A stretch of DNA of 64,000 bases, taken from assembly GCF_963678975.1 (NCBI RefSeq), contig NC_089282.1, positions 62,001 through 126,000 on the forward strand. The letters are read 5' to 3'. The notes below the pieces were generated by a model. It was not told the DNA's origin and did not search any database. It worked only from the letters and a program-made list of their open reading frames with translations. Source of the stretch: Dysidea avara. Taxonomy: Eukaryota > Porifera > Demospongiae > Dictyoceratida > Dysideidae. Below, one piece after another: positions 1-64,000 of the stretch. The number at the start of each line of letters is the position of its first letter. Position 1 is the stretch's first letter. The position numbers and the translations under genes were made by a program.

Positions 1-44
1 TTAGGAATTTTGTTCAGCCGGAATCAGATAGAGCATAAGGAGTT

Positions 45-236
45 TGTCGCGAGCCACACGACAATTAACGACCCGGTTCACAGCTACTACAATGCAGAGC
101 TGCAACTTTTATTCGTACAATAACTAACTCACTTAGCAACGGCCTTTACTGAGCCAGCTAAAAAAACCGGTTCAACAAGTTATACAAGTTACGTAACATA
201 AATACACGTAATTAGTTTCTCGCGTGATCCGCGACA
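45..236 (-). repeat. 3' LTR of the BEL/Pao element
   Basis: It begins TGTCGCG and ends CGCGACA on the plus strand, giving a short terminal inverted repeat. It matches 21361-21567 over most of its length but lacks about 20 bp present in the other copy. The end of the polyprotein reading frame runs into it and stops near 189. Confidence 0.88.
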
Positions 237-507
237 CTCCCCAGGAGGGACATCATCATCATCAGGGTCAAGCCACAACTTCAGCATACTTCTTGCTGCA
301 ATGGCTGCATTACAAGTCGGCTGGCTTGTCCTTGGTGTACACGAGTCAACTGGAGCATCATTACTCTCATCATCATTCAAGTCTATCTCATGGGGTATCT
401 CATCAATGTCACTACCACTATTCAGTTTACTGTCAGTATCCTTGTTCTCCATGTTAGATACATCAGTGTCAATAGTTGTTTCATCTGGACATTCAATAGG
501 GTACAAC
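189..507 (-). pseudogene. C-terminal tail of BEL/Pao pol, cut off by a MITE
   Basis: The reading frame begins LYPIEC, a motif typical of the very end of BEL/Pao polyproteins after the integrase. An acidic tail follows, and the stop lies in the 3' LTR. The upstream part of the same domain resumes at about 957 on the other side of an inserted inverted-repeat element (508-951). The acidic Asp/Glu-rich tail is poorly conserved and I assign it no function. Confidence 0.65.
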
Positions 508-951
508 TAGTCTCGTGTGGCCAGACCGCTTTTTTCCGTATACTGGGTGGGAAAAAAAGGGTCTGGTGCAACTCCAATAGCTGTTTACTTCTGAGCCGTC
601 CCCACATTCTGGGGACGCTAATTGAATAACATTGGTCACAAAGGAGGTGCCATGACATCAGTAAACTACGAAGTATTCCTACACTCCTGCTCCGGTTGTG
701 AGTCTTGTTACACGATGAGGATTAACTTTCAAGACGCTATAAAAGAGACATCGGAGCAAATTATGATCCGTTTAAAGAATAAACAGATCTCTAGTTAACT
801 TACTGACGTCATGGCACCTCCTTTGTGACCAATGTTATTCAATTAGCGTCCCCGGAATGTGGGGACGGCTCAGAAGTAAACAGCTATTGGAGTTGCACCA
901 GACCCTTTTTTCCCCACCCAATATATGGAAAAAAGTGGTCTGGCCACGCGA
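508..951. mobile_element. Inverted-repeat MITE (TAGTCTCGCG family), copy 1, inside pol
   Basis: The left arm starts TAGTCTCGTGTGGCCAGACC and the right arm is its reverse complement. The two arms are about 170 bp each around a short spacer, so the element is a long foldback. A nearly identical element lies at 26310-26767. The right end has lost a few bases: ACAAC before the left end (503-507) recurs at 952-956, consistent with a longer duplication partly deleted. It interrupts the retroelement pol gene, so it is younger than that copy. Confidence 0.85.
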
Positions 952-956
952 ACAAC

Positions 957-2354
957 ATACTGACTGCTCTATTAAGGTACTTGTTTGGTGCAACATTAAC
1001 CTTTGCTGATCTAATTTTCTGGTCCTTTTCCTTTATAACTTCAACAATTCTACCAACTCTCCAATGTCCACGAGGTTAATTCTCCTTTACCAACACAACA
1101 TCACCAATTTTGGGAGGTGTTCAGTGTTGGTATGTTCTTTGATCCCTTCAATGGCACCTGTGATTTTTCTCTTAGACTTAAGAGATATCCATTTCTCCAT
1201 AAAATCCAAAATTGGTTTAGACGATTCTGTCCTCTCTTCCAAGTTTGCAATAGTGCTTGTGAAGATGTTGCTTTCTTAGCAACCTCAAACTCTGGGTCAG
1301 GATCATCCAATACATTGGGAAAGATGTGTTGTGAATGGAACGACAGAAAATTTGATGGTGTGAGTATCATACTAGAATTGATGTCATCATCCACATATAC
1401 TAGTGGGCGGGAGTTCACCATTGCTTCTGTTTCTGTTAAAGTTGTGACTAACTGCTTTTCTGTCAAGCATTGATTTCCAATGGTTTTCCTCAGAGCTCTT
1501 TTAGTTAAACCCACCAATCGCTCATAAAAACCTCCCATCCATGGGGCCAACTCAATAATAAATTTCCATTGAATACCTTGTTTGGAAAGGAAGTCATCTG
1601 ATATTTGAAGCTTAGCATTACTTAACATTTGTTTAACTGCTTTAAAATGTTTTGCATTGTCAGAAATTATTTGTCGTGGAACTCCACGGCGAGCCATGAA
1701 ACGACGTAAGCACAAAAGAAATTCATCAGCAGACATACCTTCTACTAGTTCTAAATGTATAGCTCTTACCACCATACAGGTAAACAAGCACACCCATACC
1801 TTCTTGTAGATTGGTTTATCACCATTTGCGTACTGCTTGATATAAAGTGGCCCAAAGTAATCTAGCCCTGTGTATTCAAATGGTAGAGCTTCTACAACTC
1901 GTTTCTTGGGCCAGGGTGGCATGTCTGGCTTTCTATAAGCAGTTCCTTCACACCGACAACAGACTCTACATTGTTTCAACAGCTTTCTAACAGTTGACCT
2001 GCCATGTGGAATCCAATATTCCAACCTAAGTTGAGCTAAGGTTTGAGAAACTCCAGCATGAAACACTCTTTTGTGACAGACAAGTCTGGTGTAGTGCTCA
2101 TCCTTTGGCAGCAGTTTAGGACATTTCATTGCTTGATTCAAGCTAGTGGCATTTTCATACCTTCCATGGCATCGCAGCAGACCAGTGTCATCTTGCTGAA
2201 GGTTCAACTGATTTCTTAAATTGTTCTTACTTCCTCGAAGTATGTCTGGGTAGTACTTGTACTGGATGTAAAGATCCCATACCAACCTTGCTTTCTGTAA
2301 TTCCTTGACTGTTAGAGGACCAGAATAAGATACTCTTTTTCTCAGATTATTCAC
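957..2354 (-). pseudogene. BEL/Pao integrase region of pol
   Basis: The integrase has an HHCC zinc-binding region (H..H in HKRVFHAG, then CRVCCRC) and the catalytic core with Asp in GLDYFGP, Asp in IISDNAKHF and Glu in GGFYERLV. A divergent C-terminal domain follows. The open frame ends at 1101, where it breaks. A stop codon also lies near 1077 in the continuing frame before the MITE. This enzyme would join retroelement cDNA to host DNA; this copy cannot make it whole. Confidence 0.85.
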
Positions 2355-3573
2355 AAATCTTAGCTGTGACTCTTACGAGCTTCAACAATGAGGAACAACG
2401 GCTCTCATTAATATCTGATAGATTTAACAATTGTGGAATTTCTTGTGAGAGATCCTCCCTAGACAAAAGACTAGCCTCAAACATTACATTATTGCCCTTT
2501 ATTTCACTGTCAACATCACCAGTCTTGCACTCTGGGATCTTGAAAACTGGCCACTGTTCTTCAAGGTTTTTTAACCATGTGGGACCCATCCACCAGATAG
2601 ATGATGTTAGTTCTCTGGGAGACTTTCCTCTAGTTGCCAAGTCAGCAGGATTGTCTTCTGATGAAACATGTTTAAAGGTTACTTCTTTCAGTGATTTGAT
2701 TTCTTTCAGCCTATTGGTCACAAATGCAAACAGTGGCTTCTTGGGCTGAATCCAATGTAACACACACATAGAATCAGTGAAAACAATTGTATTGGTTACC
2801 TACAAGTGAAGTTCACACTTGTCACGAACTTGAGGGCACGTACTCCAATGAGAACTCCCATTAGCTCCAATCTAGGAATTGTCATATTCTGTGGAGCTAG
2901 CCTAGTCTTTGGTCTACCTTACATGAACCAGAAAACGACTGGTGCAAGTAAATAACTGTGGCATATGCCTTTGCTGAAGCATCACAAAAACAAACAAGAC
3001 TGTACACAACTGACTTCTCTTGGGTGATACCAATGTATCTAGGTAGATGACACAAAGGAATGTCCTTTAGTGCCTCAATAACCTGTAGCCACATTTCTAG
3101 CTGCTTTTCATTCAACTTTGCATCCCATTCATGCTTCTCCATCCATAGGGTCTTCATAAACAGTTTGGCATCAAGAACAGTTGGAGAAAATAACCAAGTG
3201 GATCAAAGACAGAAGAAATCACTTGCAACACCTTTCTCTTGGTCCAAACGCAGCCATCATTACTAATAGAAGGACCAGGTACTGATAACATATCATTGAT
3301 CAAATCCCACTGATACCTAGGACTTTGTGTTCAAACTTTCCAACTTGGTCTTCATATGGAACAAAATCCATAAACTCCTTAGAATTAGAAGCCCATTCTC
3401 TGAGGTTCATATATAGAGGCTGCTGCAAACAGGCTCTTAGCTTCAACATAGAGATCCTTAGCTTGACTGGGTGTGCTGACTCCTGTTATAACATTGTCAA
3501 CATAGATATCTTTCTGAAGTTTCTTAGCAACAGGTAAATCACTTTGTTCTAGATGGTAATTAATGGTAGCTGC
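2347..3573 (-). pseudogene. BEL/Pao RT C-terminal part and RNase H, broken
   Basis: Translation just downstream of the stop at 3574 gives the RT active-site box YVDN (the BEL/Pao version of YxDD, near 3505). RT-thumb and RNase H sequence follow, including a CFCDAS motif at about 2990 in the frame 2897-3157 and a connecting region at 2347-2769. At least two further frame breaks lie between about 3150 and 3420, so this part of pol is a relic. Confidence 0.75.
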
Positions 3574-6342
3574 CTAAAGGAATGGACTGGAGATTACACC
3601 AAATGGTACTCGACAGAAACGATAAATCTGTAAATTGTTTTCTATATCTGTCCTTTTAGAATCTTGTAGCCAAAGAAATCTTGTGGCATCTCTGTCCCGC
3701 ACCTGAAGTCCCACATTCAGAAAGGCCTTCTCGATATCTCCAACCACACCAATTGGAGAAAGCCTGAATCTGACCAACAGTCCATACAAGCTAGGCAATA
3801 TTACAGGCCCCCTATACAAACACTCGTTTAGACTCTTGATATCTTTCTTGGTTTTTGCAGAGGCATCGTAAACTATCCTCACCTTTGTGGTGTTCTTTGC
3901 TGGAGTAATCACTGGGTGGTGGGGGATATAGTGTTTGATCAAGCCTTCACTTGATGTACTAGTGACCTTCTCAATAATGCCACGATTCAGTTGGTCTTGT
4001 ATTATCTCATTATACTGTTTGAAAAGCTTAGGGGTCTTGGTCAATTTCTTCACTGTTGATCTCAGTCGTCCAACTGCCAGCTGATAGTTCTGTGGCAGAT
4101 CTGGAGTACTCTCTCTCCACAGCCAAGTGACCAAGTACCTTCCATCAGCAAATGTTACAGTCTTAGAAAAGTTCTCAATAGCAATTTCGTCACTTTGTGA
4201 TGGCGAGTCAGTAATGCCTATTGACTCCAGGTTCCAGAAATGTTCCAGGGAGGGCTTAGGGGAGAGGGAAGGATCTATGCTTGTCAGCATATGAGCAGTA
4301 GGTTTGATGCCATTCGGGGCAGATCCAACAGTGCTAACTAGTAAACTAGATTCATCGTTGTTAACAGCTGGTTGCTCAACTCTCCCACCAAGGATCCAAC
4401 CAAGCTTAGAGTGAAACAAGCACAGACCATCACCTAAATCCATCTTTCTTGGCTCTAACAAATCAAAATAGTAGTCATTACCAATGAGCATTTCAATGCT
4501 AGACGACTCTGCATGACATGGTAAAGAATCAGCCAGCTTCCCATCAACAGATTCTCCTTTCAAGAATTCTATGTCTTCCTCTTTCAGAGGAACACGGTTT
4601 ATCTTCCCAGTAATGTGAGGGACCACAGTGATGTTCATTGGCATAGCACTACCATCCTTGAGAAGTAAGCTTAAGCTTCCTTGCTTACAGTTAATGTTTT
4701 GGGGTTTGTTCGAACCAAAGGTGACAACTGACAGCTTATCAGTTCTATCCAATGTCAACTGAAGTCCTTTAGCTAGGCTTTCAGTAATGTATGACCTCTG
4801 GCTACCTGAGTCAAGGATAAGACGCACTGATACTGATGAATTATCCTTTGTGTTCCTTACAGTTACAGTTGCAGTTTGCATCAGTACCTGGTTGGTACTG
4901 GCTACCATAGCACCTTCTGGCTTGGGACCTTCAGCACTGATTATTTGTGGACTAGGGGGCTGCTGGAATAATGTGCTACAAAGGCTTCTGTGATGACTCC
5001 CCTTCTTTCCACAATGAGCACAGGCTCTGTCAACCTTGCAGTCCTTCAAAACGTGGCCATTCTTTAAACAGTTGAAACAGCACCCTTTCAGTTTCTCTTT
5101 CCTGGCTTGCAGTGTGCTATACTTGGAGCATTCATCAGACCAGTGAGTTTCAGCACAGTAAAAACAACGAGGCTGGTAAGATTGGGTCCCTCTCTGTGGA
5201 TTGTTACCTTTGTATTGACCATTCCCAGCTAATAGTCCTCCTGCTGTAGACTTCAATTTTCGCTGACCTCCATGATTGGAGTTAGAACTAGTTGGTGCTT
5301 CATGATCAGATGATTCACTATTTGCCATTTCCATGGCTGAAATGTGTCTCCCCAGCAACATACGCAACTTAGTAACAGTCCATTCTTCATCCTCTGGCTT
5401 CTGCATGTATAGTTGGTAGTGAACTTTCTGAGGAAGCTTCTCAAGTATTAAGGCAATGAAGTGTCGATGGTCAATGTTCTCACCAATTGCCTGTAGGCTT
5501 CGCAAATGGCATTCAATGGTGTCATAGCAGTGCCTTAATTGTGCAACATGATTTTTTGCAGGTGGCAGATGTGATAAACTGTGACAATGTGCATCGACAA
5601 TAATCTGTGGTCTTCCAAACCTTCTCTTCAAAACATCAACTACAACCTTGTAGTTATCATTGGATAACTGATATCCTGCAATTGCCTCTAAATCCTCCCC
5701 CCTTAACTTTGAATCTGAATTTAGGTAGTTGAATTTGTCAACTGGTGCGTAGTCTGCCTTATCTACTGATGCTTCAAATGCATCCTGCCACTTTAATACT
5801 TCTCCTTTAAAAGGGGCTATATCAAGCTTGGGTGGTTTTATTGCTGCCATTGATGGCTGTGACCAGCCTATTCTGGATATTCCTGATTCCATGCTTCCTG
5901 TTGATGGTGATTGTAGTTGTCTAACTTGTTCTTGCACTTGCTGGAGTCTTTCTTCTAATTTCTGACTTTGTTTTGACTGAGTTGATCTACGCTTTCTCTC
6001 TACTTCTTCCTTAAATATTCTCAATTGTGAAATTCTGTCAATAATTCCATCAGTAAACTCCCCATCTGCATCGGCTAGGGTACTTTGAAATTCCTCTGCT
6101 GACAAGGTATCCTCACTCTGCTCAAGTGCATCTGCTAGCTTTTCATTGGCCGCCTCCAAGCGTGCCAACTTAGCTTCGAGATTTAAAATTACTCTGCTAA
6201 TTGATAGCAAGTATCTGTCAACCTCTCTTTCTTCGTTCAGCTCTAAGTCTCTCTGTAATAGTGAGTTTGCTTCCGCTTCTTCTTTAGTCAATGCAGTCCT
6301 TGCCCTCGTCCTGTTGCTCTTCAAACTACTAATTGCCGGCAT
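3574..6342 (-). pseudogene. BEL/Pao gag, protease and N-terminal RT
   Basis: A 922-codon frame begins at an ATG just inside the element. In order: a charged coiled-coil-like N-terminus (residues about 20-150), a gag core, cysteine clusters resembling zinc knuckles (FYC..CS, then CCFNCLKNGH..C and CAHCGKKGSHH..C, about residues 395-465), an aspartic protease motif LILDSGSQ (about 510), and RT containing VGDIEKAF with its first catalytic Asp. The frame ends at an in-frame amber codon directly after VISSPF, and RT homology continues without a shift beyond it. This is typical of a single inactivating substitution. Confidence 0.9.
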
Positions 6343-6553
6343 GGCTAGGTGAGCTCGGTGGGCGTAGCTACTTGACTAACTTCGAACCTAGTGAAGAAAA
6401 CGGACAGCAAAGAACACCCTTAGCAAATTGGTTCAGTAGCTTGCCTTAACTGGTACCGTTAAATTCAGTTTCACTACGGTACCACAGCTTATTCGCGTCG
6501 GGTTACAACTTCTTCAATACAGCAACAGCTGTTCAAACGTCGGTAGACACACC

Positions 6554-6571
6554 TCCCGGGTTTCGGCACCA
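6554..6571 (-). other. Primer-binding site matching tRNA-Phe
   Basis: The plus strand reads TCCCGGGTTTCGGCACCA, which equals the 3' end of metazoan tRNA-Phe(GAA), known to end ...CCCGGGTTTCGGCA, plus CCA. On the element's minus strand it is the complementary primer site. It should directly follow the 5' LTR; instead the nested transposon begins 8 bp beyond it. Confidence 0.8.
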
Positions 6572-6579
6572 AATGTCGC
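6571..6579. other. Left copy of 9-bp target duplication AAATGTCGC
   Basis: The identical 9-mer occurs at 21358-21366. Part of it is the LTR end TGTCGC and part is the first bases of the PBS. The uninterrupted retroelement can therefore be recovered by removing 6580-21366. Confidence 0.9.
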
Positions 6580-7460
6580 GGGTTTTACTCTTTTCACCAC
6601 CTTTCATAACCCTTACGTAATATTAAGCTCAAAAGCATCCAGACTTCCTACTGTAGTTGTTGCTCTCTCTCTTCGACTTTAGGGCACGCATCTAGTAGTT
6701 GCCGCGAGTAGTCGACTTTAGGGGATGCGTCCAGTTGCCGCGAGTAGTAGACTTTAGGGGAAGCGTCCAGTAGTTGCCACGAGTAGTAGACTTTAGGGGA
6801 AGCGTCTAGTAGTGTTAGCGTTAGGGTTAGGGTTCAGCTTTGGTTTCTTCTTCACCTTTAGGGTTAGGTTCTTACTATATACAGCTTATTTCGTTCGAGG
6901 GGTCACTAACTCATAAAAAAGGAGTACGGATTTCACAATCTTGAACAAATTTCCAAAGATTTCACGGATTTCAAAGGATTTCACAAAATTGAACGAGGAC
7001 TGCAAAATCTGCTTTTAAATTACAAGAGTGACAAGTTCTTGAAATCGCTTTTAGCTAATAGTGGGAGAAAGAAATAGAAATTTACGCAGGAGCAAAGCTT
7101 CACGAAATTGAGAGGAATCGCGAAGCCATATAAAACCAGGAGCTAAGGAAAAGGAAACCCTACAAAACCAGGAGCGACTTGAAACAAGGCCAATCATTCA
7201 GGGAAAATGCTGAGCGAAACTCCTCAAAGCTAGGAGCAACTGTCAAAGCCCTATCTGGTGTAAAACCCCACAAAACCAGGAGCATCTGTATGCTTAAATT
7301 TTATAGTTTGTGTGTTGCTAAGCTTATGTTGGGTTGTACTTATAATAGGCATTTAGTTTTCTACTCTTTCCCTGAAATTTTTGGTGAGTCAATACAATCT
7401 ATCCTGTTTGTCTATTTGTATACAGTCAAAGTATAGTCCTACAAAACAGGAGCAAAATCC
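6580..7460. repeat. Left subterminal region with tandem submotifs
   Basis: About four copies of a roughly 45-bp unit with CGACTTTAGGGG and GCGTCCAGTAG lie at 6668-6815. AT-rich GGATTTCA repeats follow (6929-6990), then at least five dispersed copies of (AC)AAAACCAGGAGC between 7125 and 7455. The last motif recurs in inverse orientation in the right arm. Repeated subterminal motifs of this type often serve as transposase-binding sites; that role is inferred. Confidence 0.75.
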
Positions 7461-7696
7461 CCACCAAATGATTTCTACAATTTCACTTACATGGCCTCTC
7501 CTGGTATCATAGGATTTCTTGCAGTTATAAAATTAGCTTCCTGATACTAGCTACTTTTAGCATTTACAAAACTGCGCAATAGTCTTGTATGAACCGGTCT
7601 AGTCAATAATCAAATTCATAATAAGAATTTTTTAGTTGTATGGTGACATTATACACTGCATATTATACATAGCATCTTGACCACTCCCTATATATA

Positions 7697-7732
<36 letters not shown>

Positions 7733-7791
7733 TATATTATATTGCTACTTCATTTGTAATAATACAATACCTTGTTCAGCTAATAGCTCAA

Positions 7792-10700
7792 TTAGTTTAC
7801 TAAATAGTATGCATAAGATCCCATGGATCTTTTAGGATAGCTTCTTTCATTAAAGGGAAGTAATCGTTTGTCTTGGGAATTCATTCCATCATATAATAAT
7901 ACATTTTGCTCTTCAAGTATACCACTGATGTGAAATGATTTCTATGGTGAATCGAGTATCCTGCCAGTTGGTAGGCTGTACCATACACTGATATATTTGT
8001 TGGCATATTCAATTCACTGGCTTTAATGTTGCTGATATCAAATGGTAATACCCAGACTGATTTGGCTGTAAAATGGCTACTCTGTACAATATACTTTCCT
8101 CTGCATTCATAAAGTGTAATTCTCTTCTTAGGATTTTCTACGTCTTGTCTATCAGTAACTGCTGATGGTGCATTAGCAGGAGGACAATGCTGAAAATCTG
8201 CACCACAGTATCCTCGCATCCTTTCTCCAGAATATGGAAAATGTTCCCTTAGTTGTTTCTCAAATGCTGTCAGTGAATTTAAGCTGTAAGTGGTTTGCTG
8301 CCTCTGGGCGAATACAGTTGGGCAATGCAGCGAATCACATTTTAGTTTCAGCTGCAGTTTCCACACATGACGAAATGCATACAAACATCTGCTGTATTCT
8401 GACCCATAACAGTCTACTTTACTTTTACTCTGCTTACGACAACCCTTAATCACTGAACTAATGTAATTCAGTACAGTTGTCTTCCCTCCTATAATGTTAC
8501 CATTCAGCATGGCATTGATTCCTGCTTTGAGTGAATCTTCAGCTGGACTTTTGTCCAGCTTGTCAAGGAAACTTGGGATTTGTTGACAATGCAGTAGGAC
8601 AATTGTTAGAAAATTGTCTGATGTGCAGGTATTCGCATATAATGGGTGCTTCCATGGAATTGTGATAGGCAGATAAGATTCATTACAAACAGTTTTGTGT
8701 TCTAAAGTAAACTGATCGTGACCATCCTCAGTTAGGTCTTGAGTTAGAATAAGTAAGTGAACATATAGTTAGCAGTTGATTATATATATGTGACCGAATT
8801 TTAGAAAATCACTCTTATCGGTGCATTCGACCCATCAATTATTTATTCCCATAGATACCTTGAATTAATTTAGAAATGTTTGAAAGTGTTCTCTGCTATT
8901 GACGACACGATGCCAGTTTCAAAACTGCCAGGTGCTACCATAAGGGTGATTTTCCAAAATTCGGTCACATATATAATTATGTATATGAGCACCTGTTGAT
9001 TTAATCTGCACTGGTGGACAACTGGTGACTTCCATCTGACTATGATCATGTCCAGGTACATCTTGAATATTTGCTAACATAAGTCAGGCATGAATTACTG
9101 TGTATAATAAACTATATATTAACCTTCTGGTTTTGTACCAATCTGCACTGGTGAGCAAAGTCTGTCAACTTCCAAAGGACTCTGAACATGTCCAGATACA
9201 TCTTGAGTATTTGCTAACATAAGTCAGGCATGAATTACTGTGTATAATAAACTATATATTAACCTTCTGGTTTTGTACCAATCTGCACTGGTGAGCAACT
9301 GTCAACTTCCAAAGGACTCTGAACATGTCCAGATACATCTTGAGTATTTGCTAACATAAGTCAGGCATGAATCACTGTATAATAAACTATATATTAACCT
9401 TCTGGTTTTGTACCAATCTGCACTGGTGAGCAACTGTCAACTTCCATAGGACTCCCAACATGTCCAGATACATCTTGAGTATTTACTAATGTAAGTAGGC
9501 ATGAATCACGGTGTATAATAAACTATATATTAACCTTCTGGTTTTGTACCAATCTGCACTGGTGAGCAACTGTTAACTTCCATAGGACTCCCAACATGTC
9601 CAGATACATCTTGAGTATTTGCTAACATAAGTCAGGCATGAATTACTGTGTATAATAAACTATATATTAACCTTCTGGTTTTGTACCAATCTGCACTGGT
9701 GAGCAACTGTTAACTTCCATAGGACTCCCAACATGTCCAGATACATCTTGAGTATTTGCTAACATAAGTCAGGCATGAATTACTGTGTATAATAAACTAT
9801 ATATTAACCTTCTGGTTTTGTACCAATCTGCACTGGTGAGCAACTGTTAACTTCCATAGGACTCCCAACATGTCCAGATACATCTTGAGTATTTACTAAT
9901 GTAAGTAGGCATGAATCACTGTGTATAATAAACTATATATTAACCTTCTGGTTTTGTACCAATCTGCACTGGTGAGCAACTGTTAACTTCCATAGGACTC
10001 CCAACATGTCCAGGTACATCTTGAGTATTTACTAATGTAAGTAGGCATGAATCACTGTGTATAATAAACTATATATTAACCTTCAGGTTTTGTACCAAGC
10101 TGCACTGGTGAACAACTGTCAACTTCCATAGAACTCCCAACATGTCCAGGTACATCTTGAGTATTTACTAACGTAAGTCAGGCATGAATCACTGTGTATA
10201 ATAAATTATATATTAACCTTCTGGTTTTGTACCAATCTGCACTGGTGAACAACTGTCAACTTCCATAGAACTCCCAACATGTCCAGGTACATCTTGAGTA
10301 TTTACTAACGTAAGTCAGGCATGAATCACTGTGTATAATAAACTATATATTAACCTTCTGGTTTTGTACCAATCTGCACTGGTGAGCAACTGTCAACTTC
10401 CAAAGGACTCCCAACATGTCCAGATACATCTTGAGTATTTGCTAACGCATGAATCACTGTATAATAAGCTATATATTAACCTTCTGGTTTTGTACCAATC
10501 TGCACTGGTGAGCAACTGTTAACTTCCATAGGACTCCCAACATGTCCAGATACATCTTGAGTATTTGCTAACGCATGAATTACTGTGTATAATAAACTAT
10601 ATATTAACCTTCTGGTTTTGTACCAATCTGCACTGGTGAGCAACTGTTAACTTCCATAGGACTCCCAACATGTCCAGGTACATCTTGAGTATTTGCTAAC

Positions 10701-13700
10701 ATAAGTCAGGCATGAATTACTGTGTACAATAAATTATATATTAACCTTCTGGTTTTGTACCAATCTGCACTGGTGAGCAACTGTCAACTTCCAAAGGACT
10801 CCCAACATGTCCAGATACATCTTGAGTATTTGCTAACGCATGAATCACTGTATAATAAGCTATATATTAACCTTCTGGTTTTGTACCAATCTGCACTGGT
10901 GAGCAACTGTTAACTTCCATAGGACTCCCAACATGTCCAGATACATCTTGAGTATTTGCTAACGCATGAATTACTGTGTATAATAAATTATATATTAACC
11001 TTCTGGTTTTGTACCAATCTGCACTGGTGAGCAACTGTCAACTTCCAAAGGACTCCCAACATGTCCAGATACATCTTGAGTATTTGCTAACGCATGAATC
11101 ACTGTATAATAAGCTATATATTAACCTTCTGGTTTTGTACCAATCTGCACTGGTGAGCAACTGTTAACTTCCATAGGACTCCCAACATGTCCAGATACAT
11201 CTTGAGTATTTGCTAACGCATGAATTACTGTGTATAATAAACTATATATTAACCTTCTGGTTTTGTACCAATCTGCACTGGTGAGCAACTGTTAACTTCC
11301 ATAGGACTCCCAACATGTCCAGGTACATCTTGAGTATTTGCTAACATAAGTCAGGCATGAATTACTGTGTACAATAAATTATATATTAACCTTCTGGTTT
11401 TGTACCAATCTGCACTGGTGAGCAACTGTCAACTTCCAAAGGACTCCCAACATGTCCAGATACATCTTGAGTATTTGCTAACGCATGAATCACTGTATAA
11501 TAAGCTATATATTAACCTTCTGGTTTTGTACCAATCTGCACTGGTGAGCAACTGTTAACTTCCATAGGACTCCCAACATGTCCAGATACATCTTGAGTAT
11601 TTGCTAACGCATGAATTACTGTGTATAATAAATTATATATTAACCTTCTGGTTTTGTACCAATCTGCACTGGTGAGCAACTGTCAACTTCCAAAGGACTC
11701 CCAACATGTCCAGATACATCTTGAGTATTTGCTAACGCATGAATCACTGTATAATAAGCTATATATTAACCTTCTGGTTTTGTACCAATCTGCACTGGTG
11801 AGCAACTGTTAACTTCCATAGGACTCCCAACATGTCCAGATACATCTTGAGTATTTGCTAACGCATGAATTACTGTGTATAATAAATTATATATTAACCT
11901 TCTGGTTTTGTACCAATCTGCACTGGTGAGCAACTGTCAACTTCCAAAGGACTCCCAACATATCCAGATACATCTTGAGTATTTGCTAACGCATGAATCA
12001 CTGTATAATAAGCTATATATTAACCTTCTGGTTTTGTACCAATCTGCACTGGTGAGCAACTGTTAACTTCCATAGGACTCCCAACATGTCCAGGTACATC
12101 TTGAGTATTTACTAATGTAAGTAGGCATGAATCACTGTGTATAATAAACTATATATTAACCTTCTGGTTTTGTACCAAGCTGCACTGGTGAACAACTGTC
12201 AACTTCCATAGAACTCCCAACATGTCCAGGTACATCTTGAGTATTTACTAACGTAAGTCAGGCATGAATTACTGTGTATAATAAATTATATATTAACCTT
12301 CTGGTTTTGTACCAATCTGCACTGTTGAGCAACTGTCAACTTCCAAAGGACTCTGAACATGTCCAGATACACCTTGAATATTTGCAAACGTAAGTCAGGC
12401 ATGAATTACTGTGTATAATAAACCATATATTAACCTTCTGGTTTTGTACCAATCTGCACTGGTAAGCAACTGTCAACTTCCAAAGGACTCTGAACATGTC
12501 CAGGTACATCTTGAGTATTTACTAACGTAAGTCAGGCATGAATTACTGTGTATAATAAATTACATATTAACCTTCTGGTTTTGTACCAATCTGCACTGTT
12601 GAGCAACTGTCAACTTTCATAGGACTCCCAACATGCCCAGGAATGTCTTGATTGTTTGCTTATGTAAGTTGGGCATCTATTACTCTTTATGTACCTTCTG
12701 ATTTTGTACCATTCTGCACTGCTGTACAGCCATCAACTTTCAAAGGACTATGAACACCATGGTTTCCTACCTATACAATGCATATATGCACATTTCTGCA
12801 TGATTTTTTGCTGTATTTTATAAGCTCATATACAGTTATATGTATGTAATATATGGTAGAACTATAATGTCATAAAAATATGTTTGATAACTCACTACCT
12901 TTGGTGCAGACCTAATATATGGTGTCCAGCAATGTTTTGAACTCCTGTGACGAAAGGGCTTGAATATTGATTGGTCTCCAGTGTAATGAATACAAAAGTT
13001 GCTTCCAAACCCCCAATACTCCCATCGCCGAAATCTAGGGTCACCTTTATCTGTATAATAGATGCTAGGTGTCATCCTATAATATATCTTCATTTGTATA
13101 TTATACGTACATACATACATACATGGACATTGTACAACATATGCAAGTAAACGCATACAAATAATTGCACACCTTGCTCAGAACTTTCAATATCAATCCA
13201 GTTAGATCTCTTTTTAATGTTAAAATCAAAGTTGTTGCTTTTTAAGGTGTAAACACCTTTAGTTACCCATCTGTATTCATCACATCTGATTAAAGTGAAT
13301 GACAGCTAATAATATTTATACTGTACATAACCTTTATATGTATCATTTATGTGAACAGTTATATACTGAGGTTACTGAGTTTTGTATTATAGCTAACTGC
13401 TTCTGTCTACTATCTGATCTGCAATAAACGCATTAAGTTTATATCAAGTCGTGAGGCCCATGTAGTATTAGAAGGCAACAGCTGCATGGCTATACTGATG
13501 TAATAGAGTCCCAGTAAACTCCTCAGTTATTTTGGCACTGGCTCACAGGATATCAATGACTATTGCTATAATTCAATTGTGACCCAATTTTTGAAAACCA
13601 TCCTTTTGGCACATTGCAATTGGTCAATTTTCTCTTTTGTAGCTAAAATGAGGCACTGGGTGTTTACCTATCTTGTGTCAAAATTTCAGCTTGATATCTT

Positions 13701-14916
13701 GAAGGGTTCCAGAGATATGGTCAATTTACTGTCTATATAATATACATTACAAAGTAATGTACTGTGAGTGATTAAGTGTGACAAATGGATGACAAGTCAT
13801 TTTGTTTACAAATAATTCCATTCCTACTATATAAAATATGTATAGAGACTTCAATGAAGTGTTCCTGGTCCTTTTCTTGAATTAAATAAAATGTATTGTG
13901 TATATCTCTGTCTAATACTTAGTTTTAACCATTCTAGTATCACCTGAACAAATCACCCTATTTGTAAGTTAATTGCTATCCCACACATTGCAAAATCACT
14001 ACATGGTCTGATAAAATCATCCATATTTCCCAACGGAAAGAAGCTTTAGGTGTGAAACTTCACAGCAAGAAAGGTTTAATAGTTGCCTTATCCAAATGTG
14101 CAAATAAAAATTAATTGAAAAAATTTCAATTGAGTTTTTAATGCAAATTTTGCATGTGCCCAAAAGGATTCATGCATGGTTTTCCAAAGTTAGGTCACAT
14201 TAATTTTATGTTTAGTCACAATAAAGGCAAGCCATGCAAATAAACAGTCCTTCACATGGAGGCCATACAATAGTATGCACTACTAGCTTGGTGATATAGT
14301 TCCGGGCACTTATCATGCACATACATACACTCTTAGCTATAGTCACATATTATATGGTTTTCTTTTATTTGTTTAATGGACAAGAAAAATTACTATATTA
14401 ATACAACTAAATTGATTGGCCTATTGGCCTTAAATATGTCCATATCCAATTTCTTCCCTGAAATATATTCAATGATTTATCAGTTCTTAAACCCATTAAC
14501 TGATTGGGCATTAATCACATCACAGGGTAAAGAATTTCATTTGATTATATGGTCAGTGAAAACTTTGATCTTATATATCTACAAGGAGCTTGGATTTGGC
14601 TGATAACTCTTGTAAAATTGATTGGTGACTAGGGTAGCTAAATAATCTAGCTATGAAAAAGTAGTGAGGTGTTGCTTTAAAACCTTAAAATCCAACCATG
14701 TAGCTACCTTAACTGTTTCTTTCTTGTCTCCCACTGAGATTTATCTGCACCCAGATCAAACAAGAAAATCTGACCTGCTGTTGGGCGAACAGGTGCCACG
14801 GAACTAAACTTATCTTGGAATACAACAGCATTACTAAAAATTTCAATGATTTCCTCTGCAGTCAAATTCTCTAAACAATTGTATTTAATTGGAATGGCAG
14901 CAGGCATGGCATCCAT
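7792..14916 (-). CDS. Multi-exon transposon gene: CG-1-like start, 29 repeat exons, USP-like protease end
   Basis: Exons read on the minus strand: 14916-14708, 13285-13173, 13050-12899, 12770-12695, then 28 repeat exons down to 9073-8993, then 8737-7792. All junctions are GT-AG apart from one repeat acceptor, and the phases agree. The N-terminal part (AGQIFLFDLG, DEYRW, RRWEYWGF, HYTGD) resembles a CG-1-type DNA-binding fold, tentatively. The middle is a 29-residue repeat. The last exon has a Cys box NTCTSDNFL (Cys codon 8625-8627), a His box NHFTSV (His 7935-7937) and then YDG, the layout of ubiquitin-specific cysteine proteases. A 2-nt excess near 7890 shifts the frame just before YDG; the shifted frame stays open to 7792. 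An ATG at 14916 is preferred because the longer frame starts with GTG. Confidence 0.75.
8784..8974. mobile_element. MITE with GTGACCGAATTTT ends, in the last intron of the protease gene
   Basis: The left end reads ATGTGACCGAATTTT and the right end AAAATTCGGTCACAT, about 190 bp apart in a TA-rich target. It lies inside the 255-nt intron between the last repeat exon and the protease exon and contains no coding sequence. Elements with related ends occur at 13579-14199 and 34149-34777. Confidence 0.75.
8993..12770 (-). repeat. Array of 29 small coding exons with mini-introns
   Basis: There are 27 canonical units of 126-138 bp plus a divergent unit at each end (8993-9073, 12695-12770). Each canonical unit is an 87-nt exon (one is 90 nt) with phase 1 on both sides and a 39-50 nt intron starting GTTAATATATAG and ending TTAG. 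The peptide unit starts (A/V)NTQDVSGHVGSPMEV and ends VQIGTKPE, with one conserved Cys in SCSPVQ. Differences include HVQSPLEV and SSMEVDS variants, none with stops. Larger blocks of 254 and 391 bp are repeated almost exactly between 10330 and 12070, indicating recent unequal exchange. One unit (acceptor at 12385-12386) has TG in place of AG. Confidence 0.85.
13579..14199. mobile_element. Diverged MITE with GTGACC ends, in intron 1
   Basis: The left end is GTGACCCAATTTTTGAAAACC and the right end is roughly its inverse (GGTTTTCCAAAGTTAGGTCAC). The internal 620 bp is AT-rich with no supported coding region. It is similar at its ends to 8784-8974. Confidence 0.55.
14200..14700. other. AT-rich intron sequence, no feature recognised
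   Basis: This is the remainder of intron 1 of the protease-like gene. One plus-strand frame of 75 codons (14376-14603) has no recognisable motif and is not called. Confidence 0.5.
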
Positions 14917-15350
14917 CCCTTTCCGATTATCGTCCCCCTGCAGCTTACATGACAACAACACGCCACGTGAAATGACTGAAGGTCGATTTGCTCAGTGTAG
15001 CTAATTAATGACGTAAACTAACTGAACTAATTAGCTACGTAGCTAAATCAACATCTCGTGCTAGATGGAATGATGTCGACCATATTGAATTGCAGCCTAG
15101 CAGAGAGGCAGAGAATAACTAATAGAGAATAAATGTTTTTGACATTCCCCTTGCCAAACCCTGGATCCGCCCCTGCAGTATAAGAACTTATAGCTACATG
15201 CATGATACATTAGTAATTTGCAATTACAACTTGTATGTAGACTATATAGTAGCTAGCTACATATCTAGTTTCCGTTTCATAATTAGCTATATTACAATGA
15301 CATTAACTTCTGAAAAAGCTGGCAACTTGCAAGGTATAGTTGTTGCTATA
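14917..15350. other. Spacer between the two transposon genes
   Basis: 434 bp between the end of the transposase gene and the start of the protease-like gene, rich in AGCTA motifs. It must hold the protease gene promoter unless an upstream exon exists. A possible splice acceptor (CTGCAG near 14940) leaves that open. Confidence 0.45.
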
Positions 15351-18300
15351 TTATAATACAAATGCCTTAGGTGGTCGGCATACTCTTCCTGATCTAGTTT
15401 TGCGTGTCTCAAGTGCTTCCAAGTAATTGTATGAAGACACATCCACTGAGTTAACTACTGAATTAGCAACTGAACTTAATTCATATGTGTCTTTATCTAT
15501 TTTGAGAGTTGATATATTCTCTGGATAAATTTCTTTAAACATTTCTTTAATTCTGACTACACATGGCTCTGTCAGATGGAGAGTGACCCCTGGAAGCAGT
15601 GTTGATTGAAAAATTGATACCACAGCTGTGTCGCAATCAGTTACTAAACAGTTTATTCTGTGCTCACAGCTATATACAGTGCACAAATAGCTTACTAATG
15701 GTAGATATTCATGGACAATAGCATCAGTGTGTATTTCGAATTTTGAATCATCATTTTCACTACCATATCGCTTGTACCACTGGCATAGTACAGAAATCTG
15801 ATCAAATTCTTCAGAAACAACCTTACAATAAGGGATTCTTCTTTTTCCCCCTGAAAACTGCATAATCTTGCCCAGATCCCAAGAATACCCAGTATTTACT
15901 TCAAACACAAACACGCAAACATCTCCAGGACTCACACTCGAGGCTTTAATGGGGAAGCACTTAGCCATGGAATTGGAATAATCGTGTACAGAAGAGGAAA
16001 AAGGTTGCTTTTCTCTTACACGGAACAATCTATCACTAGACAGTCTTTCATTCTCTTGTAATATCCACACCAATGTGGATTTTCGAATATATACAGTGCG
16101 TCCATTGGACAGATTAACCTCAACAAATAAAATATGCTTCTTTTTCTCTCTTTTCATTTTTGAAGTACTCTTTGAATCATTTTGCTTATTAGTAGTATAA
16201 GCAGGTAAATTTATACCTAAATCATTATCTGGCAGTCGACAAAATTTTATGTCTTTGAGCATACAAGTAGCATTTTTGTCTGAGATACCACCACTTTCCT
16301 GCAGGCACTTAATGTCATCTTCAATGCCATCAGCCTGTTCTTCACATAATTCAACATCAGTGTTACCAGTTCCATCTTCATGGTCATCTTCAGCCTCATC
16401 CCCATCAATAAGATCTTCAGTTGATATTGCTTCAATAGCATTAATGCCAGCACTCACTTCATTCCAATGTTGGTTAGCTTTTAACAGAATGTCCATACCT
16501 AATACTTGCAAAAGATTCTTAGCTTCAGCTTTTCCAATTTCTATCCAGTCTTCTATATCTTTCATTGTGACAGCTGATACATCATTGTGAAGCAGCCTTT
16601 GTGCAGAACTAAAAGTTGTTCCATGCTTTCTACGATGCTGCTCTCTTCTAGGAAACAAAATACCGTTTTCTTCACCTTCGGCTTCAAGTATATTTTGAAT
16701 ATGGATTCGATGAAGACGTCGTAACAAACCTAACAGACTAAAATTGATCATGGTGGAGTAAACAGAGCTCATACTCCTGGCTGCTCGAAACAGTTGTTCA
16801 CATGGCTGGGATCCTAAAAGCCAAGGCATTAAAGGGAGGTTGACAGATTTGCAGACTAACAAAAAAACTTATTAAGCAGTGACCGTTAATTTCTGCACAC
16901 AAATAAGCATTTCTTGTGATGAAATTATTTTTAAGGTTATATTCACTGTTATCTAGTATCCACTGTCGCCAATACTGGAAGAAAAACACAGCTGTCCAGC
17001 ATTGACTAATTCGTTTCTTTGGTTCTAAGTCTTTGCACAAAAAAGAATCTATAATGTACCGAATCATTTTAAGATACACTTTTGTACCCAAACACCCACA
17101 TCGATCTAATAAAGTGATAACAGCTTCACTTGTTAAATGATCAACAGCATCAAAATTCTGTCTATCTCTGTGGTCCAAGTCCTTCATTCTGATGTTGTGC
17201 ACTTCTTTTCCATAGTGTTCAAATATCATTTTTAGATCTGCAGCAGCTGCTACATACACTCCCAGTGGTAGAAGTATGCCAGGTTTCATCAGCCTTGCTT
17301 TCAATTTTACCCCCAAATGTACTGTATCTTGTGAAACACTAAAAAGTGAAAGCCTTGGGAGGATAAACCAATCAACCCACTGTGATGAAAGCTTAATATC
17401 TGAGGTCACTGTGCTGGGATCAAATGAAGGCTCTTTCTGAAGTGACAACATGATGAGCATGGCTTTAAGAAGACGTGAATCACCATCAGAGGAAAAGTTG
17501 ATCACTTGTATACTTCTTTTTTCAATTCACTAAAAATATATTTCCAACGAAACAATATAGACTGATAGTCAAACCTATTGTCAGTACCTATGCAAGCTAA
17601 ACAGAAGGAAGGAATTCCATCACACAGAGCCTGTGCAACATATACATATGCAAACTTAGATAATGGTCTTGTCTTAAACATTTCAGTAATTGCATCAAAT
17701 GAAGTTGCTTCATATACTCCACATTGTATCATCCCATCCCTGATAGGTAATACAAACCCTACGCACTGATCACTGTTGGAATCATACTCCACTCGATTAA
17801 TGATTCTAGTTGCATCCTCTGATATTGATACAACAAATGGGCATTTAAATTTTGTAAATGTAACACCAGTTCATCAAACATGAAGATTCCTTCCGGAACA
17901 TCTGAATATTGAGAATGAATCTTGTTTCTAATGAGAGAAATGGAAGGAATGGCTGCAGGTATATTTCTGTGTAAAAATTCATATGCTATGGGCCCTGACC
18001 ATATAAACAGAGAAATAGAAAATTTTATCACGATTTCATCATGGCGACGACCATTCGGCCTTTTACTTTCATTTCTCACACAATTTTCATACAGTTTCTG
18101 GAGAAATGCAGAGTTAAAAACAACTTGACTGGGTTTATTTGGTTGTAAGTTTGAATTAATAAATGTAGAAAGTTGCTTATTTTCTAAGATTAACTTGTCT
18201 ATTTGCTTAATAATAGGGAAGTATTCGGTTATTTTGTGTGAATGATTACTGGCTGACAAAGTTTTTAAATATGAACGTGCTTTCCTGGACCAATCAGTGT

Positions 18301-19258
18301 CAATAGTCATTTCTTCATCCCCTCCAACCTGACACTTAGATCCAGATTGAGAGTTGGAGGGGATAGGTGAAAATTTTTTTGACTAGGTGTATTTGAGCTA
18401 GCATCTTGATCAGTTAATGGTAGTTCCCGTTCTGAATTAGGGGATGTCAAATCATTGTCACTCTCAGAACTGCACAAGGTGGAACTGCAAAAACAAAACA
18501 ATCAACAATAAGACACAATGCCTATAGCTAAGCAACGAACATAACTGTTAGGCATGCATAATTAGCTACTGAGGTAACCAGCTAACATTACAATTAAAGA
18601 TATATACATTTGAAACAAAAAATAAACACCTTTCATTTTGGGATGTGACAGCAGTAAACAATAGTGGCTTCTGCGTAAAGTTATCTTTCCTTTTGCTATC
18701 CTTTGCACAAGACTTCAGCACATGTTTGGTCCAATTAGATAGCATAAAGCCAGAACCCCTTTGAAATAATCTAGTTTTTGTTTTCTTGGAACAGCGCAGA
18801 CACCGCACCACCACAATGTGATTATCTTGAGATGTAGATAATGCTGGAGAAATAATAATTTCATAATCATAATTTTCTTTCAAATTCAAATTGGGTTGAC
18901 CACGAGTCCATTTTACCATTTGCTGTCTAACAGCTGCATAAATGTCATCGGGATCAAATAAGATTACAGGTTTAGAACTTGGTTGACACTTTCTCTTATC
19001 TGCTAGAGCTTTAGGCAGATCTGAAGCTCTCTTTAGTGGTTTAGTAGAGATGTCATCCTTTATTTCAGATACAAAGTTTTTCAGCTTTGCGGCATGAGCT
19101 GGAAGAAATTTAAAAACTGGTTTTGTTATCTGACCAAAATATGCTTTATCTCCAGGAAAGTTATCGGATATAAAATCTTCAATCTCCTTTAGGCTATCTG
19201 GCACTATCATCAGCTCAATCGCCTCTCTGTCAACATAACCTTCAAGAATATTATACAT
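15351..19258 (-). CDS. Zinc-finger DDE transposase of the nested transposon, frame-broken
   Basis: ATG at 19258. Exon 1 ends at 18630, a GT-AG intron spans 18629-18485, and exon 2 continues to 15351; total about 1,250 codons. Exon 1 has a C2HC pattern (CLRC ... HVLKSC, 18710-18810), a likely DNA-binding finger. The catalytic pattern is Asp in MFDEL (about 17873), Asp in FSSDGDSRLL (about 17485) and Glu in SQPCEQLFR (16797-16799). The roughly 230 residues between the last two are as in P, hAT and related enzymes with an insertion domain. Frame breaks fall at A/T runs 18374-18380, 17850-17853, 17517-17522 and 16861-16867; the protein reads on sensibly in the next frame each time. The C-terminal 300 residues include acidic and Lys-rich stretches. 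Confidence 0.75.
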
Positions 19259-20160
19259 GCAGCCATTAATAGATAGCAGTGAGGTTAGGGTGTATTATGC
19301 ACATTACTATATGCCTATATGCATTATATTATACAAAATTACTTGTAAATAACCAAAATAAGGACACCAACACCGTGCATATTGCAGTGGCAGATCTGTC
19401 TGTCAGTGAATGCTATACTACACTGGAGATCTGCAGTGTGAGAAGTTTATAGCTAAAGCCTGTGAATACAGGGAGTTAGGATCATGCACCTAAGCCTGTG
19501 TAGAATGCAGAAGAAAATCCCAGACCCATGACTTGATCTTCATCAACATGCAATCCAGGCATGCACTGAAGGAGCCACAACAGCTCAATGCCTGTGGGAT
19601 CTGCATGGAATCTTCTTTCCCTTTAATCTGCACTTAAACCATAGGAGTAGCAAACCGGGAGCAAGGGGGCTGCATGGAGTCCCCCTTACGATTTAAACTT
19701 TGAATAGATCGAGATACTCTAATAGAGCAGTCAGTAACTCTAATAAAGCAGTCACAGTATTCAGAGAAGCTGTGGTAGCAAACTGTGAAGCTGTGAGTAA
19801 GGATTTTATGCGCTCTATCAGTGACACAATCTGTGGAGGGCAACCATTCTTAGCAAGTGTTGACCTTTCTTTCTTTCTCTCTCTCTCTCGCTCTTTTCAC
19901 CAAACTAGAGCCCCCTATCTAAACATCTTGCGCCGCAAACACGCCAGCAAAGGGATTAATTAATTAATCTGTAAATGCTGTATGCTATCTCACTATACGT
20001 TGACTAACTAGAAAGTTTATGAGTTATAATAAAGGGTCAGAGCTAATTAGTACATGACATTGTAAATAGCTATTACCGGTATCACGTAAGGCATGCATAT
20101 AGAGTCTATCGGTACCGTGAGTACCGCGGTCATTCGTGCCCTGCATGCTCTCACGACCTT
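19259..20160. other. Transposase upstream region with an interspersed repeat
   Basis: This contains the presumed promoter of the transposase gene. 19700-19925 has a dispersed repeat (GAGATACTCTAATAGAGCAG, then a CTCT-rich tract and a CTTTTCACCAAACTAGAG box) that also occurs at 26890-27075. No gene is seen. Confidence 0.5.
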
Positions 20161-21357
20161 AGCTTACCCGTGGCTAGTAGACAATTGATAACAGTAGGGG
20201 GCAGCTTTCTCTTCATCATCTGTACAAAATCACTGTCATGCAGTTCGTCCATGTCAGCTTCAGATTCTAATCCTTTGCCAGCCATTCCTCAAAGTCAAGG
20301 CAAACAATCTAGCTATATAACAGCAACGAACTTCAGTACAAACCTCCTTTGTTTTTTGTATGCTTTCATGACAGATTTTATATGTCTCCTGGTTTTGTGC
20401 GGCTTCTTTCCTACAGCTCCTGGTTTTGTTTGGCTTCCACAACTCGCTTACTATACAAATCCGAAGCGGAGCGGAACATATAGGATTTCATCCTTACTGT
20501 TGTGCAGGAGCAGTTTACATGGATTCTCCTGATTTTGTGCGGCTTCTTTCCTACAGCTCCTGGTTTTGTATGGATTCCCTGTATGTCTCCTGCTTTTGTG
20601 TGGCTTCTTTCCTACAGCTCTTGGTTTTATTTGGCTTCCACAACTCAAATCCAAAGCGAAGCGGAACATCGGATTTCATTCTTATTTTTCAGCAGTTTGC
20701 ATGGATTCTCTCCTGGTTTTGTGCGGCTTCTTTCCTACAGCTCCTGGTTTTGTATGGATTCTCTGTATGTCTCCTGGTTTTGTAGGGCTTCTTTCCTACA
20801 GCTCCTGGTTTTGTTTGGCTTCCACAACTCAAATCCGAAGTGGAGCGGAACATCGGATTTTATTCTTACATTTCAGCAGTTTGCATGGATTCTCTCCTGG
20901 TTTTGTACGGCTTCTTTCCCACAACTCCTGGTTTTGTTTGGCTTCCACAACTCGCTTAATACAAATCCGAAGCGGAGCGGAACATCGGATTTCATTCTTA
21001 CTTTTGTGAAGGAGCAGTTGAAAGTAAGCTATGGTACCAGAACGAGTAGCTATAGAATCAGAATCACGATAAGAACATAGCTAAGATTTCATATTTCAGA
21101 CAAGATTTCATTGAAGGTGTACGGGATTTCGAAGCAGTTGGTGACCCCTCGATTTCGTTAGTCACATTTATAAGATACAAAAGAAGGGAATCAAGGGAGC
21201 TAGCAGCTGTAGCATAATCGGTAGCACACTGGACCATCACACTGGGATCCTGGGTTCGATTCCCCTTCAGTACTGAACTTTTTTTCGCCTTTTTGGTTCA
21301 CCGTTTTTTGTCTAAGTTCTGTAGGGTTATGAAATAGGGTGAAAAGAGTGATACCCC
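20160..21357. repeat. Right subterminal region with tandem submotifs
   Basis: Several copies of a 100-150 bp unit, with TCCTACAGCTCCTGGTTTTG and a box CCGAAGCGGAGCGGAACAT, fill 20375-21000. GCTCCTGGTTTTGT is the inverse of the motif in the left arm. GATTTCA repeats and GTGACCCCTCG follow at 21085-21150, again inverse to the left arm. The region differs from the left arm by holding a tRNA-like segment in place of the 45-bp units. Plus-strand open frames here are repeat artefacts. Confidence 0.75.
21205..21275 (+). pseudogene. tRNA-like segment (tRNA relic or SINE head)
   Basis: A box-A-like TAGCATAATCGGTAGCAC and a box-B GGTTCGATTCC are spaced as in tRNA genes. The T stem has two outer mismatches and I cannot fold a clean acceptor stem. 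A tRNA-derived SINE head or tRNA relic acquired by the transposon end is the best reading. Confidence 0.5.
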
Positions 21358-21366
21358 AAATGTCGC
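21358..21366. other. Right copy of 9-bp target duplication AAATGTCGC
   Basis: Identical to 6571-6579. It overlaps the first bases of the retroelement 5' LTR. Confidence 0.9.
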
Positions 21367-21567
21367 AAGCCGCACGACAATTAACGACCCGGTTCACTTA
21401 TTAAATACTTTATAAACAAGCTACTACAATACAGAGCTGCAACTTTTATTCGTACAATAACTAACTCACTTAGCAACGGCCTTTAGCCAGCTAAAAAACC
21501 GGTTCAACAAGTTGTACAAGTTACGTAACATAATTACACGTAATTAGTTTCTCGCGTGATCCGCGAC
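21361..21567 (-). repeat. 5' LTR of the BEL/Pao element
   Basis: Matches the 3' LTR at 45-236, with about 20 extra bp that contain TATAAAGTATTTAATAAG on the minus strand, a plausible TATA box of the retroelement promoter. It starts TGTCGC (plus strand) and ends CCGCGAC, one base short of the other copy, then the GAGTT duplication. Confidence 0.88.
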
Positions 21568-21677
21568 GAGTTGAATGATATCAAGTTTTATGGTATTTGA
21601 TCGTGTCTAGTGCTTGCAATTATTGAATATACAAAATAACGTATTGGAGACCGGAAATTGAAAAAGTGATCCATCCA

Positions 21678-21799
21678 TAGTCTCGCGTAGCCAGACCGCT
21701 TTTTCTCGGCACAGCGCTTATCGATTGCATCGAGCAGGCGCTTATAATGCAATCGATAAGCGCCGTGCCGAGAAAAAGCGGTCTGGTCACGCGAGACTA
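21678..21799. mobile_element. 122-bp near-perfect hairpin MITE (TAGTCTCGCG family)
   Basis: The ends TAGTCTCGCG and CGCGAGACTA match the copies at 508 and 26310, but the body is reduced to a nearly uninterrupted hairpin (GCGCTTATCGATTGCAT against its complement). GATCCATCCA stands on both sides (21668-21677 and 21800-21809), a clean target duplication of 9-10 bp. Confidence 0.85.
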
Positions 21800-22238
21800 G
21801 ATCCATCCATCCTGAGACCTCTAAGGGCAGATAATGTACAATATTGCTGATAAAATTATTACTGGATGTACATTTGATTTTGCCATGCATTTTTGCCAGT
21901 TTGGCTTTACAAATCTCAATAGCATGTTTTGATATGCCAAAAATATTCTTCTAGAAGTGGAGATAGATATTGAAGCTGCCAAGTCAAAATTCTGCAGCGT
22001 GACTTGGATTGCATGGTGGTCTCATCAACAAAATTAATACAGTTTTGAAGGGATGACAAAGAAGGTGATAGATAATACACTTAGCTCAATTGTGCTGTAA
22101 AAACAATGAATTTCCAGTTGATCAAATTCAGACTGTCTTTCTTGGTATTCCTTTTCCCCTTGTTTACGTTCCCTTGCAGACTCAAGGTTTTGAACCAAGT
22201 CCAACAGGCAAGTTAGCTTCAGCATAGCCACTGTGTTG

Positions 22239-22700
22239 TTACTCTTGTTGAAAATAATAGATCAGGCCAATATGTTGTAATAAGTAAGGAAGGAGGAACT
22301 GTTGACTGGGGACAGTCGCTTGCCGTAAATCAGCATAATAAAATGATGTCACAGATGATCCGGTGAAACACTTGGACAGTTCTGTGGCCAAACAATGCAA
22401 GACCTTATTGCGACAGTATGTAAAACGACCCTGTGACGAAGCACCAGGGCAGCCACCCAATACATGAGCTGTTGTAGGCTCACCACTACCACACAAAGTG
22501 CACTTTGCACTACATTGAATGTGCCAATGTTGTAAATTGACTGCTGTTGGAAGAGTGTCAGAGGCGGCACATAAAATAAAGGAAAATTGGCCTGGGTTGC
22601 ATGCAAGTAACAATCTATTCCAGGGAAAACAGCATCAGCCAAAAAAAGCTGTTTTTCAGCTGTGCCCCAAGAGCACAAGAGTTAAAGCGCTGGCGTGGGC
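22239..22700 (-). pseudogene. LINE reverse-transcriptase C-terminal remnant
   Basis: Two overlapping frames give a region with DTLPTAVNLQHWH, CTLCGSGEPTTAHVLGGC and a following GRF/Y block. This CxxC...H..C arrangement after an LPT..NL..W motif is common at the C-terminus of non-LTR retrotransposon polyproteins. It is frame-shifted and lacks the rest of the RT. Confidence 0.6.
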
Positions 22701-22730
22701 ATTATCATTAATCCCCTGCATGAAAAATAC

Positions 22731-22836
22731 CGTTTAGCCTAAATATTTCAAGGGGTGAAATTTTTGCTGATTTCACAGTTTTGGGGGTTACCAGCAAAAA
22801 TTTTATCCTTGAAATATTAGACCTTTATATAGTCTA
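22731..22836. mobile_element. Palindromic MITE fragment (GCCTAAATATTT family)
   Basis: Left TAGCCTAAATATTTCAAGGG and an inverse right arm end near 22826. It resembles the fuller copy at 36710-36872. Confidence 0.5.
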
Positions 22837-25064
22837 TTACATTTTGGGAGTGTTTGCAATTCCACAAAATTTTTAGCAACATTGCTCAACCGAAAACTTT
22901 GCCCATAGGCTATACAGTTATAAGGCTATATATATGGGGGATGAAACGAAAATAAAAGGCTTTTTTAATTCCTTGCTTCACCCGTGTGCCACTTTGCCTA
23001 CCGCATTGGTAATTAAGATTGGAAATATGAATTATTCTTGTCCTCAAGATCGAGATGCTCTAATAGAGCCAGCTATCCTACTACACAGCAATCGTACCAA
23101 TTATATCTGGGAGGCATTCACTGAGACTCCTTTAAAAGTGTTATTTGGTACTAAATTTCTTGGAAAGTGCTTTGTTGCACTTATGAAAAGCTTACAATTG
23201 TTTGAGTCATGTTGTTTGAAACTAATTCACTGGTGGACAGTGTATTGTCATTTTGAAGGCTCACCGAAATAATGGAATTTTAACAACCACCCACCCTTAC
23301 TACCTGGTTGCTCTCAAGGTGACGCGGGGAGACAAGGAATCTTATTATGTTGGCCTAGCTAGCTAACTGATGCTAAATATATGAGATTGACTCACAACAC
23401 ATGAAAGTGCATCACGTTGCCAGCTTATTTTGTTTGGGCAAGTTTGGCATGTACAGCACTTTACTGACTCAGGCAGGCTAACTACTCCATTTCAGGTTTC
23501 TCTGGTGTTCCCGCAGCCCTGAGATGCATTTGAAAAAGGTAAAACAGGAATCTAGCTATAATGGCTAGAAACTATTTTTACAACCTGGGTACACATATAG
23601 TGTTTGAATTCAAAGCAAATACGTTTAGTGCTGTACATTGCTGATTGATTACTGGCTCATGATTCAGTGCTGATTGCTGGTAGCTATAAGAGAGGGTTTG
23701 TGTGATAAAGACATATAAGTGCCATGCAGTAAAGAAGAAAACTGTATAGGGATTTCTGACTAACTTGTGGAGTCTGGGGCATACTCCCCCAGGCCAGAAT
23801 TTTTTGAAATGTAAGTGCCAATTAAGATTGAATCTGCAAGCAATTGATATGTATAATTAATGTATACAAGTTCAATCTTTGCATGAGTTGAAAGGTGGTA
23901 ACCTTAGCACTACATGATTTGTGTGATTGTGATGTTAATCTTAGCGTGGACCATGCATCATGCAAGAGGAAAGCATGTGCATGAAAAGATGTGTCTCTCC
24001 CTATTGGAGGTCGTGAGTATAGCAGTGTTTGACAAGAGAATTACCTATACTGCTCAACTTACTTACATAGTGTGTCAGTATTACAAGAACGCTGAAGTGA
24101 TGGTATGAAGTACCTCAGTTTATTTTTGTCACATACACTTATAATTATTAGTTTCTTATCCCCGTCTACATTACCATTTTTCTTTTTTGCACCACTGGTG
24201 GATAAGGGAGGCCAATTAGCACCTTTTATAGTTGGTACCTTTAATTCTAGAGCAGTCTAACATTTTTTGTCATTTTAGCTGCTATCTAGTAAGTAAAAAA
24301 TAAAATAAAAATCTGACTGCTATATTGAGCACAGGAGGATGAGAAACTGATAATTAAGTTTATGTGGCCTTCTATACATATACACTGTAAAAAATGAAGT
24401 AATATACACACCACTTGCCAAGTTGGCATGCAGCTATATTGCGATACTTTGGTGTGCAGAACACAATACTACAGTTGTCAACTGTGACACAAATAGTTGT
24501 CATATAATTTACTACACTGCAAAATGTGGGAGAACATCTGCACTTCACTTTCATTTGACTGAATTATAATTAATTTCTAGTAACATCTGTCATGGATTAT
24601 ATTATATAGGGCATGCAGCTACAGGGTCTAGTCAAAGACACCTATAAAACAATATTACTCTGCTACATGTATGCAAGGGGCATCATTTATATAAACCAAC
24701 GTATATCTTACAAACTCGAATACAGAGGCAAAGACTTAAAGACATTACCAAAATGATTGTGGGGACAAAGTTGCAACCATGTACATGTGACTGCTGTAGT
24801 AAACTGTTGCAATAAATATTTATTCTATTATAACACAATAAATTATAGCCTTATACTTGTGCAAACTAGGCAGGTTTTTGCTGAGACGGTCATACATTAA
24901 ATTAAATAAATTTCTTGTATACACACATACATGTAGATGGATGTATAATTTTGTTGGTGGTATTATACAATTTGCACGCAGCGACTAAAACTTTACTAGT
25001 GTCCTATATCTCTATACCATCATCTTCATGTACTATATCTTTCCACCACGGCATACCAAAACAG
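22837..25064. other. Non-coding stretch, no gene recognised
   Basis: AT-rich sequence with short unsupported frames on both strands (for example 22934-23272 and 23914-24108). A GATCGAGATGCTCTAATAGAGC repeat lies at 23047. I see no conserved protein or RNA gene. Confidence 0.5.
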
Positions 25065-25171
25065 CTATTTCTCAAGAACAGTAAACGACTGGAACATACT
25101 ACCAACTGATACAATTGAAATTGCAGATACTGATCTATTTATGACTAGACTCCAATCATATTATTGTACCT
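25065..25171 (+). pseudogene. LINE 3' end fragment (RT tail)
   Basis: Translation gives YFSRTVNDWNILPTDTIEI and ends RLQSYYCT-stop, the classic extreme C-terminus of many non-LTR reverse transcriptases. A (TAA)n tail follows at 25257-25275. The element is strongly 5'-truncated. Confidence 0.7.
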
Positions 25172-25397
25172 AATGTATTTGTGTTTATGTGATTCCTGAG
25201 CACACCAGCAGGGCTGACTGCTCAGTAAACAACAATAATAATTACATAACCAAGTAATAATAATAATAATAATAGTATACATTACTGGTGTATAGGTAAG
25301 GGTCTGAAGTTCTGATCATCCGCCCGCCCGCATCCTTTTGTTGGCTAGGGAGTGACCAGAAACTAAGGTATGACTTGGAGTGGCCTAAAGGTAGCTA

Positions 25398-25979
25398 CAG
25401 TGGAACCTCAGTTATCCAAACCCCAACCAAGGATGGTCCTTATAAGTATGAAAAGTCCGCATCTCTGTGTATAGCTAAGGCCATACCTATTTGATCTTAT
25501 GTTGTGCAGGAAAAAATTATTTTAAATTTGGGTAGGTAGGTCGGTTTGAAAATGAAAATGATAAAAAATTTTAACACAAGCATACAAAATGCAAATAATA
25601 AATGTAGCTACATACACAGTTAAAAATCTAGGTTTCATACTCTTCCAGTAGCATCAGATATCTCCAAAAGAGCTTTCCCATCGTATTCTACAATTTTAGA
25701 GCATTGGAAGATCTTCATTGGACTATATCACGAGGGTGCTGATGATGTGTTGCTTTTAATTAAGTACACGTGATCTGCACACGTGATTTTCAAAATTATT
25801 TCATTTGAAGAAAAATGAAGTCGGTCGGCCCCGCGCAACATAAGGTATGGCCTAAATAACCTAAAACAAAAAAATCATGATTTTAAACTACCCTAATAGA
25901 GCAGTCACTACTCTAATAGAGCAGTCATTTCCGTAGTTCGGTTAAGTCCGAGAATCCAGATAATTTGAATTCTACTGTA
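25398..25979. mobile_element. pogo/Tigger-like MITE
   Basis: The left end CAGTGGAACCTCAGTTATCC and the inverse right end ATCCAGATAATTTGAATTCTACTG are about 580 bp apart. Ends of this type (CAGT.GAACCTC..TTATCC) are common in pogo-related Tc1/mariner elements. No transposase frame remains. Confidence 0.6.
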
Positions 25980-26309
25980 TTCAGTATCGCTATACCGTGG
26001 CACAATGGGCCACCCACACTCAGAGTAAGTAATTTGAAGGTGGAAAGCTGCTAAATTCAGATCACGTGATATATCGTATCGAAATATCAAAATCTGAAAA
26101 TATATCGATACGGTGAAATCTAAAGATACGATAATATAGCTAGCCCATGCACCACTATTATTTGCTGTGCATGCTGTCTTCTATTTTCCCATTGGCTTTC
26201 TGTATACTTTAATACAGTGTGAATTAATGATTCCCAACTTGTAGTTAATAAAATTATAGGTGTTAATATAATCATGCAGCATATAGGCGGCGGATAGGGG
26301 GGGGCTAGG

Positions 26310-26767
26310 TAGTCTCGCGTGGCCAGACCGTTTTTTTCCGTATATTGGGTGGGGAAAAAAGGGTCTGGTGCAACTCCAATAGCTGTTTACTTCTGAGCCC
26401 GGCGTCCCCACATTCCGGGGACGCTAATTGAATAACATTGGTCACAAAGGAGGTGCCATGACGTCAGTAAAACTATAAAGTATTCCTACACTCCTGCTCC
26501 GGTTGTGAGTCTTGTTAGGCGATGAGGATTAACTTTTAAGACGCTATAAAAGAGACATCGGAGCAAATTAAGATTCGTTTAAAGGATAAACAGATCTCTA
26601 GTTAACTTACTGACGTCATGGCACCTCCTTTGTGACCAATGTTATTCAATTAGCGTCCCCGGAATGTGGGGACGCCGGGCTCAGAAGTAAACAGCTATTG
26701 GAGTTGCACCAGACCCTTTTTTCCCCACCCAATATACGGAAAAAAGCGGTCTGGCCACGCGAGACTA
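26310..26767. mobile_element. Foldback MITE (TAGTCTCGCG family), copy 2, with 9-bp duplication
   Basis: Starts TAGTCTCGCGTGGCCAGACC and ends with its inverse. The arms are about 170 bp around a 110-bp spacer. GGGGCTAGG is present exactly on both sides (26301-26309 and 26768-26776). Highly similar to 508-951. It has no coding capacity and must move using a transposase in trans. Confidence 0.9.
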
Positions 26768-27518
26768 GGGGCTAGGGGGCTGAAGCCCCCCTTGGTCTGC
26801 TGAGGGGGGGGGGGGGGGGGGCTTAGCCCCCCCTCAGCAGAATGGTATCACACCGAAATTATCCTTCTTGGAGTGGGGCTGAAAACTGTAATAAAGATCG
26901 AGATACTCTAATAGAGCAGTCGCTCTAATAATGCAGTGAGTGTGTAGCGAGTTATGTAAGGATTTTTATGTAGTTTATCAGTAAATGCGTAGCTGGTGAG
27001 GTGGAAAGCTATTGTCAGTTGGTTGTGACCTTTTTTTTATTTTTTTATTTTTGGTCTCACCTTACCAAACCAGAGATAAATCTGGGTCAGCCCAGCCCCC
27101 CCCCATATCAACTATTTCCTCCGCCCCTGTCATGCAGTATAGCAAAAGAATTAAGAGCTGGGGGGAGGGGGGCAAAGTTGGCTGCCTCTGGCAGATATGC
27201 ATGTAGCCAGTCAGGTACTTGGCATGATTAAAAGATCAATTGACCCTTCTAGCTATAATTATGGTAAAAAGACCCACTATCAGATATAGGCATTTTGGGG
27301 ACCCCACTTTGTGGTCGACCAAAGAAAGGTTAAAGCACACATGACAGCTCCAGCTGATTGGTAAACTATCACAATTAAGTATTTATGACAATTATATTTC
27401 AATCACTGAAAACTTTAATCACGTGGTTCATTTGCCAGAAATGCGCGCGTCGCTACCGGTAATGACGTCCCTCCCCCCACCAGTTCGAGTAGCAGTGTGT
27501 ACGGGCCGCTAGCGCGTC

Positions 27519-27779
27519 ATGTTAGCGACTAGTGGGCCAGGGAAGAGAGGCAGTGAAGAAAATGACAGCGATGACTGTGGGAGTTCTTGCGACTTACAGT
27601 GTAAACGTGTGTGCCCTGAGAAAAGAAACGGACTCAACAACTATTTTCGGCCTATACCGTCGTCAAACAACAGCAACAACAATAACAACGACAGCGCGTT
27701 GACCGCGTATCAAGAGGATACCTCACCAATTGACATCCAACAAGTTAGCATTAACACCAGTACGACTTCCTGTATTTAA
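27519..27779 (+). CDS. Possible first coding exon of the CTDSPL2-like gene
   Basis: An open frame from an ATG encodes a Ser/Asn-rich, low-complexity segment with CDLQCKRVCPEKR. It lies 120 bp upstream of the first clearly conserved exon and in the same strand. I could not find a donor in the right phase to join it to the exon at 27902, so its place in the gene is unproven. Confidence 0.35.
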   Translation: MLATSGPGKRGSEENDSDDCGSSCDLQCKRVCPEKRNGLNNYFRPIPSSNNSNNNNNDSALTAYQEDTSPIDIQQVSINTSTTSCI

Positions 27780-27901
27780 AGTATTTTGTACTATAGAACA
27801 GTGTAAATGTCGCAGATATTGAAGACAATAACGTCGATAATAACAGGTAGCTATGCTGTGGAGTACATTCAGATGTCAACTTTATAATTCCCGCCTTTTA
27901 G

Positions 27902-29394
27902 AAATAATTTGGAAGGAAGCCTGTTCTCGCCCGCGGTCACGTTGTTTACGAATGAGAATGGAGGTGAGGTCACTTTGTAATGTTTGTGAGAAGTTGTATG
28001 GTATCAATGTATAGATCAAGATGAAGATACTAGTTCAGCAGTAGCTACTTCAAATCATGGTTTCTTTAATGTTTTCAATCCTCCAAATTGCTACTTTCTA
28101 CCTGATCAATATTGTCTCATTAAATGTCTACCTCCATTGCCATGGGAGCTCACATTACGTCCTCCAGCGTTGCCTCGCAAGACACGTAGTACTCCAGAGT
28201 ATACTCTAGCCCTAGACTTGGTAAGTGTGTTGTGTGTGTGTAGTAGTAGTAGTAGTAGTATAGTATGTTCATGTTGAGCTGAATCCTCAAAAACTTTTAA
28301 TAACTCATGGATGCAATTACACACGATCTTGAAATTTGACTCATTTGTAGTACTGTTTGACCCACTAAACATACTTCAAAATCTTTTTGTTCAAATGTTT
28401 GACATAATATTTACGGCCAATCGAAATTTTCACAATACATTTCCTATGGAGAAGCCATATAAGTACAGTGTCCATTACAGCCCTTTCCCGAACTTGTAAT
28501 GGAGCCAAACCGTACGTGTCTGTTGTTGACACCTTTGCTGTTACCAATAATCATCTGGTTGGCTGAAATGTTAACTCTGTTGAGAAAAATCCACTTTTAA
28601 TTTTTAGCTGTTTTTTCAGGATTCAGCTCAACGTGAACATACTGTAGTAGTACTAGTAGTAGTAGTAGTAGTAGTGGTAATAACTACTATAGGACGAGAC
28701 CTTAGTCCACTGCAGTCTTAATGGACTAGAAGCTGAAGACTTCAACTTTCCTGTCACTTGTGATGGGGAACAGCATCTTGTGTCAGTTAAGTTACGTCCT
28801 CGTTATCGTGAATTCCTTGAGGAAGTCAACAAACATTTTGAGGTGAGTGTGATCAGTGGTACGTAATGTTATCATCATTGTGATCCACAGGTTATACTGT
28901 TTACTGCCTCAAAGAGAGTATACGCTGATAAGTTATTAAATTTGCTAGACCCTGACCGACGCTTAGTTCGCCATAGACTGTTCCGGGAACACTGTCTCTA
29001 TGTACCTCCTTATAATGTATACATCAAAGAGTTATCAATTCTTGGCCGAGACTTATCCAAGACTATTCTAGTTGATAATTGTCCAGTAGCATTTGGCTAC
29101 CAGGTGTGGCATCTGGTTATTAATGTTATCTCATTAAAATCACTTCCTCTACAGCTATCCAATGGTATTCCTATTACTCCATGGTTTTCTGAACGTGATG
29201 ACAATGAGCTTATGAAAATGCTACCCATTCTACAACAACTTCGTCATATGGTTGGTCTTGTTACGTATACTGCGTGTGCTAATTGTCAATGTGTGTGATT
29301 GCTAACTGGGTGTTGTTGACAGGGCGATGTTCGACCCACAATCAGGCAGTTGTACAGAGTACATGAACTATTACCTCCTGATCTTCCTTCATAA
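27902..29394 (+). CDS. CTDSPL2-like: CTDSPL2-like CTD small phosphatase
   Basis: Exons 27902-27963, 28015-28220, 28693-28842, 28891-29103, 29155-29250 and 29323-29394 join in phase at GT-AG sites. The protein has LFSPAVTLF in the linker, [10 protein letters not shown] before the phosphatase domain, and the HAD catalytic motif [12 protein letters not shown], with the DL|DE split falling on an intron. [28 protein letters not shown], the region [15 protein letters not shown] and the end [19 protein letters not shown] follow. These are diagnostic of the CTDSPL2 branch of FCP/SCP phosphatases, which dephosphorylate Ser/Thr on nuclear substrates. It ends 198 bp from the convergent NME5-like gene. 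Confidence 0.92.
28264..28644. mobile_element. MITE in CTDSPL2-like intron, copy A
   Basis: Ends AGTATGTTCATGTTGAGCTG and the inverse CAGCTCAACGTGAACATACT flank 380 bp. It sits in the intron dividing the DL|DETLVH catalytic motif. (GTA)n microsatellites abut both ends. A second copy is in intron 1 of the neighbouring NME5-like gene. Confidence 0.75.
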
Positions 29395-29591
29395 TGGTAA
29401 CACTGTGCACTTCTATTTTTTATACCTTATTACTTATTTTTTGATTTAATGTGCTAATAGTTTTGTACTTGTAAACAACACAGGTGAATTGTATTATCAT
29501 TATTGTCAATGGTGAGCAGTCGTTGGCTTGTTGGGGTTGTTATCAATCAACCAAGCTGCCAGCCACTCCTATGTCAAGTCAAATATACTGA

Positions 29592-32500
29592 CTAATATTT
29601 ATATGGGCCACTGACCAGAGCATCTGCTGGCTTCTCTTTACAAAGTTGAGTTAGTCCTCTTAGTAAGACCGGGTTGACGTTCTTCTGTAAGTATTCCGTA
29701 GCCTCTGTTGTGTTGGGCAATGGTTCCAGTATCACTACAAATAACAAGAAGTCACACAAGGTGTCTCCTCTACCACTGACATGCAGGTCTGGTAATTATG
29801 TCCCTGCTACCACTGGTGGTGGCACACTGTTCCCTCACAGTGACGCACTATACTATATAACTTACTATCAGGGAAAATGAACTTTATTTCTCTAGCTGCA
29901 CTGCCAGCACTGTCACTTGCATGTAACCCATTCTTCTGCTCATCACTTCCATAGATTGCTCTTAAACTACATAAATTAAACAAGTACCATGGAAACTGTG
30001 TGGTGTTGCTCCAATTGCTGGTACAGTAACGGTCAGAAACTGTTTTGCTTGCAGAGTTGGGGTATAGTAGTTGCTTTAAAAGTAACTAGTAGTCATTACT
30101 TTTGTCAACTTGGTTACTATTTACAAAGTAACTGGAAGTTACATTACTAGTTACTTGTTTGTTAACTTTCATAATATGTTTTCATGATTATTATTCCTGG
30201 AAGAAGAGAACTGCACTTCCTGAAAATAATACAGAAATATCTTACAAGAGTAACTAGTTATCCCAAACTCTTAGCTTCCTTATTAAAAATTTACAGCATA
30301 GGTTCCATAGGCTCTCATAAATTCAAAAATGTGTTGAAAATGACAAACAATGATCATGTGATTCATACCCTATAACAGTAAAATGTTCCATCAGAACAAT
30401 TATGATTTGTTCACTGCTACCCAAACACAAACTGCAGTAATATATTATTAAGATGTTAACATCACTGATGTAGCAGCAGTAGTACAGCGTGTGTCAGTGC
30501 TAGCCATTGCCTCTGTTTGTGGCTTTTACCAAATGTCAGTAACATGAGTCTAGACATCTACGCATGAAAGACATAAAGTAGGCTTCTAGGGCAGCTAGTC
30601 TAGTACTCACATTAATATGCAGGGGTAGATTATGCCTTATTAGCATGCATGTCAGCTGTGCTGTAAACGACACAAATATTGACATTAATCTGTTTTTGGG
30701 AAACCTTTGTCGTCTGATAGCTGTAGTTTCATTTCCAAGGAAACCCATGTGTAATTAAAACCCACAATTAAAAGTGAAAGTTGCATATATAGCGGCATAT
30801 GAATATTGGTGGTGATAAGTGTGCAACTAACATTGATATATACAATAATTTTTTCTCACACTGAAATTTTAAAACATCTAAATTACTTTCCCACAATGGA
30901 TCTCAGGGAATAGTCACATTGTATGTAGAGCAGGCCTACACTACTCTTTCAGTGATATGCAGTCTAGGCATGCACTAAAGCAACCACAACAGCTAGACTT
31001 GCTATATCCTCACTAGGAACCCATTCCTTAGGTGATGAGTAATCTTAGACACTGGTAAGTAATCTTCCATCCAAACCATTGGTTTGGATGAGTACAGGCA
31101 GGAGCCCTTGCGGCGCTTATGGGCTCCTGGTACAGGATAAGCACTTTAGTCCAGTTCTCTTTCTTTCGTTCTTTCTTTAATTCTGACCATTGATTGTTTG
31201 AACATTCTGTTCTCCAAAAACTGTTCTATTAGAAATTTGATGAAGGTATACGTTCCATTAGAGTATTAATGGAGTTCTATGAATGGACTTCACTTATCGA
31301 CTATTTGAACTCACCCAGTGCCCAATGAGTTCAGATAATGGAGGGAGCACTGTAGGTAGGAATTTGTACAAAGAATTTGATAGTACTACTTGTGTTTTGT
31401 GAATTAGCAGTGTGTTACCTGCTGGGATCTTGGTCTCTCCTAGCTGGCCCCACCAACTGTTTCCAGTGACTAATGGCATCTATCTTAGCCAAAACCAATG
31501 CTAATACAGGTCCACTGCAACAAAACATGTGATAACATGAATGAAGTGTTGTGGCTTACCTGCTCATGTAGGCTATCAGACTTGGAAAGAACATCTTTCC
31601 ATAATGTTCAGCATAGAAGTCACTAGCTTGCTCTGGAGTCATGTGGAATCGGCGCGACTAGATTGGGAATATACACTACTGCAACAGTAAACATGTACAT
31701 TACAGCTGAGCACTGTTTACTAATACTTGGTACTTACAACACGTACACACAACACACAACAAGGCATGCATGTAAGCTCCAATGCTAGAATATGTATATA
31801 TGTACGATGACAGCAGGCTATTTTGGTCAATCGCCACATAGAACAGTGTTTCAGTTGTGGTTTTCATCAGTGCAAGATACAATTTGAACTCCTACAGGCT
31901 ATGCTACGCAATTAGTTTGTGTTTTGTGCCATGGCTACCAATGGTGCTCAGTAGAGAAGTCTGGAGAACTGCCTATTCGTTTGGCTATTACACAAGCAAA
32001 TGTGGCAAACCTATATATCAATGTACAAGATGCTGTGGTTAAAACATGCATTTAAATGTCACACTTTTAAAAATCCATTTGACATCCCTACTTATTAGTA
32101 GTCCAATGGCTTATTGACAAATCTTGCTGCTCCGACTCTAGTTTACATATGGGTCCCACATAGGAGTACTAGTTGTTTGCTTTGACTAGGTAGGAACCCC
32201 AGTGTTTGATTTGGTGATGTCTCACAGCATGCACGCACGCATGCACGCACGCACGCACACACAAACACACACACGCACACACACAAATACACTACACTAC
32301 ACCACACACACACAAATACACTACACTACACCACACACACACGCACTATAGTACATACACATTGAGCTGGATCCTCAAAAACATTTAATAACTCATGGAT
32401 GTAATTACACGCCATCTTGAAACTTGGCTCATTTGTAGTACTGCTTGACCCACTAAAAATACTTCAAGATCTTTTTGTTCAAATGTTTGACATAATATTT

Positions 32501-32851
32501 ACGGACAATTAAAATTTTCATCATACATTTCTAATGGGAAGCCATAAAAATACGAAGTACATTACAGCCCTTTCCCAAACTTTTAATGGAGCCAAACCGT
32601 GCATGTCTGCTGTTGACACCTTTGCTGTCACTACTAATCATTTAATAACTCTTGAGAAAAAAATCCACTTTTAATTTTTAGCTGTTTTTCAGGATCCAGC
32701 TCAACCTGTACACACAAGCACACAACAAACGCACTTGGACAACATAAAACCCGCTCTTTCTGATAATATGCAGTACTTCATCAGCCTTTTCAATGATATC
32801 TGGCTTTATTAAACACAACGTTCGCTCCACGTTAACAACTGGCGACTCCAT
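29592..32851 (-). CDS. NME5-like: NME5-like nucleoside diphosphate kinase with DPY-30 motif
   Basis: Exons on the minus strand: 32851-32735, 31657-31560, 31514-31419, 29966-29866, 29734-29592, all GT-AG with matching phases. It starts with VERTLCLIKPD (beta-1 of the NDK fold), then FHMTPEQASDFYAEHYGKMF, GPVLALVLAKIDAI, SLRAIYGSDEQKNGLHASDS (the loop that has the catalytic His in active NDKs, GLHASDS) and EIKFIFPD. The last exon has NPVLLRGLTQLCKEKPADAL, a DPY-30-type helical motif found at the C-terminus of NME5. NME5 is an axonemal radial-spoke protein in ciliated cells. The 1.08-kb intron 1 holds a MITE. Confidence 0.92.
29967..31418. other. NME5-like intron, no further gene
   Basis: 1.45-kb intron. 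It contains a small inverted repeat around GTAACTAGTAGTCATTACT (30080-30150). I see no coding or RNA gene in it. Confidence 0.5.
32221..32345. repeat. CA-rich microsatellite
   Basis: GCACGCAC and CACACA runs, with a 32-bp unit AAATACACTACACTACACC repeated twice. Confidence 0.85.
32351..32714. mobile_element. MITE in NME5-like intron 1, copy B
   Basis: Similar end to end with 28264-28644, for example TCATTTGTAGTACTG and TTTTTGTTCAAATGTTTGAC, and ending CAGGATCCAGCTCAACCTGTAC. Two copies sit in introns of adjacent convergent genes. Confidence 0.75.
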
Positions 32852-33073
32852 CCTTGTATGTTGCTATAACAACATTATTGTATTCCAACTTATTCGTGCG
32901 ATCGTATAGCTATTTTCTCCTACGCAAGTCCACGACACACGTATGGTGAGTTTTGTGTTGTCGTAATTATTAAGGTAGATTGTTTTGGTGATTAATCTCA
33001 AGTCGATGGTCCTGTACAGTGTATGGACATATCCGAGATGAAACCTCACTAAGCGACCACCTCATTAATATGG

Positions 33074-33230
33074 CCACCTATATTATTATTATTATATTTA
33101 TTACTGTGCAGCAATCAAAAGATTATAACGCACAGGTGTGACCATAAAAGTTACTTAAGTTATTACAAAACTCATTAGGGGTAGAGGAATTAATTACATC
33201 AGCAGGGAGTTGGTCCCATAATAGTGACCA
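33074..33230 (-). pseudogene. LINE 3' end fragment (RT tail)
   Basis: The minus strand reads WDQLPADVINSSTPNEFCNN and ends FYGHTCAL-stop, then an (ATA)n-type tail at 33074-33095. It is a 5'-truncated non-LTR retrotransposon end, distinct from the copy at 25065. Confidence 0.65.
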
Positions 33231-33346
33231 GGTCCAGCGTATCTTCCATACTATTAATAGACTACATCATTAATAAGGGCGGTGGCCACATAATGCAGGA
33301 CCATGCAAACTGGTAAAACTAATACAACATTAAAGAGGCCAGCTGA

Positions 33347-33658
33347 CAAGGGGGTGGCACTCCAATATTAATATATCCTGTACTCCAATCTTCGTCCTCA
33401 GTCAAAGTGGTCAAACTCGAAAAATAAGCCTTGACCTTTGACTTTTACTAAAATTTGCGCTTGTCCCTTGACCAAAATTCTGTATATTTTAGTAAAATTA
33501 CGTTCATGTTGCTATTCTAAAAGTATCAATCGTGGTATACACTTTACGAATCATGCTTGTTCTTTGACCAGCTGCAAAATTCTAGCTTGACTTTTGACTT
33601 TCACTTTGACCGAGGACAAAGATCGGAGTACAGGATATATTGAAGTGCCACCCCCTTG
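33347..33658. mobile_element. 312-bp MITE with 6-bp duplication AGCTGA
   Basis: Begins CAAGGGGGTGGCACTCCAAT and ends with the inverse (GTGCCACCCCCTTG). AGCTGA occurs directly before (33341-33346) and after (33659-33664). No coding region. Confidence 0.85.
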
Positions 33659-34148
33659 AGCTGAGCAGACAATCAAGGTATTACGGCAAAAGTTGTTCCT
33701 GCGTGCCTTATTAAAGCTGTGAAAAAATCATGTTAGTTTGTTGAAAGCCTTGATATAATAAAATCCACTTTGTTTTATGGCCGCACTATTAAGAAACTTT
33801 TGGTAATAGGATGGCCATCGTGGTCTCACAGGTGGCTGCGCATATTAATGAGGTACATATTATAATGTGTTCTATATCTTGATATTTGGCATTCAAAGAA
33901 CAGCCACTAGTATTATTAATGCCTATACTGTGCATCAGTATAGTCGCACATGTCTGAGGTACATGTAATTGTTTTAACTTCTTAATGATGGTTTACTCTC
34001 TCAATATATTTGTCTCCATGGCATGATACAAAGTGGAGTATAAACATATAGTTATTTCTTGGAACCAGCCTTTTTTCTTTTCCAAAATACTAAGTGATCA
34101 TTTAAGTGTAGTAAAAACCTTATTGTTAGCTGGGTTAAGTAATCATTT

Positions 34149-34777
34149 GTGACTGAATTTGACAAAACAAGGCTTCGACGCACAAAGCTTTGTTAGGAGA
34201 TATGGCGGTTTTAAGGAATCATTGTGCAATAACTTCCCAGTGCCTACAGCTGTGCAAACAAAATTTGCACCAATTGTTCATCTGTTCACTAGCTATCACT
34301 GAGTGGGTGTATACATTTCTGATACCCAAAATTTGCCTTGTTTTGAGCAGCTTTTTTCGAGCGGGTAATAATATCACAGGTGGTAGTAATAGGGTGGGAG
34401 GGTGGGGGTGGATGGTGGTCTTAATATACGGGTATAAAATGAAGTAAGAAGACGATTGGAATCCAGAGGCCAAGTTTGGGCTCTCCATGGCCCTCCATGG
34501 CCCTCAAATTACTCCAAATTGACTGAGAACACTATTGGCGAGCTCTCTGTGAAGTCCCAGCTCACTACACACCGTTATCACAAAGCCATGGCCATTTAAT
34601 GGTGCCAATCTCACACTCGTGGCTTTGACAGGGTCGGAAGAAAGCTGCTACAGAAGCCAGTGCTGAAGGAAGTACAGTGCGAAATATGATAGTGTATTAG
34701 ACCAGCAATCCATTTCTGGTAAAATCGTAAGTTTGATTTTGTGTATGTTGAAGCCTTGTTATATGAAATCCGGTCAC
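34149..34777. mobile_element. MITE with GTGAC(T/C)GAAT ends
   Basis: Left GTGACTGAATTTGACAAAAC and right ATATGAAATCCGGTCAC, with matching AAGGCTTCGAC / GAAGCCTT inner arms. Internal frames (34190-34447, 34219-34488) have no known motif and are taken as chance. Confidence 0.6.
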
Positions 34778-34885
34778 ATTTAAAGTTTCCAGTTCTTGTT
34801 AGGTTCGGTAATCATCCAAAGGCTGCAGCACGTGTTGCTGTCAGACCTTCAGTGCTGGTTACTGTAAAGTGCTAATAATAATAAT

Positions 34886-35872
34886 AGCTATTTTAAAAAT
34901 TAAAAATTTCAAAAGGAAGTAGGAATTGGTATAATATACATGCTACAAAAAGTAAGGAAACAAGCTCAAAAATGTTACAGCTGAAATGAGAAATGATCCA
35001 ACAGTAAAAAGTAAGGAAGCAAGATTAGACGACTACTTGCTATAATGAGACACACTTTAATCCCTACTGTTGGCTAGCATCTTGAAATGAGACCATCAAA
35101 TTAGCCCAAAGTAGAGATTAAAGTCAGCGTTGTAAGTGGGCCGGGTCATCCGGATTATCTGGGTCATTTGGGTCACATTTTGTTCTGGTCAAGTGGGTCT
35201 TATCCACTTCACTGAATATCTGGGTCTGACCCGGATGAGATCACGTGTGACTATAAGTTAACAAGCTCGATTGTATTGATGGAAATGCAGTTGTAAACAC
35301 TCAAGAAACCTACGTGGAGCCACACCCACCATTCAGGAATCTGCTTTGCTGTCTGTGCAGGGTATGTAGAGCCACACCCACTTATCGGAATTGTACCAGC
35401 TGTGCTCTGTGGGCATGCATGCATCACCAGATCCGTGTTGCTACTTGAAATGTAGGTAGCTGAGCCACCCCCACTTGATAATACGTACGTGGAGCCACAC
35501 CCATGTGATAATACGTAGCTACTCACTTCTTGCAGACGATTATTTCTATAGTGTAAAAAAATGTAGGGCTGACTAGTGGAACTTGTGGACTTTTATTCTA
35601 GCTCTTGGGGCACACTTCTATTTTAGGTCACATGCGGGTCAGATCCGGGTCCCATCCAGATTACTATTCGGTCAAACTGGTCAACAGTACTGACCCACTT
35701 ACAACGCTGATTAAAGTGTGTCTTGTTTTAGTGAGTAGTCGTCTAATCTTGTTTCCTTACTTTTTACTGCTGGATCATTTCTCATTTCAGTTGTAACATT
35801 TTGAGCTTGTTCCTTAGCATGTATATCATACTAACCCCTACTTCCTTTAAAATTTTTAATTTTTTAAATAGC
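34886..35872. mobile_element. Foldback element with long arms
   Basis: Left arm (34891-35118) and right arm (35717-35870) are inverse over well over 100 bp, including AAGCAAGATTAGACGACTAC and its complement. The centre is occupied by a second, separate element (35125-35709). Confidence 0.8.
35125..35709. mobile_element. hAT-type MITE nested in the foldback element
   Basis: Begins CAGCGTTGTAAGTGGG and ends with the inverse. It is flanked by a perfect 8-bp duplication ATTAAAGT (35117-35124 and 35710-35717), the length made by hAT transposases. Both ends contain GGGTC/GACCC-rich repeats. It is non-coding. Confidence 0.88.
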
Positions 35873-36009
35873 TAGTTTGTTTACTTTTTTTGTCTAGCTA
35901 GCTAGCTAGCTATATTATACTCTTTTTGTTGTATAGACATCACTTGAAGCAGCTATTTTTACTTCGTATGTAATAATCGCCTCTAAAAATAGTTATCATT
36001 TTGTCTTAA

Positions 36010-36697
36010 GGTTACGGTATAGTCACGGGCAATCATTCAAAATTTTGAATGCCTATCGATTCTTTTTGAAAAGCCCATAAAACCAGGCTAGCAGCGTGAA
36101 AAGTTTTAAATGAAGATGAAGCCCTTCATATTTAATGTTTTTATGTAGTTACAGTGCAGTACAATTTGTTGTAGTAACACAAGTAAGCCAGCCCGTACAT
36201 CGCTCAGCCCAGCTGTCACTACCATGTTTTTCCGCCGCCAAATACAGCAAAAGCTGTAGGCTCTATTGGCATTTCTGGGGCATAGTGATACTGTATATTA
36301 AATTTATTAGGTCATGTGGAAGCGTTTTTGGCGTGTTTCTTCCCAGTGACTCAGATACAAGCTTTCAAAGAGCTTGTTTCACTCGAAAATACTACTAAAA
36401 GTTCAATAAAACGTCTATGCAACCAGTAACTTTAAAAATTGCTTCCACAGGACCTAGATATTTTAGTTGTTTAGTCACTTGTGTTGAAATTATAAGGATT
36501 CAGTAATCTGTTAGTCTGGTTTTTGGCGGCGCGTTTTTATAAAACATCGCTCTATTGTGGACCACACGCCCAAGAACAGTCATTGTTCTGCAGTGTATTG
36601 CTAACACAACACAGTTGTTGAAATTATTTATCCCTGCTTGGTTTAAAGCAGGTTTTGTAATTTGTTCTGTCCACACATTTTAAACTATTCCGTAACC
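36010..36697. mobile_element. TTAA-flanked inverted-repeat element
   Basis: TTAA at 36006-36009 and 36698-36701 flank ends GGTTACGGTATAG and CTATTCCGTAACC. TTAA duplications occur with piggyBac and Kolobok elements. The 688-bp interior has no recognisable transposase. Confidence 0.7.
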
Positions 36698-36709
36698 TTA
36701 AGCTATTAG

Positions 36710-36872
36710 TACCGTATAGCCTAAATATTTTGAGGGGCAAATATTTCAAGATTGAGCAATGTTGCAAAAAATAAAATTTTGGGAGTGTTTGCAAATCTGC
36801 AAAAAAAAATTTTTTAGCAACATTGCTCAACCTCGAAATATTTGCCCCTCGAAATATTTAGGCTATACAGTA
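36710..36872. mobile_element. Palindromic MITE (GCCTAAATATTT family)
   Basis: ACCGTATAGCCTAAATATTT and AAATATTTAGGCTATACAGT close a near-complete palindrome with GAGGGGCAAATATTTC and GAGCAATGTTGC arms. A partial relative is at 22731. Confidence 0.8.
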
Positions 36873-37578
36873 TTACAGCAACTGTTAAAGGCTTCAACTG
36901 CATTTCTAATGGCCTAAATGTTGATTATTTTACAGTAAAACATCGCTGGAGAGCCCACCATTAAGAGTGGAACCCTCGCTTTTAGGAGTCTGGATCCCGA
37001 GGTGGATCTGCCCCTCAAAGGCATTATTAGCTAACTATTTCACAAAAAGCTAAACTGGTGACTACCCATCATTAATAAATAATGCTGGAGACAACTCATT
37101 GGGTGCTACACCCGTTCTCCCTCGCCTTACGCACACGTATTCACACTTCGTTAAAATCACGTATTTGGGTTGTGATGCGCACCAGAGACAGGTTGTGACA
37201 GAGAAGCGAATGATTGATGAAAGCAAACAGCATTTGGAAGTGGACAGAATGTAATAGATTCATGAATCCATTGTCACTATCTTAGCTGTCTGAAATTTCT
37301 GGAGCCTTACGCCTAGCGCAACCGGGTCTTACAGCAGGCAGGCAGGCAGGCAGGCAGGCAGATGAAATCCAGGTGAATTTTGAAAATTTTAAAACTCACT
37401 GTACATTGAAACATTTGACTTTTCACTTTGCTTAACCAGGGTACAGCATCATTACAGCAGTACTACTGTATTCCAGGTGGTTTTTTCTGATAAAAACTTA
37501 TTGCAAGGCCATTTTTTAAGGTGCGTAAATCCACGAAACCGTATGATTTCTTACCAATCCCCACTATACAGTACTATC

Positions 37579-39101
37579 ATACTGTACAAGGGGTGGTCAC
37601 TACCAATAGTCCTGTAGAACCATGGATCAAGGTTTTTGATCAACGAAAATACACCTTGATCACTTGATTTTGCCTTAAAAACAGCCTTGATTGTTGATAG
37701 TTTAGCACATATTTTCGTAAATTCTCATTTAGTTTGCGAGCTAGCTTAAGGGGGCACGCTACTAATTCCTATGGCTTCATATACAAATCCTACTGATCTG
37801 TGCTTGCTTTCCATCCCCTTTTGTATCAGATGTGTTTGTGGTACTTAAATCACCATCTCCAGTTAGAAGTACTGGCTATAATACTCAGTTTAGTATTATT
37901 TTTAGACCTAAGGGATTTGGATCTAGTCTCACAGGTGTAGTTCTATGCTTCTTAAACTTTGTCATCTGCTACCTAAGTATATTTGTAACAAAACTATGGA
38001 AGTGATTTTTTGAAGCACTCGATCAAAAGAGCTATAGAACTCTCTAAATTTCTATGAAAAACAGTGGTCTCCTCTTTTGAAGCCATAGTGGTCATATCTA
38101 AACATTTATTTCCATACTTTTAAAGATAATACTGTTACAAGTCACTACGAGAATTTTTGGGGAGTTTCACAATTAGCTGTAGGAGGAGAATCAATTTTAG
38201 TGTTAAAATTACAGTGTTTTGTAACCACGGCATACCGTATAGCTGGTAATTTTCGAAAGGTTTTTATTTTTGGATATTTCGAAGAGGCCCTTCTCTTCAA
38301 AAATAAATTCCCACGTCCGGTTGTTTTTCGAAAATAAATTCCCACAAGTGAAAGCAACCGTCTAACTTTTGGTGATTCGTTCGTGTATTCCTCGAGTTTT
38401 AGCTCAGTATTGCTGATGATAATGGGTAAACTGTATCATTACTGTACCAATAACCAGAAAACAGGTGATCCAGAATGGTAATTGATGCCGTCTGCTCTAC
38501 AATCTATGGTGATTAGGATACTATGAGCTAGCTATGATTGAGCGTGAACGTGCCAGTGAGTTCACTCCACCCGAGACTCCCTCAGTCTTCTCTCCAGTGT
38601 ACAGGAATGGGGATTATTCCATCAGTAAGTCAGTTTTCGGCAAACATTTACGCATCTTCATAATTTATGAAACAATTTTCCGTTTATTTGAAATCCATCC
38701 GGACTTCGAAATATGCACTCTTCGAAATTAAAATCTTTCAAAATTCATATTTTGCTTCTTGTACAAAAATTTCTGTTTCGAAAATAACCCGCTATACGGT
38801 AGTATGCACACACTTCAGAGGATTTCACTCAGATTTGCACTAAACAGAACTTCAATGTCTCAACTAAAACATGTTTTATTCATCAGGTAGAGAACAGTGT
38901 CTGTGTTGGTTTTACAACTTCATATGAAACACATAATTTTATTCACGGAAGCTAGTTGCTTGCCCCCTTAATCACCACTTTCTAGGACATCTTGATTGCT
39001 TGATTCAGTACTAATTTACCCCTTGATCGTTTGATTTTATTTTGATCCCGGTCACAGATGGTTCTACAGAACTATTGGTAGTGACTACCCCTTGCTGTAT
39101 G
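37579..39101. mobile_element. 1.5-kb inverted-repeat element containing a second MITE
   Basis: Left CATACTGTACAAGGGGTGGT through TAGTCCTGTAGAACC and right GGTTCTACAGAACTATTGGT through TACCCCTTGCTGTATG are inverse. It contains another element at 38235-38799. Confidence 0.7.
38235..38799. mobile_element. TA-flanked MITE
   Basis: CCGTATAGCTGGTAATTTTC at the left and the inverse near 38780-38799, with TA on both sides. The interior 38534-38630 reads ERASEFTPPETPSVFSPVY in one frame; I cannot assign it. Confidence 0.65.
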
Positions 39102-40014
39102 ATAATAAATAATAATTACACTTTTGATTTATGATAGTGTCAGCCATTAAAATGTAGCACATTTCTTGTGTCCACACACCTCGATACATCAATATAATAT
39201 TATCATGATACACTACAATGTAATTTTGTATCGATATGTATCTTGGCCTCAATGTACGTACGATCGATATGCGATATATCGATATATTGTTGCATCTCAT
39301 TACATAGTGTACTGACCCTCTAACCCAGCATTAGGGTTAGTGTATTAGTGTACCCAAGACTGCTTTCTTTCTCAGCCTCAAAACATGTGCACAGGATTAA
39401 GTAGTGAAATGAAAAAGGTTAACCAGTAGTGAAACAAGATAATTAATGATAGTAGCAATGTCTTCACTGACATGTTATCAACACCATCTATTCAATGCCA
39501 TAGTATTACACAATATATTAAGGGGCGTGGCTCAATGCCATGTCTTGCTTTTCTATAGTAAAGCTGCAGCTGATTATTGCAGCTAAATCATTAAGGGGCG
39601 TGGTCACCTAGATTTGATCATTAAGGGACGTGGTAATGTGTTCTGATCACATTTAAGGGTATTATCCCTTGTGATCGCTTTGTAAGTTCATTATAATTAC
39701 GTAGTTTTGTAGTGTCTAATTATGTGCTGCTCTAAGGGAAGTGTAGATACAAAAGTTAATGCCTTGGTGTAGTTCTCCATGAAGAAGAAGTCACTGGCAA
39801 CCACTTAATTGAAGACAAAGAAAAGGCAAAGTGCAGACACTCATCGGAACCACATGCTATCCATGAGTTTGTTATTGTGTTTTGCTCTAAAACCAGTTCA
39901 ATTTGATTAGTTGCTTCATGGTTCGGAACCAGCACACATATAAATAGGGCTAGGGTTAGGGTGTGCATTGGTTAGGGTGTGCATTGTGCATGAATACACG
40001 GCCAGTATTCAGTA

Positions 40015-40170
40015 GTATCATTACAGTAGTTGGCTATCATTACAATAGTTGGCTATCATTACAGTAGTTGGCTATCATTACACTAGTTGGCTATCATTAC
40101 AATAGTTGGCTATCATTACAGTAGTTGGCTATCATTACACTAGTTGGCTATCATTACAGTAGTTGGCTCG
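40015..40170. repeat. 20-bp tandem repeat
   Basis: About eight copies of TATCATTACAGTAGTTGGC, alternating AGTAG, AATAG and CTAG. Confidence 0.9.
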
Positions 40171-41432
40171 ATTTTTTTAATCTAAAAAAGTGGGTTGGTT
40201 TGGTCCATGGAACAACTAATCAAGTTGACAAGGCTAAAAAGTTTGTTATTATGGTATGAAATGGAACCGCTGCTTCATTGGCCTCTAGTCTTGCAACTGT
40301 GGTCAGACAGACAGGCAGGCAAGGCAAGGCAGGCAGATCAACATTTAAATATTCAATATCTAAGTATTTCAATGTCAGATTTGATGTTACCCTATTCTGT
40401 AAAAGTGGTAGGATATTTCTAAGGTGGGACACTACTACCTCACTGTATCTGTGGTTGGACCGATAATGGCAAATGATATGGGCCATGTTGTTTTGGCTCA
40501 ACACATGCACTGTAAGAGGTGGACTCTTCTTTGTGTTCCAATTATTTAACTTGTAGTATAGAGTTGATCATTAGTGGTCCAGTCCAATCATTTCTGGCAA
40601 CCATATTTGGTCAACTTTGGTCATCCAAAAGTACCTGTCCAGATAAATTGTCCGGCTTAACAATTCGCCTTAGCGTATTTTAGTTCTACCTGATTTTCAC
40701 ATGAATAGCTACACAAGGTTAAGTCATGACTACATTCTGGATGACTTGCAATATTACATTATCAGAAACTTACACAGGGCAGTAACTATTTGCCTGTATC
40801 ACCTTATCAACAAGGTGAGCTATTGGCCTATATGGTTGCTCTCAGGATTCACAAGTTTCAATGCAACGTAAATGGCTCACTTGTTGAACTGTAAATCTTG
40901 GAAACTAAGTCATTCAACTCATGAATCATGCATAAAGAACAGCTGTGGCTGCCTACAGTGTGAGAACGTAGCCACCTACTGATGATAATCAGTTATAAAT
41001 TATAATCATTCATTACTCACACATTTGTACATGTAGCATGCATGACTGTACGACTACTCTATTATGATCTCATGCAACACTAACATATGTTTGGAGCTAG
41101 TGGCTTAATCAAATAGAGCCATTATATTTAGTTGTGAACAAAACTACCAAATTTTCTATTCTTCTTTAAGCACTTCTATTGAATAAGTACTGAAGCCTTT
41201 TGTTTGGGAGCAAGGTAAAGCCTAAGAACTATTTCTATCTCAGAATTTTTACAGCATAGATACATCACTTCATACCCTATTAGGTTTCAAGGCTGGCTTT
41301 TCCATCTGACTACAGTGTACAAAGTGCTAACGATTATTCAAATAGTGTGTTAACGAATTGAATAGTGTCATGCTGACCAAACAGTCAAATATCCGAATAA
41401 TCGTTTCAGCACTAATCACTGTACCTTGATGA

Positions 41433-41930
41433 CTACTATTATTAACGGTAAAACCTATATGCAGAGCGGTAGTGTATGGGATGGTTACTATTATTAACTG
41501 TAAAACCTATATATAGAGCAGTAGTGTATGGGATGATTACTATTATTAACTGTAAAACCTATATATAGAGCAGTAGTGCATGGGATGGTTACTATTATTA
41601 ACTGTAAAACCTATATGCAGAGCAGTAGTGTACAGGACAGTTACTATTATTAACTGTAAAACCTATATGCAGAGCAGTAGTGTATGGGAAAGTTACTATT
41701 ATTAACTGTAAAACCTATATGCAGAGCGGTAGTGTATGGGATGGTTACTATTATTAACTGTAAAACCTATATATAGAGCAGTAGTGTATGGGATGGTTAC
41801 TATAGAGCAGTAGTATATAGAGAGCAGCAGTGTATGGGATGGGTACTATTATAAAATCTATATAGAGAGCAGCAGTGTATGGGATGGGTACTATTATAAA
41901 ATCTATATAGAGAGCAGCAGTGTATGGGGA
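41433..41930. repeat. 52-bp tandem repeat
   Basis: About eight copies of a unit with ATTAACTGTAAAACCTATAT and GCAGTAGTGTATGGGATGGT, shortening at the right end into units of about 46 bp. Confidence 0.88.
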
Positions 41931-42287
41931 GAGTTCACTCTTTTATACATTAACCAAACTTAGTCAACCCATTATAAATATTCAGATCAATTTTGGTTCT
42001 AATTTGGTCGGACTAAAATTTCCACGGTTGCCTGGATACACATCACATTAAAGTAGATTGTACCATGCCTTCATATATCTACAAAGGTACGACAGCAGGA
42101 ACTATTGTGCTTGTTAATTAGACATTAACATTGGGGTTACCTCATACCAGTGTATATCTTAAAGGTGTGTGGGAATTCCCTTGTGATAGGATTAATCAGT
42201 TCCAGCTTTTTTTATGCTGAAACAATTTTAATAAGAAGACCACTTAGTTTCTGCAAGCATAGCCCATGTGATGCTAATACTCAAATC

Positions 42288-42521
42288 CAGTGAACCCTCA
42301 GTTATCCAAACCCCAGTGTGTCTCATGCAATAATAAATAAAAGTGTTCAGATAAGTGAATTGTTCAGATAACTGAAGCCCATACATTTATATACAGAGCT
42401 CTGTTGAAATACTCTAATAGAATATACACTTGTACTCAAAATACTCTAATAGAACAGTCATTTCAGCTTCAGATAAACAAAGATACGGATAAACGAGAGT
42501 CAGATAACTGAGGATATACTG
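42288..42521. mobile_element. pogo/Tigger-like MITE, copy 2
   Basis: CAGTGAACCCTCAGTTATCC at the left; AGTCAGATAACTGAGGATA at the right. A close relative at 48717-48901 shares the interior AGTGAATTGTTCAGATAACT. Confidence 0.7.
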
Positions 42522-43324
42522 TAATTTGTATCACAAACTTTGGATTGTTGGAGAGTACTGTATGAGTATTATTGACATTAAGATTTCAACAAGTTTGATT
42601 TTGAAATTAGAATGGCTGAAAATGTGGTCTCTAAACAATGGTGGATCTAGGATTTTTAAAAGGGGGTTTCTGAAAGTTGGTATAGCTGAATAAGACATCT
42701 GATGAAATTTCTCCAGAAAATTTTAAGATTTTAGAAGCTCTGAGATCGGATTTAGGCTATTTTTAGTTACCAATAGAATAAATCCAATGTTTTAAACTGT
42801 AAATACTATAGCTAAATATAGGACAAATATGGTGACTACAAGCTGTAGCTTTGATTGCTCTATTAGAGTAGTTACATGACTGCTCCATTAGAGTATCTCG
42901 ATCGTTTTTAATGCAGTGGGAGATGAAAAGTGAAGTGTTGCTGAGGGTTTAATAGCTATATATGGTGTTAGTTAAGTACAACTGCGTGCATGCTACAGTG
43001 GTATATAGTTGTTTGCTATGACAAATTGTCAGTGCAACAATGTTTACTTATGTATTTATACTGCCACTGAACTAAATTTAAAAGGGTGTTTCTGTTGAAA
43101 CCCCAGAAACCCATCTAGATCCGCCACTGCTAAATGTCTTAGTACATAGGCCTTGAGGCTGTACATAACAAGCACCTTAGCACCACTCTGAGCCACATTT
43201 CTGGAAAGATCAAAATACTCTAATAGAGCAGTCAGCTGTACTCATTATACAACTAGCATTAGTAGTTTCATTCAGAACTGCCCCCAAGGAACTCCCCTAG
43301 AAAAATTTGGCTTCATACACAGAA

Positions 43325-43425
43325 AAAGAGTGTTGATCAACTCCCAGTACACCATCGATCAACTCCCAGTACATCATCCATAAACTCCCAGTACATCATC
43401 CATCAACTCCCAGTACATTCAGCAA
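43325..43425. repeat. 22-bp tandem repeat
   Basis: Four to five copies of CAACTCCCAGTACATCATCC. Confidence 0.85.
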
Positions 43426-44412
43426 CTCCAGAACTAGAGTCTGCTACAGCTACTAACAGCCTTCTTGTTGTTGCTATGGCTGTGATCTTCCAGCCTTACT
43501 AAAAGGGCCACACAATGGTAGTCGAACTACATATATGTGTTCTAAAGCGATAACACTGACCATATATAGATGAACGCTCTTCCCGACTTACAGTGGAATG
43601 CATTCACTGTTATAGCAGCTTACAGCGTTTACTAGCAGATATTGGCTCCTAGCAGTTTAATATAGAGTTTAATTTGCAGTATTCAGCCTTTATTAACTAT
43701 AGTTAGCTCTAACATATAATAACATGCAGAAAATGCATTGAGTGTTTTGGGGTGAAGATGAAACAATTTTTATTATGCCTGAGGGTTCTGAAAATGATCG
43801 TTAAGAGTTATGAATTTTTGACCAGGAAAGATGTAAATTTGCAAGCTGAAATTCTGAATACAAATATTTATAATTCTGAATACAAATATTTATAATTCTG
43901 AAGATGAATATTTATAAGCAAATGCAGATAGTAGTATCTCACAGCCATTCGACATATAACTTGGGAAGATTGTGAAGGATTGCTTTAGTGGGGTAAAGTG
44001 GCTGTGAACTGTTCAGTCTGTTTCTTGTTTTGTTTTATTAATTTCTTTATTTCATCGCAAGTGCTGGAGGTCTGTGTCCCTCAGCATAAGTGTGTTTGAA
44101 AAATTGAGCCATTTTTTGGCCATGTGACTGCATGACTGAAGGATAAACTGCAGTGCTATTAGCTAACAGGAACTTACGTAACTATAAGTTCACATACCAT
44201 TGAGGCCTCACAAATGCATACTATCAATGTGTATACACTGCAATCATAAAGGGCACAGTGCTCTACATGGTAGACCCCCTTGCAGTGTTCCTAGATTTTA
44301 GCTTGTTTGGATAATTGTTTCATTACATTATACAGGTGGGCTTTAATAAGATTACATATGCAAGGGTCCCTCACTTTCTTAGTGTTATATATAAGCAAAT
44401 GTAATTGAAATG

Positions 44413-47400
44413 TTAGGATCTGCTGCTGTATATGGCATACTCACAATTGATAGTTACTATGTTGTTTATGTTTCTAAGGAGAATCATGTGATGCTAACTG
44501 GTTTAATACACACCATCAGAAATGCGCACGTAAGTCCCTGTCTGTTTATGGTTACATGTAATATACAAGTAGAACTGAAACAAATACTAATTCTCGGAGA
44601 GTACTCGTTAAGGATTTGGTACTCAGATAGTAAAATTGGTACTTGAGTACTCGTTAAGATCACGTGACCCAGCTCACATGATGTATTTGTCATCAGGGAG
44701 TGACACAATGAAAGCTATAGAGTTTTGATTAGCATTTTTTTTGTCAGGGACACTAACATCAATACTTTAATATAGTGTGTGTGTATCATTGTTGTTACTT
44801 GAAAAGCTGTAAACTGTTTAAGGTTGGTACAAAACATGTCAAATGGGTATGACTACAAATAGCTAGTATTCGTGAGTACTCGATCGTTAACTCTAGAGAG
44901 TACTCGAATACTATGATCGTTTCAGCCCCATATACAAGTATGTGCATTATCAGCTGCTTAGAGTAGTCCCTGTCTGTATAGGTGTTAAACAGGACACTTA
45001 TATAATATGGACACTTGGTAATGATCCTAAATTGTGTTCTTTAGCACATGAATTGACTTGGACACCTTGATAATTAGAATTTAAAATTATACTGTATAGT
45101 CCCTTATATAGCTATGGGCTATGCCACATGATTACCTGCTGTATTCAAACATTTTAGGGCACCATTAGCTACAAGGATGGATCACATGATCTCATTGTTC
45201 CATTTGATATGACTAGCCAGCTGGCTAATAGTCGTCATGGCGATCATGTGTCTTTTCATATAGTGCTAGATAACTATGGTTACTGTAAAGCAACTCAAAT
45301 ACATGTGATTCCCTCATCTTCTCATGTGATCCCCAGTAACTATATTATAGGCACAGTGTGCTCTAATAAGGGACATGGAGTGATTACAAGACATGATAAT
45401 GGAGAAGATGTCAGTGTAAATTTGTTCCAGTTGTTGTTCTAATTAATGCACACAGGTGTTCTATGATTGTTCTAGTGTAGAATTGTCTAATGGGGACTGT
45501 GTACGGTTCCTATTGGATGGAAAAAGTGTGGCTACTAACATCACCACAATACCAGAGGTAAACCACCAGTAATCATGGTGACCACTTGTTGCCATGGTAA
45601 CCAGTGCATGTTATAGGCAGGTATCAATTTGGGAGTTGTCACTAAACCAGCCAATCAGAAGGTAGTACGGTTTATAATGTCTGTGTTGTGTATAAATTGG
45701 TTACTAGGAGATGGGAAAGTTAGTTAGTGAAGTTATGGGAGCAGGTTGTGAAGAGGTCAGTTTCCATGATGTCCAGAATAGGCCAACCCTTCTCCGTGGA
45801 GATGTTGTAACATTTTATCATCCAGGTAACCATGATAACTGACATAAATGGTGATAATATTGTTAGCAGGGTCATGTGCCAATCATGTGATACTACACAC
45901 CCTAGTGGAACAACTAAACAAGTCAATCCCTCGTCATGTGGTATAAATACTGCAATTTGATTGGCTAGTTTCCATTCTGTCTGCTAGGGCAAGGTAACAG
46001 AGGTATTGGATAGTGGTTACTATGGTTATGTCAGCTACAATGAAGGAACATTACCATTTCATGGGCATCAAATCGTCAACAAGGGCTGGGTGGGTGTGGC
46101 TAATTACATCATTGTTCATCACACACTCACCATCCATTTGACAGACCTTCTGAAACTTGAGCAAATGTGTTAGGCTAGCAATGGTATCTAGCTGGTAAAT
46201 GTTTTAAGACTGCTGGTATATAACAATCATTACTACTCATCAGCAGTGTGCTTTACTTTGGGGGGGGTATCTAATTGTAAGGCACCACTTCATAGCTCCA
46301 TGGCAACACAACCACCCAGCCTTCAGATAAGTGTTTATTTCTGAAAGAAAAGTTCTCATTTGCAACCTCCTGTATGCATGCACCTGAATGTAAACATAAT
46401 GGCGAAGTAAAGGGCTCACAGGAGTGTTGCCTATTCCCAGCATGACAACCACATTGCCAATCTTAAAGGAGTTACTTGCTGGTCAATTGATAATGCCATT
46501 TTCACATAAGTTTGGCCACATTGTTGGATAAATAGATTGTTGATCAAGTGGTTAAAATACATCAATGACATCATTGTTTATTGCATCATTGTTTACCATT
46601 TCAGGCACCAAGTGTGGGGGAAGAAGTGATGTTCAGCGTTGCCAATAGTGATGAAGAAGCCATAAGAATATCACATCCATCCCCCTCTATTCTGCAAAAT
46701 GATTGGCTGGACGGTGTTGTTAGGTGAGTAACCATAATTACCATATTCCTTGGGCTATCCCATTGATATAGGGATGGATACAAAATTAGCTATCTTAGTG
46801 ACCAAGATGAATGCTCTATCAAAATAAGACATAATAAAAACTATGATATTGGAGATCATGTCACCTTCCAAATAGTAGGAGGAGCTGCCTGTAACATCAT
46901 TGTGGGTGGAGCTACAGCCAGCTCAGAAGATATGACATCATGTCGTGTAAGTATGCCAATGTGTCCTTATTGACTCACAATGGAGCTCCTTCCCTTACAG
47001 TAACATTCCCCCTCATAATGGAGCTCCTCTTCTCACAATAGAGCCCCTCCCCTCACATAGAGTCCCTTCCTTCACAATAGAACTCCTCCTCTCACAATGG
47101 AGCTCCTCTTCTCACAATAGAGCCCCTCTCCTCACATAAAGTCCTTTCTAGGGTCCCGCCGATTATGCTGGCATAATAATGAGCATAATAGGTGCCTGAA
47201 AGCATTGAGCATAATGCTAGCATAATAGGCAGAACACTTGTGCATTACCATAAATTCTTGCTTATCAAAATATATATCACAGGAAAAGATCGATATACTC
47301 TAATAGAACAGTCAGAAAATAATAGACAGCTGACTGTTCTATTAGAGTATATCGATCTTTGGATTTTGACAAGCAGGGATTTAGAGTCTATGCTTCAGCA

Positions 47401-50400
47401 ACTTACTGTTTCCCATAAAGTGCAAATTTACTAGAAAAACATGAGAACTGAGGTATAAATATTGAGCATTAATTTAAGCATAATAGGCAAAATTTTGAGC
47501 AGTGCAGCATAGCATAATAGGTAAAATAATGAGCATAATCGGCGGGTCCCTAGTCCTTTCCCTCACGATAGAACTCCTCCTCTCACAATGGAATTCCTCC
47601 CTCACAATAGAGTCCCTTCCCTCACAATAGTACTCCTCCCCTCACAATGGAGCTCCTCCCCTCACAATAGAGCCCCTCCCCTCACAATAGAGCCCCTCAT
47701 TCACCATAATTATTATTATTACAATAGAATCCTGTCTCTCACAATGGAACTATACTCCATTATAAATGTACATCACCTTGATTATTCTAACTCTTGTAGG
47801 GATTTGTAGCAACCCTGAGAGATGGATTTGGTTTCATCGAATGTGAGGATCGGAGTTGTGAAGTGTTTTTCTCCTTTAGGTAAGTTGATCTAATTTCTCT
47901 TGGAATTCTAATGACTATTGTTTTAATGTAATTGCACATTATCATGTGCTAGGCTCATTCATAATACCATATAGAGGGAAACTTTGGCGAGATTAAACTT
48001 TGGCAAATAGCAAGCTAATTGCATTTGGGGAAATAAACTTTGGTGAATTCAAGCTCAATGTTTAGGAGCTACGAATAATTGGCAGGTTAAACTTTGGCAA
48101 ATTTGTAGCAAATTATGAATTCGCCATTGTTTTCTCCCGCCAAAGTTCCCTCCATATGACATAACTATTCTATTTAGTGCTTGTCATGACGACATTAACC
48201 CACACACATTACAACTTCTTGATGAAGTTGAGTTTCAACTGGTAACTAAGGCGGGTAAGACGTCAGCTAGCAACGTCCAGCTGCTACCAGTTGGCACAAT
48301 TAGTCGTGAGGAATCAGTTACAGCTTATCAAGATGGAGTCGTGCTGAGGGCTATGAAGAGTATGGACAAGAAGGTGTGGCACATGTGCTAATCATGTGCT
48401 GATCATGTGATCATCATTTCAGGGTTACTATGAAGGTGTGATCCAGTCCAGTGCTAGTCCTGATCAACAATTACCATATTCCATTAGTAGTTTAGCTGAC
48501 CCAATGGTTGCTCTACAAGCTGGGGATGTTGTAAGTAGTGACTCACTAACCAATCGCAATCCTCACACTTGTTGATATAGGTACAGTTTAAAGTAGGACT
48601 ACTATCAGGTCAACACAGAGCTACTAGTGTTGTGTGCACACGTCAGTTTATCACAGGATTGGTTGAGAGTCTTAAGAGCAAGGAGAGGGTATGCACAGAT
48701 TGTTTTCTTGGTAACCTGGACTATTCTACTCAGTTATCCGAACCCCAATGAGTCTCAGACAATGGTAAAAGTGCTCAGATAAGTGAATTGTTCAGATAAC
48801 TGAAGCCCCATACATTTATATAGAGCTCTGTTGAAATACTCTAATAGAACAGTCATTTTCAATTTCAGATAAACGAGGGTCGGATAACTGAGGGTCTAGT
48901 ATAAGTTGTAAACCCTTCTTATTGCAAAGTGAACTGTATGCACTCCATTTCCCTTGGCCCTTTGTTACTACACACATTATACAGCCATCTTAGTGCTCTA
49001 ACAAATCACATAATTTATAACATGCCCCCTTTTTGCATCTTTGAAATGGCTATAATTATCCCTAAGCCTCACATGCAGTGTGGACACCTCTTTATAAAGG
49101 ACACTGTCTAGGTGACTGGTCCCAAATCAATGGTACTAGTAGTTTACACACCTCTTAACTAAGGACACCTCTTTATAAAGGACACTGTCTAGGTGACTGG
49201 TCCCAAATCAATGGTACTAGTAGTTTACACACCTCTTAACTAAGGACACCTCTTTATAAAGGAGGTTCCAAATTAACGGTGCAAGCATAAAAACGGTGAA
49301 AACGATCGAGATACTCTAATAGAGCAGTCAACTTGAGTCCATAATTCTAATAGAGCAGTCACTTGTTTAAAAACCCTAACAAAAATACTAATTTGGCACA
49401 CATATTTGGGAATAATTTGAGAATAATAGGTAGACTCAGAAATAAATTTGAGCATAATAGGTGAATAAAAAAAGAAGTGCCAGAAAGAATAATAGGAAGA
49501 TTTTGGAGCTTAATAGACTTAAGCCTATTTATGCACCTCTTAACTAAGGACACCTCTTTATAAAGGACACCTGGTCCCAAATCAACAGTACTAGTAGTTT
49601 ATACACCTCTTAACTGAGGACACCTCTTTATAAAGGACACCTGTCTAGGTCCCAAATCAACGGTACTAGTAGTTTATACACCTCATAACTAAGGACACCT
49701 CTTTATAAAGGACACCTGTCTAGGTCCCAAATCAACGGTACTAGTAGTTTATACACCTCATAACTAAGGACACCTCTTTATAAAGGACACCTGTCTAGGT
49801 CCCAAATCAACAGTACTAGTAGTTTATACACCTCTTAACTAAGGACACCTCTTTATAAAGGACACCTGTCTAGGTCCCAAATCAACAGTACTAGTAGTTT
49901 ATACACCTCTTAACTAAGGACACCTCTTTATAAAGGACACCTGTCTAGGTCCCAAATCAACAGTACTAGTAGTTTATACACCTCTTAACTAAGGACACCT
50001 CTTTATAGAGGACACTGTCTAGGTTCCAAATCAACGGTACTAGTAGTTTATACACCTCTTAACTAAGGCCACCTCTTTATAAAGGACACTGTCTAGGTCC
50101 CAAATCAACAGTACTAGTAGTTTATACACCTCTTAACTAAAGACACCTCTTTATAAAGGACACTGTCTAGGTCCCAAATCAACGGTACTGATAGTTTATA
50201 CACCTCTTAACTAAGGACACCTCTTTATAAAGGACACTGTCTAGGTCCCAAATCAATGGTACTAGTAGTTTATACACCTCTTAACCAAGGACACCTCTTT
50301 ATAAAGGACACTGTCTAGGTCCCAAATCAATGGTACTAGTAGTTTATACACCTCTTAACTAAGGACACCTTTTTATAAAGGATACTGTCTAGGTCCCAAA

Positions 50401-51757
50401 TCAATGGTACTAGTAGTTTATACACCTCTTAACTGAGGACACCTGTCTAGGTCCCAAATCAACAGTACTAGTAGTTTATACACCTCTTAACTAAGGACAC
50501 CTCTTTATAAAGGACACTGTCTAGGTCCCAAATCAATGGTACTAGTAGTTTATACACCTCTTAACTAAGGACACCTCTTTATAAAGGACACTGTCTAGGT
50601 TCCAAATCAACAGTACTAGTAGTTTATACACCTCTTAACTAAGGACACCTCTTTATAAAGGACACTGTCTAGGTTCCAAATCAACAGTACTAGTAGTTTA
50701 TACACCTCTTAACTAAGGACACCTCTTTATAAAGGACACCTGTCTAGGTCCCAAATCAACAGTACTAGTAGTTTATACACCTCTTAACTAAGGACACCTC
50801 TTTATAGAGGACACTGTCTAGGTTCCAAATCAACGATACTAGTAGTTTATACACCTCTTAACTAAGGCCACCTCTTTATAAAGGACACTGTCTAGGTCCC
50901 AAATCAACGGTACTAGTAGTTTATACACCTCTTAACTAAAGACACCTCTTTATAAAGGACACTGTCTAGGTCCCAAATCAACGGTACTGATAGTTTATAC
51001 ACCTCTTAACTAAGGACACCTCTTTATAAAGGACACTGTCTAGGTCCCAAATCAACGGTACTAGTAGTTTATACACCTCTTAACTAAGGACACCTCTTTA
51101 TAAAGGACACTGTCTAGGTCCCAAATCAATGGTACTAGTAGTTTATACACCTCTTAACTAAGGACACCTCTTTATAAAGGACACTGTCTAGTTCCCAAAT
51201 CAACAGTACTAGTAGTTTATACACCTCTTAACTAAGGACACCTCTTTATAAAGGACACCTCTTTATAAAGGACACCTGTCTAGGCCACAACTCTACACTA
51301 GTAGTTTACCAGTATACACCTCTTTACAGTGAGTTCCCAATGGTATCTAGTTTCACAATAAAGATAGCCTAAGGCAAGCCAATCATGTTTTGTTGCTATT
51401 TACATCACAGTATGGCTTCATCAGTTACAAAGATACAGGAGGCATGTCCCGGAGTGTTTTCTTTCACATGAGCAATGTGGAACATGGGGAAGAAGTTGCC
51501 GTTGGTGATCAAGTGAAATTCCAGCTGTCATTCAGCCAGAGAGCACAAAAACACAGTGCATCTCATGTTAGCCGACTACAAGCTGCTACCTCTAATAAAC
51601 CTGGATGGTTAGTGAGAAGAGAATCAAATGCAAATATACCAGTGGAATTTTGGTGAGCCTATAATCTTGTGTAATGTGTATTTAATGGTTTTCATGACAG
51701 CGTAATACGTCAACCACATGGCCCAGATAAGAATAGGAAGGGATTCAATTCATGATA
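44413..51757 (+). CDS. CSDE1-like: CSDE1/UNR-like multi-cold-shock-domain protein
   Basis: At least a dozen exons on the plus strand, including 44413-44530, 45158-45430, 45455-45558, 45987-46090, 46605-46723, 46774-46948, about 47800-47879, 48179-48372, 48422-48531, 48582-48688, 51410-51653 and 51706-51757. RNP-type cold-shock motifs are visible: GFGFIECEDRSCEVFFSF, and YGFISYKDTGGMSRSVFFHM near the end. The C-terminus VIRQPHGPDKN matches the conserved end of CSDE1. CSDE1 binds purine-rich RNA and controls mRNA stability and IRES translation in the cytoplasm. The N-terminal domain of vertebrate CSDE1 was not found, so upstream exons are probably missing from this model. Confidence 0.85.
46985..47720. 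repeat. About 20-bp CTCACAATGGAGCTCCTCC repeats, split by a MITE
   Basis: Irregular tandem copies in a CSDE1-like intron, interrupted by the element at 47151-47550. Confidence 0.85.
47151..47550. mobile_element. 400-bp TA-flanked MITE in a minisatellite
   Basis: GGGTCCCGCCGATTATGCT and inverse AGCATAATCGGCGGGTCCC at the ends, with TA on both sides. It contains a 68-bp inner palindrome around GATCGATATACTCTAATAGA. Confidence 0.85.
48717..48901. mobile_element. pogo/Tigger-like MITE, copy 3
   Basis: CTCAGTTATCCGAACCCCAA at the left and GGTCGGATAACTGAGGGTCT at the right, shared interior with 42288-42521. Intronic in the CSDE1-like gene. Confidence 0.7.
49078..51290. repeat. About 75-bp minisatellite in a CSDE1-like intron
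   Basis: Roughly 28 copies of a unit with ACACCTCTTTATAAAGGACA, CTGTCTAGGTCCCAAATCAA and GGTACTAGTAGTTTATACAC. It is interrupted at 49265-49530 by unrelated repeat sequence. It makes this intron 2.7 kb in a gene whose other introns are mostly 50-650 bp. Confidence 0.92.
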
Positions 51758-51901
51758 ATGTAACCATAACTGTACAAATGATACATTAATAAAATAAATT
51801 AATAATTGTACTGTTCAATTAATTGTGAGCTGCAGTTGTCATGGACACCACACCAGAGAATGCAGAAGAGGGGAATAACCTCATCTGAATATAGTCTTCA
51901 A

Positions 51902-55260
<3,359 letters not shown>

Positions 55261-55653
55261 AACTTCCAAATAAAGCACTCGGTCTGCAGCACGTGATCAA
55301 GGCGCGTTTGAGAGACCCGCAAAGAAAACCATTCAACAATCACACGTGATTTTGCAATACGCCCTTTTGAGGTGGGCTAGTGGAAGGATCACGAATAGCT
55401 GCGAAAGCAGTCCGGTTGTGATTGATTGGCAAAAGTTGGCCGTGTTTCATTTTGTTTCATTGAACCGCACAACTAGTTGATAATTTGGTAAGTGTTTAGT
55501 TGCGTATCACGGAAGCCATTTAATTTCGTTGCCTAACCACCGTATCGCTTGTAAAGAAGCATTTTTTAGTCTCTAATCATTTTACATGTGATCTGGTGTA
55601 TACAGTGCTTTGCTGTCCCATCCAGTTTCTAGTGTGAAGAGCGGGAAGGCAAG
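55261..55653. promoter_or_regulatory. Divergent promoter region of epimerase and talin genes
   Basis: 393 bp between two start codons in opposite directions. It contains several CACGTGAT-type E-boxes (55287, 55343 region) and CCGGTTGTGATTGATTGGC, a possible CCAAT-type site. A shared promoter is inferred from position only. Confidence 0.5.
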
Positions 55654-58600
55654 ATGACGACTCTGTCACTTCGTATCAGCATCGTGAAGAGCAACAATGT
55701 TAAGATGATGCAGTTTGATGAGAATGTAGTCGTGTATGACGCGATGCGCATCATCCGAGAGCGAGTTCCAGACGCGGCTCAAGGACAAGGTAAGGAAGCG
55801 GCCACGCCCCCCTGGTCATCTTGTGTTGTACTACAGCTAGCGAGTACGGGCTGTTCAAACCTGATGAAGACCCCGTGAAAGGTCGCTGGCTAGAGCAAGG
55901 AAAGACCCTGGGGTACTACCACTTTAAGAATGGAGTGAGTATAGTGGTGTATGGGTAATGAGGTGTTCAGAGTTGTGGTAGGACTTGTTGGAGTACCGTA
56001 AGAAGATGAGACCGTTACGTGTGAAGACATTGGATGGTACTCAGAAGATGATATTGGTAAGACAGTAATGTCATTTGCAGTCATTTGTCACATTATAACA
56101 TGGCATACACCAGGTTGACGACAGCCAAAATGTTGGGGAATTGATCAAGACTTGCTGTTTACGTATAGGTAAGTTTGTGATGAGCAATAATTAGGGTAGT
56201 GGGTGTGGTCATGTAGCTGTACATTCCAACAATAACTTTACCATATTTGGGCATTGTTGAATATGACTTTGGTGTGCTTTAGTAAGATGTGTTGTATAGG
56301 ATTAAGTAACCCTGAGGAGTTTTCGTTCTCCTTGGATGAAGGCAGCTCTGCTGCTGCTGCTGAACAGAAGACAAAGACTAGTACTGTTGTCAGGGACCAA
56401 AAGAAGTTGGATGCCATGAAGAAGCGTCTTCATACAGACGATGAACTGGCCTGGCTAAACCATGACAAGTCACTACGGGAACAAGGGATTGATGAAACCC
56501 AGATGCTTGTTCTAAGGTTAGTCACTAAATCACAACTAGAATGATGTTAATCTCTGAGTTAGGAAAAAGTTTCACTTCTCAGATCAGAATGTTGATCGTA
56601 ACGATCCTGTACAACTCAACCTCCTGTTTCATCAGGTTTGTTTATGTGTGTTGGTGTTACCCTTTGTTTGTCATAGTTTATGTGTGTTGGTGTGTTACTG
56701 TTACTCCTTGTGTGTCATAGTCACGTGATGCTATTATTGATGGAAGTCACCCGGCAACCAAAGATGAAGCTGTACAATTTGCAGCTCTACAGTGTCAAGT
56801 AAGTTATTAGTGTATTACATGGTAGAACTATTGTGAAGCCTGGGAGGCACATGCATGTTGTAGTATAGTGTATGTGGTGTGGTTGTAAGATGTTGCTACT
56901 AGTAATGTTATTTATATGTTGCTACTGCTGTTGTAAACATGGATATGGGACATGTACTGAATTCACACCATTTACATTGCATACTACACAAACATTCACT
57001 CTTAAGTCTACACTACACACACTATATGCACAGGCATACAAACACACTGACATGGTGCATGCGTACACACACACAGGCATGATGCATGTACACACACACA
57101 AACACACTGACACGGTGCATGTGTACACACACACAAGTTATATGGGTGTGTCCATTAGTTAGTGTCCATCCTTCCAATGTACTGTACTGGATTATTGGAC
57201 TAAAGTATTGTTTATTGCTTTTTATGGCCAGAAGTAACCATAGAAACATTTAACACAATATTTAAACTTACACGCTATCAGAGTAGTTATAATTGGAGGT
57301 AATTCATTTACTTCTATCATATATCTTCTCTATGTTGCGATCATTATTTAATTATGACCTAACCATTTTAGCATTCAGCATATTCAATTAATTCGCCAAC
57401 TCTATATTTTCTAGTATGAACAATTACTTATTAGATGATACAGTGTTATGTGTGCATAGGGAAGCAATTCTCTAACTTGACAAGATTTCACAATATTAAC
57501 TCTTTAGCTAGCTGTATGTGCCTGTATGTCTATATATGCCTCCCTGTACTAACACTGTATGTGCCTCAAACTGAAACCCTAAAACAAAGAAATGGGTAAT
57601 GTGAGATGATCTTGTGGCTAGTCACTTTTTAGTAAAATTTATGTGAGTGCAATAGTCAGTATCATCCAGTAATCAGTCCAGTAGTCAGTATCATCCAGTA
57701 GTCAGTCCAGTCCAGTAGTCAGTCCAGTCCAGTAGTTAGTATCATCCAGTAGTCAGTCCCGTCCAGTAGTCAGTATCATCCAGTAATCAGTCCAGTAGTC
57801 AGTCCAGTCCAGTAGTTAGTATCATCCAGTAGTCAGCCCCATCCAGTAGTCAGTCCCGTCCAGTAGTCAGTCCCATCCACTAGTCAGTCCCGTCCACTAG
57901 TCAGTCCCATCCACTAGTCAGTCCCATCCACTAGTCAGTCTCATCCACTAGTCAGTCCCATCCACTAGTCAGTCCCATCCACTAGTCAGTCCCATCCACT
58001 AGTCAGTCCCGTCCAGTAGTCAGTCCCATCCACTAGTCAGTCTCATCCACTAGTCAGTCTCATCCACTAGTCAGTCCCGTCCAGTAGTCAGTCTCATCCA
58101 GTAGTCAGTCCCGTCCAGTAGTCAGTCTCATCCACTAGTCAGTCCCGTCCACTAGTCAGTCCCGTCCAGTAGTCAGTCTCATCCAGTAGTCAGTCCCATC
58201 CACTAGTCAGTCCCGTCCACTAGTCAGTCCCATCCACTAGTCAGTCCCATCCACTAGTCAGTCCCGTCCAGTAGTCAGTCCCATCCACTAGTCAGTCCCA
58301 TCCACTAGTCAGTCTCATCCACTAGTCAGTCCCGTCCACTAGTCAGTCCCGTCCAGTAGTCAGTCTCATCCAGTAGTCAGTCTCATCCAGTAGTCAGTCC
58401 CATCCACTAGTCAGTCCCGTCCACTAGTCAGTCCCATCCAGTAGTCAGTCTCATCCAGTAGTCAGTCCCGTCCACTAGTCAGTCCCGTCCAGTAGTCAGT
58501 CTCATCCAGTAGTCAGTCTCATCCAGTAGTCAGTCCCATCCACTAGTCAGTCCCGTCCACTAGTCAGTCCCATCCAGTAGTCAGTCTCATCCAGTAGTCA

Positions 58601-61600
58601 GTCCCGTCCACTAGTCAGTCCCGTCCAGTAGTCAGTCTCATCCAGTAGTCAGTCCCATCCACTAGTCAGTCCCGTCCAGTAGTTAGTCTCATCCAGTAGT
58701 CAGTCCCATCCAGTAGTCAGTCCCATCCAGTAGTCAGTCCCGTCCAGTAGTCAGTCCCATCCACTAGTCAGTCCCGTCCAGTAGTCAGTATCATCCACTA
58801 GTCAGTCCCGTCCAGTAGTCAGTCCCATCCACTAGTCAGTCTCATCCAGTAGTCAGTATCATCCAGTAGTCAGTCTCATCCAGTAGTCAGTCCCATCCAG
58901 TAGTCAGTCTCATCCACTAGTCAGTCCCGTCCAGTAGTCAGTATCATCCACTAGTCAGTCCCGTCCAGTAGTCAGTCCCATCCACTAGTCAGTCTCATCC
59001 AGTAGTCAGTCCCATCCAGTAGTCAGTCTCATCCAGTAGTCAGTCCCATCCAGTAGTCAGTCTCATCCAGTAGTCAGTCCCATCCAGTAGTCAGTCTCAT
59101 CCACTAGTCAGTCCCGTCCAGTAGTCAGTATCATCCACTAGTCAGTCCCGTCCAGTAGTCAGTCCCATCCACTAGTCAGTCTCATCCAGTAGTCAGTCCC
59201 ATCCACTAGTCAGTCTCATCCAGTAGTCAGTCCCATCCAGTAGTCAGTCTCATCCAGTAGTCAGTCCCATCCAGTAGTCAGTATCATCCAGTAGTCAGTC
59301 CCATCCAGTAGTCAGTCTCATCCAGTAGTCAGTCCCGTCCAGTAGTTAGTCTCATCCAGTAGTCAGTCCCATCCAGTAGTTAGTCTCATCCAGTAGTCAG
59401 TCCCATCCAGTAGTTAGTCTCATCCAGTAGTCAGTCCCATCCAGTAGTCAGTCTCATCCAGTAGTCAGTCCCATCCAGTAGTCAGTCTCATCCAGTAGTC
59501 AGTCCCATCCAGTAGTCAGTCTCATCCAGTAGTCAGTCCCATCCAGTAGTCAGTATCATCCAGTAGTCAGTCCCATCCAGTAGTCAGTCTCATCCAGTAG
59601 TCAGTCCCGTCCAGTAGTTAGTCTCATCCAGTAGTCAGTCCCGTCCACTAGTCAGTCCCGTCCAGTGGTCAGTCCCGTCCAGTAGCGAGTCCCTTCCAGT
59701 AGTCAGTCTCGTCCAGTAGTCAGTCTCATTCAGTAGTCAATTCCGTCCAGTAGTCAGTCCTGTCCACTAGTCAGTCCCATCCGGTGGTCAGTCTCATCCA
59801 GTAGTCCACTTCAGTCCTCCCACACACTTAACTACTGCATATACTTTTATTGTACTTTGCGTGGGAGGATCTAAATGCCTCCGTTTGCTGTACTTTTCAT
59901 ATTGCATCAGTTAGCTGCATAACTGTGCAAGCCATAAAGTACAGTTGTGCAGATAAATGGGAGAATACAGTACAGTACAATTATGCAGTGCAGTTATGTA
60001 AGGAATGTTATGAAAACAACCCCCACTCTGACAGCACGATTATAAATCACTAAAACTAGCCAGTAATCCTATCAGTTGGTTCTACAAGTAAGAAATAGAC
60101 ATTTACTGATAGCCCACACAGATAGCACGATGGATCACGTGCTTGGCACTGTCAAACGCTATAACTACCCAACACTAAACATTAATCCTACCAGTTCGTT
60201 TCTACGACTAGCAAATAGATCATATGTAGTGTTGCACTGATGGCCGGTTGAATTATCGGTAATAGCCAATATTAGCTAATTTTGTAAGTATCGGTATCGA
60301 CTATGAAGCGGAAATAATTTGCCGATTAACTGAAACCCACAATCAATCATTAATGATGGCAATGAACAGGTGAAAGTAAATGAAGCAGTGAATGCAGCAG
60401 TAAATGGTTTATTGTAACCATTTTGTAACTGATAAGGCTTGTTTGTCTGTGAAAAGTATGGCTATAGCAGGCTGTGTATATTTATCGGTTACCCACGCAA
60501 TTAGTCGATCACTTATTGTGAAGTGTCTGTAATCCCAATAAAAATACTGAGGAGCTGGCTTAGGTGTTTTATAACTACCTGGCTTCCTTTTCCATGAAAG
60601 GGGTTAGTGACAAAACTGTAGCAAACATTGTAATGTCAGCCGCCAACGCTTTTGATTACATTATCATTACAAATGCAGTTTACACACATAAAGTTTAGGT
60701 GATTTTCTGCTATTCCTCCACTGTCTAAGAATTGAAGAATATTGGTTAGTATCAGCATAATATCTGTTACAGTAATAGGCAAATAATCGGTATCGGTAAA
60801 TGTGAAAAATTGCATATCAGTGCAACACTGATTATATGACAACTTACTGACAGTCTGATCTGATGCAATTTGGATACTCAAGACAATCACTTGGAGCAAG
60901 ACAACCAGGAAGTACAATAAAACACTTAAAGCACTTCCTATGGTATACAGCACTTGTGGGGTGTCTCAAGGCAAATACAGCACTACGCTTTGCTTCGTGC
61001 TTTATTAGCCCTCAACACGCCTGTATTTTCCGTACACACTCATGACGGTGCTTTAACTATAATGCATTGTACTGTTTGTATTTCTCATTAGGTACAGTTT
61101 GGCAATCACAATGAGGCTAAGCACAAACCAGGATTTTTAGAGTGAGTAGTAGTTTAGGGCTTGTATTAATATAAGTATATGTTAAAGCATAGCCTTGCTC
61201 GTGCTATATGAAAAATAAAGTACTCGGCCGTGCGCCTCGTACTTTATTTTTCATATAGCACTCGCGGCTATGCTTTAAATGATTTATGGAACTTTCTAGT
61301 CGTGTAGCTTCACCATACACTAGGACTCGCAATTAACAAGCGTTGCACGAACTATTAGCAGCCTGAACGCACACAAACTAGTTTAACAAAGTAACTCACA
61401 CGTATTTCACCATAGTTTGGCATAGTAGACGTTCATTGCGTCTTTTGGCAGGTTTTGCTCGCAACCCACAATCGATTCTATTGTGAGTCACATGGTGAAA
61501 TATTTCCGTGATATCTCCAGGACTTGTCTGTTTACATTAACAAACGTAATAGCAACGTTACCTTCTCCCACCCATCATCGAAGCATTTAGGTATGTCTAT

Positions 61601-64000
61601 AAAAACAATCCAGTGGTGGAACTCGTATTGGCTGGGGTGATTGATCACTCAGCGCGGCGAGGCTATCAGCCTTCACCGGCTTGGGTGATTAGTCGTTCTG
61701 GCGCGAGCCCCGTAGGCTATTAGCCTACACTAAGGCATGTGGGCAACTGTGCTTTATTGCACCGCAAAGAGTGCTTTATTGAACGAATAAAGCACTCTTT
61801 GCGGTGCAATAAAGCACTCTTTGTGGTTGATGAAGCAGTTGGCCGGCTGAGAGTGTACTTTATGATATTTAAAGTACACTTTTTCCTTTGATCTCGCCCA
61901 CGCAAAGTTCTATAATAGTAGTTTAGGGCTTGTAGTAGCTTAAGGGCTTGTAGTAGTTTAGTTCTAGTTGTAGTAGCTTAGGGCTTGTCACAACATCCAA
62001 ATGTGGATATTTGTATGTGTATGACACATTCCCTTATATTATGGTGTTGTAGTCTTCAGAAATTTCTACCCCGAGAATACGTCAAGATCAAAGGCATTGA
62101 GAAGTCCATTTTCGCTGTAAGTGGGAGGGGGTATGTTAAGTTGTGTTGCTATGGTGATATATTTAAGGAACATCGTAAACTACACAATATGTCAGAACTC
62201 AATGCAAAGTTCCGTTACATCCAGCTGTGTCGATCATTGAGAACTTATGGTGTAACTTTCTTCCTTGTTAAAGAGAAAATGAAGGGACGTAATCGTCTTG
62301 TGCCTCGTCTCCTTGGAATTACCAAGGAGTCAGTCATGAGAGTGGATGAGAACACTAAACAAGTGTTGAAAACATGGCCTTTGACAACAGTACGTCGCTG
62401 GGCAGCCTCTCCTAATAGTTTCACACTTGACTTTGGTGACTATTCTGAAGCATACTATTCAGTACAGACAACTGAAGGAGAGACTATATCACAATTGATC
62501 GCTGGATACATTGACATCATTATTAAGAAGGTTTTTTTTTGTTGGTTTACTGTGCTGTACAGTTATCAATATGTTACCTAGAAACAAGCTGTTCACAAAC
62601 AACTTGATCCTGATGATGAAGAAAGTGCCATCAGTGAATTCCAAGTTGGTGGGATGAGGTAAGGGAAATCCCCTTATACTGATTGAAGGGTGTGTCACAT
62701 ATTGCTACAGGGCAGACATGACATCATTTTCAGCTGGTGGGCAAGGCATGGGCTCAGAAGAGGGTGTGGTGCATCACGGCGAAATGCAAAGTGTTAAACA
62801 AGACAGTATGTGCTCTATTATGTTAGAATATGATGTGACATACACACGTGCACACAGACCAGCTACAAATGCATCAAGACGAAGGTGCCCAACATGGTGT
62901 CATGACAGGAAGTGGAGCTTACCGGGAATACCCACAGGGAATGGTAAGCCTTCCCCCTGAGAGAATTGTCTTATCATGCTATATAGGGACCAATGAGTGG
63001 GCAGCTATTAGAAGCACAGAAGAGACTGCAGGCCAACTTAGATGGTGCCCTAGAGGCTTGCAATGCAGTGTTGACTGAGTGTGGAACTTCAGCTGACTTG
63101 CCTCCAATTGGCACTGATAGTGTACGTTACCTTGGTTACTGAAGACAAAGTATTATTGTATTTGAAACAGGCGTCGGTTGCTTGGCGACAAAACACCATG
63201 GATGTTGCCCAACAAAATGTCAGCTCTGCCTTGTCAGCCATTTTGGCGTCAACTGCTGCCATAGTAACGCTAACTGGTACAGGAGATCCTTCAGACATCA
63301 ACTACACTGCAGCTGGAGCTGCAGTCACTACAATGTTAGTCCCCAGATGTGTTTCCCTGTAATCCCTACTGGTTACCTGTAGTTCCACCAACTTGACTGA
63401 ACTAGCTAAAGCTTGTCGACTAATTGCTGCATTGAAGGGCCACGGCAAAGGTAGTGATGATTTGTTGGATGCTGCTAGAAAACTTGCAGCAGCAACAGCC
63501 AACTTGCTAAACTCTGCTCAGCCAGAAAAACTGGAGGTATCTAAATGATTAATCTTATTGTACCAGTGTAATCCCTTCCTTGTGGTGATTAGAACAGGCA
63601 GGAGTTGCTGCAGGGTGCAGTAGAGATGGGTGAAACTGCTGGTAACTTGTTGTTATTGGCTGGAAGTTGTGAAGTGGATAAGAAGACACAAGATGGACTG
63701 GTAACTATGGCTAAAGCCGTAACCACAGCAACAGCAGCACTAGTAAACAATGCTCGGATGGTTGCTCAAAAGTGCGAGGACCAAGCCCTCCAAAATCAGG
63801 TTGTAAATGCTGCTAAACTGACTGCCATGGCAACTCAGGCCCTTATCACATGCACCAAAGTGCTGGCGCCATGTATAGATAGTCAATTGTGCCAAGAACA
63901 ACTCATGGAGGCTTGCAAACTAGTTGCTGCAGCTGTTGAGAAGATCGTGATGGCTGCACAGGTGTGTATCTGTAGTGTTGCTGTGTCTAGTGTGTCTGTC
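55654..64000 (+). CDS. TLN-like: Talin, N-terminal head and first rod helices (runs off window)
   Basis: ATG at 55654. First exon gives LSLRISIVKSNNVKMMQFDE and IIRERVPDA, the talin F0 domain. Later exons: EYGLFKPDEDPVKGRWLEQG (55839-55934), DLLEYRKKMRPLRVKTLDGT (55982-56056), VDDSQNVGELIKTC (56114-56168), the F1 insert and KKLDAMKKRLHTDDELAWL (56300-56516), FHFSDQNVDRNDP, DGSHPATKDEAVQFAALQCQ, VQFGNHNEAKHKPGFLE (61092-), then F2-F3 at 62054-62531 (LPREYVKIKGIEKSIF, MRVDENTKQVLKTWPLTTV). Rod bundle exons follow from 62710. Talin links integrin tails to actin; F3 binds beta-integrin. Confidence 0.95.
57656..59815. repeat. 17-bp minisatellite, about 125 copies, in a talin intron
   Basis: Unit (C/T)CC(A/G)TCCA(G/C)TAGTCAGT, recurring with little length change for 2.16 kb. 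Variants CCC, CTC and TAT are interspersed in short runs. It lies in the 4.3-kb intron between VQFAALQCQ and VQFGNHNEA. Confidence 0.95.
60227..60830. mobile_element. hAT-type MITE in a talin intron
   Basis: Ends TAGTGTTGCACTGAT and inverse ATCAGTGCAACACTG. Flanks ATCATATG and ATTATATG differ by one base, consistent with an old 8-bp duplication. No transposase frame. Confidence 0.75.
61185..61280. repeat. Perfect inverted repeat (AAAGTACTCGGCCG...)
   Basis: GCTATATGAAAAATAAAGTA and its complement surround a 17-bp centre. Long hairpin in a talin intron. Confidence 0.85.
61736..61890. repeat. Inverted repeat with TGCTTTATTGCACCGCAAAG
   Basis: The arms TGCTTTATTGCACCGCAAAG and CTTTGCGGTGCAATAAAGCA form a 35-bp stem near 61750-61820. 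Further imperfect copies of the arm lie to 61880. No coding capacity. Confidence 0.8.

Follow-up and report, generated by a model that had tools for sequence, protein, structure and literature searches.

A probable minisatellite of coding mini-exons in a P-superfamily-like DNA transposon of Dysidea avara

Main finding

The window analysed here is a 64,000-nt stretch of the Dysidea avara genome (assembly GCF_963678975.1, NC_089282.1, positions 62,001–126,000, forward strand). It carries a DNA transposon with two genes, the second of which (gene 2) contains a tandem array of short units (Table 1). Judged from the genomic sequence, this array is probably a minisatellite of coding mini-exons, i.e. 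an exon VNTR, in a gene of a P-superfamily-like element. Gene 2 would specify a presumed DNA-binding, CG-1-like domain and a protease-like domain of USP fold, connected by a flexible linker of 29-residue repeats that would be encoded by the mini-exons. Gain or loss of whole units would change the length of this linker and keep the frame, because each internal unit holds a complete phase-1-1 exon. Units turn over fast, and slippage, unequal exchange or the repair of gaps left by excision may be the route. What is new is that near-identical copies of the transposon have 29, 18 and 15 unit-like exons, so that the predicted linker length differs between them.

Table 1. Features of the transposon copy in the window (positions refer to the window).
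Feature	Position	Strand	Remarks
DNA transposon copy A, 14.3 kb	6896..21151	-	both genes on minus strand; ends common to copies A–D; 8-bp target duplications
Left target site duplication	6888..6895		ATTTCGTT
Right target site duplication	21152..21159		ATTTCGTT
Left terminal inverted repeat, ~15 nt	6896..6910	+	14/15 match to right end; by eye
Right terminal inverted repeat, ~15 nt	21137..21151	-	by eye
Gene 1, transposase	15351..19294	-	several broken reading-frame pieces in window copy
Gene 2 exon 1	14708..14916	-	start of CG-1-like domain
Gene 2 exon 2	13173..13285	-	CG-1-like domain; low dN/dS against C14 relative
Gene 2 exon 3	12899..13050	-	end of CG-1-like domain; finishes in phase 0
Gene 2 exon 4, divergent edge unit	12695..12770	-	76 nt; phase 0 to 1
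Tandem mini-exons, n = 27	9124..12658	-	26 of 87 nt, one of 90 nt; 26 introns of 39–50 nt
Unit with TG acceptor instead of AG	12298..12384	-	alike in copies A, B and C
90-nt unit	9124..9213	-	in-frame 3-nt insertion
Final divergent unit exon	8993..9073	-	81 nt; phase 1-1
Gene 2 last exon	7881..8737	-	USP-fold domain; premature end in window copy

Anatomy of the array

TRF describes the array as a repeat of period 137 with 27.4 copies (9003–12640). Exon parsing on the minus strand resolves 8993–12770 into 29 unit-like exons, comprising 27 internal and two divergent edge exons, as a first-pass annotation of the same DNA had proposed. Its uniform exon length of 87 nt holds for 26 of the 27 internal exons but not for the one of 90 nt, and its intron range of 39–50 nt fits the introns between internal units but not the whole window array, where the 28 introns span 36–50 nt. 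Internal units are 126–137 bp long (140 bp where the exon has 90 nt), each with one complete phase-1-1 exon, and the window units are all free of stop codons, as had been claimed. The units are near-identical, with 22 distinct sequences among the 55 internal units of three transposon copies, a set that leaves out an insertion-broken unit of copy B.

Comparison of transposon copies

A DNA search with 1 kb of the array revealed at least three copies (A, the window copy, B and C). They have distinct flanks and different 8-bp target duplications, and diverge by only 0.18–0.37% outside the array. Their arrays contain 29 (A), 18 (B) and 15 (C) unit-like exons in differing interior orders, and four unit types are private to A, four to B and three to C. 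Variation of exon-copy number in a transposon gene, which had been proposed from the window, is here seen directly in three near-identical genomic copies, and the array is a fast-changing minisatellite. Relative to copy C, the last exon and the transposase of copy A are frame-broken, and the window copy is accordingly read as unable to make intact proteins.

Gene 2 and its predicted product

A single open frame runs through 33 exons of the window gene and gives a predicted protein of 1279 aa, which bears out the claim that unique exons on both sides join the array in phase. In copy C the open frame spans 19 exons (902 aa), with a C-terminus that ends as in its homologs. Exon 3 finishes in phase 0 and the last exon opens in phase 1, so that joining the two directly would break the frame. 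The phase shift comes from exon 4, which is likewise a diverged unit and has an acceptor of its own, and all later units are phase-neutral. The predicted order is CG-1-like N-domain, repeat linker and USP-fold domain.

The order of N-domain and USP domain is the same in a degenerate relative, C14, and comparison of the flanking exons with this relative gave dN/dS values of 0.10–0.37 in five of six ungapped blocks, synonymous sites being saturated in the sixth. By this low dN/dS, gene 2 is judged to be a real gene. Between the two domains of C14 no unit remnant scored above shuffles (34 of 200 reached the score of the exon query, and 143 of 200 that of a two-unit query); the locus being degenerate, the absence of units there carries little weight.

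The N-domain, which recurs at many further loci in this genome, falls just short of the CG-1 family (PF03859; 22.5 bits against a cut-off of 23.5, E 1e-4); three relatives spliced by eye gave 17.9 bits, 19.3 bits and no match. It may bind DNA. For the C-domain, the predicted model (mean pLDDT 85.9) has a USP (peptidase C19) fold, and its structure listings were filled by USP-family or Pan2 chains. As counted by eye, an NTC motif is invariant in 22 of 22 alignment rows, a His in all 18 rows that reach its site, and a YDG motif in all 17 homolog rows that do so; the YDG end is present in copy C and missing from the window copy. We take these, by motif, to be the putative catalytic Cys, His and Asp/Asn, and the domain presumably acts on ubiquitin- or SUMO-like modifiers.

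Sequence searches against solved structures gave nothing convincing for the USP-like domain (best E 0.008) or the N-domain (best E 0.07). The 902-aa spliced product, searched against proteins, matched none of 8000 scored candidates at E 0.001; these were probably crowded with words from the repeats, as USP-like homologs had been retrieved by a shorter query. When one homolog (P0002) was compared with genome contigs, 21 stretches fitted a pattern and none was a relative. Linker hits to DUF3860, Ntox21 and RHIM were rejected, being sums of sub-threshold matches to one repeat, no stretch of which passes alone. The linker motif VQIG resembles RHIM, a remark to which no evidential weight is attached.

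The transposon and its transposase

The terminal inverted repeats of copies A–D have the form CGAGGGGTCAC.../...GTGACCCCTCG, and 8-bp target site duplications flank all four copies for which both ends are present (A, B, C and D), copy E having one end only. Inverted repeats at 6580 and 21337 were discarded as element ends, as the copies share 6896 and 21151 instead. The transposase of copy C has an open frame of 1010 aa, to which a family search assigned no family. The P-element-type family PF12017 matched the element's own transposase in one fragment at E 0.06 (14.2 bits, cut-off 23). The transposase has sponge homologs, and among 61 homologs PF12017 is precomputed in nine, while 24 have a PHD domain and two a Ulp1 domain on the same protein. 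No THAP domain was matched in the ORFs scanned, of which the 5' exons are incompletely modelled, and sequence comparison of the transposase with solved structures gave no match.

Splice signals and the chance of open units

Across the three copies, all 51 simple introns between internal units begin with GTTAAT and 48 end with AG. At +3 and +5 this donor does not follow the usual consensus. In the unit with a TG acceptor (12298–12384), an AG 12 nt inside the exon would preserve the frame. A stop codon occurs in one of the 55 internal units, in copy B, and retention of any of the 51 introns would give a stop codon immediately 3' of the exon. The mRNA probably includes the spliced units and the linker is probably translated; the phase symmetry of the units would also permit them to be skipped or included by splicing. 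Introns of such small size occur in sponges; in Amphimedon, the available text of PMC3412847 gives 37 bp for the shortest ribosomal-protein-gene intron and a genome median of 81 bp.

A lone open unit is weak evidence for coding, because shuffled sequence often gives one. When no more than AG...GT is required, an open phase-1-1 exon of 60–99 nt likewise arises in 1140 of 2000 dinucleotide-shuffled versions of the unit, and stricter splice-site rules, picked after the unit had been seen, leave 277 and 81 of 2000. What carries weight for a coding array is that the flanking exons, which have been under constraint, are predicted to join it in phase.

Selection within units

Changes among the units comprise 19 nonsynonymous and 6 synonymous, against 66.7 and 20.3 sites (ratio ~0.97), and for a ratio of 0.3 P is 0.007. 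Variable sites at codon positions 1, 2 and 3 number 10, 6 and 6, and their density is similar in exons (22 of 87, n = 52) and in 50-nt introns (10 of 50, n = 23). Nonsense makes up 9 of the 261 possible single changes in a unit and one of the 25 observed. Against the consensus, the edge exons have ratios of 0.79 and 0.80 and unit A01 one of 0.28, while units A02 and A03 lack synonymous changes. The sole internal change of exon length is 3 nt and intron lengths differ by 1, 2 and 9 nt, events too few for significance. Neutral change at all codon positions had been named beforehand as a pattern that would refute coding units, and numerically it is what the units display. It argues against a conserved unit sequence, and is compatible with a linker that is spliced in and unconstrained. 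Selection inside the units was dropped as support for coding, as the codon-position, N/S, nonsense and indel counts are all neutral or underpowered.

Alternative explanations

Against the coding reading stand the neutral units, which are unlike the rest of gene 2, the TG acceptor, the copy B stop, the ease with which such exons arise by chance, the GTTAAT donor when set against the consensus, the C14 relative without detectable units and the broken frames of the window copy. One alternative is that the array is an intronic, non-coding minisatellite within gene 2, with exon 4 or another edge exon spliced past it to the last exon and the open frame of the units a relic of a once-duplicated exon, now neutral. 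Neutral change within units, the like density of variable sites in exon and intron, the one lost acceptor and one stop, and the yield of the lax shuffles all agree with such an intronic repeat, which is nevertheless unlikely. Phase is kept in every unit, the only internal change of exon length being the 3-nt one, and the full frame of copy C is open through 13 internal units. Moreover, the last unit shares its upstream intron and acceptor with the array units, from which the splicing machinery would be expected to treat them alike.

The phase-1-1 symmetry, which permits any number of units, would also suit a Dscam-like cassette with few alternative units chosen per mRNA, but choice among near-identical units would generate little diversity, and this reading is highly improbable. 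Near-identical repeats are difficult to assemble, and a collapsed or expanded assembly could account for part of the copy-number difference; it is scarcely to be expected that it does, as all three arrays have distinct flanks, and unit orders and private types differ among them in a manner unlike the simple collapse of one array. If the array is coding, as preferred here, its length might act as a dial on a helper protein that sets the ratio of full-length to short, N-domain-only forms, though this is a decidedly doubtful extension. Each extra unit would lengthen the linker and add one chance of termination before the USP-like domain, short forms limited to the DNA-binding-like domain could act as repressors, and transposition itself would keep reshuffling array length. 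The mini-intron donor looks weak against the consensus, and in Drosophila P elements intron retention yields repressor forms.

Comparison with known systems

The array appears to combine the two features of an exon VNTR, a whole phase-symmetric exon in each tandem unit and a unit number that varies between genomic copies. The first-pass annotation regarded such a transposon gene as unusual. This is too broad for exon VNTRs as such, which are known in LPA and SmPoMuc, but a limited literature search found no exon minisatellite in a DNA transposon. As described in the portion of PMC11462820 available, LPA KIV-2 is likewise a tandem genomic unit with whole exons, whose copy number (1 to ~40 per allele) sets protein length, but its units are 5.6 kb with two exons per kringle (~160 and 182 bp) and lie in a host gene, whereas the present units are ~130 bp, have one 87-nt exon each and lie in a transposon. 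SmPoMuc of Schistosoma mansoni, by the account in the accessible part of PMC2576457, resembles the array in having a short exon (27 bp) per tandem unit, up to 20 similar units and a variable number of protein repeats; it differs in its ~1-kb, mostly intronic units, its host gene family and its proof by cDNA, the Dysidea array having introns of 36–50 nt and being known from genomic sequence alone. Copy A shares 8-bp target duplications with the P superfamily (Drosophila P, Galileo and THAP9-type elements), to go by an extract of PMC7776569, and is unlike it in measuring 14 kb and having a second gene.

Should transcripts confirm the exons, the copies would form a natural series of near-identical genes, set apart chiefly by how many tiny in-phase exons they have and located in a self-copying element. 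The handling of 28 consecutive introns of 36–50 nt by the spliceosome could then be measured, as could the rate of change of an exon minisatellite, and transposition and gap repair could be tested as its driver.

The CG-1-like part of the gene 2 protein had no match among 82 proteins (blastp, E 1e-3). Where some homologs have a PHD or Ulp1 domain as part of the transposase protein, copy A has a separate CG-1-like/USP-like gene. Proteins with PHD and USP-like regions (P0002–P0021) have a C-terminal domain 36–54% identical to that of the window protein, preceded by a PHD-like region in which PF00628 is precomputed in 2 of 21. Gene 2 documents a chimeric transposon gene, in which an N-domain shared across the genome is joined to a USP-type domain.

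The transposon and its genomic copies

Comparison of genomic copies in this assembly (550.8 Mb in 108 contigs; the window is contig C11 62001–126000) places the two ends of the DNA transposon, which carry inverted repeats (CGAGGGGTCAC.../...GTGACCCCTCG), at nt 6896 and 21151. All four copies having both ends (A–D, A being the window copy) are flanked by 8 bp target duplications (see table). Copies D and E are without the mini-exon array, as is evident from the extent of the gap in D and of the matching sequence in E.

Coordinates of the transposon copies (C numbers are contigs) and of the gene 2 exons in the window
Feature	Position	Strand	Remarks
Copy A	the window		target duplication ATTTCGTT
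Copy B	C11 25.58 Mb		target duplication TCTAAACC
Copy C	C1 60.33 Mb		target duplication AGCAAAGT
Copy D	C4 36.79 Mb		target duplication GGGGTAAC; lacks everything between window nt 8367 and 16343
Copy E	C9 16.31 Mb		one end only; matches only right of window nt 16321
Copy F	C9 0.15 Mb		~73% match, only in part of transposase
Exon 1	14916–14708	minus	upstream of internal units
Exon 2	13285–13173	minus	upstream of internal units
Exon 3	13050–12899	minus	upstream of internal units
Exon 4 (upstream edge exon)	12770–12695 (functional part)	minus	76 nt; last exon before internal units
Internal units	9124–12658	minus	n = 27: 26 exons of 87 nt, one of 90 nt
Downstream edge exon	8993–9073	minus	81 nt
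Last exon	8737–7881	minus	downstream of units

Outer inverted repeats (GGGTTTTACTCTTTTCACC / GGTGAAAAGAGTGATACCC) at nt 6580–6895 and 21160–21356 suggest that the transposon may itself sit within another, short inverted-repeat element. By eye, nt 1–6580 is a minus-strand coding stretch resembling a BEL/Pao-type LTR retrotransposon; LTR-like sequence recurs at about 21350–21570, and the nested elements appear to sit inside this putative BEL/Pao-type element.

The transposase (gene 1) frame of copy C is 1010 aa, and used as a query against 7256 candidates it retrieved 61 homologs at E ≤0.001. Two of these bear the name Amphimedon queenslandica, and another is a eukprot entry with an Em prefix, presumably Ephydatia muelleri; a demosponge is accordingly the most likely host. 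Domains detected on the homologs were PF12017 (P-element transposase, 9/61), PF00628 (PHD, 24/61) and PF02902 (Ulp1, 2/61). The element is P-superfamily-like; its own transposase scores under Pfam's cut-off. Target duplications of 8 bp, as found at copies A–D, are likewise a property of P elements (PMC7776569).

The array and gene 2

TRF places the array at nt 9003–12640 (period 137, 27.4 copies, 92% matches). Parsing with a unit exon recovers 29 unit-like exons on the minus strand, in agreement with the 27 canonical and two divergent exons of the first-pass annotation, although the uniform canonical length of 87 nt fails for one of the 27. Similarly, the proposed intron range of 39–50 nt describes all but the first of the 28 array introns, which is 36 nt. 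Ribosomal-protein genes of Amphimedon include introns of 37 bp (PMC3412847). The repeated VQIG in the SPVQIG core of the units resembles the RHIM amyloid motif; the RHIM Pfam score is only a total across repeats. Elsewhere in the window, TRF reported a 17 bp array (~126 copies, nt 57677–59806) and arrays of 74 bp containing 17 bp sub-repeats (nt 49528–51258).

Exon boundaries of the predicted gene 2 were set manually from AG/GT and frame. Exons 1–4, the units and the last exon join in a single frame of 1279 aa in the window copy, bearing out the claim that unique exons on both sides are in phase with the array. The first three exons together make up 474 nt and finish in phase 0; as the last exon begins in phase 1, exon 4 supplies the shift, all later units being multiples of three. 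At least exon 4 is required in the model, since exon 3 joined directly to the last exon is out of frame. A short element with 43 nt inverted ends (nt 8783–8975), present in each of copies A, B and C, lies in the intron that separates the last unit from the last exon.

Variation in the number of unit-like exons

Gaps apart, differing bases right of the array number 19/8511 (A–B), 19/8495 (A–C) and 22/8497 (B–C), or 0.22–0.26%, and left of it 8/2173, 4/2176 and 6/2174 (0.18–0.37%). These near-identical genomic copies carry 27 (A), 15 intact plus one insertion-broken (B) and 13 (C) internal units, or 29, 18 and 15 unit-like exons with both edges counted, so that exon-copy number does vary in this transposon gene, as had been supposed. 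Maps of unit types agree at the upstream end and largely at the downstream end, and differ in the interior; in A, the five units G H G H I occur twice in a row. Out of 27, 15 and 13 units, the longest common subsequences comprise 8 (A–B), 9 (A–C) and 5 (B–C). If the assembly is right, array length would evolve far faster than the sequence of the remaining element.

Are the units coding exons?

Probably, the units are spliced as exons and encode an unconstrained linker. In favour are frame continuity, phase symmetry, the requirement for an edge unit, splice sites belonging to the edge units themselves, and the consideration that identical signals should be treated identically. On the side of the main rival, a rather improbable intronic minisatellite, stand the substitutions among units, which count against coding or are neutral to it. 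Among 52 exons of 87 nt (three 90 nt exons and the broken unit of B left out), 22 sites vary (10, 6 and 6 at codon positions 1, 2 and 3). With every variant counted once and gene conversion ignored, 19 nonsynonymous (one nonsense) and 6 synonymous changes, classified by eye, over 66.7 and 20.3 sites give a ratio of 0.97 (0.91 if singletons are dropped; 1.12 at kappa = 2). Numerically this is neutrality at all codon positions, which the first-pass annotation had named as evidence against coding units; the P value for a ratio of 0.3 is 0.007. Against the consensus, the edge exons give 0.79 and 0.80 and single unit A01 0.28; units A02 and A03 have zero synonymous changes. Simple introns begin with GT in 51/51 and end with AG in 48/51 cases, which is not significant, the changes being too few. 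An open phase-1-1 exon arose in 1140, 277 and 81 of 2000 shuffled units, the first under lax rules and the other two under stricter rules fixed only after unit inspection.

With the units read as spliced exons, retention of any one of the 51 simple mini-introns would bring in a stop, at codon two if counting starts with the last base of the exon. Each extra unit therefore gives the protein another opportunity to end ahead of the USP-like domain. The donor, GTTAAT, differs from the usual consensus; given this donor, it is offered as a hypothesis only that array length could tune full-length output.

Gene 2 of copy C is an open frame of 902 aa in 19 exons, with a C-terminus (GSYAYYLVN) like that of homologs. 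Relative to C, the window copy ends its gene 2 frame early in the last exon, and small differences in length interrupt its transposase frame, so the copy with the longest array is not an intact gene. Copy B has an insertion of ~660 bp in the last exon, a stop in one unit and a stop in the transposase.

Known systems and possible origin of the domains

Exon-bearing tandem units of variable number are described for LPA KIV-2 (PMC11462820) and SmPoMuc (PMC2576457); those units sit in host genes, whereas the sponge array sits in a DNA transposon. A limited literature survey found no exon-bearing tandem array inside a DNA transposon among the matches listed (including PMC2812944). The exon VNTR is thus a known kind, and its DNA-transposon setting is new within that survey.

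The CG-1-like N-domain of gene 2 belongs to a repeated family with 99 matches in the genome, and in three loci inspected (L034, L037 and L047 being examples of the family) a different transposase-like frame follows it a short way downstream. This family is possibly a mobile source of CG-1-like DNA-binding domains. At L047 (nt 2149–3142), a fragment of a USP-like domain comes after a CG-1-like/transposase gene stretch, and a shared NNLKYDCF sits at the junction; perhaps this is an insertion or recombination showing how CG-1-like/USP-like fusions arise.
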